This document shows, piece by piece, positions 1-43,148 of a stretch of 43,148 bases of DNA (position 1 is its first letter; each line of letters starts with the position of its first letter). The notes beneath the pieces are model-generated. The model had not been told where the DNA came from, did no database searches, and saw only the letters and a list, made by a program, of their open reading frames with translations. The DNA is taken from positions 318,240-361,387 of the forward strand of contig JAPPFM010000010.1 in NCBI GenBank assembly GCA_028821605.1, written 5' to 3'. The translations under genes and the position numbers were made by a program. Origin of the DNA: Candidatus Poribacteria bacterium (GTDB taxonomy: Bacteria; Poribacteria; WGA-4E; WGA-3G).

Positions 1-72
1 CGGTGCAGCTTGCCAACCGAAAACTTGCTATACCAAAGGCGGTGCAGCTTGCCAACCGAAAACTTGCTATAC
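1..72. repeat. 39-bp tandem duplication, in frame
   Basis: Positions 1-33 and 40-72 carry the same sequence at a period of 39 bp, beginning CGGTGCAGCTTGCCAACCG. Because 39 is 13 codons, the duplication stays in frame and gives the following lipoprotein two alternative GTG starts (3 and 42). The repeat unit could equally be a dispersed intergenic sequence that the reading frame happens to cross. Confidence 0.85.
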
Positions 73-1163
73 AAACGTTGACATTCGCACTCCTGTTGTT
101 GGTGGGATTGGGCTGCGGAACAGAAAATCCGGTTGAGGAAGCGGTAGATTCCTCTCTAACCGAGACATCGACAGGCACGCTGCGTGGAGAGGTACAATCC
201 ATTGAGGGTGTATTAATTCAGGTACGTTTGTTGAAAGATGGGCAGCTTTTGACGCAGACCGAGACACAGGGTACCTACGAACTTGGAGCGGTCGAGGCTG
301 GAAACTACACACTTCAAGTGTCAGCGAAGGGCTATGAAACCAAAGAGATAAATGCCACAGTTACCCCTGGGCAAGTTATTTCGCTGGATAAGGTGACGCT
401 CGTACCCTTGGAAATCCCAGTCTCACATCTGCGCGGTGTGCTGACCAACGCAGCGACGAGTGAACCTCTCGGTGAGGTAAACCTGCAGCTTACGGATAAG
501 GCGGGGAAAGTTTACGAAGCCTTGACGACAGCGACAGGTGTTTTTACCTTTGAAAACCTTCCAGTGGAACAAGCGTTGACCTTGGCAATTGATCACGCGG
601 GTTATGAAGGTAAGGAAGTGGCAGTACATCCGATACCCGCGGCTGAGACTTTGGAATTGGTTGTTGAACTCATACCGCTGGCGGAGCCTGAAAGATTGGA
701 CCCGGGTCAAGGTTTGAGTATTGGAAGCCAGGCACCAGACTTTGAATTGCCCGATGGGAACGGCAAATTACACGCACTCGCTGATTCTATTGGGAACGAG
801 AATGTCGTACTCATATTTTACCGCGGTGGTTGGTGACCGTTCTGCCGAGGGCAACTCGGTGAGTTGCAAAAAAACTATGCTAAAATTCGAGCCGCAGGTG
901 CAGAACTTATCGCTATCAGTTCCGATGATGAAGGCGACACCAAAAAGACAGTTCAGGGCAGTGGGCTTGAATTCCCGGTACTTTCTGATAAGGACAGAGA
1001 CGTAATCAATGCTTACAATGTCGTGGATGTTGGTAACAAAAGGATAGCACGTCCTGCTGCCTATATCGTTCGGAAGGATGGAACAGTCGCTTGGAAATCG
1101 CTTAATGGTGTGGCAGTGCGTGTTCCGACGGCACAAATTCTCACAGAATTGGGTAAACTTTAA
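42..1163 (+). CDS. Lipoprotein with peroxiredoxin-like domain; probable selenoprotein (UGA=Sec)
   Basis: The frame runs to the TAA at 1161-1163 with one in-frame TGA at 834-836. Starting at GTG 42 gives a lipoprotein signal (NRK n-region, hydrophobic core, lipobox GLGC near residue 25). GTG 3 or a start upstream of the window is also possible. Next come two carboxypeptidase-regulatory-like beta-sandwich domains (about residues 45-115 and 125-205), then an AhpC/TSA redoxin domain from about residue 225 (motif GSQAPDFELPD). The TGA sits in FYRGGW-U-PFC, exactly where this family has the first Cys of CPxC, and sequence typical of the family continues without a break after it (GQLGELQ, ELIAISSD, ARPAAYIV). 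Sec would be residue 265 and the partner Cys 268. A SECIS-like hairpin follows at 851-867. The role inferred is thiol/selenol peroxide or disulfide reduction at the cell envelope. The alternative is a nonsense-mutated gene; the hairpin and the intact downstream frame argue against that. Confidence 0.82.
834..867 (+). promoter_or_regulatory. UGA selenocysteine codon with bacterial SECIS hairpin
   Basis: The TGA at 834-836 is followed by a perfect stem GCAACTC (851-857) / GAGTTGC (861-867) with loop GGT (858-860). The loop starts with G and lies 21 nt after the UGA. Known bacterial SECIS elements have a short apical loop with a G in its first two positions about 16-37 nt downstream of the codon, so spacing, stem length and loop all fit. 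The hairpin also encodes conserved peroxiredoxin residues (GQLGELQ). Confidence 0.8.
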
Positions 1164-2287
1164 TGAAACCTTACGACGAGGTTACGGCGAACATTATTGC
1201 TGATAGCCAAGAGGATGAACAACATCAAGACGCACTTGATCGCCGAGAGTTCTTAACTCGGCTTGCTGCCGGTGTCGGGGGAATCGGGGGCGCGCTTAGT
1301 ACACTTCCAGCATTTGCGCAGCTGAGTAGTGGGCAATTACAGCCAAACGACGTACAGACAGGACCCCTTACGCCTGTTGTTGAGGCACTCGGTAAGGAGG
1401 TCTGGGATGGCGATCGCCTCGATGAAGATGCGGTTAGTGAACTGATGGATCAGGCGATGATGAAGTTGACTGGACGCGCCTCTGCGAAAGAGGCATGGCG
1501 AGATATTGTGCTACCCGATGATATTGTCGGTATAAAAATTAACCCCCTCGGTGGACCGGAGCTCAGCACACATTCTATCATCGTTGATAAGATCGTTGAA
1601 GGGGTATACGGAGCGGGTGTCCTCAAAAAGCAAATTGTTATCTGGGACCGCTTTGAAGACCACCTCCTGAACGCTGGGTACCCGATCAGACAGGAGGATG
1701 GCGAGGTGCGAACCATCGCCTCTGACACAGAGGGTATCGGGTATGATGACGAAGTGTTTTATGAAAGCGAGAAGGATAGTGTCACTCGTCGGGAAAACGA
1801 AAGTACCCGTTCCCGGTATTCCCGAATCGTCACACAAGAGGTTGATGTGCTAATTAACGTCCCTGTCTTGAAGCACCACGCGATGGCGGGTGTGAGTGGG
1901 TGTTTAAAGAATCTCGCGTTCGGAAGTGTGGACAACACACGCCGGTTCCATGGGAAACCGATCTATTGCAATCCGGCTATCGGCGAGATTCTTGAACATA
2001 AGGTGCTAAAAGACAAACTCGCACTCAATATCGTTGACGGATTGGTCGCATCGTTCGACAAGGGACCGACATATCACGCCGAGAGCGCGTGGAAATACGG
2101 TGGTCTCTTTATTAGTACCGATCCGGTTATCCTCGATGTCTTGGTCCTTCAGACGATCAACCAAAAACGCGAGGAGATGGAATTGGATTCTGTTTCTAAA
2201 CTCGCGAACCATGTCAACACAGCGAGTAGTCTCGGTTTAGGGACGAATACACTGGATCAAGTGGATCTTCAGAAAGTTGAGGTATGA
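1163..2287 (+). CDS. DUF362 domain protein, Tat-exported
   Basis: 374 aa. The ATG overlaps the upstream stop (TAATG), indicating translational coupling to the peroxiredoxin-like gene. The N-terminus has a twin-arginine motif DRREFL (RR at residues 27-28), a hydrophobic stretch and a likely cleavage after AFA, so export in folded form is expected. The mature part matches the DUF362 family pattern: DDIVGIKINPLGG, DVLINVPVLKHHAMAGVSG, and a Cys followed by KNLAFGS. DUF362 proteins are often linked to iron-sulfur or redox contexts, but the biochemical role is not established. Its place beside a probable redox selenoprotein suggests an envelope redox function; this is inference. Confidence 0.85.
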   Translation: MKPYDEVTANIIADSQEDEQHQDALDRREFLTRLAAGVGGIGGALSTLPAFAQLSSGQLQPNDVQTGPLTPVVEALGKEVWDGDRLDEDAVSELMDQAMMKLTGRASAKEAWRDIVLPDDIVGIKINPLGGPELSTHSIIVDKIVEGVYGAGVLKKQIVIWDRFEDHLLNAGYPIRQEDGEVRTIASDTEGIGYDDEVFYESEKDSVTRRENESTRSRYSRIVTQEVDVLINVPVLKHHAMAGVSGCLKNLAFGSVDNTRRFHGKPIYCNPAIGEILEHKVLKDKLALNIVDGLVASFDKGPTYHAESAWKYGGLFISTDPVILDVLVLQTINQKREEMELDSVSKLANHVNTASSLGLGTNTLDQVDLQKVEV

Positions 2288-2289
2288 TA

Positions 2290-2532
2290 ATGAAGCACAA
2301 ACAGGTCAGCGTGGTTTCCTTTTTGATTCTCTTCTGCATCGCGATCATGTTTACAGGATGCACCGTGACTTTCACGCAAAACGACACCCTCCAGCTCAGT
2401 CTATCGGAACCGACAGAGAAGGCGATGTCGCTCGTTGCCGAATTTGAGGCGGGCGAGGCAGAGAGTGTTGCCGGTGATGTGACGCAAAAAACAGGGAGTG
2501 TCTGTGCCGGTGGGGCGTGTATCATCTATTAG
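2290..2532 (+). CDS. Small lipoprotein, C-terminal CxxxxC
   Basis: 80 aa from the ATG at 2290, which has GAGG at 2279-2282 seven bases upstream. The ATG at 2284 overlaps the previous stop (ATGA) but has no usable spacing. The sequence has a lipoprotein signal with lipobox FTGC and a short acidic mature region of about 55 residues ending in SVCAGGACIIY, with two Cys four residues apart. It is the third gene of the operon with the peroxiredoxin-like and DUF362 genes, and its stop overlaps the convergent nuclease-like gene by 4 bp. No family was recognised. The Cys pair could be a disulfide or metal site related to the upstream redox protein. Confidence 0.65.
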   Translation: MKHKQVSVVSFLILFCIAIMFTGCTVTFTQNDTLQLSLSEPTEKAMSLVAEFEAGEAESVAGDVTQKTGSVCAGGACIIY

Positions 2533-3017
2533 TCGATTTTTGATTGCGCTTCGGTGCTCGCTTTGAAGACAGCATTAACCGCACCAAAAAGGACAGGCAA
2601 ATTATCCATCGTCACACTTGTTCTATTTCGGGTAAAGGTGTTATCAACAAGCTGTCCAAACTGCCATAACGTTCCGTCGCTCACGATGCCGTAGACCGGA
2701 AAATCGGTATCCTCATTTATTTTTTGTGCGGCTACCAACTCGGATAGACATTGCCCCCAACCTTGATCAAAATCGTTCTTCTTTGCTTCGACGAGGATTA
2801 TCAATGGCGTTCCGACAACGGGGATGCCCAATTCGGATCTCGTTGAGATAAGATAATCAGGCGTTCCGTTGAGCGTTTCATCATAACTAATGGCTTTCTT
2901 TATCCAGAGCGCATAATCTCCTGCATAAGGTTTGTATACCTCCTTTAAAATCGGAAAGATAATTGCCTCACAACGCGCCGCCTCCGATATTTCGTACTGC
3001 TTTGTCAATGATTGCAT
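2529..3017 (-). CDS. PD-(D/E)XK nuclease-like hypothetical protein
   Basis: 162 aa from the ATG at 3017 (TTG 3008 is an alternative). The sequence has a GTPDYLIS segment followed by PLIILVEAKKNDFDQGW, which matches the PD...(D/E)xK spacing of restriction-endonuclease-fold proteins. It then has a hydrophobic helix and a YGIVSDGTLWQFG strand like those of type I restriction R-subunit N-terminal domains. It lacks helicase or methylase partners, so an orphan nuclease or a non-catalytic derivative is likely. The gene overlaps the end of the upstream WD40 gene by 50 bp in another frame, so the two are probably co-transcribed. Function inferred from motifs only. Confidence 0.65.
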   Translation of the reverse strand: MQSLTKQYEISEAARCEAIIFPILKEVYKPYAGDYALWIKKAISYDETLNGTPDYLISTRSELGIPVVGTPLIILVEAKKNDFDQGWGQCLSELVAAQKINEDTDFPVYGIVSDGTLWQFGQLVDNTFTRNRTSVTMDNLPVLFGAVNAVFKASTEAQSKID

Positions 3018-4989
3018 TCCAATCCCAGAGCAGCACTGTCCCATCCTCAGAACCGCTGGCAAGTGTCTTCCCATCGTGTGAAAATACCAAAGTTTCTATT
3101 GGCTCTGTATGTCCGGAGAGAGTTCCTAAATCCTCGCCGGTGTCCACATCTCGTAACTGGATTCGAGACTCACTCCATTTAGAATCAAGAAGCGTTTTTC
3201 CATCGGGTGAGAATATTAATATATCACTGAACCCTCGGTGATTATCAGAAATTACGCTGTGTTCCTGCATGCCTGTCTTTGTTACGTTCCACAAAGTAAT
3301 GCTATCCGTATGTCCCAGAGCAAGAATAGCATTATCGGGTGAGAATGCCAAGCTGCTAGCTCTCTCAGTGGTGAATGTTGGAAATTCGCGACGCGCGTCC
3401 ACATTCCATACTTGTGGAGTGCCGTGAATGCCGTATACAGCAAGCAGGGTTCCATTGGATGAAAACCTCAACTTCTTCGGGAACGGTGTTATCGTGTGAA
3501 ACCGAAATATTTCAACGCCAGTGCTCATGTTCCACCCACGAATGTCTTGAGGACCACGGGTTGCAAGGACTTTGTTGTCGGACGAGAATACGAATGGGTC
3601 CCGGGGGTCTGCACCATCCTGCCAAGATCCAAGGAGTTCCTCACCACTGGTTATCTTCCATAATTGTACTTTGAATCCTTGTTGGAAATGCCCCCCGCGA
3701 TGCCCCCATCCATACGGATCAAAGACGATTGTGCCACTTCTGCCTCGGCTGATAAAGTATGTACCATCCAATGAAAATGCGACCGTCTCAGTTAAATCAC
3801 TCTCTGCTTCGGTAAAGGTTATCAACTCTTGTGCTGTTCTCAGATTCCAGACTTCGACAATTCCATTAAACGCTGCACTCGTGAGTGTTGTTCCATTTTC
3901 AGTAAACGCGACCGCTTTCACCCACTCCGTATGCCCAGCGGTAAAGATAGCGAGTTCCTGTCCATTGTCAGGATCCCAAAACCGGATGGTGCCATCAGCA
4001 CTTCCGCTGGCAAGGCACCCGCTATAACGAGATGTTCCTTCTGGTGCGAAGGTTAGGGCATTAATAGTGTTTTTATGCCCTCTAAGCGTTGCAAGCTCAC
4101 GTTCCGTCTTGACATCCCACACCTTGATTAGTTTATTCGCGGCACCGCTGGCAACGGTTTTTCCATCAACCGAAAAGGCAACGGTAGTAACCACCTCTTC
4201 ATGCCCACTGAGTGTCGCTTGTTTAGTACCGTTCTCGGTATTCCACAGCAGTACTGTTTCGTCCTCACTCCCGCTTACGAGCGTTTTTCCATCTTGTGTG
4301 AACGCCAACATCCGAATTTCCGCTTCCCTTTCGTCCTGATCTGCTTCAAAAAAGCCCGCATGTCCATTGAGTGTCACCCTTCGTCTGCCTGTCGCTGTGT
4401 TCCACAAATGAATTTGTGTACCATTTTTGTCTCCAATGGCAACCATACCACCATGTTGAGAGAGTGCTGCTACCTCGTATGTGTCCACGTTTTTTGTGTC
4501 CGATAATTTTCTGCCGGTGTCCACATCCCAAGAAATAATATCACCAAATTTATCCAGACTTATCAGTGTTGTACCATCATCGGAGAATGCCAACGCTGTC
4601 GCTGAATCATGCCTCTCGGCTAATTTGAAAGTTGCGAGTTTGCTACCAGTCTCCAGTTCCCACAACTGGATGATTGGATTAGCGGCCCCACCACTTGCGA
4701 GAATCTTTCCATCTGGTGAGAACGCCAGCGCATTGACCTGCCCGCCGTGTCCTGTGAACAGAGCGGTTTCGTTTCCATTTGGGACATCGTATACCCAAAC
4801 CGCGACATCCGTTCCCACAACAAGGTGAGTGCCGTCGGGTGAGAACCGCATTAGGTTGATACCACCCTTTCCAAGCCGCGCAATTGCCCCGTCAGGTAAT
4901 CCCACTTTTGTATTGTCTTGCGCGAAACTGGTAGAGAGCATCGCGGCAATTGATAGAAAAGTGATGAAGAGTAAACGTTTCATTTTCAT
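2968..4989 (-). CDS. Secreted WD40-repeat protein, 14 blades
   Basis: 673 aa with a signal peptide (MKMKRLLFITFL...STSFAQ). The mature protein starts with a conserved cap LPDGAIARLGKGGINLMRFS and then consists of WD40 units to the C-terminus. Counting units with the SPDG...LASG...W-D pattern by eye, including the cap blade, gives 14, the number needed for two seven-bladed propellers. Several units are degenerate (RGWNM, QLRDV), and the ninth carries an insertion rich in Gly and Tyr. Such proteins act as interaction scaffolds; no enzymatic domain is seen and the partner is unknown. MKR at residue 3 is an alternative start. No clear Shine-Dalgarno (SD) is visible before either ATG. Confidence 0.88.
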   Translation of the reverse strand: MKMKRLLFITFLSIAAMLSTSFAQDNTKVGLPDGAIARLGKGGINLMRFSPDGTHLVVGTDVAVWVYDVPNGNETALFTGHGGQVNALAFSPDGKILASGGAANPIIQLWELETGSKLATFKLAERHDSATALAFSDDGTTLISLDKFGDIISWDVDTGRKLSDTKNVDTYEVAALSQHGGMVAIGDKNGTQIHLWNTATGRRRVTLNGHAGFFEADQDEREAEIRMLAFTQDGKTLVSGSEDETVLLWNTENGTKQATLSGHEEVVTTVAFSVDGKTVASGAANKLIKVWDVKTERELATLRGHKNTINALTFAPEGTSRYSGCLASGSADGTIRFWDPDNGQELAIFTAGHTEWVKAVAFTENGTTLTSAAFNGIVEVWNLRTAQELITFTEAESDLTETVAFSLDGTYFISRGRSGTIVFDPYGWGHRGGHFQQGFKVQLWKITSGEELLGSWQDGADPRDPFVFSSDNKVLATRGPQDIRGWNMSTGVEIFRFHTITPFPKKLRFSSNGTLLAVYGIHGTPQVWNVDARREFPTFTTERASSLAFSPDNAILALGHTDSITLWNVTKTGMQEHSVISDNHRGFSDILIFSPDGKTLLDSKWSESRIQLRDVDTGEDLGTLSGHTEPIETLVFSHDGKTLASGSEDGTVLLWDWNAIIDKAVRNIGGGAL

Positions 4990-5038
4990 GATGTACTTGT
5001 ATAGCGTCTGTTGCTACAAAGCCTGTAGATTAATGAAA

Positions 5039-5060
5039 AGGCGGGCTGATAAACCCGCCT
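5039..5060 (-). terminator. Intrinsic terminator of the 5089-5676 gene
   Basis: On the minus strand AGGCGGG, an 8-nt loop and CCCGCCT are followed by TTTT. It lies between the end of the small secreted-protein gene and the start of the WD40 gene, so those two are probably separate transcripts. Confidence 0.7.
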
Positions 5061-5088
5061 GTGATAGAATTCAATTTGAATGATAGTG

Positions 5089-5676
5089 CTACTGATCAGA
5101 TTTGATTTCACCCCACGTTGTCGTGAGACTTCCAGCCGGATCCACGGGAAGCACGCCTTCTTCAACGAAGATTGTCCACATGATAACCGGATCCCCGACA
5201 ACCTCGTCAATACCGAGCAATTCCACTTCTCCTTCCGGGAACGGTTCATTGGATTTGTAGATAAAATACTCGACGGGTGGGTGTGGCGCATCAAGAACCA
5301 GTGTTTCTTCAGTATCCGTGTATCCCTTTGTAAACCAGCCTTTCGGATCTTGTCCACGATCTTCCGGACGTTTATGTCGGCTGTCCCATGCTTGATAGAC
5401 ATAAGCCGGGCGGTCGATGTTAAAGGTCAACCGATAATCCTGTCCGCCGGGGCAGTCCGCTGACGTGGAAACTTGTGTTAATCCTTGAAATTCTTTCGGG
5501 ATATTCGTGATCGTATAGTTCCTATCGTGGAAAAATTTTCCACCTTCTTCCAACTCGACGGCTTTATAGACACCGTTCTTGTTATCCTTTATTTCCGTGA
5601 CTTGCACCTGATCCGCGACAGCGATAAACGACACTGCGATGAAGAACGCAGCGATACAAACATAAGTTAGTTTCAC
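5089..5676 (-). CDS. Small secreted protein with beta-sandwich-like domain
   Basis: About 195 aa from the GTG at 5676. That start gives a clean signal peptide (KLTYVCIAAFFIAVSFIAVA, cleavage before DQ) and has AAAGGAG about 11 bases upstream. Longer upstream starts in the frame would place an implausible polar extension before the signal. The mature region contains RNYTITNIPKEFQGLTQV, FNIDRPAYVYQAWDSR and GWFTKGYTDTEETL. This recalls a domain often found attached to secreted polysaccharide-active proteins (pattern YTITxIP...xPxxVYxAxDxR...WxxxxTDT), but the identity is from memory of the pattern only. One Cys (DCPGG) is present. Role unknown, probably extracytoplasmic ligand binding. Confidence 0.6.
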   Translation of the reverse strand: MKLTYVCIAAFFIAVSFIAVADQVQVTEIKDNKNGVYKAVELEEGGKFFHDRNYTITNIPKEFQGLTQVSTSADCPGGQDYRLTFNIDRPAYVYQAWDSRHKRPEDRGQDPKGWFTKGYTDTEETLVLDAPHPPVEYFIYKSNEPFPEGEVELLGIDEVVGDPVIMWTIFVEEGVLPVDPAGSLTTTWGEIKSDQ

Positions 5677-5819
5677 TTCTTTTGGTACTCCTTTGTCGTT
5701 TGGTTTATAAGCCTCATGGAAAACTTGAAAAAAAACAACATCTGTGTCATACTTATGATTATACAACAATTTTTCCCAATTTACCAGAACAAATTTTCGC
5801 ACTGGAAGAAGGAAATCCG

Positions 5820-6140
5820 ATGGTTGAACACATTGTCCTACTCAAACTAAAGTCAGAGGTTACCGAGGCGCAGCTGGAAACCTTATCCGATGCCTTGTTG
5901 GGAATGACTGATGAAATCCCCGGCATTGCGTCCATAACTGCTGGCACGAACAACAGTCCTGAAGGCAAAAGCCAAGGGTATGCATACGGTTTTATCGTCC
6001 GTTTTACAGACGAAGCCGCACGCGACGCATATCTACCGCACCCTTTTCACCGTCAAGTCGCAAGTGAGCACATCCGTCCGCTTGTTGAAGATGTGCTTGT
6101 TTTCGATTATTCTGCCCCTGCTGATGCCCAAAGCATGTAG
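5820..6140 (+). CDS. Dabb (stress-responsive A/B barrel) domain protein
   Basis: 106 aa from the ATG at 5820, with AAGGA about 7 bases upstream. MVEHIVLLKLKSEVTEAQ at the N-terminus, the central NNSPEGKSQGYAYGFIVRF strand and HPFHRQVASEHIRPLVEDVLVFDY at the C-terminus are the hallmarks of the Dabb family, dimeric ferredoxin-like barrels of about 100 aa. Biochemical roles vary in the family. It is followed 99 bp later by the sulfatase-fold gene, with an intergenic hairpin between them. Confidence 0.88.
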   Translation: MVEHIVLLKLKSEVTEAQLETLSDALLGMTDEIPGIASITAGTNNSPEGKSQGYAYGFIVRFTDEAARDAYLPHPFHRQVASEHIRPLVEDVLVFDYSAPADAQSM

Positions 6141-6177
6141 TTTGGAACATCGTGGAAAGCGGATTAATCTCGCGTAG

Positions 6178-6198
6178 GGGCAGCCCTCGTGGCTGCCC
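6178..6198. repeat. Intergenic hairpin of the CGTAGGGG type
   Basis: GGGCAGCC (6178-6185), loop CTCGT and GGCTGCCC (6191-6198) form a perfect 8-bp stem directly preceded by CGCGTAG. It has no T-run on either side, so it looks like a member of the dispersed palindromic repeats rather than a classical terminator. Confidence 0.6.
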
Positions 6199-6239
6199 AG
6201 TGTAGCTTACCTCACCGAACCGCAAGGAAAACTAAAAAT

Positions 6240-7628
6240 ATGAATTGGAATATAGTCGTCGTTGTTTCAGATACACTGCGAACCGCATATCTCAGTCCTT
6301 ACGGCAACGATTGGATTCAGACACCCAATTTAGCACGATTTGCCGAACAGAGCGTCAAATTTACGAACGCACATCCGGAATGCTTGCCGACCATTCCGAC
6401 GCGCCGCACCTTACACACCGGTAGACGTGCCTATCCGTTCAGCACTTATACGCCTGTGCCGTGGGATAACGTCTATACACCCGGTTGGCAGCCGATGTCT
6501 TCCGATGAACCCGCAATCGCTGAATCACTTGTCCAAAACGGGTATCATACCGGTTTCTTTGCCGATGTACCGCACTATTTCGTACCGGGCATGAATTTCA
6601 CGCGCGGCTTCCGGCAGTGGGAATTCGTCCGAGGTCAAGCCGAGGACAGATACCGCGGTGGCGCGCACGCCGATCCATCACTGATTTCCCGCTACCGAGG
6701 GAACCCCGACCGTATCCGTGCGCATATTGTGAACGTCCAACCCGAACGTCCAGAGGAAACATGGCCCACAGCCCGACTGTTCCGTTCTGCAATTGAGTTT
6801 GTTGAACATAACCATCAAAACACACCGTTTTACCTCTACGTTGATGGATTCACACCGCATGAAACGTGGGAAGCACCCATCCACTACTACGATCTCTACG
6901 GTAAGCGCGAAGACCGAGAACCTATCTGTCTCAATCTGCCCTACGGTTCGCTTAAAGATGAAGAACTTGAGGAACGATTGCCGAGCGTTAAAGCAAACTA
7001 CGCCGGTTTGGTAACCCTCGTAGATACATGGTTCGGAAGGTTGGTAGATACCATCGATCGGCTTGGACTGCGTGAAAATACACTCATCATTTTCCTCGCA
7101 GACCACGGCACAAACTTCGCGGAGAATCCGGACAAAGCCACCGGAAAACCTGCAAACTTCATGTATCCCGGCACGATGGACATCCCTATGATAGTCAGCC
7201 ATCCGTCAGGTGCTAACGCCGGTACGACGTGTGATGAATTCGTCTATACGCTTGATGTGCCTGCCACCGTCATGGCAGCCAGCCAAGTCGAACCTACTGG
7301 CGAAATTCAAGGACAGAGTTTGCTGCCACTTGTCGAAGGTAAAAGCGGTTTTGAATCGCGTGAATACTTGACCTGTCGCTATGTCAACTCTGTTTGGTAT
7401 AAAGACGCGAAGAGTTGGTACTTCTCCAGCGTCGATTTTAATGACGATATACGACTGTTTGACCTTGAAGCAGACATCGACTGTCAGCATAACATCGCCG
7501 ACAAGGGTGCTGATCGGATTGCGCTCGCGCAGGAGCGGATCTTAGCGGATGCAGGCGGGCATCTCCCACACTATAAACGTCAGGGCAGAACGGATGCTCT
7601 CGGTAGACCGCAGTTCGCAGAAGCGTAG
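6240..7628 (+). CDS. Sulfatase-fold hydrolase with Thr at the nucleophile position
   Basis: 462 aa from the ATG at 6240, preceded by the recurrent leader CCGCAAGGAAAACTAAAAAT. The protein belongs to the alkaline-phosphatase/sulfatase superfamily: N-terminal NIVVVVSDTLR metal-binding strand, RxxxHTGR after the nucleophile loop, and IIFLADHGTNF carrying the second Asp-His metal pair. The expected C/S-x-P-x-R motif aligns to T51-I-P-T-R55, nine residues before TGR as in true sulfatases, so the formylglycine Cys is replaced by Thr. Cys48 is three residues too early. A Thr nucleophile is used by phosphodiesterase and phosphomutase members of the superfamily, so phosphoester or phosphonate hydrolysis is as likely as sulfatase activity. 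No signal peptide is seen, so it is probably cytoplasmic. Confidence 0.85.
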   Translation: MNWNIVVVVSDTLRTAYLSPYGNDWIQTPNLARFAEQSVKFTNAHPECLPTIPTRRTLHTGRRAYPFSTYTPVPWDNVYTPGWQPMSSDEPAIAESLVQNGYHTGFFADVPHYFVPGMNFTRGFRQWEFVRGQAEDRYRGGAHADPSLISRYRGNPDRIRAHIVNVQPERPEETWPTARLFRSAIEFVEHNHQNTPFYLYVDGFTPHETWEAPIHYYDLYGKREDREPICLNLPYGSLKDEELEERLPSVKANYAGLVTLVDTWFGRLVDTIDRLGLRENTLIIFLADHGTNFAENPDKATGKPANFMYPGTMDIPMIVSHPSGANAGTTCDEFVYTLDVPATVMAASQVEPTGEIQGQSLLPLVEGKSGFESREYLTCRYVNSVWYKDAKSWYFSSVDFNDDIRLFDLEADIDCQHNIADKGADRIALAQERILADAGGHLPHYKRQGRTDALGRPQFAEA

Positions 7629-7654
7629 TCTTAGGTATCTCTCACGTGACCGCT

Positions 7655-7698
7655 GGCGAGGGTGTTTTTGCTGGGGTGTTTCCCCTAGTATCCTCGCC
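7655..7698 (+). terminator. Nested hairpin after the sulfatase-fold gene
   Basis: GGCGAGG (7655-7661) pairs with CCTCGCC (7692-7698), enclosing GGGG-TGTTT-CCCC (7673-7685), 27 bases after the stop. It probably ends transcription. Its left arm CGCTGGCGAGG also begins the intergenic modules at 10758 and 17605, so it may be a decayed copy of that repeat. Confidence 0.5.
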
Positions 7699-7737
7699 CT
7701 TGTGTTGGTGTATAGGTAATTACGGGTTTTACTATAT

Positions 7738-7830
7738 AATCCAAGTTGCTACCAACGGATTTTTGGCATTCTAACACGGTTTTTCAAATACTTTCCTCAC
7801 CCCGTAGGGGTGCTATATCTATAGAATATT
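7738..7830. repeat. Dispersed repeat: CAAGTTGCTAC module plus CACCCCGTAGGGGTG
   Basis: The block begins CCAAGTTGCTACCAACGG, continues through a T-rich linker and ends with the hairpin CACCCC-GTA-GGGGTG (7798-7812) followed by CTATATCTATAGAA. The same order occurs at 9308-9396. It occupies most of the 252-bp gap before the gene at 7881. Confidence 0.75.
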
Positions 7831-7880
7831 TCTGTGCTTTCTTCAGATATACACATTGCAAAATAAGATGAGGTAACATA

Positions 7881-9041
7881 ATGAAAACGACACTGTATTC
7901 GATAATAACGCTATTCGTTGCCTTAACGCTTCCCTTTGCACAAAAAACCTCAGATGCTCAAACCAATGCGTGGAACGATTGGTTAGATAGACAAACTGAT
8001 TGGGTAGTGGTGCGTGCCTTAGAAAATTGGCAAGAAAGGGATTTGATTGCAGAACTTGATGAGAGCCTGCTGACATCCATCCGCTCGGGTATTCGCGCAC
8101 AACTCGAGACACAAATTACTGAGACGAAAAAGAAGTACGCGTCACCTTACGACATGAAGGGATATGATATCGAAGCGACGATAGAAAACACAGGTCCTCG
8201 GAAACATTTTGGTCCCCAAACTGTTGACGCGCTTATGGAATCTTTTCATAAGGAATACAACTTCATGATAACGTCTTATCGTGGGGAAGCATATCTTAAA
8301 GAATTAGATGCGAAGTACCCACCGGACGGATGGATTCAGATGTTGCTTGATAAAGAAGTCGCTATTGCGGATAAAGATTTTTATTCGCGATTCTTGTCAA
8401 TACGGGGAAGGGTGGTAAACCTTGAAAACAAACCAGAGGAGTGGGCATCTGGAAAGCATGGAATCTCACCAACAAACGACTTTCATACGTACAGAAACGC
8501 TTTTGTGAATCGGATGATTTGGGAACACCAACAAATACGAGCAGCACTTCTAACCGACCCGAACATAATAGGCGGGTTCTTTGGAGGACCTGAAACACAA
8601 ACCTTTTTTCCATACAAATCGGGGCGCGTCTACGTTAAAGGAGAGGGAGACAAGTTTGTGTTTTCAGGAGAGAAACTTTCTCCAAAACAGCAGTTTGAGC
8701 TGCTCTCTGAAGGTATAATCCCAGAGGGACACGAAATCATTTATCTTGATGAAAATTCAAATCTTCTTGATAAACCGCTGGTGCCTATTTCTACTGAGGT
8801 ACTCCTCAAAACCGGTATACCCGGACCACCGTGGGACGAAACTGCCTCGGAAGGTCGCGCGTCAAATGCACCCAATGAAAAAACGATAACCGGTGAATAT
8901 TTTCGAGTTCGCGTGCAGCACCCTGACCGATTAATAACACCAATTTCACCAGGGTGGGAAATACGCATCCATAAGAATGTTGGACTTCACGTCCAAGACC
9001 CGCGGCCTGTGTTTGAGGGTCCACCGAGAGATGATAGATAG
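7881..9041 (+). CDS. Secreted protein of unknown function
   Basis: 386 aa with ATG at 7881 and GATGAGG about 6-10 bases upstream. It has a signal peptide ([20 protein letters not shown], cleavage near SDAQ) and a soluble, charged mature part with helices in the first 200 residues ([21 protein letters not shown]). A glycine- and aromatic-rich segment follows ([31 protein letters not shown]). The C-terminal half has short strands and many prolines. No catalytic motif or family was recognised. Repeat DNA on both sides isolates it from its neighbours. Confidence 0.7.
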
Positions 9042-9240
9042 TGCAACTGTGTCTGATAGCGTGGTGCCGTTACACACCTTATTAGATGCAAAGGCGCGCC
9101 AACGACATGCGCAAATGCCAAGTCAACACCTGTCGCGCCCAATCCAGTCAATGTCTCTGTTGGCTGATCCGTCGGGGTCTTCATGACATGAAGAATATGA
9201 CAGTGGAGGATGGAGAACATGAGCGTTATTGCAAAAGATA
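8987..9240 (-). pseudogene. Possible remnant of a UxaA/altronate-dehydratase-like gene
   Basis: The minus-strand frame reads through [29 protein letters not shown], which recalls the glycine-rich C-terminal part of UxaA-family (altronate/galactarate dehydratase) enzymes. The similarity stops abruptly near GAPL, no start or upstream domain exists, and the frame overlaps the end of the preceding gene. It looks like a fragment left by deletion or recombination. The identification is from recalled motif shape only. Confidence 0.3.
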
Positions 9241-9307
9241 TTCAGATCCATTGGTGTATTCTTCAACCGTTACTTTGTTTGTATGAGACCAAAAATAGTA
9301 AACTAAC

Positions 9308-9437
9308 CCAAGTTGCTACTAACAGGTTTTTCACATTTCAGAAAGGGTTTTCATCTCTTTCCCCACCCCGTAGGGGTGTTATGTCTATAGAAAATGGCGT
9401 ATTTACGCGATTGCACTCCGTAGGAGTGCTATGTCTA
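9308..9437. repeat. Second CAAGTTGCTAC module with two CCGTAGG hairpins
   Basis: CCAAGTTGCTACTAACAGG is followed by T-rich DNA, CACCCC-GTA-GGGGTG (9364-9378) with tail TTATGTCTATAGAAAA, then CACTCC-GTA-GGAGTG (9414-9428) with tail CTATGTCTATAA. The second hairpin differs from the first by a base-pair-preserving change on both arms. Apart from the pseudogene fragment, the 9042-9481 gap holds nothing else. Confidence 0.75.
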
Positions 9438-9481
9438 TAATAGGTGGCAACTATCTTTCTCAGGTTAAGGGAGCATAAGTT

Positions 9482-10723
9482 ATGCGTCTTTCACACTTCA
9501 GTATGTCCTATATTGCTGTTCTCGCTGCTGGTATTGTTGCACTTACACTTATGTTCCCTTGGAATAGTATCGCCCAAGCCGGTAAATCCAGCCTTTCCGG
9601 TCGCGTTGTAGATCCAGATGGAAAGCCAGTTGCGGGACTTGCGTTGGCTATTAAACCGGTTGAGATTAAGGAACCGAGGGACATGGTGCCGCGCACGCCT
9701 TTTTCGTCCTGGTCGCGCGTGGTAACCGATAACGCAGGACGTTTCTTTTTTCCTGATATAGACCCAGTTTCATCACAATTTGTGATGTTTCCTGAAAGTG
9801 CTTCGGATTTTGAGATTATCTCCCTTGAAATTGGGGATTTAACCTTCTATTCTACGGGCTTCCTTCAGAACTTTAGGACCTGGTTTGGTAGACCCACCTT
9901 CGCCATTGAACCGGGGACACATCTCGAAGGCGTGGTCGTCAACGTGAAACCGCCTCGGATGCGAATTCGCGGACGAGTGCTTCTAAAGGATAGAACGCCA
10001 CTCGCCAATACAGACGTTAGCCTTACCGTCCGACGGCGGCAACGAGATACTTTCCTTTTTGTCTTGCCCGCTGGTGGCAGTGCTGGACACTCAGGAAGAG
10101 GTGTTAGAACTGATGCTGAAGGCTATTTCGTATCATATTATCCGAATGAGGCTTCAGAATACTCGGTAATAGTGAAATATGAAGGTGCGTCCGCGAAGTC
10201 AAGATGGTTTCGTCTTAAAGAGGGACAGCGATACGATGACCTCGTTTTGGTACTCAGAGATTTGGAGGAACACCGCGCCTGGCGCAGTGAAAGAGAGAAA
10301 GCGCGACAAGCGGTGTGGGTAGTGAATCCCGAAAATAATCACGCTTACAAGAGAATAAAGTGCGACAGTTGGGAAGACGCGAAAACCAAAGCGGCAGCCG
10401 AGAATGCATATCTCGTCACCATTAACGACGAAGCAGAGCAGAAATGGCTGGAGGCACTTTATCCAGAGAAAACGTTTTTTTGGATCGGGCTGCGTGTTCC
10501 AGAAAAAGGGACAGCATGGCAGTGGAGCAACGGTGAATCTCTCTCTTATGCGAATTGGATAGCCTCCCAGGAACCGGAGAGTGTGTCCACTGAGGACAAT
10601 GAACACCCAGTCGCTATGGAATTCTTTTCAAAGAGATGGATGGCAATTGGCTCTAAAAGTCCGTTCTTGCCTATAGTTAAACACACAATTCTCGAAAAAG
10701 CGTATACATCCGCACCACAGTAA
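9482..10723 (+). CDS. Secreted carboxypeptidase-regulatory-like + C-type lectin protein
   Basis: 413 aa with ATG at 9482 and AAGGGAG eight bases upstream. It has a signal peptide ending near SIAQA. Domain order: a carboxypeptidase-regulatory-like beta-sandwich (SLSGRVVDPDGKPVAGLALAIK), a second such unit after MRIRGRVLLKDRTPLANT, then a C-type lectin-like domain from about residue 280. Lectin signatures include NAYLVTINDEAEQKWLEAL, FFWIGLR, WQWSNGESLSYANW and a C-terminal strand. Only one Cys is present in the lectin part, so the usual disulfides are absent, as in many bacterial CLECT domains. It probably binds a surface ligand or glycan. It is a paralog of the gene at 11320. Confidence 0.8.
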   Translation: MRLSHFSMSYIAVLAAGIVALTLMFPWNSIAQAGKSSLSGRVVDPDGKPVAGLALAIKPVEIKEPRDMVPRTPFSSWSRVVTDNAGRFFFPDIDPVSSQFVMFPESASDFEIISLEIGDLTFYSTGFLQNFRTWFGRPTFAIEPGTHLEGVVVNVKPPRMRIRGRVLLKDRTPLANTDVSLTVRRRQRDTFLFVLPAGGSAGHSGRGVRTDAEGYFVSYYPNEASEYSVIVKYEGASAKSRWFRLKEGQRYDDLVLVLRDLEEHRAWRSEREKARQAVWVVNPENNHAYKRIKCDSWEDAKTKAAAENAYLVTINDEAEQKWLEALYPEKTFFWIGLRVPEKGTAWQWSNGESLSYANWIASQEPESVSTEDNEHPVAMEFFSKRWMAIGSKSPFLPIVKHTILEKAYTSAPQ

Positions 10724-10757
10724 ATCCTGCACAGTCACTATCTAACTCAGCCCACTT

Positions 10758-11070
10758 CGCTGGCGAGGTTTGATGAAGATTAAATAATTAATTCGGTAAT
10801 TTTTCGGAAAACCGGTGCGGTTAGGAAACCGCATCATAAGTGTCAATTTAAGAAAAAACAACTGTCGCAAATCCAGTCTGGTAGGTTCGGTTTCCTAACC
10901 GAACCGAGTTCTACACAGAAACCTTGAAGACTTCAAAAACCTCTTGAATCCCGTAGGGATGGTATCTCTGTAGAAAAACGGAACCTCACAGACCTAAGCC
11001 CCGTAGGGGCGGCATTTGAAGAGATACCCTATAAAATGCCCTGCAAAACCCCTAAATTGACACCTATGGT
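10758..11070. repeat. Composite intergenic module, copy 1
   Basis: The ordered blocks are CGCTGGCGAGGTTTGATGA, TTCGGTAATTT, a GGTGCGGTT/AACCGC hairpin, TGTCAATTT-AGAAAAA, a second CGGTT hairpin (GGTTCGGTT/AACCGAACC), ATCCCGTAGGGAT (10948-10960), GCCCCGTAGGGGCGGCATTT (10998-) and CCCTAAATTGAC ending near 11061. The same blocks in the same order fill 17605-17926. The copies are strongly diverged between blocks but colinear. Confidence 0.8.
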
Positions 11071-11299
11071 GCGGTTAGGAATGCAGGTTGCATTTGGGCG
11101 AGTACGCCGCAAAACCGCATCTACCGGGCCTGGAGAAAATATTTCGGTAATTCTATAAAGCACAGTTTTCACTCAAGAAGACTCCCTAATCCTGTGAATC
11201 CTTGGAATCCTGCCCCCCTGATAAGGGGGGATACAGGGGGGTTATCCTGCTTCAGACGATGAACACCGACATTACCGAATTAAAAAATTAATCTTCATC
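10772..11299. mobile_element. Candidate MITE with 29-bp terminal inverted repeats
   Basis: The left end GATGAAGATTAA-n6-AATTCGGTAAT (10772-10800) matches the reverse complement of 11271-11299 with 3 mismatches in 29. The 528-bp interval has no gene. It holds most of the composite module and a CCCCCC-TGATAA-GGGGGG hairpin (11213-11230). TTT flanks both ends, but a target duplication is not convincing. It lies between the two lectin-domain paralogs and ends 20 bp before the ATG at 11320, so it probably supplies that gene's leader. Confidence 0.5.
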
Positions 11300-11319
11300 T
11301 TTGTAAAGAGGTATCTGCT

Positions 11320-12729
11320 ATGATTCGTTTCCTTTTCACCAAATCGATTTTTACAATGTTAGTGGCAGTTATTGTGTTAGGGCTTGCCGTGGAATACCAA
11401 AGTGCTGCCGAGGAACAGCCGTCAACGTTAACTGGACGCGTTGTCAGTACAGAAGGTGAACCGCTTGCCGAAGCATCTATCGCACTATTGTATGTCAAAA
11501 TTGCTGAAAATGGGGCGGTAGACACCCTGTTTGACAGATCGCAGTACCCTTTTCTCCGTCAGGAACCAGTCCATAGACCGCGTCAATTCAACGAAAAGGT
11601 CCCTAATCAAGATGAGATACCGGAACATCCACCTTTTTTAAAATCGAAAACGGATTCGGAAGGTCAATTCACTTTCACCGGCATCGCTACAGGGATGGTG
11701 CAGTTAATGGTCATGCCGAAGGAAACAGATCCGGAGTCGCCACGCGCAACGCCTCAAAACCTTAAGCCAGCGCCTGAGATTCAGACCATTAAATTCGGAG
11801 AAGTAACGTTTCATCCGCATGAATTCTCTTTCTTTCCACCGATCGGGGCAATCACTTTTGCTATCAAACCCGGTTCAGACATCAAAAACGTGGAAGTTGT
11901 CATGGACAACCGACCGAAACTGAGGATCCAAGGTAGACTTGTCTTTAAGAACGGTAAACCACTTGCCGACACGACTGTTGAAATTAACATTGGTCACTTG
12001 GACTTAGATAGGACACATGGTTCAGCCTTCAAGCGTTCCTTACATACAGATGCGGATGGGAACTTTGTGTCCGCTATATACGTTCCTGGAACCTACGCGT
12101 TGTCCGTTGACTATCGCGGGCTTTCGGCGATGTCAGCACCTTTTACTGTTGAAGCACGCAAACCGCATGAACCGGTGGTTTTAGGGCTTAATGGCACTCC
12201 TGCCGATCTTTCCGCCCCATCTGGGCGTTTCGAAGAGCAGCGATATGGTATGCCAGATGTTCCGGGGATATGGATAGTGAATCCAACGAATGGACACGCT
12301 TACAAGTGGATTGCCTGCGATAACTGGGAGGATGCACGTGCTCAGGCTGCTGACGAAAACGCTCATCTCGTTACGATTACGAGTGAGGCGGAGCAGATAT
12401 GGCTTGAAGCCATCTTTGGAGACGGTCCGTATTGGATTGGTTTGACCGATCTCCGAAAAGAGGGTGAGTGGTCATGGGAGACCGGAGAACTTGTCACATA
12501 CACCAACTGGGGAGAGGTCGAAGAAGACATTTTAGGTGAACCACCTGCCCTTCTCAAGGCATTCGGTGCCAAAGATCGTCGCCAACTCCGAAGGGCAGAT
12601 GAGGAAGATTACGTCGTCATGTCCTCTCGTTGGGATGAAGAGGTCGGGAAATGGTATCCCGCGGATTCAAAAGGTGACCACCGCCACGGCAGAGTACAGA
12701 TGGCAATCCTTGAGAAAGACGGTATGTAA
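11320..12729 (+). CDS. Secreted carboxypeptidase-regulatory-like + C-type lectin protein (paralog)
   Basis: 469 aa with ATG at 11320 and AAAGAGG about nine bases upstream. It has a signal peptide ending near YQSAA. Domains as in the paralog at 9482: TLTGRVVSTEGEPLAEASIALL, a second unit after LRIQGRLVFKNGKPLADTTVEI, then a C-type lectin-like domain from about residue 310 with HAYKWIACDNWEDARAQA, NAHLVTITSEAEQIWLEAI, YWIGLTD and WSWETGELVTYTNW. The C-terminal signature YVVMSSRWDEEVGKWYP is better preserved than in the paralog. It probably acts in surface attachment or substrate capture. It has a promoter or leader separate from the paralog, because repeat DNA lies between them. Confidence 0.82.
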   Translation: MIRFLFTKSIFTMLVAVIVLGLAVEYQSAAEEQPSTLTGRVVSTEGEPLAEASIALLYVKIAENGAVDTLFDRSQYPFLRQEPVHRPRQFNEKVPNQDEIPEHPPFLKSKTDSEGQFTFTGIATGMVQLMVMPKETDPESPRATPQNLKPAPEIQTIKFGEVTFHPHEFSFFPPIGAITFAIKPGSDIKNVEVVMDNRPKLRIQGRLVFKNGKPLADTTVEINIGHLDLDRTHGSAFKRSLHTDADGNFVSAIYVPGTYALSVDYRGLSAMSAPFTVEARKPHEPVVLGLNGTPADLSAPSGRFEEQRYGMPDVPGIWIVNPTNGHAYKWIACDNWEDARAQAADENAHLVTITSEAEQIWLEAIFGDGPYWIGLTDLRKEGEWSWETGELVTYTNWGEVEEDILGEPPALLKAFGAKDRRQLRRADEEDYVVMSSRWDEEVGKWYPADSKGDHRHGRVQMAILEKDGM

Positions 12730-12756
12730 TCCAAAGTACAAGGAAAATTAAAAAGA

Positions 12757-14586
12757 ATGGAAACCCACTTTTCCCAACTCAGCCAACACCTATATGTCCA
12801 TCACGGACATGTCAACACGGGTATTCTCCGCGATGGAGACCGCGCACTCCTCATCGATCCGAGTGGAACTACCCTACAGACTACGCTCTCAGAACTCGAC
12901 ATCACGAATGTTGAGCAAATCCTCTTCACGCATCACCATCGAGACAGTACAGTTGGCTTTCCAATATCTAATAATGCTCGCATCGGGGTTCCAGCGAAAG
13001 AGGCAACGTGGTTTAGCGAAGTCGAAACCTTTTGGAACGACTCACAGTACCGTTGGCACCTCTACAACTATCACCCCCATAACCTTATGCTTGCTGACGC
13101 GATCTCCGTAACGGATACATACACCGAAGGCGCGCAGATTGAGTGGGGTCCGGCATCCCTACAAGTCCTTGAAACCCGAGGACATACCGATGGGAGTGTT
13201 ACCTATCTCATTGATGTTGATGATGAACGCTTCGCTTTCTCTGGTGATCTCATCTACGACGAAGGTAAGGTGTGGGAACTCTATAGCCTACAGAAGGGAC
13301 AGCAGACCAGCGACTATCACGGATTTCTCGGTGCGCGCGATGAACTGACGGAGAGCCTTGAGAAGATCCGCTGTGCATCGCCAACCGCACTTATCCCCAC
13401 GCACGGTGTTGTCATGAATGACCCAGACAAAGCAATTGATGCACTCCTTCATCAGTTAGCATACTGCTACGATAAATATGTGTCAATCTCTGCCCTGCGG
13501 CACTATTTCCCACAACTCTTTGCCGAATTTGAGGGACATCCGGGGCACATGCCTATCAGGGAAGGCACGCCACCACCCGAATTCTTACGCCATTTCGGCA
13601 CAACGTGGATTGTCATTTCCGAAAACGGCGAAGCGTTCGTCATGGATTGCGGTTCACCGAATGTCATCAAGCAAATTCAGCAGTTGCAGGCAGATAGCGA
13701 AATCTCGGAGGTTACACAGTTTTGGATAACGCACTATCACGATGATCACGTTAACGCTACACCTGAGTTTCAGGAAACTTTCCCGTGTGAAACGATCACC
13801 GATAGGGTTGTTGCACAAGTTATCACAGATCCAAGCGGTTTCCGACTCCCTTGTATTTCGCCTGCGGTTACCCGAGTAGATCGCATCACACAAGATGGCG
13901 ATACCTGGCAGTGGAATGAGTTCACAATGACTGCTTATCATTTTCCCGGTCAAACCTATTATCACGGTGGATTACTCGTTGAGGGACGCGGCGTACGGAT
14001 GTTCTTTGCGGGGGATTCCTTCACAATGGCAGGAATTGATGATTACTGTTCCGGCAATCGGAATCTACTCGGCAAGGATGTCGGTTACGAAAAATGTCTA
14101 CGATTGATCCAGCAACTCAAACCGACGCATATCTTTAATTGCCATGTCAATCCAGCGTTCGATTTTACCGATGCTGAGATTCAGTGTATGCTGGATACAC
14201 TCGCCGAGCGTGAAAAATGCTATACCGCGCTCTTCCCTTGGGACCACGCCAACTATGGAATGGATGAACATTGGGTCCGTTGTTATCCTTACGAACAGGA
14301 GATCGGACTCGGAGAAACGGCACAGTTACGCGTGGAGATAACAAACCATTCGTTTGAACCGCGTACGGCAATTGCTCAACCAGTTCTGCCGGTATCATGG
14401 GGTGTAGAGGTCCCTAAAATGGAAACAACTATTCCACCAAGGACGGATGGACACATCGATTTTTCCATTACGATTCCACAAAACTGTGAAGCATTAGGAC
14501 GGATTGTCGTGCCTGTGGACATCACTTATGACGCGCGTCCGCTCGGTCAATTTCGAGAAGCAATCTTTGTGCTTATAGGAGGTTAG
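12757..14586 (+). CDS. Double metallo-beta-lactamase-fold protein with C-terminal beta domain
   Basis: 609 aa, preceded by ACAAGGAAAATTAAAAAGA. Two MBL domains lie in tandem. The first (about residues 1-230) has TH59HHRDS, where the last His of HxHxDH is Ser, plus TRGHTDGS and FSGDLIY. The second (about 270-500) has the canonical ITH326YHDDH331, YHFPGQTYYHGG and FFAGDSF. The C-terminal 120 residues form an Ig/NEW3-like beta domain (LGETAQLRVEITNHS). The second site should bind two metals; the first may be impaired. The substrate is unknown. It is the first gene of a four-gene run with VOC, PhyH and a Cys-rich protein, only 6 bases before the next start. Confidence 0.85.
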   Translation: METHFSQLSQHLYVHHGHVNTGILRDGDRALLIDPSGTTLQTTLSELDITNVEQILFTHHHRDSTVGFPISNNARIGVPAKEATWFSEVETFWNDSQYRWHLYNYHPHNLMLADAISVTDTYTEGAQIEWGPASLQVLETRGHTDGSVTYLIDVDDERFAFSGDLIYDEGKVWELYSLQKGQQTSDYHGFLGARDELTESLEKIRCASPTALIPTHGVVMNDPDKAIDALLHQLAYCYDKYVSISALRHYFPQLFAEFEGHPGHMPIREGTPPPEFLRHFGTTWIVISENGEAFVMDCGSPNVIKQIQQLQADSEISEVTQFWITHYHDDHVNATPEFQETFPCETITDRVVAQVITDPSGFRLPCISPAVTRVDRITQDGDTWQWNEFTMTAYHFPGQTYYHGGLLVEGRGVRMFFAGDSFTMAGIDDYCSGNRNLLGKDVGYEKCLRLIQQLKPTHIFNCHVNPAFDFTDAEIQCMLDTLAEREKCYTALFPWDHANYGMDEHWVRCYPYEQEIGLGETAQLRVEITNHSFEPRTAIAQPVLPVSWGVEVPKMETTIPPRTDGHIDFSITIPQNCEALGRIVVPVDITYDARPLGQFREAIFVLIGG

Positions 14587-14592
14587 GAGATC

Positions 14593-15012
14593 GTGCTAAA
14601 CTTATCGCATCCCACTATTGACATCGCTATTACCTGTAGCGATTTTGCAGCGTCGCTGGATTTCTATCATAACAAGTTGGGACTTGAGATCGTATTAGAG
14701 TTGGAGATTCCGAATGCTCTCGCACAAGATGTAGGGCTTGCACCGACAGGCTTTCGCCAAGTCCGTCTTCAAGCCGGGAACACGCTCATCAAACTGATGG
14801 ATATTGAGTCGCCACCGCCGACACCAGCAGGTGGATTCTCGGCAGGTGTCCGCTGGCTTACCTTTTTTGTAGAGGATATTCAAGCAACCGTCGAAAACCT
14901 GAAACAAAACGGTGTTGAATTTCTATCTGAACCCATCAGCGCACCAGACGCAGCAGGCGTTGCATGTGCGAAAGATCCCGATGGCATTCTGATTGAACTC
15001 GTCGAAATATAA
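14593..15012 (+). CDS. VOC (glyoxalase/bleomycin-resistance) superfamily protein
   Basis: 139 aa with a GTG start at 14593 and GGAGG nine bases upstream, inside the end of the MBL gene. The sequence shows paired beta-alpha-beta-beta-beta modules: IDIAITCSDFAASLDFYHNKLGLEIV at the N-terminus and VRWLTFFVEDIQATVENLKQNGVEF, then CAKDPDGILIELVEI with the C-terminal Glu typical of the metal site. VOC enzymes are isomerases, dioxygenases or binding proteins; the substrate is not predictable here. It is co-transcribed with the MBL gene and the PhyH gene 8 bp downstream. Confidence 0.88.
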   Translation: MLNLSHPTIDIAITCSDFAASLDFYHNKLGLEIVLELEIPNALAQDVGLAPTGFRQVRLQAGNTLIKLMDIESPPPTPAGGFSAGVRWLTFFVEDIQATVENLKQNGVEFLSEPISAPDAAGVACAKDPDGILIELVEI

Positions 15013-15020
15013 GGGGTGTT

Positions 15021-15905
15021 ATGAAAACCTTAACTGATTCCCAAATCCACGATTTTAACGAAAACGGCTATCTATTACTCGAAGACGCGCTTGCGCCTGA
15101 CGATCTAAATCCACTCATCACGGAATTTGAGGAGATTGTTGATATGGGGGCATCGGAACTCTATGCGGAAGGTGAGATTGATTCCGAATTCAAAACAGAG
15201 GGGTTTGACACCCGTTTGGCGAAGATTACGGCGCAATCCCCAGTCGTATTTCAGAAGGTGTTTAGCGGAGCACACACGGGACCAGCACTTTTCGATCTGC
15301 TCATCAATCCGAAGCTGCTTGACATCGCCGAGTCGCTCGTCGGACCAGAGATTATGTGTCATCCTGCATATCGGGTGCGACCCAAGCTTCCTGAACATGA
15401 TCGTACCCTCGTTCCGTGGCATCAGGATGCAGGCTATATGGAGCCGAAATGCGATTCAGTGTTACAACTCACCATCTGGATTCCACTGATAGATGCCACT
15501 GTCGAGAACGGCTGTATGGAAGTCATCCCACACGCCCATCGGGATGGTGTGTTTCGACATCGGCACTCTGAACGTTTTTACCTTGAAATACCCGATGAAG
15601 CATTGCCCGGAGTTGAACCGGTAGTTGTTCCCGTCAAGTTCGGTAGTATCCTCTTATTTACCAATCTCACACCACACCGCTCTATTCCAAACGTCAGCAA
15701 TCAGGTCAGATGGAGCGTTGATTCACGCTATCAAGACGCGGAAAAACCGACAGGTTATCAACCGGAAGCAGGTTTTCTCGCACGGAGTCGACTACACCCT
15801 GAAGATGTTGTCACCACACCCGAAGAATTTAAGCGGGTTCGCGATGAACATCAACCCGGTCCCGGTCCGAATCGATGGGCAAAGAAGGAGAATAATGATG
15901 CGTAA
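15021..15905 (+). CDS. Phytanoyl-CoA dioxygenase (PhyH) family, Fe(II)/2-oxoglutarate
   Basis: 294 aa with AAGGGG five bases before the ATG. The 2-His-1-carboxylate triad is visible as WH134QD136 and TPH219RS, with the 2-oxoglutarate-binding Arg at VR230W. The N-terminal QIHDFNENGYLLLEDAL is typical of the family. The enzyme should hydroxylate an organic substrate using O2 and 2-oxoglutarate. Its operon with MBL and VOC proteins suggests a small catabolic pathway. It is unlike the PhyH pair at 38352-40067, so the substrate probably differs. The last 8 bp overlap the next gene. Confidence 0.9.
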   Translation: MKTLTDSQIHDFNENGYLLLEDALAPDDLNPLITEFEEIVDMGASELYAEGEIDSEFKTEGFDTRLAKITAQSPVVFQKVFSGAHTGPALFDLLINPKLLDIAESLVGPEIMCHPAYRVRPKLPEHDRTLVPWHQDAGYMEPKCDSVLQLTIWIPLIDATVENGCMEVIPHAHRDGVFRHRHSERFYLEIPDEALPGVEPVVVPVKFGSILLFTNLTPHRSIPNVSNQVRWSVDSRYQDAEKPTGYQPEAGFLARSRLHPEDVVTTPEEFKRVRDEHQPGPGPNRWAKKENNDA

Positions 15906-16389
15906 TTTTAAACGATTATCTCCATTTTTCATCGTTCTTATCTTTTTGATAAGTGGAGCCAAGCCGACAACCCAAGAACAGAAACCACAAGAGGTTAAAC
16001 TCCAAGGTAATATCGTTTGCTTAGCGGAAGAGATGCACACGCACTATAACGTAGAACTCTTTAAAACCCATGACCATCTATACGGTGTCAAGACCGAAGA
16101 TGGTAAATACTACACGCTTCTGTGCACATCGTTAGCGGAGGCACTTTTTGTTGACGAGCGGCTGCATGAAAAGGACTTAATCATCAACGGACGCATCTTT
16201 CCCAAAACGCAGTTGCTGGAGATCACTCGGTTTGCCTCTATTAAAGATGGTGTGATACATGAACTCTACTACTACTGCGATACATGCTACATCCGTACGG
16301 TTGCACCCGGGAATTGTGATTGTTGCCAAGCACCCGTTGTGTTAATCGAGAGACCACTAAATGTCGATTCCACAATACCGTCACCGTAG
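15898..16389 (+). CDS. Exported small protein with Cys-rich C-terminus
   Basis: 163 aa from the ATG at 15898, which has GGAG seven bases upstream; the ATG at 15895 is also possible. The N-terminus is a hydrophobic signal or anchor (LSPFFIVLIFLISGA). The central region is beta-rich (LQGNIVCLAEE). The C-terminus YYCDTCYIRTVAPGNCDCCQ has the arrangement CxxC...CxCC, which suggests a metal (Zn or Fe-S) knuckle. It overlaps the PhyH gene by 8 bp and closes the operon. Function unknown; an envelope accessory or electron-transfer role is possible. Confidence 0.72.
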   Translation: MRNFKRLSPFFIVLIFLISGAKPTTQEQKPQEVKLQGNIVCLAEEMHTHYNVELFKTHDHLYGVKTEDGKYYTLLCTSLAEALFVDERLHEKDLIINGRIFPKTQLLEITRFASIKDGVIHELYYYCDTCYIRTVAPGNCDCCQAPVVLIERPLNVDSTIPSP

Positions 16390-16396
16390 GTGTAGA

Positions 16397-17185
16397 TTAT
16401 GGATTCATTTTGAGTTGCGCCCATGTCATAACAAGTTTGTGGTGCGGTTCAACTGCAAGAATTTCATCCTGAAGGGTAGCGGCATAAAACAACAGGTTTT
16501 CAATAAACGGAAGATTCGTATCGACCCGCCCCTGATCTTCATTTTGCATCGCTGTGATGATATATGCGCCATCACCATGATATAGGAGTGCAACAATGAG
16601 ATGCTTACCGACTGTCGCAAGTGGAATATACGCGCGATCGGGGTTGTGCCATTTATCATCCGTCACAATCTCTTCTATCTTGTTTGGCTCGGTGAAAAGC
16701 GTCCCAACCTCTGGTGCTTTTGTCGGTTCAAAATTCAGTGTCCTATCGGTTTCATCACCGTTTAGTGGTTTGGGGAGCCAAGGGGTTGGACACCCCACAG
16801 CATCATCGTGATCCTGCTCAACGTTAATGCAAATCCCGCCCTCCTCAACAAACTCTAAAACGGCATCTGATCCCTGGTCAGTGAAACGCCATCCACCTTC
16901 GCAAATCTCACCTTGCCCAAGCCAGAGGATATCAAAGTCAGTCGCATTCGCTTTCGCAAGTTTTGAATCTTGCGTAACCTCGTAATCAAAGGTAAAATTC
17001 TGAACTTTTTTCACATTTTTACGAATAGTTGCTGCTTCAACCTTGGTTACGTTGTCTCCTAATATTAGGACTTTTTTTGTTTTCGCAGCTATTGATGTAA
17101 CAGAGAACGTCACTACAGTAAGGAGAAAACACAAAAAACACACCGAAATGGTATGAAATTGACGCTTTATTGTAACCTTTTCCAT
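16397..17185 (-). CDS. Secreted ThuA/GATase1-like protein
   Basis: 262 aa with GAGAGG about ten bases before the ATG. A signal peptide (FLCFLLTVVTFSVTSIAA) precedes a Rossmann-like start KKVLILGDN. Then come FDILWLGQGEICEGGW, VLEFVEEGGICINVEQDHDD and HLIVALLYHGDGAYIITAM, a layout like ThuA or class I glutamine-amidotransferase-like domains. No clear catalytic Cys-His-Glu triad is visible, so it may be a binding protein. It is convergent with the Cys-rich gene, 7 bp apart. Family assignment is tentative. Confidence 0.6.
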   Translation of the reverse strand: MEKVTIKRQFHTISVCFLCFLLTVVTFSVTSIAAKTKKVLILGDNVTKVEAATIRKNVKKVQNFTFDYEVTQDSKLAKANATDFDILWLGQGEICEGGWRFTDQGSDAVLEFVEEGGICINVEQDHDDAVGCPTPWLPKPLNGDETDRTLNFEPTKAPEVGTLFTEPNKIEEIVTDDKWHNPDRAYIPLATVGKHLIVALLYHGDGAYIITAMQNEDQGRVDTNLPFIENLLFYAATLQDEILAVEPHHKLVMTWAQLKMNP

Positions 17186-17604
17186 TTCTTGAATACCTCT
17201 CTTACGTCCATTCGAGATGATACCCGACTGTTCCTGAAAAATCAGACAAAGTCAAACAAAATCACGACGCTGCTTAAAAATATCAGAGACATCAAACGAG
17301 ATATATGATATAATTAAACCCGCACTGGCAAGCTTGAATTGGCAGTGCCACGGTTGGAGAGACTATCACTCTCGCCCAACCATCCAATCCATATATAAAC
17401 GGATTTTACGGATGCCAAAAGATAGTATACCAAAAACTGAAATAAATTACAACAATTTTTTTCGTATCAACCCAATTTTTCTGTGAACCCACCCTGTCAT
17501 CTAACAAATTTTGCAGCCTAAAAACCAAGTGTAATCCCGGTTCAGATTTATAGTAAAATCCGAAAATAAAAGGGCACTTTTGAAAACACAAAACACCTCA
17601 CCAC
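17186..17604. other. Intergenic region with two hairpins and a TATAAT box
   Basis: No gene is seen. TATAAT at 17309-17314 is followed by an imperfect GCACTG..CAGTGC hairpin (17322-17348) and a GGTTGGAGAG...CTCTC..CAACC hairpin (17352-17381). This could be a short structured RNA or a leader, but there is no comparative support. Confidence 0.3.
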
Positions 17605-17926
17605 CGCTGGCGAGGTTTGATGACGTTTAACTAAATATTTCGGTAATTTGAGAATTCCCCCAGACCCGGTAGGTGCGGTTTGCAACCGCACCATAACTGT
17701 CAATTTTAGAAAAATGGTGGCATTGATCCCCATGTCCGATAGGGTCTTTCTCCCAACCGCACCGGATTTTAGACGCAAATCGTGTATGCCCAAAACCTTC
17801 TTCAGTCCCGTAGGGACGATATGTTTATAGAAATGCGCCTCCTCCATCTCCCAAGCCCCGTAGGGGCGGCATTTGTAGAGACGCTGCTACAAAAATTCGT
17901 GAAAATCCCTAAATTGACTTATGGTG
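17605..17926. repeat. Composite intergenic module, copy 2
   Basis: Colinear with 10758-11070. Blocks in order: CGCTGGCGAGGTTTGATGA, TTTCGGTAATTT, a perfect GGTGCGGTT-TGC-AACCGCACC hairpin (17672-17692), TGTCAATTTTAGAAAAA, GTCCCGTAGGGAC (17805-17817), GCCCCGTAGGGGCGGCATTT (17855-), CCCTAAATTGAC (to 17918) and TATGGTG. It ends 42 bp before the CoiA-like gene. Confidence 0.8.
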
Positions 17927-17967
17927 TAGATTATTGATTCCATTGTTAGGAAAGGAACGCTTTCGTT

Positions 17968-18945
17968 ATGTCTAAAAGCGTAAAATTACGAGTTCCGTTT
18001 GCCTTTGATGATGAAAAAAAGTTATATGATCCTGAGGCAGCAGAAAAGGGAAAACACTATTTTTGTCCGGCTTGCAAGGATACTGTAATTCTCAGAAAAG
18101 GCAAAATCAAAACACCTCACTTTGCTCATAAAGTGAGTGAGACTTGCAATCAAGAAACAATTATTCACAAAACTGCCAAACAGCTCATTGTTGATGTTAT
18201 TTCTGATTGGAAGTCGGGTAAAACTGATGCCCCGGTATTGAAAAGGACATGTGAAATTTGTCGCCAATCCAAGGATCAACCTTTGCCAGATAAAGTGGAG
18301 TGTGCAACGTTGGAATATAGAATGCCTGATGGTTTCATTGTAGATGTTGCTTTGATGGTTGAAAACAAACCTGCTGCCGCGATAGAAATCAGAGTCAGCC
18401 ATGCTGTGGATGAAAATAAGGCGGAATTGCTTTCTGTTCCATTTATTGAATTGGAAGGGCAAAAAGTCGTAGAAAATCCTACTGTCTTTGAGCCGATTCT
18501 TGACCGTTTCTTGTCGTTTATTTGTGGAGCATGCAAACAAGCCAAAGCACGGTTTCAGGTTAAAGTTAAGGAAATTGCGAAACAAACTGGTATTGAAATT
18601 CCCGTTCATTACTACCGATATGGATTCTGTAAATGCTGGAAGTGTAAACGTGAAATCATCGTATTCGCCTGGCCCAAAGCCTCCGAGTGGGACAAATCCG
18701 CCCCTAAGGTGAAACCAATACCACGAACAATCCAGTATCGTTATTCAAATACTGTGGGTAATAAGTATTGGGTTAACACTTGTCCACGCTGTGGGTCTAT
18801 TCAAGGTGATTGGCATCTGTTCTCTGAGCCTGATGGTCCGTTTTTTGGAGTTCGCTGCGAAGAAAATTCGCGAGAGGCATATAAGAGGGACATGCAAAAT
18901 ATTATCGGTTACGCAATATACAATGGAATACTTACGGAAAGTTGA
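17968..18945 (+). CDS. CoiA-like protein with zinc ribbons and nuclease-like core
   Basis: 325 aa with AGGAAAGGAA about ten bases before the ATG. The N-terminus FCPACKDTVILRKGKIKTPHFAHK, followed by ETIIHKTAKQLI, matches the start of competence protein CoiA: zinc ribbon, HFAH, then His and Lys in a helix. Next come PDGFIVDVAL and AAIEIRVSHAV, which fit the D...ExK-like core of the CoiA nuclease. The C-terminal half adds several Cys pairs (CGACKQAK, CKCWKCKRE, CPRCGS). The Glu is followed by IR rather than xK, so catalysis is uncertain. Roles could be DNA uptake processing or an orphan restriction-like nuclease. Confidence 0.72.
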   Translation: MSKSVKLRVPFAFDDEKKLYDPEAAEKGKHYFCPACKDTVILRKGKIKTPHFAHKVSETCNQETIIHKTAKQLIVDVISDWKSGKTDAPVLKRTCEICRQSKDQPLPDKVECATLEYRMPDGFIVDVALMVENKPAAAIEIRVSHAVDENKAELLSVPFIELEGQKVVENPTVFEPILDRFLSFICGACKQAKARFQVKVKEIAKQTGIEIPVHYYRYGFCKCWKCKREIIVFAWPKASEWDKSAPKVKPIPRTIQYRYSNTVGNKYWVNTCPRCGSIQGDWHLFSEPDGPFFGVRCEENSREAYKRDMQNIIGYAIYNGILTES

Positions 18946-18998
18946 ACTTCCATTTACCACAAACTGTAGGAAGCGTTTACGACAGACACAAACCGGTA

Positions 18999-19316
18999 TC
19001 AATTTTCGCGATGTTTGTTATAAGCAAATTCAAGGATAGGGAGAAGTTCCGATATATTTTCAGGGATATTGTAATAGATCCAGTCTCGATCAATACACCA
19101 AAATTTACACCTATATTGACGTTCCAATTGTCTGGCTTCCTTTTCTGTTATTGCCACAAAAATTCTAGGTGGGTTAGATTTTATGGAACGATCTCGGATA
19201 TCCTCACCGTTTCGACCTATTAATCTCGCGTGGGGGAGGAAAGGTTGAAGAAGAAGTCCAAATGGTCTTCTAACCTTCGTAGCACCCTTCTCCAGTAAAA
19301 AGAACGAACAAATCAC
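18999..19316 (-). CDS. Hypothetical protein, possibly the 3' half of a broken gene
   Basis: 105 aa from a GTG at 19316 with no good ribosome-binding site. The sequence RIFVAITEKEARQLERQYRCKFWCIDRDWIYYNIPENISELLPIL is compact and protein-like. The frame is the same as that of the 60-aa gene upstream, separated only by TAG at 19344-19346 and nine sense codons. It may be the distal part of one gene split by a nonsense change, or an independent small gene. No family was recognised. Confidence 0.4.
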   Translation of the reverse strand: MICSFFLLEKGATKVRRPFGLLLQPFLPHARLIGRNGEDIRDRSIKSNPPRIFVAITEKEARQLERQYRCKFWCIDRDWIYYNIPENISELLPILEFAYNKHREN

Positions 19317-19343
19317 CTTATTGAGTTTCGGAGGATTTAATCG

Positions 19344-19526
19344 CTAGTCCTGTGCTTTAATCAAATTTTGTATTTCTGCAACCCTGCTATAAAATATGTT
19401 GCGCCTGTCTTCAGAGAAGTATGCTTCGTGGTACTCTCTGGACTCTCGGGGTAATGAATTTTTAACCCGTGCTATTGTCCATTCACCAGCAACATTTTTT
19501 TTATTTACCAAGTTGTTATCACGCAT
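19344..19526 (-). CDS. Small hypothetical protein, 60 aa
   Basis: The ATG at 19526 has a consensus AGGAGG eight bases upstream, the best ribosome-binding site in this area. The protein is polar and basic (MRDNNLVNKKNVAGEWTIAR, then ESREYHEAYFSEDRRNIF). It starts 40 bp after the ParB-like gene and is probably co-transcribed. Its frame continues past the TAG into the next open frame, so it may be the 5' part of a once longer gene. Function unknown. Confidence 0.5.
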   Translation of the reverse strand: MRDNNLVNKKNVAGEWTIARVKNSLPRESREYHEAYFSEDRRNIFYSRVAEIQNLIKAQD

Positions 19527-19565
19527 TAGAAATACCTCCTATTTCAAACATACAACATCTCCTTA

Positions 19566-20123
19566 TCATGAAGTCATCTGCGCCCACGGATAGATGTGAG
19601 TCCAGTCTTCGCTGAAAATTACCCGGATGGGTTGATACGCTTCTACTTGCAGCCTCAGAAAAACGGCATATACCAATGCCCGATGATTTCCATCTTCAAG
19701 GTAAAATCTAATTTTCGGAGAATGTACCGGTTTCTCATAGGCAGCCAACGGTCTAATCAACAATTCACCTAACAAGCGTGGATCAAACCGCGCACTGATA
19801 ATAAAGCACCCGTCAAACCACGGTTCATCATCAGCGAGATGTTTAAAGACTTTAATTGGGCTCTGATATGGATACGCCTTCATAATCCTGTCTACCACGT
19901 CTTTAAGCGTGCGGGATTTCCCTTCAGGTGTTAACATATTTATCAACGTCTGATTGTCTGCCCAAACAGAGGCATTCGCTTCCATGAAAACGAGGTCGTT
20001 AAAGTCCGCCTCACTCAACGTGAAGGTCTCATACGCCGCAGCATCTATCTTACGGCGAGTTGCTTCGTAGTCAGGTAGAGACGCAGACAACCGATTTGCA
20101 TCCTCCAATAGTAACTCTTTCAC
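19566..20123 (-). CDS. ParB/sulfiredoxin-like domain protein
   Basis: 185 aa from GTG 20123 with GGAGG five bases upstream. The C-terminal third contains KIRFYLEDGNHRALVYAVFL and QPIRVIFSEDW. The DGNHRALVYA motif matches the nucleotide-binding loop of ParB/Srx-like domains (DGxHRxxA). The N-terminal part is helical (LLLEDANRLSASLPDYEATR). It lacks a ParB-type HTH, so it is not a partition protein; such stand-alone domains occur near toxins and mobile genes. First gene of a small minus-strand cluster. Confidence 0.6.
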   Translation of the reverse strand: MKELLLEDANRLSASLPDYEATRRKIDAAAYETFTLSEADFNDLVFMEANASVWADNQTLINMLTPEGKSRTLKDVVDRIMKAYPYQSPIKVFKHLADDEPWFDGCFIISARFDPRLLGELLIRPLAAYEKPVHSPKIRFYLEDGNHRALVYAVFLRLQVEAYQPIRVIFSEDWTHIYPWAQMTS

Positions 20124-20513
20124 ATTTGCCTCCGAGTGTTACGACGCATCCGCCCCCAATATCACAGAATTCAACAGGTTGCAGACGATCTAATTTGGAG
20201 GGGGCGAACCAAACAATGATGCAAGCATTAGCAAGATACACTCTGAATCTCGCTGCATCATCTCATCTAAAATAATAATAACATTTATGACCAAAGTCAT
20301 CAATAAAAAACCAATCTGATTTTTTTATTCACTTATCTCGCTAAAACCTGTATCCTCGTTGAAAACAAACAGAATCCTAACGAAGGATACCATAACGCAT
20401 TCTCCAAGATGTCAAGCCACACACTTCGTCAAAAACGGGTTCGTCAATGAAAAACAATTGTGGGCGTTTTTCACGCTAAAACGACGCTCCGAGACACAAA
20501 ATCAGATATAGTC
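20124..20513. other. 390-bp intergenic region with an imperfect inverted repeat
   Basis: No gene is seen. GTATCCTCGTT (20350-20360) and AACGAAGGATAC (20379-20390) pair with a one-base bulge around an 18-nt loop. The region is AT-rich. It lies downstream of the 20514-21620 gene and could hold its terminator, and it holds the promoter of the ParB-like gene. Confidence 0.55.
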
Positions 20514-21620
20514 CTATTTCTGAGATGGCTTGTCTTCCATAATAGGCTCGCCTTTTTTCTTCTCCGTATCTGTGCCATCCGTAAGTGCCATAGCCGGTTC
20601 CTTCGGAGCCGGAAGCATTCCAGCATCCGACACATCAGGAATTTCCTGAGACATCGGACGCGCAAGCACCTGTTCTGCCAAATCACCTATCACCTCAATC
20701 TCCTTTTGCTTCAGTACCTCCAGCTGGTTCTGATAAAACGGATCACGTGTCAATGTATACAACCCAGCAACTGTTTTCACAAGCGCATTCGACAACGCCA
20801 CCAAATCCTTCACATCCTCAGCCGCGTCCCGCGCAGCCACCAACTTCGCGTAATGATCCGATAACGCTTGAACCTGTTCTACTGCTGTTGACATCGGAAT
20901 CCCTGTCAACGCCTCTTGGAAGCGTTCACGCTCGTCAGCCCAAACAGCCCGATACTTCTTCGGAAAACGCGGATTCGACGCTTTCAAATATACTAACTGC
21001 GGGTGAAGATACGTCCGAAGATACTTCGCACCACAAACATTATTATTCTTCCATGACGCAAAAGGCGACAAGTCCTCATCCTCAAAAATCAAGTCATTGA
21101 TCACATCTGTCGTAGACATCCCACGCGCATGCCCTCGCACAGCAACCTCCCGTAACGAATCTGTCAAGCACTTAGGATAAAACGGATGCAGCAAATCGTC
21201 CATCCAATCCCGACACTGCCCGGAGTAATCAACCTTAGTATCAGTAACTGTATCTATCACTTCAGCAGAATAATAGGTGTCAAAACCATTACAAATTTCC
21301 TCGTACCCAGCATTTGTATATTCCACCCCATCGATTCGCCAGCGTCGGATTTTATCCTCGTCCACCAGACACCTACGAAACGCAATTACCGTCATAAATG
21401 AACTTAACTGATACATCTGCAGATAACCCAACGGGAAAAAATGTTCGCGCAGCGGGACGGGCAAATCCTCGGGCAAACATTTCTGTTGAACACACGGATA
21501 GCATAACGCAAAAGCCTCATCTAAATCCAGATACCTAAGACCCAGAGCGTCTAACCAATTTGCGATAGATGCCGGCTGTTCCGCGTATTTTTTCCAATAA
21601 CATTTCAACCGTTCATTCAC
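20514..21620 (-). CDS. Unknown protein paired with an HTH gene
   Basis: 368 aa from GTG 21620, which has AGGAG seven bases upstream; an ATG at 21641 would overlap the HTH stop but lacks an SD. The N-terminal half is rich in aromatic residues and Cys (CYPCVQQKCLP, FFPLGYLQMYQLSSFM). The C-terminal half is helical and probably coiled-coil (TAVEQVQALSDHYAKLVAAR, EVLKQKEIEVIGDLAEQVL) and ends in a charged tail. It is translationally adjacent to the HTH protein, as with phage packaging or transposon-accessory pairs, but no such family was recognised. Confidence 0.6.
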   Translation of the reverse strand: MNERLKCYWKKYAEQPASIANWLDALGLRYLDLDEAFALCYPCVQQKCLPEDLPVPLREHFFPLGYLQMYQLSSFMTVIAFRRCLVDEDKIRRWRIDGVEYTNAGYEEICNGFDTYYSAEVIDTVTDTKVDYSGQCRDWMDDLLHPFYPKCLTDSLREVAVRGHARGMSTTDVINDLIFEDEDLSPFASWKNNNVCGAKYLRTYLHPQLVYLKASNPRFPKKYRAVWADERERFQEALTGIPMSTAVEQVQALSDHYAKLVAARDAAEDVKDLVALSNALVKTVAGLYTLTRDPFYQNQLEVLKQKEIEVIGDLAEQVLARPMSQEIPDVSDAGMLPAPKEPAMALTDGTDTEKKKGEPIMEDKPSQK

Positions 21621-21630
21621 AATCCATCTC

Positions 21631-21993
21631 CTAAAATTCAAAATCCTCTGAGGTCAACAACGCTGTCTCTTTACAAAGGTCGCGAACCTCTTTGCGAGAC
21701 GCACGCCCCGATAACGACCCTTTTCCAGAGACAGTTTTTTTCACACGTGCCCGTTGCTTACGAGCCAAATACCGTTTGCGAGATTTTCGAGTTGTTCTAC
21801 CGAATTCCCGCAGCAGCGTCTCATAAGGCGTATCAACAACATTCGGCACCCGCCGCCGAGAAAGCCGACGCGCCTCCCAATGCCAACGGTAATATGAACC
21901 CAGACTTACACCCACCGCCTCACACGCCGAACCCACTTGATGTATCAATAATTGTGCAGCCAGCTTCTCAATAATCTCTTTTGACAACAGCAT
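21631..21993 (-). CDS. Small helix-turn-helix protein (homeodomain-like)
   Basis: 120 aa from the ATG at 21993, with AAAAGGGGG about six bases upstream. Residues 1-45 form a helix-turn-helix (EIIEKLAAQLLIHQVGSACEA, then VGVSLGSYYRWHWEAR), like the DNA-binding domains of insertion-element proteins or phage terminase small subunits. The rest is strongly basic (TTRKSRKRYLARKQRARVKK). It is expected to bind DNA. The downstream gene starts 10 bases after the stop, so they form a two-gene unit, probably mobile or phage-derived. Confidence 0.6.
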   Translation of the reverse strand: MLLSKEIIEKLAAQLLIHQVGSACEAVGVSLGSYYRWHWEARRLSRRRVPNVVDTPYETLLREFGRTTRKSRKRYLARKQRARVKKTVSGKGSLSGRASRKEVRDLCKETALLTSEDFEF

Positions 21994-22149
21994 TCTAACC
22001 CCCTTTTTCGCGAAGGATTTTGGTAAAAATATATTCAAAAAACTGCGATTTTAATGCAATTAATGCAATACATTAGGATACCACATTTTCGACCAAAATG
22101 CCACAGAAACATTTCTTTCTCCCGACTTTTAAGACTTCTGCTTTTTTCC

Positions 22150-22178
22150 TTGATTTTGTCTCTATTGCGCGCTATAAT
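22150..22178 (+). promoter_or_regulatory. Sigma70-type promoter for the 22258 gene
   Basis: TTGATT (22150-22155), a 17-base spacer and TATAAT (22173-22178), about 80 bp before the start codon. Confidence 0.5.
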
Positions 22179-22257
22179 AGTCAATCCTTTGGAACTCAAT
22201 ACCACAGCCCAATAATTCTCATTTGCAGATGGTTGGATTGCAACAAGGAAATTGATT

Positions 22258-23451
22258 ATGGAAAAACGACCCAAAATCGCTGCGATTGCGACGATCTATC
22301 ACAAATACGCACATACGCAGCACATCGTTGATCGGTTCTTAGAAGGTTATGGATGGAACAGCCGACATCATCACCCGCCGATGGATCTCGTTTCACTCTT
22401 CGTCGAACAAGTTAAAGATAACGACCTCAGCCGCGAACGTCTGAAGCACTTCCCCACAATGAAGGGATACCCCACAATCGCGGAGGCACTCACCCTCGGT
22501 GGCGAGGAACTTGCGGTCGACGGTGTCCTGATTATCGGCGAACACGGCGAGTACCCCACCAATGAAAAGGGACAACGCCTCTATCCGCGCTATGAGCACT
22601 TCATGCAGATTGCTGAGGTATTTGAACAAAGCGGACGCGGCGTACCGACCTTTAACGACAAACATCTCTCATGGAACTGGGAGTGGGCGCGTGAGATGTA
22701 CGACATCTCTCAAAACATGGGTTTCGCGTTTATGGCAGGTTCCTCGTTGCCAGTTACATGGCGCACGCCTTCCATTGACATGCCGCTTGGTGTACCGGTT
22801 TCGGAGGCAGTCTGTGTTGGCTACGGTGGTGTGGACAGTTATGACTTCCACGCCTTAGAAACCTTGCAGTGTATGGTAGAACGGCGCGAAGGTGGCGAAA
22901 GCGGCGTGAAATGGTTACAGGCATACCGAGGTGACGCGTTCTGGGAAGCGCATCACGCCAAACTCTGGTCGCGAGAACTTTTTGAAACGGCTCTTTGTCG
23001 GAGCCATACGCTCACACCATCACGTCCGGGGTTTAACAATCCGTTCCCAACGTTGGACGAACTAAAGGACATTGTGAAAGACCCAATCGCCTATCAATAT
23101 GAGCACAATGACGGCTTGAAATCTACAATGATTCTGATGAACGGATTGGTGCAGGATTTCAACTTTGCCGCTTATATCGGTTCAGGCGACGAGATTCTAT
23201 CAACACAGATGTATCTCCCGATGCCACCCGCGCGGACAACATTGGCGAACTTCTTCTCACCGTTGGTCAACAATATCGAGCAAATGTTTTTGACAGGCGA
23301 GGCGACCTATCCGGTTGAACGCACATTGTTGACGACAGGACTTGTTGCAGCGGGCGTTGACAGCCTCTTCGCCGACAGCACAAGACAGGAGACACCGCAT
23401 TTAGATATCGCCTATCAACCCACCGAGGCATCAACCTTCTGGCGAACATAA
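22258..23451 (+). CDS. Unrecognised soluble enzyme-like family, member 1
   Basis: 397 aa from the ATG at 22258, with CAAGGAAATTGATT just upstream. No signal peptide. The N-terminus PKIAAIATIYHKYAHTQHIVDRFLEGY looks like a Rossmann-type first strand with a His-rich loop. Then come ELAVDGVLIIGEHGEYPTNE, RLYPRYEHF, FNDKHLSWNW, GSSLPVTWRTP and a C-terminal ATYPVERTLLTTG. These motifs are shared almost residue for residue with the next gene, so they mark a conserved site. The pattern recalls sugar- or Gfo/Idh-associated hypothetical proteins in marine bacteria. No reaction can be assigned. Confidence 0.75.
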   Translation: MEKRPKIAAIATIYHKYAHTQHIVDRFLEGYGWNSRHHHPPMDLVSLFVEQVKDNDLSRERLKHFPTMKGYPTIAEALTLGGEELAVDGVLIIGEHGEYPTNEKGQRLYPRYEHFMQIAEVFEQSGRGVPTFNDKHLSWNWEWAREMYDISQNMGFAFMAGSSLPVTWRTPSIDMPLGVPVSEAVCVGYGGVDSYDFHALETLQCMVERREGGESGVKWLQAYRGDAFWEAHHAKLWSRELFETALCRSHTLTPSRPGFNNPFPTLDELKDIVKDPIAYQYEHNDGLKSTMILMNGLVQDFNFAAYIGSGDEILSTQMYLPMPPARTTLANFFSPLVNNIEQMFLTGEATYPVERTLLTTGLVAAGVDSLFADSTRQETPHLDIAYQPTEASTFWRT

Positions 23452-23473
23452 AAAAGGAGGTTTGATTAACAGT

Positions 23474-23590
23474 ATGTCAGATAGCATTTACGGATTTCAA
23501 ATTAAGAAAGGATCAAAGACGCAAGCCCGTAATGAAATGGAGGGCGACTCTATACAGAAGCACCTAAAGCCTCCAATTAACTTCACTTAA
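23474..23590 (+). CDS. Possible 38-aa small protein
   Basis: ATG at 23474 to TAA at 23588-23590 (MSDSIYGFQIKKGSKTQARN...). AAAGGAGG is present but 13 bases upstream, which is long. It sits between the two paralogs. The hydrophilic, low-complexity sequence gives no function. It may be a real leader peptide or a chance frame. Confidence 0.3.
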   Translation: MSDSIYGFQIKKGSKTQARNEMEGDSIQKHLKPPINFT

Positions 23591-23612
23591 CCGCAAGGAA
23601 AATTAAAAAATT

Positions 23613-24788
23613 ATGAAACGAATTGCTGTTGTTACGACTATCTATCGTTACCTATCGCATGCACAGCATTTTGCAGATCGTTTTCTTGTCGGCTATCCGA
23701 AAGAAGGCAGATGGCATCGTCCAGATATGAAAGTCGTTTCTCTCTATGTTGACCAGAAACCGGAGGGAGAGCAAAGCACTGACCGTGCCAGAGAATTTGG
23801 ATTTTCAGTTTATCCTACCATTGCCGAAGCACTTCGGTGCGGTGGTGATAAAATCGCTGTGGATGCAGTACTTTCGATTGGAGAGCACGGCGATTATCCT
23901 ACCAATGAGAAAAGCCAGGTACTGTATCCGCGATATGAATTTTTCAAGGAGTGCGTCAAGGTTTTTGAGGAAGACGGACGCGCCGTACCGATCTTTAACG
24001 ACAAACACCTCTCCTACAGCTTTGAGAAAGCGAAAGAGATGGTGGACGATGGACACCGTCTCGGTTTTGGGGTGCTTTCGGGTTCGTCGCTGCCCGTCAC
24101 ATGGCGGTTACCCGATGTCGAGTTGCCGTTGGAGTGTGAAATAGAAGAGGCACTTATGGTCGGTGTTGGTGGTTCGGATCCGATGGATTATCACGCCATG
24201 GAGGCGATGCAATGTATGATTGAACGCCGAAAAGGAGGCGAGACGGGGGTCGCTGCTGTCCAATTAATAGATGGTGAGGAAGTCTGGAAGGCAGGCGAAG
24301 ACGGACGCTGGTCTCTGGAGTTGTTAGAAGCGGCACTTTCGAGAAGTGATACGCCGTGCGGTCTAACGGATGAGGACGGTCGGACGCAAGATATGATCAG
24401 TAACGGTGAAATCTACCGGCTCGTCGAAAACCCTGCTGCCTATTTCATTGAATATAACGATGGATTAAGGGCAACACTTCTGATGCTCAACGGCGCAGTC
24501 CGCGATTACTGTTTTGCCGCGAAATTGAAGGATGAGTCGGTACCGGTGTCAACGCAGTTCTTCTTAACACCGACACCAAACGTCACCTATTCCGCGTGTC
24601 TCATCGCCAAGATTGAGGAACTTTTTGAGACAGGGACTGCACCATATCCAGCGGAACGGACCTTGTTGGTGAGCGGAACGTTGGAGAGTTGTCTGACTTC
24701 TCGTCATCAGGGGCATGTCCGTTTAGAAACACCGCATCTTAACGTTGAATACCGCGCACCAGCGGAATCACAGCATGCGCGGCGTTAA
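23613..24788 (+). CDS. Unrecognised soluble enzyme-like family, member 2
   Basis: 391 aa, preceded by the recurrent leader CCGCAAGGAAAATTAAAAAA. It is clearly paralogous to the gene at 22258, with shared blocks TTIYRYLSHAQHFADRFLVGY, VYPTIAEALRCGG, GEHGDYPTNEKSQ, LYPRYEFF, NDKHLSYSF, GSSLPVTWR, MEAMQCMIERRKGGETGV and PYPAERTLLVSG. Probably both came from a tandem duplication and now act on related substrates or form a heteromer. No known catalytic signature. Confidence 0.78.
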   Translation: MKRIAVVTTIYRYLSHAQHFADRFLVGYPKEGRWHRPDMKVVSLYVDQKPEGEQSTDRAREFGFSVYPTIAEALRCGGDKIAVDAVLSIGEHGDYPTNEKSQVLYPRYEFFKECVKVFEEDGRAVPIFNDKHLSYSFEKAKEMVDDGHRLGFGVLSGSSLPVTWRLPDVELPLECEIEEALMVGVGGSDPMDYHAMEAMQCMIERRKGGETGVAAVQLIDGEEVWKAGEDGRWSLELLEAALSRSDTPCGLTDEDGRTQDMISNGEIYRLVENPAAYFIEYNDGLRATLLMLNGAVRDYCFAAKLKDESVPVSTQFFLTPTPNVTYSACLIAKIEELFETGTAPYPAERTLLVSGTLESCLTSRHQGHVRLETPHLNVEYRAPAESQHARR

Positions 24789-24796
24789 AATGTAAA

Positions 24797-24816
24797 GGCG
24801 GGTCCCTGTACCCGCC
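24797..24816 (-). terminator. Hairpin terminator between convergent genes
   Basis: GGCGGGT (24797-24803), loop CCCTGT, ACCCGCC (24810-24816). On the minus strand it is followed by TTTACATTTT, so it probably ends the WD40 transcript; on the plus strand it may also serve the 23613 gene. Confidence 0.6.
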
Positions 24817-24840
24817 TACTCATAATGGCTGATGTGCAGC

Positions 24841-27800
24841 CTAATCCATAGTATCAACCGTGAGGTCCCACAACAACACAGTGCCATCCGAACTGCCACT
24901 CGCCAGCGTTTTGCCATCCGGACTGAACGCTACGCTCGTAACACCGTCCCAATGCCTTTCAAGTGTGCGCAGCTGTTTGCCGGTGCGGACCTCCCACAAC
25001 ATCACGGTGCCAGCACCACCGGCACTCGCCAGCGTTTTGCCATCCGGACTAAATGCGACACTATGAACAGAACCCCGATGTTCTTCCAGTGTCCGGATGA
25101 GTTCACCCGACGCTGCATCCCAAAAGCGCACGGTCTTGTCTGAACTACCGCTCGCCAGTATCTTACCATCTGGACTGAACGCGACGGAAAGAACAATATC
25201 TCTATGTTTCTCTAACGTCAAAAGCGGGGTACCGCTATCCACATCCCATGTGCGCACGGTGCTGTCACTACATCCGGTTGCCAACATAGAACCATCTGGA
25301 CTGAAGGTTACGCTTGTGAACTTATCTCTATCCAGCATATCTATATGTTCATTAGTCTGATTATTCAACCTTATCGTTCTTATCCGTTTCCGTGTTTGCA
25401 TATCCCACAAATAGAGTAAGCCTTTATAATATGTACCCACAAGCGTTTTGCCATCTGGGCTAAATGCTACGTAGCAATACCCAGGAGAGCCTACGCTTAC
25501 TGGTTGGTACAGCCTAACGCCTTCAAGCCGGGGCAGAAGTACTACACCTGTTTTTATATCCCACAAAAACACGGTCTTGTCTAAACTGCTACCTGCGATT
25601 GTTTTGCCGTCCGGACTGAACGCTACGCTTGCGAGAGAATGATACTCCGCAACATTCTCCGTCTGAAGCAACTTACCCGTCTGCACATTCCACAAATGAA
25701 GTGTATGCAAACCGCCGCTCGCTAATATCCTTCCATCCGGACTAAACGCGATGCTCCTGATAGACTGTCTATGCGTTCCCATCTTCCGAAGTTCAAGACC
25801 GGTTTCCATATCCCATCGACGCACGGTATTGTATCTGTTGCCGCTTATGAGCGTCTTCCCATCTGGGCTAAATGCAAGGCTCTGGCTATCGACGCTATCT
25901 CCCAACGATCGCAGGTATCTCCCTGTCTGCACATCCCATAGATTGATCGTATGGTAACTTCCACCTGCCAGCAACTTCCCATCCGGGCTGAACACAACGC
26001 TTGCGACACCGTTGCTGTGACGCTCACGCAACCTATGAAGTGTCTCGCGTGTTTGGACATCCCACAAACGGGTGGTACTGTCTTCACCGGCACCTGCCAG
26101 CAACTTCCCATCTGGACTGAACGCGATGTCATAGACGCTGTACCTATCTCCGGTAAATGAGTGTAGTGGTTTCCCTGTCTGCACATCCCATAATCTCACC
26201 GTTTTGTCCAAGCTCCCACTTGCTAATGTTTGACCATCGGGACTGAACGCTACACTACTGACACTATTTTTATGTTCCGCCAGCCCCCGCAGAAGTGTCC
26301 CGGTTTGCACATCCCACAGACGGATGGTCTCGTCATCGCTTGCGCTTGCGAGTATCTTCCCATCCAGACTGAACGCTACAGCATTGATATCGCGTTCATG
26401 TCCGTGCAGCGTCTGAAGTTCAGTGCCAGTTTTCATATCCCACAAACGAATGGTGGTGTCTATACTTGCACTTGCCAATAGAGTATCGTCCGGACTGAAT
26501 GCTACGCTTGTAACCCAATCCGTATGTCCAGTCAGCAGATTGAGTGGTTTGTCTGTCTTTGTGTCATATATCCAGATACCGATGTTACATATTGCTGCTA
26601 AACGTTTTCCATCATTGGAACTGGCGATGTTTCCCGTTATCACGCCTTTGCCCAACCGTGCTTTCGCGCCTTTAGGTAAGTCCTGTAAATGCAAATCTTG
26701 TGGGGCTTGCACGCCGGTGTTTTGGGGAACAATGCCTGCTGTTATATCCCACAAAGTTATGACACCACTGCACAGACTGTAAAGCACTTTTCCATCCGAA
26801 CTAAATTCCAACTTTTCAACCCTACCATTACCTATGTCAAACATACGGAGCAGCTGCTTTCCGCTGACATCATAAATCTTCATAACCCCTGCCGTATCCG
26901 CAATCACAAGCAATTTGCCATCGGGACTGAAGGCAAGGGTGACGATACCCCTTTTATGCGTGTAGGGAAATGGCTGCTGTTCGCCGGTGTCCACATCCCA
27001 CAGATAGATATTCGGGTCATAAGCCGCAGCAGCGATTGTTTTTCCATCCGGACTAAAGGCGATGTCTACGATGCCTCTTGCAGGTCCACGGATTACCCGC
27101 TTTTGTTCACCCGTGTTGGTATCCCATAAACGGAGGGTCATATCTTCGCTTCCACTGGCGATTGTTTTTCCATCTGGACTGAACGCGAGACTCTCAACCC
27201 ATCCCTTATGTTCTTTGATAATTTTCGCCTTACCTGTTGTTGTATCCCATAGACGGAGAGTATTATCAAATCCGCCGGTGGCAAATGTTTTGCCATCTGG
27301 ACTGAAGGCAATACATGCGATCTGTGCCGTATGTCCTTTGAATGATAGTTTCGGCCTATCTATTTTCATGCCCCATAGGGTGGTATCGATTTCCGTGAGG
27401 ATCCCATTCAAGTGTTTCGGTATATCTATTTTCATGTCCCATAAATAAGCGGTCTGGTCGGTTTCCATCGTAGCGACTGTTTTTCCATCTGGACTAAAGG
27501 CGATATCTGCAGCACCCCTGGTGTGGATTCTCTTTACCAATTTTGGTGATCTGGGCATTGTGATATCGAATAGATACGGGGTGTTAGACCCACTCAGAGC
27601 TGCAAGTTTTTTCCCATCATGACTCAATGAAAATTTGGAGAAAGTGTCGTAATCATCTTCCACTGACAGCGTATTTTCACCGGTATTGACATCCCATTTA
27701 CGTAGGGTGCCATGTTCGCTGCAACTGACGAGTGTAGACGAATCCTTAACGAAGACGACAGCCGAAATACGGCTTTGGTGTGCGGTGAGAATTTTGCGGG

Positions 27801-28650
27801 GTTTACCTGTGTTTGCATCCCACAAATGGATACGTCCGTCTCTACATCCTGCGGCTAAAAGTTCACCATCCTGACTATAGACGATACACTCTATACCTGT
27901 CATATCGCCGGTAAGTGTGTCTGTTTGTTGCCATGTTTTTGTATCCCACAGAAAGATGTTGCTGTCCCCACTGATACTTGCCAACGCGCTGCCGTCCGGA
28001 CTGAACATCATGTTTTTCACAGTATTAGTGTGTCCTTTAAGTTCGTGTTTGCGTTCCCCTGTTGCTGTATCCCAAATGGAGATGGTGTCCGGTCCGTCTC
28101 CCGCGGCGAGTAGCGTTCCATCTGGTGAGAACGCTATGCTGTGAATGAATGTTTCTTTCTCGTCTGTTCTCTGAAGTGTTCTCTCTAACTTTCCAGTTTT
28201 AGCGTCCCATATACGAGTGGTACTTTCTCCGCTCCCGATTGCGATTTTTCCCATTTTTGGGTTGTAGGTGAAGCAGATACCGGCGACAAATTCAATGTCT
28301 TGTAGTGCTTGTGAGAATGTGTCGAGATACCAGATATGTAAGTAGTCAAAAGTATCGCTACGTGCGATGACGTTGATACCTGGAGGAAATGCGGAGTTAT
28401 ACAGCCTCGGAGTGTTAAGGATAACGCTGGTGAGCTGCAATGTTGTTGCATCGTATATCCAAATACCTGTCCCACTGATGATGTCGATCCGTGTGCCGTC
28501 TGCGGAGGACTGAACATCGCCAACTCGTCCTTTCCCAATTTGTGCTATGATGCCTTTGGGAGGTGGAAAGGTTTCTTGGGCGATGAGGGTAGGTGTGCAT
28601 AAAAGCGTTATCCAGAGTGGTATCAAGATCAAGGGTAATCTATTTTTCAT
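24841..28650 (-). CDS. Secreted giant WD40 protein, 28 blades
   Basis: 1269 aa from the ATG at 28650 (AGGAGA eight bases upstream), with a signal peptide (RLPLILIPLWITLLCTPTLIAQ). It carries two cap segments of the type KGAKARLGKG...GIWIYD, one near residue 35 and one near residue 655. Each cap opens an array that I count as 14 WD40 blades, so the protein could form four seven-bladed propellers. The second array is far more regular than the first and closely resembles the neighbouring 622-aa protein, indicating duplication and fusion. No other domain is present. Likely an extracytoplasmic scaffold. Confidence 0.9.
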   Translation of the reverse strand: MKNRLPLILIPLWITLLCTPTLIAQETFPPPKGIIAQIGKGRVGDVQSSADGTRIDIISGTGIWIYDATTLQLTSVILNTPRLYNSAFPPGINVIARSDTFDYLHIWYLDTFSQALQDIEFVAGICFTYNPKMGKIAIGSGESTTRIWDAKTGKLERTLQRTDEKETFIHSIAFSPDGTLLAAGDGPDTISIWDTATGERKHELKGHTNTVKNMMFSPDGSALASISGDSNIFLWDTKTWQQTDTLTGDMTGIECIVYSQDGELLAAGCRDGRIHLWDANTGKPRKILTAHQSRISAVVFVKDSSTLVSCSEHGTLRKWDVNTGENTLSVEDDYDTFSKFSLSHDGKKLAALSGSNTPYLFDITMPRSPKLVKRIHTRGAADIAFSPDGKTVATMETDQTAYLWDMKIDIPKHLNGILTEIDTTLWGMKIDRPKLSFKGHTAQIACIAFSPDGKTFATGGFDNTLRLWDTTTGKAKIIKEHKGWVESLAFSPDGKTIASGSEDMTLRLWDTNTGEQKRVIRGPARGIVDIAFSPDGKTIAAAAYDPNIYLWDVDTGEQQPFPYTHKRGIVTLAFSPDGKLLVIADTAGVMKIYDVSGKQLLRMFDIGNGRVEKLEFSSDGKVLYSLCSGVITLWDITAGIVPQNTGVQAPQDLHLQDLPKGAKARLGKGVITGNIASSNDGKRLAAICNIGIWIYDTKTDKPLNLLTGHTDWVTSVAFSPDDTLLASASIDTTIRLWDMKTGTELQTLHGHERDINAVAFSLDGKILASASDDETIRLWDVQTGTLLRGLAEHKNSVSSVAFSPDGQTLASGSLDKTVRLWDVQTGKPLHSFTGDRYSVYDIAFSPDGKLLAGAGEDSTTRLWDVQTRETLHRLRERHSNGVASVVFSPDGKLLAGGSYHTINLWDVQTGRYLRSLGDSVDSQSLAFSPDGKTLISGNRYNTVRRWDMETGLELRKMGTHRQSIRSIAFSPDGRILASGGLHTLHLWNVQTGKLLQTENVAEYHSLASVAFSPDGKTIAGSSLDKTVFLWDIKTGVVLLPRLEGVRLYQPVSVGSPGYCYVAFSPDGKTLVGTYYKGLLYLWDMQTRKRIRTIRLNNQTNEHIDMLDRDKFTSVTFSPDGSMLATGCSDSTVRTWDVDSGTPLLTLEKHRDIVLSVAFSPDGKILASGSSDKTVRFWDAASGELIRTLEEHRGSVHSVAFSPDGKTLASAGGAGTVMLWEVRTGKQLRTLERHWDGVTSVAFSPDGKTLASGSSDGTVLLWDLTVDTMD

Positions 28651-28761
28651 AGGTATGTTCTCCTGTGTGGTGTATTTTTTGGTATGAGATTGGGTTGTCA
28701 TCAAGTTTGTCGGTGAATTTTTTGGATTGAGGATTACGCCAAATCAACGTCGAATGTGCTT

Positions 28762-28788
28762 GGCAGAATACGCTTTTGGTATTCTGCC
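28762..28788 (-). terminator. Hairpin between the two WD40 genes
   Basis: A perfect 10-bp stem GGCAGAATAC (28762-28771) / GTATTCTGCC (28779-28788) with a 7-nt loop, in the 159-bp gap. No T-run follows, so Rho-independent termination is uncertain. Confidence 0.45.
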
Positions 28789-28809
28789 TGATTCGTCGGC
28801 GCGTGCCTG

Positions 28810-30678
28810 CTACTGTTCAAATTTTAGGTCCCACAAATACACGATGCCACCATTTGAAATCGCTAACATCTTTCCACCCGGACTGAACACAACGCTTTGT
28901 GGACCTACCCTTCCGCGATGCGCCTCGAGTATCCTCAGATGTTTGCCAGTGTGAACATCCGATAGCATCACAAAGCCATCATGAGATCCGTTCGTCAGTA
29001 TCTTTCCATCCTGACTGAACGCGATGCTATAGATAGATCTCCAATCCGCTTCTATCGTCCGAATTGGTTCACCTGACACCGCATCCCATAAAAGTATGGT
29101 CCTGTCCCGAGCAGCACTTGCAGCTATCTTTCCATCTGGACTGAATGTTACACTATAAAGTGGTTTATCCAACGTCAAGAGCGGGACACCGGTATGTCCA
29201 TCCCACGTGCGCACGGTGTCATCATATCCCCCGCTTGCCAATAGAGACCCGTCCGGACTGAACGCGATGCTATGGGCATTCGCCTGGTGTGCCTGCATCC
29301 TATTTATAAGTAGACCTGTTTGCATATCCCATAGATAAACATAGCCACCACCATCTACAGCTGCCAGCCTTTTGCTATCTGGGCTAAAGGCAACCCTTAT
29401 AACCCCAAAAGTTTCTCCAGGCAGTGCCGGAAGTGCTGCACCCGTTTTTATATCCCACAAACTCACGGTACTATCATAACTGCCACTCGCTAATATCTTT
29501 CCATCCGGACTGAAGGCTACGTCATTAACAGACTTCGTATGCCCTTTTAGGGTCCGCAGCAATGCACACGTCTGCACATCCCACAAGTAGACATCATTGT
29601 TCCCGGTGGCACCTGCCAGCGTTTTACCATCCGGACTGAACGCGATGCTACGGAAATCCTGCGTATGCGCTACCATCTTCCGAAGTTCTTTACCGGTTTC
29701 CACATCCCACAGGCGCACGGTGTCGTCTTCGCTACTGCTGATCAACGTTTTTCCATTTGGGTTAAATATAACGTTCACGCGACCATAAGTATGCCCAGAT
29801 AACACCCGCAGCGGTTTCCCGGTCCGCACATCCCACAGCCGAATAGTATAATCATAACTCCCACTTGCTAACATCTGTCCATCTGGACTAAACACAACGC
29901 TTTCGACAGCATTCGTATGCCCGTCCATTATTCGCAGCAATTCTCCGGTCCGCACATCCCACAGCCGCAACCTTTGGTCCCTACTCCCGCTTGCGAGTGT
30001 CTTCCCATCCGGGTTGAATGCTACGCTACGGACACCACTTTTATGCCCTGTCAACACCCGAATCGATGCTCCCGTTTCCACATCCCAGAACTGGATGGTC
30101 TTGTCCTCACCGCCACTTGCAAGTATTTTTCCATCCGAACTGAACGCGACACAATAAACAAACCTCAGATGTCCTGTCAGGGTCCGAAGATGCGTACCGG
30201 TTTCCACATCCCACAGACGTATAGTCCCGTCTTCACCTGCGCTTGCTAACAGTGAACCCTCTGGACTGAACGCTACGGTGAGGATCGAATGTACATGTCC
30301 TTGCATCATGTGTAGTTCAGTGCTGGTTTCCACATCCCACAAACGGACGGTGCTGTCCACACTCCCGCTTGCTAAGAGAGACCCATCTGGGCTAAACGCT
30401 ACGCTTATAACCCAATGCGTGTGTCCTGTTATCAGATCAAGGGCTTTGTCTGTCTCTGTGTCGTAGATCCAAATACCGATACCACTCGCGACTGCTAAAC
30501 GTTTGCCATCATCGGAAATCGCGATATTTCCTTTTATCTCGCCTTTACCGATCCGTGCTTTTACGCCTTCGGGTAAGTGCCGCAAATGCCAGTCCTGTGT
30601 GTCTTGTGCGATAGTGTTTCCGGGAATAACACATATTGCCAGCACAATCGCTAAAATCAAAATCAATGTCCTTTTCAT
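28810..30678 (-). CDS. Secreted WD40 protein, 14 blades
   Basis: 622 aa with AAAAGGA about 11 bases before the ATG and a signal peptide (MKRTLILILAIVLAICVIPG...AQ). A cap LPEGVKARIGKGEIKGNIAI...GIGIWIYD is followed by 13 further WD40 units of high regularity (GHxxxVxSVAFSPDG, LASGS, IRLWDVxTG), giving 14 blades, two complete propellers. It is the likely donor or sister of the second half of the 1269-aa neighbour. The near-identical units at DNA level make unit gain or loss by recombination likely. Confidence 0.9.
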   Translation of the reverse strand: MKRTLILILAIVLAICVIPGNTIAQDTQDWHLRHLPEGVKARIGKGEIKGNIAISDDGKRLAVASGIGIWIYDTETDKALDLITGHTHWVISVAFSPDGSLLASGSVDSTVRLWDVETSTELHMMQGHVHSILTVAFSPEGSLLASAGEDGTIRLWDVETGTHLRTLTGHLRFVYCVAFSSDGKILASGGEDKTIQFWDVETGASIRVLTGHKSGVRSVAFNPDGKTLASGSRDQRLRLWDVRTGELLRIMDGHTNAVESVVFSPDGQMLASGSYDYTIRLWDVRTGKPLRVLSGHTYGRVNVIFNPNGKTLISSSEDDTVRLWDVETGKELRKMVAHTQDFRSIAFSPDGKTLAGATGNNDVYLWDVQTCALLRTLKGHTKSVNDVAFSPDGKILASGSYDSTVSLWDIKTGAALPALPGETFGVIRVAFSPDSKRLAAVDGGGYVYLWDMQTGLLINRMQAHQANAHSIAFSPDGSLLASGGYDDTVRTWDGHTGVPLLTLDKPLYSVTFSPDGKIAASAARDRTILLWDAVSGEPIRTIEADWRSIYSIAFSQDGKILTNGSHDGFVMLSDVHTGKHLRILEAHRGRVGPQSVVFSPGGKMLAISNGGIVYLWDLKFEQ

Positions 30679-30715
30679 GAGGGTGTTATCCTTTTCGGAG
30701 GGAATTGTTTAATTT

Positions 30716-30786
30716 ATATTATAACGTGAGTTTGAAAGGAGTTTTAGAAGTTAAAAGGCATATTTATCAAACTCACGTTATAATAT
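30716..30786. repeat. Perfect 20-bp inverted repeat, 31-nt loop
   Basis: Arms at 30716-30735 and 30767-30786 (core TATAACGTGAGTTTGA / TCAAACTCACGTTATA) pair without mismatch. It lies 38 bp upstream of the 622-aa WD40 gene on its 5' side. The loop contains AAAGGAG. It could be a tiny transposon relic, an operator or a leader hairpin; the rest of the 30679-30913 gap holds nothing recognisable. Confidence 0.75.
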
Positions 30787-30913
30787 TTAAAGACACAATT
30801 TTTTCACCAAACGTTACATTCTGTGAAAAAAGTCATAAGACAGTGGTTTACGATTGTAGGATGGAGTTCCGATTCCCAACGCTTCTCTGGTAATTGACGA
30901 CCCAAAGGTGAAC

Positions 30914-32506
30914 CTATTTTTTTATCAACATCTTCCGAGTCGCAGTAAATTCCCCTGCTGTAAAAGTGTAGAAATAGACACTGCTTGCCACAGGTTCACC
31001 TTGCGTATTTCTGCCATCCCAATACGCCGCACGGGAACGTTGATGATAGATGCCGGCAGATTGATACCCTAAGTTGAGCATCCGAACCAATTTTCCATCT
31101 GCAGCATAGATGGAAATGCTAACATCAGCGGGGATTGCCAGTTGATACGGTATCCATGTTTCGGGATTAAAGGGATTTGGGTAATTGGGCAGAAGTGCTG
31201 TTTCTTTCGGTACGAATAGCATCACAAGGTGCTTTAGCACGCGCATACCCCTTGCGAGTGTTGGATCACGTAGATCAAGTCCTTGGGCTTGAGTGATCCA
31301 GGTGTGGATGTCTCCAGCTTGTAAATCTAGATATTCGCGATGCAATCCGCTAAAGGTATATTGGGATGGTGCAGCTGCCTCCTCGCCCATTAGGGCTGCA
31401 GCCAAGACAATATCACGAATATTAACGGTGCCATCACGGTTCACATCCGCAGGATCAGGACCTGTTCGCCCTAAACGTGTGGCAATGCGTACGAGATCCA
31501 GGATATTCACGACTCCGTTGCCATCAACATCTGCATCTAAGGGGCGTTGTTCAGGAGGTACCAGTTCTTCACCCGTAACGAGTACCGCGAATTCTGATAG
31601 CGCATTGGGATTTTGCACCAGGGTCTGAAAGTCCGGATCCCGGATCATCGCTCTGACACTGGAGTTCCCTTTAATAAATGTTATTGCCTCATCATCCAAA
31701 CCGAACTGGGCAAGGAGGTCTGGGTTCTCAGCGACAGTATTTATCGTGAGAGGGGTCAAAAGTATTTGGACCTCCGGTTTCTGAAGATGTGACAGGACGG
31801 TCGGAAGTACCTCTTGAATCTCTGGGTCTTGGAGTGTGGCGCGATATTTTTGAAACAGGTGTGTAGCGAGCGAAATATCTAAAGTCGCGGTAGGCAGGGA
31901 AGTCCTAAAATCACTCGGCGCGAGATAGATGTCGAAGAACATCCCCCAATTCCATAGATTATCGCTCACCTTAACGAGTAAAAGGTTATCGCCAGCGTTT
32001 AGGTTGACGCGGAACAGGTCTTGGATGCCGGTTGTGCCTCTGTCCACGTTATTTACGTGAACCACTTTACCGTTGAGCCACACTTTAACAGCGTCGTCAC
32101 TTCCGACACCCATCGCGACATTTTTTCGATCTCGGACCGAGACAATGTTAATCAAAGCATACGCAGAGTGGTAGTCCAACCCCCGGTCACTGCTCAGCCC
32201 TATCCGATTGACAACGCTGTTGACATTATCTGATCGGCAGTGCCAACGCCAGAATAAGCAATCGACCTCCGGGAAGATCTGTCCGCGTGTCCATGGCAAC
32301 TGCCCTACGGTATCGCCTTCGTTTACGCCGTATTCAGCGACAAGGTTTTCAGTGGTTTTCCCTTTACTTGCGGCAGCTAACTGATCGCTATCTATATCAG
32401 CACCACTGGCAATCATCCAGAGCCAAGGACCGTCTATATAAGCCTCAGCGGAAAAACAAAAGGTTCCTATAAATACTAAAGTTTGGACAATTTTAAGAAT
32501 TCTCAT
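30914..32506 (-). CDS. Secreted dockerin-containing protein with C-terminal sorting-type domain
   Basis: 530 aa with a signal peptide (ILKIVQTLVFIGTFCFSAEA). The N-terminal 200 residues form a beta-sandwich with KVWLNGKVVHVNN and LNAGDNLLLVKVSDNLWNWGMFFDIYL, like the carbohydrate- or PA14-type domains of secreted hydrolases. A helical linker follows, then a dockerin type I repeat pair, DADVDGNGVVNILDLVRIA and DPADVNRDGTVNIRDIVLA (Ca-binding DxDGxGxxNxxD loops). The last 85 residues (NYPNPFNPETWIPYQL ... TATRKMLIKK) form a FlgD/Por-secretion-like C-terminal domain. The dockerin implies binding to a cohesin partner not seen here. Confidence 0.85.
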   Translation of the reverse strand: MRILKIVQTLVFIGTFCFSAEAYIDGPWLWMIASGADIDSDQLAAASKGKTTENLVAEYGVNEGDTVGQLPWTRGQIFPEVDCLFWRWHCRSDNVNSVVNRIGLSSDRGLDYHSAYALINIVSVRDRKNVAMGVGSDDAVKVWLNGKVVHVNNVDRGTTGIQDLFRVNLNAGDNLLLVKVSDNLWNWGMFFDIYLAPSDFRTSLPTATLDISLATHLFQKYRATLQDPEIQEVLPTVLSHLQKPEVQILLTPLTINTVAENPDLLAQFGLDDEAITFIKGNSSVRAMIRDPDFQTLVQNPNALSEFAVLVTGEELVPPEQRPLDADVDGNGVVNILDLVRIATRLGRTGPDPADVNRDGTVNIRDIVLAAALMGEEAAAPSQYTFSGLHREYLDLQAGDIHTWITQAQGLDLRDPTLARGMRVLKHLVMLFVPKETALLPNYPNPFNPETWIPYQLAIPADVSISIYAADGKLVRMLNLGYQSAGIYHQRSRAAYWDGRNTQGEPVASSVYFYTFTAGEFTATRKMLIKK

Positions 32507-32870
32507 GTTTAGATCAAGACTGATAGAAATACCTGAGTCTCCCTATAAGATTTGGTCTACAAATGTCGCCCCGCTGGGGAAACCATAGAGGTAGAGGGGC
32601 TGTGTTTCTATAGACATTTTGAAGAAACACCCAAGCAAAAACCCCCGCTGGGGCTGCGCTTCCTTGTGTTTAGACTCTTCTTTCCTGAGTTATCGGTGCG
32701 TGCCAAACTCACAGGAAAATAGAGAACGCTTTGAAAACTCAACTCGCACGCGACACGAATTCTCCAAACTTTAGTATAAATAAAGCAAGCAGTCCTATTA
32801 AGAGGAAGCTTGGGGGTTTCCTATATTGCGAAACAGCAGAACACAGCCTTTTTATCCTCATTGAAACTAC
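32507..32870. repeat. Intergenic region with CCCCGCTGGGG palindromes
   Basis: Two CCCC-GCT-GGGG palindromes (32569-32579 and 32643-32653) flank GTAGAGGGGCTGTGTTTCTATAGACAT. They are variants of the CCCCGTAGGGG family with its TCTATAGA tail. No gene is seen in the gap. Confidence 0.6.
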
Positions 32871-34670
32871 CTACTTCCTTATCAGCATTTTACGTGTGGC
32901 AGTAAAATCACCAGTTTTAAGTGTATAGAAATAGACACCACTTGCGACGGGTTCACCTTGTGCATTTCTGCCATCCCAATACGCTGCCCGACTTTTGCTC
33001 CGATACATTCCCGCAGGTTGATGTCCTAATGCTAACTTCCGAATTAAGCGACCGTCCGCTGCATAGATACTCACTGTAACCTCCGCAGGTTTAGATAATT
33101 TATAGGGTATCCAAGTCTCTGGATTAAAGGGATTCGGGTAGTTGGATAACAAGACTGTTTCTTTCGGAATCGCTTTTGACAAGGCAGGTGCTGCGGGTGC
33201 ATTTTGGAATAGATTTAGTCTATTCTCCTGCTGATTATACTGAAAAAAATAAGTGGGAGCATCGTCGTTGTTCTCGCTAAATTGGGCGGTTCCCAGGGTA
33301 TGAGAGCGGTAAGTAACCAATTGATCGTCGGCGATGTAATCAAATCGGATCCTGGGGTAACTTGATGGCACATTCTGTCCATTCGACCAGTGAGTGCTGA
33401 CAAAACCTGTCTGAAGAAAATAGGGTTGCCAATCGTGGCTATTTGACCACCTGATTTGGTAAGGGACAGGAACGCCGGTGTTGTTTCTAATTTTGAATAC
33501 CTGTTTAGGGTAGGTCCGTGGGGGCGGTAGGGCAACCAAATTAACGGGAACAGCATCCAGCAATGCCTTTACGTTTCTCGCAGGAACGACTACTGCCAGA
33601 TTTTCATCTGTCCTTGCGGTAAGAATCCCGATAAGCATCCCTTGATCGTTGAGTACAGGGCCACCGCTATTGCCTCCCTCCGCACCACCACTTATCAGTA
33701 AGCAAGCTTCATCGCTTGGCAAACAAATCTCCCGCGGTGTTAGAAAAGTTCCGTCTGTCCAGTTCCAGATTTGGTTCCCTGGATTCCCCAAGATGTGAAC
33801 CTTATCGCCTTCCCTCATGCTATCTTCAATATTTTTACTAAAGTCGTGCTTAATTTCGCGGGCAGTCGTTGGAATTGAAGCGAGCTGAATAATTGCGAGA
33901 TCATCTCTAACATTTTGGACAATGACGCGCCCCTTATTAGCATAGCCTTGTCTCTCAAGCCATCCCGTATTTGTCCCATAAAAGCTGCTATCCTTATTGA
34001 GGTATCCGTTCTCATCTCGCCATGGAAAGAACACAACTATCTGCTCGGCATTGCGTATCACATGTTCATTTGTAACGACGAGGAGGCGTTCTTTGTCAAT
34101 CAAGACTCCGCTTCCTTTATTTCCGACTCCATTCCCTTGATTGGTCTCTATCCACACCACAGAATCAATTGCCTCATCGTAGATTTCCTGCGCTAACTGG
34201 TATGGAAGACGCGTTTCACCAGGAATAGTGTGTGAACCGCCATTACGATATTCATAAAGCGTCTCCTGTTTTAAACTCCTACTATCGAAATTACTCTTTA
34301 GAAGATCGCCCGCATTCGTCTCTACGGCGGTAAATATCTCTGAAGAATGTATCCAAAATGGAAAGCTGTCTCTTGTTGCATGGTCGGGTGGTCTGATTTC
34401 TTTCCCATCATGACCTATCATTCGAATATACACCGACGTATTAGACTGCGGAACCGGTAGGTTGATGGTGGCATTGGGTTCGATTTTATACCAACCTTGT
34501 GTGCGCCAACCTTCTGGCCAATTGTTGTCAGCGGGTTTCCATGTCGAATACACTGCCCAGGCAGCTTCTGTCGCATTGCCATTGGTAATACGATAATCTG
34601 CTGTTGTGAACTGCGTTAAAGTGAGTGTGGTCGTCACAAAAACGAAGATATAAAAAAGTTTCTTATACAA
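32871..34670 (-). CDS. Secreted trypsin-like serine protease with C-terminal sorting-type domain
   Basis: 599 aa with a signal peptide (KLFYIFVFVTTTLTLTQFTTA). An N-terminal beta domain (YRITNGNATEAAWAVYSTW...GWYKIEPNATINL) resembles DUF1036-type modules. The protease domain spans about 165-375, with catalytic His203 (VVTNEHVI), Asp256/257 (VRDDLAII) and Ser335 (GGNSGGPV). A second beta domain (PVPYQIRWSN) follows, and the last 85 residues repeat the NYPNPFNPETWIPY...TATRKMLI domain of the neighbouring dockerin protein. It probably degrades extracellular protein after export by the same route as its neighbour. Confidence 0.9.
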   Translation of the reverse strand: MYKKLFYIFVFVTTTLTLTQFTTADYRITNGNATEAAWAVYSTWKPADNNWPEGWRTQGWYKIEPNATINLPVPQSNTSVYIRMIGHDGKEIRPPDHATRDSFPFWIHSSEIFTAVETNAGDLLKSNFDSRSLKQETLYEYRNGGSHTIPGETRLPYQLAQEIYDEAIDSVVWIETNQGNGVGNKGSGVLIDKERLLVVTNEHVIRNAEQIVVFFPWRDENGYLNKDSSFYGTNTGWLERQGYANKGRVIVQNVRDDLAIIQLASIPTTAREIKHDFSKNIEDSMREGDKVHILGNPGNQIWNWTDGTFLTPREICLPSDEACLLISGGAEGGNSGGPVLNDQGMLIGILTARTDENLAVVVPARNVKALLDAVPVNLVALPPPRTYPKQVFKIRNNTGVPVPYQIRWSNSHDWQPYFLQTGFVSTHWSNGQNVPSSYPRIRFDYIADDQLVTYRSHTLGTAQFSENNDDAPTYFFQYNQQENRLNLFQNAPAAPALSKAIPKETVLLSNYPNPFNPETWIPYKLSKPAEVTVSIYAADGRLIRKLALGHQPAGMYRSKSRAAYWDGRNAQGEPVASGVYFYTLKTGDFTATRKMLIRK

Positions 34671-34841
34671 TGCCTTTTCCTGTTTGATTTAGAGTTTACG
34701 TCCGGTGCAGTATACCAAAGTGTTGAAGCGATGTCAAATAAAACGAAGCGAGGCATAGATGCCTCATACTACGGTAAATAGGACTTATACAGAAAAAATT
34801 AGATGACACGAAGTCTGATTTTTGATATGATTCGGTTATAC

Positions 34842-34972
34842 TGTCAGGACTTACGCAATTGTAGCCGTAGCACGTCTTGTGAGATGGGGATTTTCCCAAA
34901 AATACACACGTTCTTCTGACACAAACTGGAAAGTTTGTGCTACAAATGAGTAGACTGCGTAAATCCTAACTG
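34842..34972. mobile_element. MITE-like element, AGGACTTACGCA ends
   Basis: CAGGACTTACGCA (34845-34857) faces TGCGTAAATCCT (34956-34967); extended to 18 bp, the arms have three mismatches. An internal hairpin CACAAACT-GGAA-AGTTTGTG lies at 34920-34939. It is 131 bp with no coding capacity. It lies in the 34671-35038 gap, which otherwise holds nothing recognisable apart from the leader of the PEP-hydrolase-family gene. Confidence 0.6.
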
Positions 34973-35038
34973 TATTACTTTCTGACTTTGTTCCGGCATA
35001 ACGAAACATGCCTACTACCTTCCAAAGGATACAAAAAA

Positions 35039-35866
35039 ATGAAATTCAAACGTGAAGAAATCTTAGCCCAATTACGCAGCAATATTGACGCAGGTAAACC
35101 CATCATCGGCGCAGGTGCTGGCACGGGTATCTCCGCCAAATGTGAGGCGGCTGGCGGCATTGACCTGATTATTATCTATAACTCCGGCAGATTCAGAATG
35201 GCGGGTAGAGGTTCACTCGCTGGGATGATGCCTTACGGCGATGCGAACCAGATTGTCGTTGAGATGGCGAGCGAAGTGCTACCAGTCGTTCCAGATACGC
35301 CTGTCCTCGCAGGGGTCTGCGGCACCGATCCGTTTCGCTTGATGGATGTTTTCTTAAGCCAAATAGATGCGATCGGTTTTTCGGGTGTGCAGAACTTCCC
35401 GACGGTGGGACTGATTGATGGCACCTTCCGTCAACTGCTTGAAGAGACCGATATGGGGTACGGACCTGAGGTGGAGATGATTCGGACAGCGAGTCAGATG
35501 GGGATGCTTACCACGCCGTACGCGTTCAACGAAACCGAAGCAGAACAGATGGCAGATGCAGGCGCGGATATCCTCGTCGCACACATGGGGCTGACGACGA
35601 AAGGTTCTATCGGCGCACAAACTGCCTTCACACTTGAGGATGCCGCCAAACGGGTTCAAGCCATCCATGACGCTGCGAAAGGGGTCAATCCGGAGATTCT
35701 CGTTATCTGTCACGGCGGTCCTATTGCTGAACCCGAAGACGCAACCTACGTTCTGGAAAATACCGAGGGCGTTGTCGGTTTCTACGGTGCGTCGAGTGCG
35801 GAACGTCTCCCGACAGAGCGCGCGATTACGGCGCAAATTGAGGCTTTCAAGGAAATTCGGTTGTAG
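35039..35866 (+). CDS. PEP hydrolase-family TIM-barrel protein
   Basis: 275 aa from the ATG at 35039, with AAAGGA about nine bases upstream; an earlier ATG in the frame has no ribosome-binding site. Family motifs are [73 protein letters not shown] and [11 protein letters not shown]. They match the phosphoenolpyruvate hydrolase-family TIM barrel (PF09370), which some genomes label signal transduction protein. It is cytoplasmic and probably involved in C-C bond chemistry on a small carboxylate. It ends convergent to the cytochrome gene. Confidence 0.88.
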
Positions 35867-35993
35867 TTTCCACCCCAGGTCGTCAGTGTTAAACTGATTC
35901 AGATGGGTATGTCCGCAAGCACATGCTAACACCTGCATGAGAGAAACGGACGCACCAAGAAACCGGTTCAAACGTTCCGCTGAGACTTCTACC

Positions 35994-37076
35994 TCACTCT
36001 TCGAGATAGTTCTCGTTAATATAGCGCGTGATCAATTCAATCTCTTCCCCTTCAAGATAAAGCCCTGTTTCTATCATCCGGGCAATGACCTCGGTTGTCT
36101 CTTCTTTGGAACGAGGGGGATAGTCTTCAACATCGGTGAGCGGATGACATTGCGAGCATTTATCCTCAAAGAGTGCTTTCGCTTCTCCTTCATCGTAGGT
36201 GTCTACCGCTGTTGGGTCAATTTCAGGTTCAACTTCAGCTTCCATTTCTGCTTCCATAACGAAAGTCACGATTTGGGCAGCCGCCTTCGCTTCATCCGCA
36301 CGCATCTGTGCTTGCCGTTGCTGCCGGACCGAGGTTTGAATGTCGGGTGTAATCGAGATGAGATATGCTGAGACGCTCCACTCTTCTTCTTGGTGAATCG
36401 GTTCACCGATCATAGGCTTTATCGCCATCCGATTGACGAGACGTACCCAGTCAGTCGGCGTGCGCGGCTTCGCGAGAATGGTGCGTAAGTCGTGACAGAC
36501 GACGCACTTACGCTGTAAAACGTGCTGTCCATCCCGCAATTTTCGCTTTGATGCGAGTTGGTCGAGCGGTGCTTCCTCCGGCAATCCAGCATTTTCAAGT
36601 AACCTGCGTGTTCGAGCAATGCCCTCCTCGCTGAATGCCATTGTCTGTGTTCGCAACGCTGCTTCGCGGAATGTGAACGGCACCGACAACCCGATCAACA
36701 GATAGGTACAAATCAGCAGCGTTGTACCAATATACGGCATTACTTCCTCAAAATGCCGGAAAAACCGAAGGATGGCGATCTTGACAAGAATCAACACACC
36801 GATGGTAATACCGAGCATTAGATGTGCTACGGTGCGCGGTGGCAACTCGACTTGGTAGTTCCACAGGCGCGGCACCATGTGCCACATCATGAAGACATAG
36901 AGGATCGCATACGCATAACCGATGAACCGATGGAGCAGGGTCAAGGACCGTGGGGCGGAACTCGTATGCGTTTCCTTGTCAAATGGGTAACCCCATAACT
37001 TAAACATCAAGAAAACAGAGGCGTTCGCGAGGCCCAAGAAGATTAACCCAAGAATCGCGCTGGTTGAAGTAGACAT
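35994..37076 (-). CDS. Membrane b/c-type cytochrome fusion
   Basis: 360 aa. The N-terminal 140 residues contain four predicted membrane helices with His49, His66, His85 and His108 positioned as possible b-heme ligands (TLLHRFIGYAYAILYVFMMWH). The soluble C-terminal part has two c-type heme motifs, CVVCH (191-195) and CSQCH (307-311), separated by a linker rich in Glu and Ala. This makes a quinol-to-periplasm electron carrier plausible; the exact partner is unknown. A stop-codon-adjacent IS element lies upstream at 37096. Confidence 0.8.
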   Translation of the reverse strand: MSTSTSAILGLIFLGLANASVFLMFKLWGYPFDKETHTSSAPRSLTLLHRFIGYAYAILYVFMMWHMVPRLWNYQVELPPRTVAHLMLGITIGVLILVKIAILRFFRHFEEVMPYIGTTLLICTYLLIGLSVPFTFREAALRTQTMAFSEEGIARTRRLLENAGLPEEAPLDQLASKRKLRDGQHVLQRKCVVCHDLRTILAKPRTPTDWVRLVNRMAIKPMIGEPIHQEEEWSVSAYLISITPDIQTSVRQQRQAQMRADEAKAAAQIVTFVMEAEMEAEVEPEIDPTAVDTYDEGEAKALFEDKCSQCHPLTDVEDYPPRSKEETTEVIARMIETGLYLEGEEIELITRYINENYLEE

Positions 37077-37112
37077 ATTAGTTATCTAATCTTCGCTACA
37101 AGACCTAATCCT

Positions 37113-38138
37113 TTAGGTTTGGGATGTAGTAGCGTCCTTATATTTGAAGTTGAGTCGTTTCAAGATAGTATATTCGTTTTCTTTCGCCTGAAATACGACT
37201 TGTTTACTACTGTTGATTTCGCTGAGCGTTAACTTTCCCTTTTGATGTCCTGAGACGCGTAGGAAGCCGTGTTTGACATGTTTGACGAGTGCATTCTTGA
37301 CAGTATTGAGACACCGGGTGCCACCATATCTATTTCGTCTCCTACCTCTCGCCTCTTGTTCACGGTGGAGACACCTGCGTTTGATAGGTATCGATGCTAT
37401 ACAAAATATATCTGTGTTGTCAGGTATATTCTTTCCACCAACAGCATGATATGCCAGACACCAACTATCTACACAATGTGCGTCAAAGGTTTCTGACATC
37501 TTGTCTGACGACTTCTTTAGTCCTAACCTATCGCGTATCTCTTTGGTTTCCCACCCTTGAAGTGTTCGCAACTCCCACCGCTTTCGGAGTTCACGATAGA
37601 ACCACCGTTTACCAACTTCAAGTGGGCTAAACGATTGATTCCACTTCTTCGCACGTTCTATTGTCGGTGCCCTAATATCCTCTACGCAGACCTGCGTAAC
37701 TGGATACAGCTTCGACAGCCAATGAAGTATCCGTAGTTTCCAATTCCACCTCGCACGAGTGCCCGCGGGTATTCGTTCTCTATTCGCAAGGCGGTTGGTT
37801 CTGTTAGGACGGTTCGGACACTTACGAGAGCGTCTACGCCTGCGCAACTCACGACGCTTCGCTACTTTCTTACCCACTTTATTATGAGCGTCCGCCTGCA
37901 CATTCAAATAGGTATGCTTTTCTGATTTGACGGTAAACCCCTCTTTCTTACTACCGGGGTCTACACCGACAACAATATCTTGTATTTCTCTGTCAGACGG
38001 TTCTTTGTTCAGACGGATACAATAGATACCGTTATCCCAATAGGGTGTTGCCTCGCCACGCTTGATAAGTTTTCTTGCTCGTGCGGCATGCAGAGGCATC
38101 AGTTGTTGTCCGTCTTTGGTTTTTACAGGCACAAACAT
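37113..38138 (-). CDS. isrB: IsrB-like RNA-guided nuclease (RRXRR domain)
   Basis: 341 aa from the ATG at 38138 (AAAGGAG 11 bases upstream); the frame extends further upstream but without family sequence. Order: PLMP-type N-terminus (MFVPVKTKDGQQLMPLHAAR), RuvC-I (VVGVD60PGS), an Arg-rich bridge helix (KRRELRRRRRSRKC), RuvC-II (VCVE153DI), RuvC-III (DAH221CVD224SW) and a C-terminal domain (RRNRYGGTRCLNTVK). Only 67 residues separate RuvC-II from RuvC-III and hold no HNH motif. That distinguishes IsrB (a nickase in studied members) from IscB. All three RuvC acidic/His positions are intact, so it may be active with the RNA encoded just upstream. Confidence 0.85.
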   Translation of the reverse strand: MFVPVKTKDGQQLMPLHAARARKLIKRGEATPYWDNGIYCIRLNKEPSDREIQDIVVGVDPGSKKEGFTVKSEKHTYLNVQADAHNKVGKKVAKRRELRRRRRSRKCPNRPNRTNRLANRERIPAGTRARWNWKLRILHWLSKLYPVTQVCVEDIRAPTIERAKKWNQSFSPLEVGKRWFYRELRKRWELRTLQGWETKEIRDRLGLKKSSDKMSETFDAHCVDSWCLAYHAVGGKNIPDNTDIFCIASIPIKRRCLHREQEARGRRRNRYGGTRCLNTVKNALVKHVKHGFLRVSGHQKGKLTLSEINSSKQVVFQAKENEYTILKRLNFKYKDATTSQT

Positions 38139-38155
38139 AAGTTTGTATTCTCCTT

Positions 38156-38346
38156 TGCAGGGTGTGTTGTCCCTTCCAGATCGCAATATCCAAGTGGTAT
38201 CAGACGAGGGGAGTATCCGATACATTCAGCTGGCTACCACGCCAAGATACTACGATATATTACTGTAGAAAACCGTTTATCTTGTGGAGTGGACGCTCGG
38301 TATGCGCTTCGCACAAGCCCAAGTCTTTAGACTTGGGTAGTTGACT
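38156..38346 (-). ncRNA. Presumptive omega-RNA of the IsrB-like element
   Basis: About 190 nt on the minus strand lie between the element end and the nuclease start, where IscB/IsrB guide RNAs are encoded. Reading 5' to 3' it begins GTCAACTACCC, folds a perfect 8-bp hairpin (38337-38318), then a CTTGTG...CACAAG stem enclosing a TGCG-AAG-CGCA hairpin, and ends near the SD of the gene. The guide would be the flanking host bases 38347 and up. Structure and boundaries are inferred. Confidence 0.55.
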
Positions 38347-38351
38347 TCTTC

Positions 38352-39152
38352 CTACGTCTCCAATACCGGGCGATTTAATCGAGAGTGATACGGAGGTTCC
38401 ATAACAGCACGCTGGCGTTCATTTGCCCACTCCGGTATTGGATATGCAGGCACATAAGCCATATTGCCTGCCGTATAGCGTGTTAAGATGGAACGGCGCG
38501 GATGGTCTGCGGTCCATGGGAGCGTTCCGTGTGTCACCGCCTCCGTGAAAATTATCACATCCCCCGCATCGCAGACGAGCGGCCGGATGTGCTCTTGGTG
38601 TTTCTGGTAAAGCCGCATCTCTTGCGGACACGGGTAGTTGCTCTTATGGCTTCCCGGAATAACGATTAACCCACCTGCTCCTTCGGGGACATCCGTCAAC
38701 TGAAAGGTGACAACAGTCAAGCCGTTGTGCATGCGTCCATCACGGAAGATATAATACTGGTTCGGATCGAAGCCGGGACCGGAGGATCCGTGAAAGATAA
38801 AGCCTTCCGCACCTTTGTCCATTGAGAGCAGGAACATGTGGTGATCCATGCGGAAGCCCTTGCCGAGTATCTCGTTGAGATATGGGACAAGTGTCGGATG
38901 CGCGAGCATGTGTCGGAACGGATTGCACCACGGTTCTTCCCAGTTGAGCATACCGCCGAGTTCACCTCTGCCGTGCTCGCCTTCCAGTTCTGCGGAACCG
39001 CCATCAAGTGTCTGATCGGGTGGACGGATGCGTGCTTGGTCACTATGTTTGTCAATCGCTTCGTTCGCGAGGGTTACCTCTTCAGGTGTTAGCACATTCT
39101 TGATAACAAGGTAACCGTTGAGATCGAATAGATATTTTTCATCAGCATTCAT
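38352..39152 (-). CDS. PhyH-family dioxygenase, tandem paralog A
   Basis: 266 aa from the ATG at 39152, preceded by CCGTAAGGAAAGCTAAAAA, a member of the recurrent leader. Motifs: DLNGYLVIKNVLTPEEV at the N-terminus, FHGSSGPGFDPNQYY, GLTVVTFQLTDVPEGAGGL, IPGSHKSNYP, and AGDVIIFTEAVTHGTLPW with the distal His, then HPRRSILTRY with the 2-oxoglutarate Arg. A WHxD motif is not seen; the proximal ligand is probably the His in FHG, as in a PhyH subgroup. It is the downstream of two tandem copies with about 30 differences in 266 residues. An IS605-type element sits 5 bp behind its stop. Confidence 0.88.
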   Translation of the reverse strand: MNADEKYLFDLNGYLVIKNVLTPEEVTLANEAIDKHSDQARIRPPDQTLDGGSAELEGEHGRGELGGMLNWEEPWCNPFRHMLAHPTLVPYLNEILGKGFRMDHHMFLLSMDKGAEGFIFHGSSGPGFDPNQYYIFRDGRMHNGLTVVTFQLTDVPEGAGGLIVIPGSHKSNYPCPQEMRLYQKHQEHIRPLVCDAGDVIIFTEAVTHGTLPWTADHPRRSILTRYTAGNMAYVPAYPIPEWANERQRAVMEPPYHSRLNRPVLET

Positions 39153-39266
39153 TTTTTAGCTTTCCTTACGGCTAAACACCGTGAGATTGGCCCTTCAGTT
39201 GCGACCTCACCAGAAACCTGCGCGTAAGCGGCGCACAGTCCAGGACCCCATAAATTAAAAACCTTC

Positions 39267-40067
39267 CTACGTTTCCAAGGTGGGACGGTTTAATCGCGAA
39301 TGATAAGGTGCTTCCATAACAGCACGCTGGCGCTCATTCGCCCATTCCGGTATTGGATATGCAGGGGCATACGCCATGTTGCCTGCGGTATAACGGGTTA
39401 GAACGGAGCGTCTCGGATGGTCGGCTGTCCACGGAAGCGTTCCGTGCGTCACCGCCTCCGTGAAGATTGCCACATCCCCAGCGTTGCAGACGACTTGTCG
39501 GATATGCTCTTGGTGTTCCTGGTAGAGCCGCATCTTCTTCGGGCACGGGTAGTTGCTCTTATGGCTTCCGGGTATAACGATTAATCCACCGACTCCGGGT
39601 GGCACATCCGTCAATTGGAATGTGACGACAGTCAAGCCGTTGTGCATGCGTCCGTCACGGAAAATATAGTATTGGTTCGGATCGAAGCCAGGACCGGAGG
39701 AGCCATGGAACGTATGCCCCTCTGCACCCTTGTCCATTGAAAGCAGGAACATCTGATGATCCATTCGGAAGCCTTTTCCGAGTATCTCGTTGAGATATGG
39801 AACAAGTGTCGGATGGGCGAGCATGTGCCGAAACGGGTTACACCACGGTTCTTCCCAGTTGAGCATACCGCCGAGTTCCCCTCTCCCCTGTTCACCTTTT
39901 AAGTCCGGGGAGCCGCCATCGAGTGCCTGTTCGCGTGGACGGATGCGTCCCTGATCACTATGTTTATCAATCGCTTCATTCGCTATTGCCACCTCTTCAG
40001 GTGTTAACACGTTCTTGACAACGAGGTAACCGTTCAGATCAAATAGATATTTTTCGTCAGCGTTCAT
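39267..40067 (-). CDS. PhyH-family dioxygenase, tandem paralog B
   Basis: 266 aa from the ATG at 40067, with GGAGG nine bases upstream. It has the same length and motifs as paralog A. Most differences cluster at residues 42-60 (REQALDGGSPDLKGEQ here against PDQTLDGGSAELEGEH) and at 195-215, and the catalytic region is unchanged. The 114-bp gap to paralog A has no strong terminator, so they may be co-transcribed. Recent tandem duplication is likely. Confidence 0.88.
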   Translation of the reverse strand: MNADEKYLFDLNGYLVVKNVLTPEEVAIANEAIDKHSDQGRIRPREQALDGGSPDLKGEQGRGELGGMLNWEEPWCNPFRHMLAHPTLVPYLNEILGKGFRMDHQMFLLSMDKGAEGHTFHGSSGPGFDPNQYYIFRDGRMHNGLTVVTFQLTDVPPGVGGLIVIPGSHKSNYPCPKKMRLYQEHQEHIRQVVCNAGDVAIFTEAVTHGTLPWTADHPRRSVLTRYTAGNMAYAPAYPIPEWANERQRAVMEAPYHSRLNRPTLET

Positions 40068-40108
40068 GTTCGATGTCCTCCACCTCATAAATGGTTGTCA
40101 GCCATCGG

Positions 40109-40166
40109 CTTTGACCAACAACTCGCGTCTTAGCAAAAATGTCTGTAGACGAGTTGTTGGTCAAGG
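40109..40166. repeat. Long inverted repeat between PhyH-B and enolase-family gene
   Basis: TTGACCAACAACTCG (40111-40125) pairs perfectly with CGAGTTGTTGGTCAA (40150-40164). CT/GG outside and TCT/AGA inside extend the stem with a 2-nt bulge. No T-run. It sits downstream of the dehydratase gene on the minus strand and may end its transcript or be an insertion relic. The rest of 40089-40282 shows nothing. Confidence 0.65.
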
Positions 40167-40282
40167 TTACGTCTTCCGTAATGCAAAAGTCTTCTGACAA
40201 ATTCCAACCGGCTCCTTCTTTTCAAGTTATGTTACCGTCATCAGCATTCTCTTTCACTGATAACTGATAACCGAAAACCATT

Positions 40283-41410
40283 TTATACCGCGTAAGCGAC
40301 AGAGCCGTCTTCACGCAGCGGTGTCGTACCAGTGTTCATCGGTTGGAAAGGGTTCTGCTCGATTAAGCTATCATCAAGTTCAATGCCCAAGCCCGGAACT
40401 TCCGGAATCGGAATGTAACCACCCTCTCGTTGATACGCGACTTTGTATACGGCGAAGTCTTCGGATTCATCGCCTTTCGTATACTCTTGTGTGATGAAGT
40501 TCGGGATACTTGTGTCTAAGTGGAGTGATGCGGCAGTAATGAGCGGTCCAAGGAAATTATGCGTGACAACCGCGCTGTGATACGCCTCAGCAAGTGCCGC
40601 GATTTTCTTGCAGTGCGTTATACCACCGGCGAGACCGACATCCGGACGCACATATTGCGGTCCGCCTGCTTCAAGGAGTTCACGGAATTCCCAGATACTT
40701 ACATTGCGTTCGCCAATAGCAAGTGGGGTTGTCATTCGTTTCGCTAATTCTGCTTGCGTTGTGATGGTGTCTATCTGAATTGGGTCTTCGATGAAATAGA
40801 GGTTGAAAGGTGCCAGTGCAGCTTCTAAGACAATGCCGTTCATCGGTGTTAGTTTCCGGTGCACCTCGACAATCAGATCGAGATCCGGTCCACCGCCTTC
40901 TCGCGCCGCTGCGACGAGGTCACGGGCAGTCTTGACGAGCCGATCAACTCCCATATCTTGGAAATTGCCTACGACTGGGTCAAATTTGAGTGCTGTGAAA
41001 CCTTCTTCAACTGCTGCTTTCGCCGCTTCATACATCGTTTCTGGGGTGCTTCCACCGCCGAGGAGGTGCAATCGGATTTTATCACGGCAATTTCCACCCA
41101 ACAACTCCCAGATGGGAACACCGAGGTATTTACCTTTGATGTCCCACAATGCGATGTCCACCGCACTGATCGCACCGCTCAGCGCAGTCCCACGAAACGG
41201 ACCCATGCGATAGAGGTATTGCCAATGATGCTCAATCCGCAACGGGTTCTGTCCAATGAGGTGTTTCTTAAACGTGTTGATGATGCTATCAACGGCTTCT
41301 GGGTAGCCCCAGCACGCGGTCTGTCCCACACCGCTGATACCCGTGTCCGTATGAATCCGAATCACATAGCCGTTCCGAATGAAGAACGACTCAATTTTAT
41401 CAATCTTCAT
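40283..41410 (-). CDS. Mandelate racemase/muconate lactonizing (enolase) superfamily dehydratase
   Basis: 375 aa. The N-terminal capping domain is complete (TDTGISGVGQTACWGYPEAV). In the barrel the metal-site residues fit E182-V-H184-R (LIVEVHRKLTP), E208 (FIEDP) and E234 (IGERN). The C-terminal His-Asp dyad is H284 (VVTHNF) and D257 (VRPDVGLAGG). The ExHR form is common in sugar-acid dehydratases of the mannonate/galactonate type, so dehydration of a sugar acid is the best guess. It is divergent from a Gfo/Idh/MocA dehydrogenase, consistent with sugar catabolism. Confidence 0.9.
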   Translation of the reverse strand: MKIDKIESFFIRNGYVIRIHTDTGISGVGQTACWGYPEAVDSIINTFKKHLIGQNPLRIEHHWQYLYRMGPFRGTALSGAISAVDIALWDIKGKYLGVPIWELLGGNCRDKIRLHLLGGGSTPETMYEAAKAAVEEGFTALKFDPVVGNFQDMGVDRLVKTARDLVAAAREGGGPDLDLIVEVHRKLTPMNGIVLEAALAPFNLYFIEDPIQIDTITTQAELAKRMTTPLAIGERNVSIWEFRELLEAGGPQYVRPDVGLAGGITHCKKIAALAEAYHSAVVTHNFLGPLITAASLHLDTSIPNFITQEYTKGDESEDFAVYKVAYQREGGYIPIPEVPGLGIELDDSLIEQNPFQPMNTGTTPLREDGSVAYAV

Positions 41411-41501
41411 GTAACGCTCCTGCGAGAAAGATTTATCTTGCTGTGCTGTATTGTATCACACGCACGCGAATTTAACAACATAGAACTGAAAAATCAAACA
41501 G

Positions 41502-41533
41502 TTGACACAAATTCGTTAGCATGCTAATATAAT
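41502..41533 (+). promoter_or_regulatory. Promoter with palindromic operator for the Gfo/Idh gene
   Basis: TTGACA (41502-41507) and TATAAT (41528-41533) are separated by 20 bases. The spacer holds the perfect palindrome TTAGCATGCTAA (41516-41527), which abuts the -10 box. The gap is shared with the divergent dehydratase gene, so one regulator could control both. Confidence 0.55.
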
Positions 41534-41583
41534 GGCAAATTTCGGAAATCTGCAAGCTGCACGCTTCGATGAGGAGACACATT

Positions 41584-42618
41584 ATGGCGATGTATCGAAC
41601 TGGGATCGTTGGCGGAAGGCGGGGTGTACACCATGCCCGACGTTATGAAGGCATCGAAAATATGAAGGTAATTGCCATCTGCGAAATCGACGAGGAACGC
41701 CTAAAAGCAGCGGTGGAAGAACTGAACATCCCGGGGTACACAGATTACGTCGAGATGTTAGACAAGGAAAAACCTGATATTGTCCATGCTGTCACAGAAC
41801 CGACAGTGCCGCGACATATCTGGGTAGAACCTGCCGCTGAAGCCGGTGTTAAGGCGTTGGTGATAGAGAAACCACTTGCGCTCAGACCCAGCGAAGCAGA
41901 GGCACTCGCCGCCGCATACGAGAAAACTGGACTGAAAATTATTGTCAATCACCAACGGCGTTATCTGCCCTTCGCTGAGAAGCTTCTGGAGTTTTTTGCC
42001 GACGATAGTCTCGGTGATATACACTTCATTCGTGCCTGCACCGAAGGCGATATTACCGATATGGATACCCACCTGATGGATGTCGTGTTATTTGCTCTTA
42101 AAGACATTCCGATTACACACGTGTGGGGTGCCGTTCAGGGTGCTGAAATCTATGACGTTCCGCACCGACAATGCCCCGAAGATTTGATGGCGATTTATAC
42201 GTTCGAGAACGGTGCCCGCGTCTTTTTTGAGTCCGCACGCACAGCGTTCGGAACCATTGATTTCCCCGGCAGTAATCCGCGGTGCAACCTCGATTTTTGG
42301 GGGACGAAAGGCAGAATGTGGTGGCGAGAAAACGGCTCATGGGGTTACCAGTTTGATGGTATGGCAGAGCATTTTGTTGAGAAGACGCACTTCGGGGAAG
42401 ATGATAGATTCGGACAGCGCGACTTTACGCAAGCGATTGCTACATGGTTGGATGACGAGAATCAACCACATCGAAACAGGTTGGAATACGCGTTGCTCGG
42501 TTTCGATCTGATTATGGCGGCGTATCGCTCCGCTCTCATCGGTGAACGGATTGCGTGGCCCCCGAAGCTCAGCGATGAGGAGTGGGTGGAACTCAAAAAC
42601 AGGGTAACCAACACCTAA
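41584..42618 (+). CDS. Gfo/Idh/MocA-family oxidoreductase
   Basis: 344 aa from the ATG at 41584, with GAGGAG seven bases upstream. The N-terminal Rossmann fold begins YRTGIVGGRRGVHHARRYEG. The usual GxGxxG is altered to GGRRG, but CEIDEERLKAAVEEL, KPDIVHAVTEP and ALVIEKPLAL (EKP) are all present. The C-terminal domain has TDMDTHLMDVVLFAL with the His expected near the active site. It should be an NAD(P)-dependent sugar or sugar-acid dehydrogenase, divergently expressed from the dehydratase at 40283. Confidence 0.9.
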   Translation: MAMYRTGIVGGRRGVHHARRYEGIENMKVIAICEIDEERLKAAVEELNIPGYTDYVEMLDKEKPDIVHAVTEPTVPRHIWVEPAAEAGVKALVIEKPLALRPSEAEALAAAYEKTGLKIIVNHQRRYLPFAEKLLEFFADDSLGDIHFIRACTEGDITDMDTHLMDVVLFALKDIPITHVWGAVQGAEIYDVPHRQCPEDLMAIYTFENGARVFFESARTAFGTIDFPGSNPRCNLDFWGTKGRMWWRENGSWGYQFDGMAEHFVEKTHFGEDDRFGQRDFTQAIATWLDDENQPHRNRLEYALLGFDLIMAAYRSALIGERIAWPPKLSDEEWVELKNRVTNT

Positions 42619-42682
42619 TGTAAAACATGATAGCGTAAGGAATCACAAGATCTTACTATCTTATCTAATAATGGGTGTAAGC

Positions 42683-42702
42683 CCAACCAACGGGCGGGTT
42701 GG
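42683..42702 (+). terminator. Possible terminator hairpin after the Gfo/Idh gene
   Basis: CCAACC (42683-42688) pairs with GGTTGG (42697-42702), and a GCCC/GGGC pairing competes with it. ATATACGC follows rather than a T-run, so evidence is weak. Confidence 0.35.
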
Positions 42703-42766
42703 ATATACGCAAGGGATTTTTCCTTATACAACTCGCCTGAACGAACCGCAAGGAACATTAAAAAAC

Positions 42767-43148
42767 ATGCTCAATCAAACGCAGGTTGACACATTTCGTG
42801 AAAAAGGCTTTCTCCTTGGGAACCGTGTTCTAAGTGATGGACAGGTTGAGGAGTTGCGTTCGGAATTGGCACGCGTCATTGATAATTACGAGAAACCTGA
42901 GGTTCCGCAACCGGTGCGTATCGCCAACCTCGGTGGTAAAGAAGAAAGTCCGGTCTGGCAGATCGTTAATATTTGGGAAGCGAGTTCCGCCTACTATCGA
43001 CTGGTTCACAATCCGGTCATTGTAGAAGAGATTGGACAGCTTATGTCGGCGACGGAGTTGCGCGTCTGGCACGATCAGATCCAATACAAACCACCAAAAG
43101 TCGGTGGTGTCAATCGCTGGCATCAGGATTCGCCGTTGTGGGGGATTC
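42767..43148 (+). CDS. PhyH-family dioxygenase, 3' truncated by the window
   Basis: 127 residues are visible. The start is preceded by GAACCGCAAGGAACATTAAA, the recurrent leader. QVDTFREKGFLLGNRVLSD at the N-terminus is typical of PhyH, and VGGVNRWHQDSPLW provides the HxD iron-binding pair, preceded by RVWHDQIQYKPP. It belongs to a different subgroup from the tandem pair upstream, because that pair lacks WHxD. The rest lies beyond the window. Confidence 0.85.
   Translation, partial: MLNQTQVDTFREKGFLLGNRVLSDGQVEELRSELARVIDNYEKPEVPQPVRIANLGGKEESPVWQIVNIWEASSAYYRLVHNPVIVEEIGQLMSATELRVWHDQIQYKPPKVGGVNRWHQDSPLWGI

Follow-up and report, generated by a model that had tools for sequence, protein, structure and literature searches.

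Three secreted WD40 proteins are encoded in the window, that is, the whole stretch of 43,148 nucleotides from a Candidatus Poribacteria bacterium that was analysed here, and a sequence-only reading had counted their blades as 14, 14 and 14+14. This raises the question of whether repeat number in these proteins follows multiples of 14, and of what would then be the inherited unit. The features on which the answer depends are listed below.

24841..28650, minus strand: P0001, secreted 14+14-unit WD40 protein, two adjoining 14-unit genes fused; ATG at 28650
26737..28560, minus strand: P0001 module 1, 14 units from the cap PKGIIAQIGKG (28528-28560) to the last unit ITLWDITA; unit 2 diverged
26695..26736, minus strand: P0001 fusion junction between modules 1 and 2, from the DNA alignment
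24859..26676, minus strand: P0001 module 2, cap PKGAKARLGKG (26644-26676) plus 13 units
28810..30678, minus strand: P0002, signal peptide, cap and 13 more WD40 units; two predicted seven-bladed rings
30541..30573, minus strand: start of the P0002 cap, PEGVKARIGKG; strand at residues 39-43, which would close the second ring
29668..30546, minus strand: P0002 ring 1, residues 45-337, seven full four-stranded blades; 7bie_A aligns to 45-337 at 1.1 Å
28819..29667, minus strand: P0002 ring 2, residues 338-620, 27 strands, with the N-terminal strand as the putative 28th
2968..4989, minus strand: P0003, secreted 14-unit WD40 protein; cap PDGAIARLGKG (4864-4896)

A visual count on the translations reproduced 14 units for P0003, 14 for P0002 and 14+14 for P0001. 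A looped profile HMM gave 14, 14 and 13+14, and the unit that it skipped was the diverged unit 2 (YLHIWYLD) of P0001 module 1, which occupies the gap of about 35 residues left there. P0001 was likewise counted as 13+14 by HMMER alone, with a 58-residue gap at the same unit. Taking a GH- and WD-containing repeat of some 42 residues and a Pfam score above cut-off as defining the WD40 family, all three proteins belong to it (PF00400 scores of 650, 440 and 222 bits for P0001, P0002 and P0003, with a cut-off of 27). Among the curated NCBIfam models no name scored above cut-off for P0002 or P0003, and P0001 barely exceeded the cut-off of the generic delta_60_rpt domain (76.7 versus 76.5 bits). A longer P0001 reading frame starts with TTG at 28704. 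The NTPase domain that lies N-terminal to the propellers in WRAP-type STAND/NLR sensors is absent from P0001, P0002 and P0003, in each of which a signal-peptide-like stretch is directly followed by the cap, leaving no space for such a domain.

The common cap described as opening each 14-unit set is real, its four copies sharing P, G, A, GKG and W-x-YD without exception, and it forms a blade itself, as had been proposed (strands at residues 48-73 in the P0002 model). A cap search of the bacterium's own genome returned 54 places at E<=1.4e-5. The RxGKG motif occurs in 169 of 181 arrays of 11-16 units as opposed to 1 of 15 seven-unit arrays, and, judged by these sequences, the ARxGKG cap marks two-ring proteins. 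At the other end of the array, the last unit has L at column 35 in 124 of 146 14-unit arrays, compared to 3.5% of interior units. For these two sets, as well as for the boundary-signature, junction and variable-column sets used below, identical sequences were removed, but not the related loci L116, L119 and L146 as such.

The AlphaFold model of P0002 (pLDDT 91, pTM 0.85) contains 56 strands, equal to 14 blades. Residues 45-325 fit closed seven-bladed rings (WDR5, G-beta, WRAP-T) at 1.0-1.7 Å over about 280 residues, the matches spanning 37/38 to 620, with 287-288 residues aligned, agree with a ring 2 that includes the N-terminal strand, and the whole-length matches included 2ymu and 1nr0. The structure prediction suggested as a check thus yielded, for the P0002 model, two seven-bladed rings in the form of a tandem double propeller; strand count and aligned ranges indicate that the N-terminal strand would close ring 2. 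The model of a 16-unit member contains 64 strands. Its second ring was matched best by ODA16, Rsa4/NLE1, TBLR1, Sif2, Fbw7 and Cdc4, whose rings we take to be eight-bladed, and by Tako8 entries, which are eight-bladed according to their titles; these matches span 33..739 at 2.4-3.2 Å over 316-339 residues, whereas WDR5 fits only at 3.7-4.1 Å. The ring boundary also has a signature in the 14-unit arrays, since units 7 and 8 lie 8.2 and 8.6 bits from other interior units compared to 5.6-6.4 bits. When the ring junction was placed in held-out arrays, 7|8 was chosen in 54 of 145, chance being about one in ten; in arrays of 11, 12, 13, 15 and 16 units the signal was too weak to locate the boundary.

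The 28 units of P0001 do not represent a larger inherited unit. At the related loci L095, L096 and L097, module 1 is a stand-alone gene and module 2 a second one that has a signal peptide of its own. The stop codon of gene 1, the spacer, the start codon of gene 2 and most of its signal peptide are present at these loci but absent at 26695..26736, and the last part of the former gene 2 signal peptide (IVPQNTGVQAPQD) is still present in frame at the P0001 junction. By this DNA comparison P0001 is a fusion product, a short in-frame deletion having united two adjacent 14-unit genes.

To place these counts in the family, a census was made of the bacterium's own genome, related genomes and the closed chromosome G004, the counts being taken from stretches around cap and WD40 matches. 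Of the 209 clearly countable cap arrays, 146 are 14-unit and 15 are seven-unit arrays, and the other sizes include 15 units (12 arrays), 16 (6), 13 (8), 12 (4) and 11 (5); none has 21 units. The two counting methods agreed for 182 of the 209. The host genome and most relatives are multi-contig drafts, where assembly can get the number of repeats wrong, but the single contig of G004 has the same mode (56 of 77 cap arrays with 14 units). Left out were 75 cap ORFs with unclear units (16 in the own genome, 25 in related genomes and 34 in G004), many of which look like 14 units with diverged blades. The 7 ORFs of L116, L119 and L146 were excluded from the final total, as these loci and G004 share one chromosome (OX639973.1); the duplicates are still within the capless and early counts, the register-offset, high-internal-identity and clustering sets and the 46 close pairs. 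L235 and L238 were taken as the same loci as L095 and L097. Several arrays counted as 13 that bear a 330-residue N-terminal domain have 14 or 15 units by HMMER and were probably undercounted. Close relatives differ in unit number in 8 close pairs, and the 16-unit form is common to related loci. Cap-family genes number dozens in this sponge-associated bacterium and more than 100 in some Poribacteria genomes.

The rule of multiples of 14 therefore holds for all three window proteins but breaks down genome-wide and family-wide, where arrays of 11, 12, 13, 15 and 16 units occur. Counting cap proteins in related genomes, as had been suggested, confirmed 14 as by far the commonest size, with further sizes present, and 14 blades in each family member can no longer be maintained given the 48 of 209 clean arrays with neither 7 nor 14 units and the 16-unit model with its eight-bladed second ring. 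Fourteen units are a strong preference, not a law, and the conserved feature is two closed rings. As paralogs are not independent, the excess of 14 is partly due to common descent.

The explanation that we consider probable as a whole is a twin-ring family with a ring-closure constraint, recombining interior blades and a recognition role, with P0001 arising by gene fusion. The poribacterial secreted twin-ring WD40 proteins would make up one family with a very large number of paralogs, in which the cap would provide the first blade and one additional N-terminal strand, ring 1 would have seven complete blades, and ring 2 would have seven, the last being finished by the N-terminal strand. Since this strand would complete the last blade of ring 2, the chain ends would meet there and tie the pair into one unit; gain or loss of one blade would leave a ring open or call for an eight-bladed ring, and would mostly be removed by selection, which we infer to be the cause of the fixed unit number. 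Fourteen units (7+7) would then dominate, with 16 (8+8) and 15 as tolerated minorities, and recombination between repeats would replace or homogenise interior blades with the number unchanged. P0001 arose through a deletion that merged two 14-unit genes lying in tandem.

Blade turnover is consistent with this explanation. Best matches between arrays were analysed for 53 representatives chosen from single-linkage clusters, in which about half of the proteins were chained into one cluster, and overall 36-37% were at the same position, compared to 7.7% by chance. In paralogs with cap identity below 0.5, units 2 and 14 found their best match at their own position in 49% and 51% of cases, whereas for units 3-13 this was 6-17%. 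The cap, unit 2 and unit 14 thus appear to persist and the interior blades to turn over, although saturation, instead of exchange, could explain why interior units no longer match by position. An exchange is seen between P0002 and its L096 ortholog, both with 14 units, in which units 3, 4 and 5 have identities of 0.62, 0.50 and 0.57 and all other units at least 0.76; in this alignment units 3-5 are clearly replaced without change in number. Mean identities by register offset (0.392 on register, 0.37-0.39 off) had pointed to positions being hardly conserved, a view that we rejected because the best-match analysis shows conserved ends, and interiors conserved only among closer relatives.

Descent alone, in which one ancestral 14-unit gene was duplicated many times and its number rarely changed, requires no ring constraint and is quite conceivable, as it would account for the overall excess of same-position matches, for counts that are mostly common to close relatives and for the in-place conservation of the cap, unit 2 and unit 14. 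It fits less well with distant paralogs that keep 14 although their interior units have lost position identity, with orthologs that exchange units at constant number, and with the arrays of internal identity above 0.55, apparently recently homogenised, of which 13 of 20 have 14 units (duplicates still included). That the single seven-bladed ring is the unit of inheritance, 14 being merely two in a row, is unlikely: the 15 cap arrays of exactly seven units and the capless WD40 proteins of the own genome, mostly seven-unit (13 of 20 clean ones), would agree with it, but 14 of these 15 cap arrays are without the ARxGKG strand, and no cap-first array has 21 units. The product of one related gene (L097:1331-2491) has a signal peptide but neither the cap nor most of ring 1, and consists of units like P0002 8-14 plus a weak extra unit, as a single-ring unit would predict; however, no ring-duplication signal at offset 7 was found within arrays and no clear one between arrays (observed/expected 1.06 at -7 and 0.78 at +7 for all pairs, and at most 1.35 at -7 for distant pairs). 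An artefact, with repeats lost or gained during assembly and visual counts rounded to 14, could draw on similar blades, draft genomes and the automatic count of 13 for P0001 module 1, but is very improbable and largely refuted by the one-contig chromosome, the agreement between counting methods, the 56 strands of the P0002 model, and a mean pS between units of 0.29-0.49 even among the eight arrays with the lowest synonymous divergence, which makes the units too unlike for easy assembly collapse.

The ring pair, and not the single blade, hence seems to be the inherited entity. The proposal that the double propeller is inherited as a unit is supported by the prevalence of 14, the two rings of the P0002 model, the 7/8 boundary and a size that outlasts turnover, but not in its strict form of multiples.

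Two rings per chain are known from other proteins. Actin-interacting protein 1 (1NR0, with two seven-bladed domains according to its title), GEMIN5 and SSU processome proteins are aligned by Foldseek over the full P0002 model, at about 20% identity for these eukaryotic tandem pairs. Such eukaryotic pairs of seven-bladed WD40 rings are intracellular. The closest solved relative by sequence and whole length is 2YMU, the WRAP domain of Npun_R6612 from Nostoc punctiforme, which according to passages of PMC6805158 and PMC9218822 likewise has 14 WD40 blades in two seven-bladed rings. In its own chain WRAP is preceded by a STAND ATPase, and its blades hardly differ from one another; the poribacterial proteins, by contrast, bear signal peptides, have the ARxGKG cap at their start and belong to families with tens of members in a genome. 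Passages of PMC12222747 describe the HNWD receptors HET-D and HET-E of Podospora anserina as likewise modelled with two seven-bladed rings, an N-terminal d strand closing the second, and as having homogenised repeats with high dN/dS at positions 10, 11, 12, 14, 30, 32 and 39. In contrast to the poribacterial proteins they are fungal intracellular NLR sensors, and their active alleles usually have 11 canonical and three cryptic repeats. In Poribacteria, WD40 domains were reported from single-cell genomes to be highly abundant, many with a C-terminal sorting domain (Kamke 2014, PMC3909097), and the sections of that account dealing with these proteins give no blade counts, ring architecture or cap. 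The discussion in PMC9218822 states that propeller amplification has no counting system attached to it.

Variation between blades bears on their function. At the related locus L231, codons 11, 12, 14, 30 and 32 have a nucleotide diversity of 0.63 compared to 0.15 elsewhere, and in its module 1 pN is 0.64 at these columns, the remainder having a pN of 0.09 and a pS of 0.20. The variable columns were first picked from arrays that were also used to test them, but L231 was used in neither choice and independently ranked columns 30, 14, 32, 12 and 11 first. In arrays with a pS of at least 0.65, the top four of 42 columns are 12, 14, 30 and 11, column 32 being outside the top eight. In more diverged arrays, pN exceeds pS at the variable columns in only 12 of 37, 7 of 56 and 0 of 20 arrays, so that selection at these columns is suggested for the least diverged arrays only. 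Excess variation at partner-binding positions, as in HNWD receptors, was accordingly found in L231 and the least diverged arrays, the window arrays being too diverged for a clear comparison. A diversity-generating retroelement as the source of the L231 variation is unsupported, as the genome of L231, the one genome checked, contains no RVT_1 match.

Because the five most variable blade residues sit at the usual WD40 partner-binding sites, the family would most likely consist of extracellular recognition proteins, and we infer ligand binding by its members. The fastest-varying positions overlap the high-dN/dS positions of the fungal WD40 receptors, likened by position number in registers that may differ, and this analogy suggests that the cap family is a secreted recognition repertoire. 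Only tentatively can the further step be taken that Poribacteria possess secreted twin-ring WD40 receptors whose size is fixed (7+7, rarely 8+8) by cap ring closure, whose blades are shuffled and whose five surface codons are hypervariable, as an extracellular counterpart of fungal WD40 allorecognition receptors. The cap family, whose members run to dozens in a genome and keep two closed rings despite blade turnover, provides a measure of how folding limits repeat number, and it includes matched forms of 14, 15 and 16 units on which experiments can be done. It would also be a candidate recognition repertoire of sponge symbionts, provided that partners are bound by the variable surface positions.

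The window encodes three secreted WD40 proteins, for which the sequence-only reading had proposed unit (blade) counts of 14, 14+14 and 14. Reading the translations by eye gave the same numbers:

2968-4989, minus strand: P0003, secreted WD40 protein of 673 aa, 14 units
24841-28650 from the ATG (the ORF opens with a TTG at 28704), minus strand: P0001, secreted WD40 protein, 14+14 units
28810-30678, minus strand: P0002, secreted WD40 protein of 622 aa, 14 units

A purpose-written looped profile HMM (the decoder) counted 14 units in P0003, 13+14 in P0001 and 14 in P0002; in the first module of P0001 it missed unit 2, a unit that is present although diverged.

The structure of P0002 was predicted with AlphaFold2 from an alignment with 37 related sequences (mean pLDDT 91.0, pTM 0.85). 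The model contains 56 strands (counted from its listed elements), i.e. 14 blades of four, and its residues 45-325 or 45-337 superpose on the closed seven-bladed rings of WRAP-T, WDR5 and G-beta at 1.0-1.7 Å. The best whole-chain match is 2ymu, a 14-bladed WRAP (Z 46.5, rmsd 9.6), which was compared by structure alignment, Foldseek and sequence; we take the high rmsd to mean that the angle between the two rings differs. Several WDR5 alignments span residues 37 or 38 to 620, yet align 287-288 residues, and the simplest reading is that they cover the second ring, from about residue 342, together with the N-terminal strand 39-43. We infer from this that the first ring is built from 28 contiguous strands and the second from 27 plus the N-terminal strand. 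The accessible text of PMC12222747 describes the same ring closure by an N-terminal strand for the modelled fungal HET-E.

The cap, an N-terminal segment (ARxGKG ... W-x-YD) counted as unit 1, was found at E<=1e-10 in 74 of the 84 genomes of the phylum, our own included, with up to at least 82 per genome (82 candidates being scored in each), and the closed chromosome G004 gave 112 matches at E<=1e-6. Units were counted in ORFs from 43 stretches of the own genome plus the window, from 79 named loci (the search having retained the top 80 out of at least 519) and from 58 G004 stretches. Among the matches listed, 78 of the 79 named loci are 'Candidatus/uncultured Poribacteria', in line with a Poribacteria origin of our genome. 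The sole other one, from Latescibacteria (L140:2493-7400, plus strand), encodes seven units, a 120-residue linker and a cap with 13 units in one protein. Arrays were considered clean when uncut, with a single cap in first place, gaps of at most 25 residues and more than 5 bits for each unit.

Cap ORFs and sizes of clean arrays (number of arrays in brackets)
Clean/total, own genome, named loci and G004: 35/52, 97/149, 77/114
Set aside, same order: cut by an end 0, 19, 2; unclear units 16, 25, 34; cap not single or not first 1, 1, 1; same chromosome as G004 0, 7, 0
Pooled (n=209): 14 units (146), 7 (15), 15 (12), 13 (8), 16 (6), 11 (5), 12 (4), 4 (4), 3 (3), 6 (3), 5, 8 and 19 (1 each)
Own genome (n=35): 14 (23), 7 (5), 13 (3), 15 (2), 6 (1), 8 (1)
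G004 (n=77): 14 (56), 15 (6), 13 (5), 7 (4), 12 (3), 16 (2), 3 (1)

HMMER and the decoder agreed in 182 of the 209 clean arrays. Fourteen is by far the commonest size in the pooled set (146/209), but multiples of 14 are not the only sizes, since a unit-by-unit reading of eight odd-sized members showed that their 13, 15 and 16 units are genuine. Of the 181 clean arrays with 11-16 units, 169 carry the motif R-x-G-[KR]-G near the cap start, versus 1 of 15 seven-unit arrays (5/19 for 6-8 units; Fisher p 7e-11, relatedness ignored), and the cap with this motif marks the two-ring proteins. Column 35 of the last unit is L in 124 of 146 14-unit arrays, against 3.5% of interior units. Units 2 and 14 aside, position-specificity is highest in units 7 and 8 (8.2 and 8.6 bits versus 5.6-6.4 for the rest), and the ring boundary is readable in the sequence, if only to the extent that 7|8 was chosen in 54 of 145 held-out arrays.

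The halves of P0001 correspond to two adjacent genes in L095, L096 and L097, both encoding 14 units behind a separate signal peptide (in L095 and L096 one unit of the first gene is detected by the decoder alone). Aligned as DNA, the window is missing the stop codon as well as spacer, start codon and the greater part of the second signal peptide, with the frame kept. Four more genomes (L232, L233, L234 and L236) have a separate ORF with the same gap pattern, by which they were likened. A second fusion, L231 (1206 aa), is joined at the same place, in the end of a signal peptide, and has 14 units followed by 13, the 13th being broken by a frame change with a further unit in another frame. On the closed chromosome, 16 WD40 ORFs, 15 with a cap and some overlapping, lie in a row on one strand (L188/L189, G004:2036500-2074500), a setting where fusions like P0001 can arise. 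L097:1331-2491 (plus strand) encodes a signal peptide followed directly by units like P0002 8-14, the result of a deletion that took out cap and first ring, leaving about seven blades.

The number of units stays constant while blades turn over. In a set of 53 representative 14-unit arrays, 36-37% of units find their best match in other proteins at the position that they themselves occupy (chance 7.7%); for pairs with cap identity below 0.5 this holds for 49% of units 2, 51% of units 14 and 6-17% of units 3-13. Exchange and saturation may both contribute to this loss of position in distant pairs and are not fully separable. Between P0002 and its L096 ortholog, both of 14 units, units 3, 4 and 5 have identities of 0.62, 0.50 and 0.57 and the others 0.76-0.95; against L095 and L097 every unit reaches at least 0.74. 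Nineteen of the 46 close pairs with 14 units on both sides (a total that includes some duplicates) have one or more units replaced in this way, and 8 close pairs differ in unit number.

The units of L231 (1357-4974, minus strand) are nearly identical; out of 42 codons per unit, numbers 11, 12, 14, 30 and 32 vary at all three bases and their neighbours hardly. This array played no part in choosing the columns: nucleotide diversity at the five codons is 0.55-0.68 versus a mean of 0.15 elsewhere, while codon 31 is invariably GAC (20/20 units). At the five codons, pN is 0.64 in module 1 (elsewhere pN 0.09, pS 0.20) and 0.63 in module 2 (elsewhere pN 0.17, pS 0.25). In the eight census arrays with mean pS below 0.5, these columns have a pN of 0.56, against a pS of 0.42 elsewhere, and pN is the higher in 7 of 8; the excess disappears in more diverged arrays. 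No RVT_1 reverse transcriptase was found in the genome of L231. In WD40 rings, such variable residues presumably belong to the binding face. For fungal HNWD receptors, the accessible text of PMC12222747 reports high dN/dS at positions 10, 11, 12, 14, 30, 32 and 39.

Other genes of the window, all on the minus strand, were also inspected. The RRXRR-domain gene at 37113-38225 (PF14239, E 5.6e-30) looks like a mobile insertion because its flanking genes are directly adjacent in L095. The tandem, very similar genes at 38352-39152 and 39267-40088 are phytanoyl-CoA dioxygenase-like, the second matching PhyH (Pfam). Two secreted proteins (30914-32506 and 32871-34670) share a similar C-terminal FNPETWIPY...FlgD_ig-like tail; one has a dockerin match and the other is a trypsin-like peptidase.

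Double seven-bladed WD40 chains and 14-blade arrays were already known, as were, from the accessible parts of the sources, 15 = 7+8 in a Gymnopus protein (PMC9218822) and the abundance of WD40 and sorting domains in Poribacteria (PMC3909097). In the open literature, as far as searched, we found no title or abstract opening on the blade numbers, cap or fusions of this Poribacteria family.

Sixteen units were counted in L155 and in the related loci L117, L127, L147, L162 and G004:5883376, and 15 or 16 in a further one, L129, depending on the counting method. The L155 model (751 residues, 7 sequences, pLDDT 80.6, pTM 0.78) has 64 strands by our own count. Its best matches are ODA16, Rsa4/NLE1, TBLR1, Sif2, Fbw7, Cdc4 and the designed Tako8, with 316-339 residues aligned over 33..739 at 2.4-3.2 Å; WDR5 fits more poorly (3.7-4.1 Å). 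Tako8 is eight-bladed according to its structure title, and we take the rings of the other six to be eight-bladed as well. Because the best matches are eight-bladed and WDR5 fits poorly, the second ring of L155, which the N-terminal strand appears to close, is predicted to have eight blades, so that eight would be left for the first. With 16 units modelled as two eights, the models indicate that the rule for cap arrays is two closed rings, not fourteen blades.
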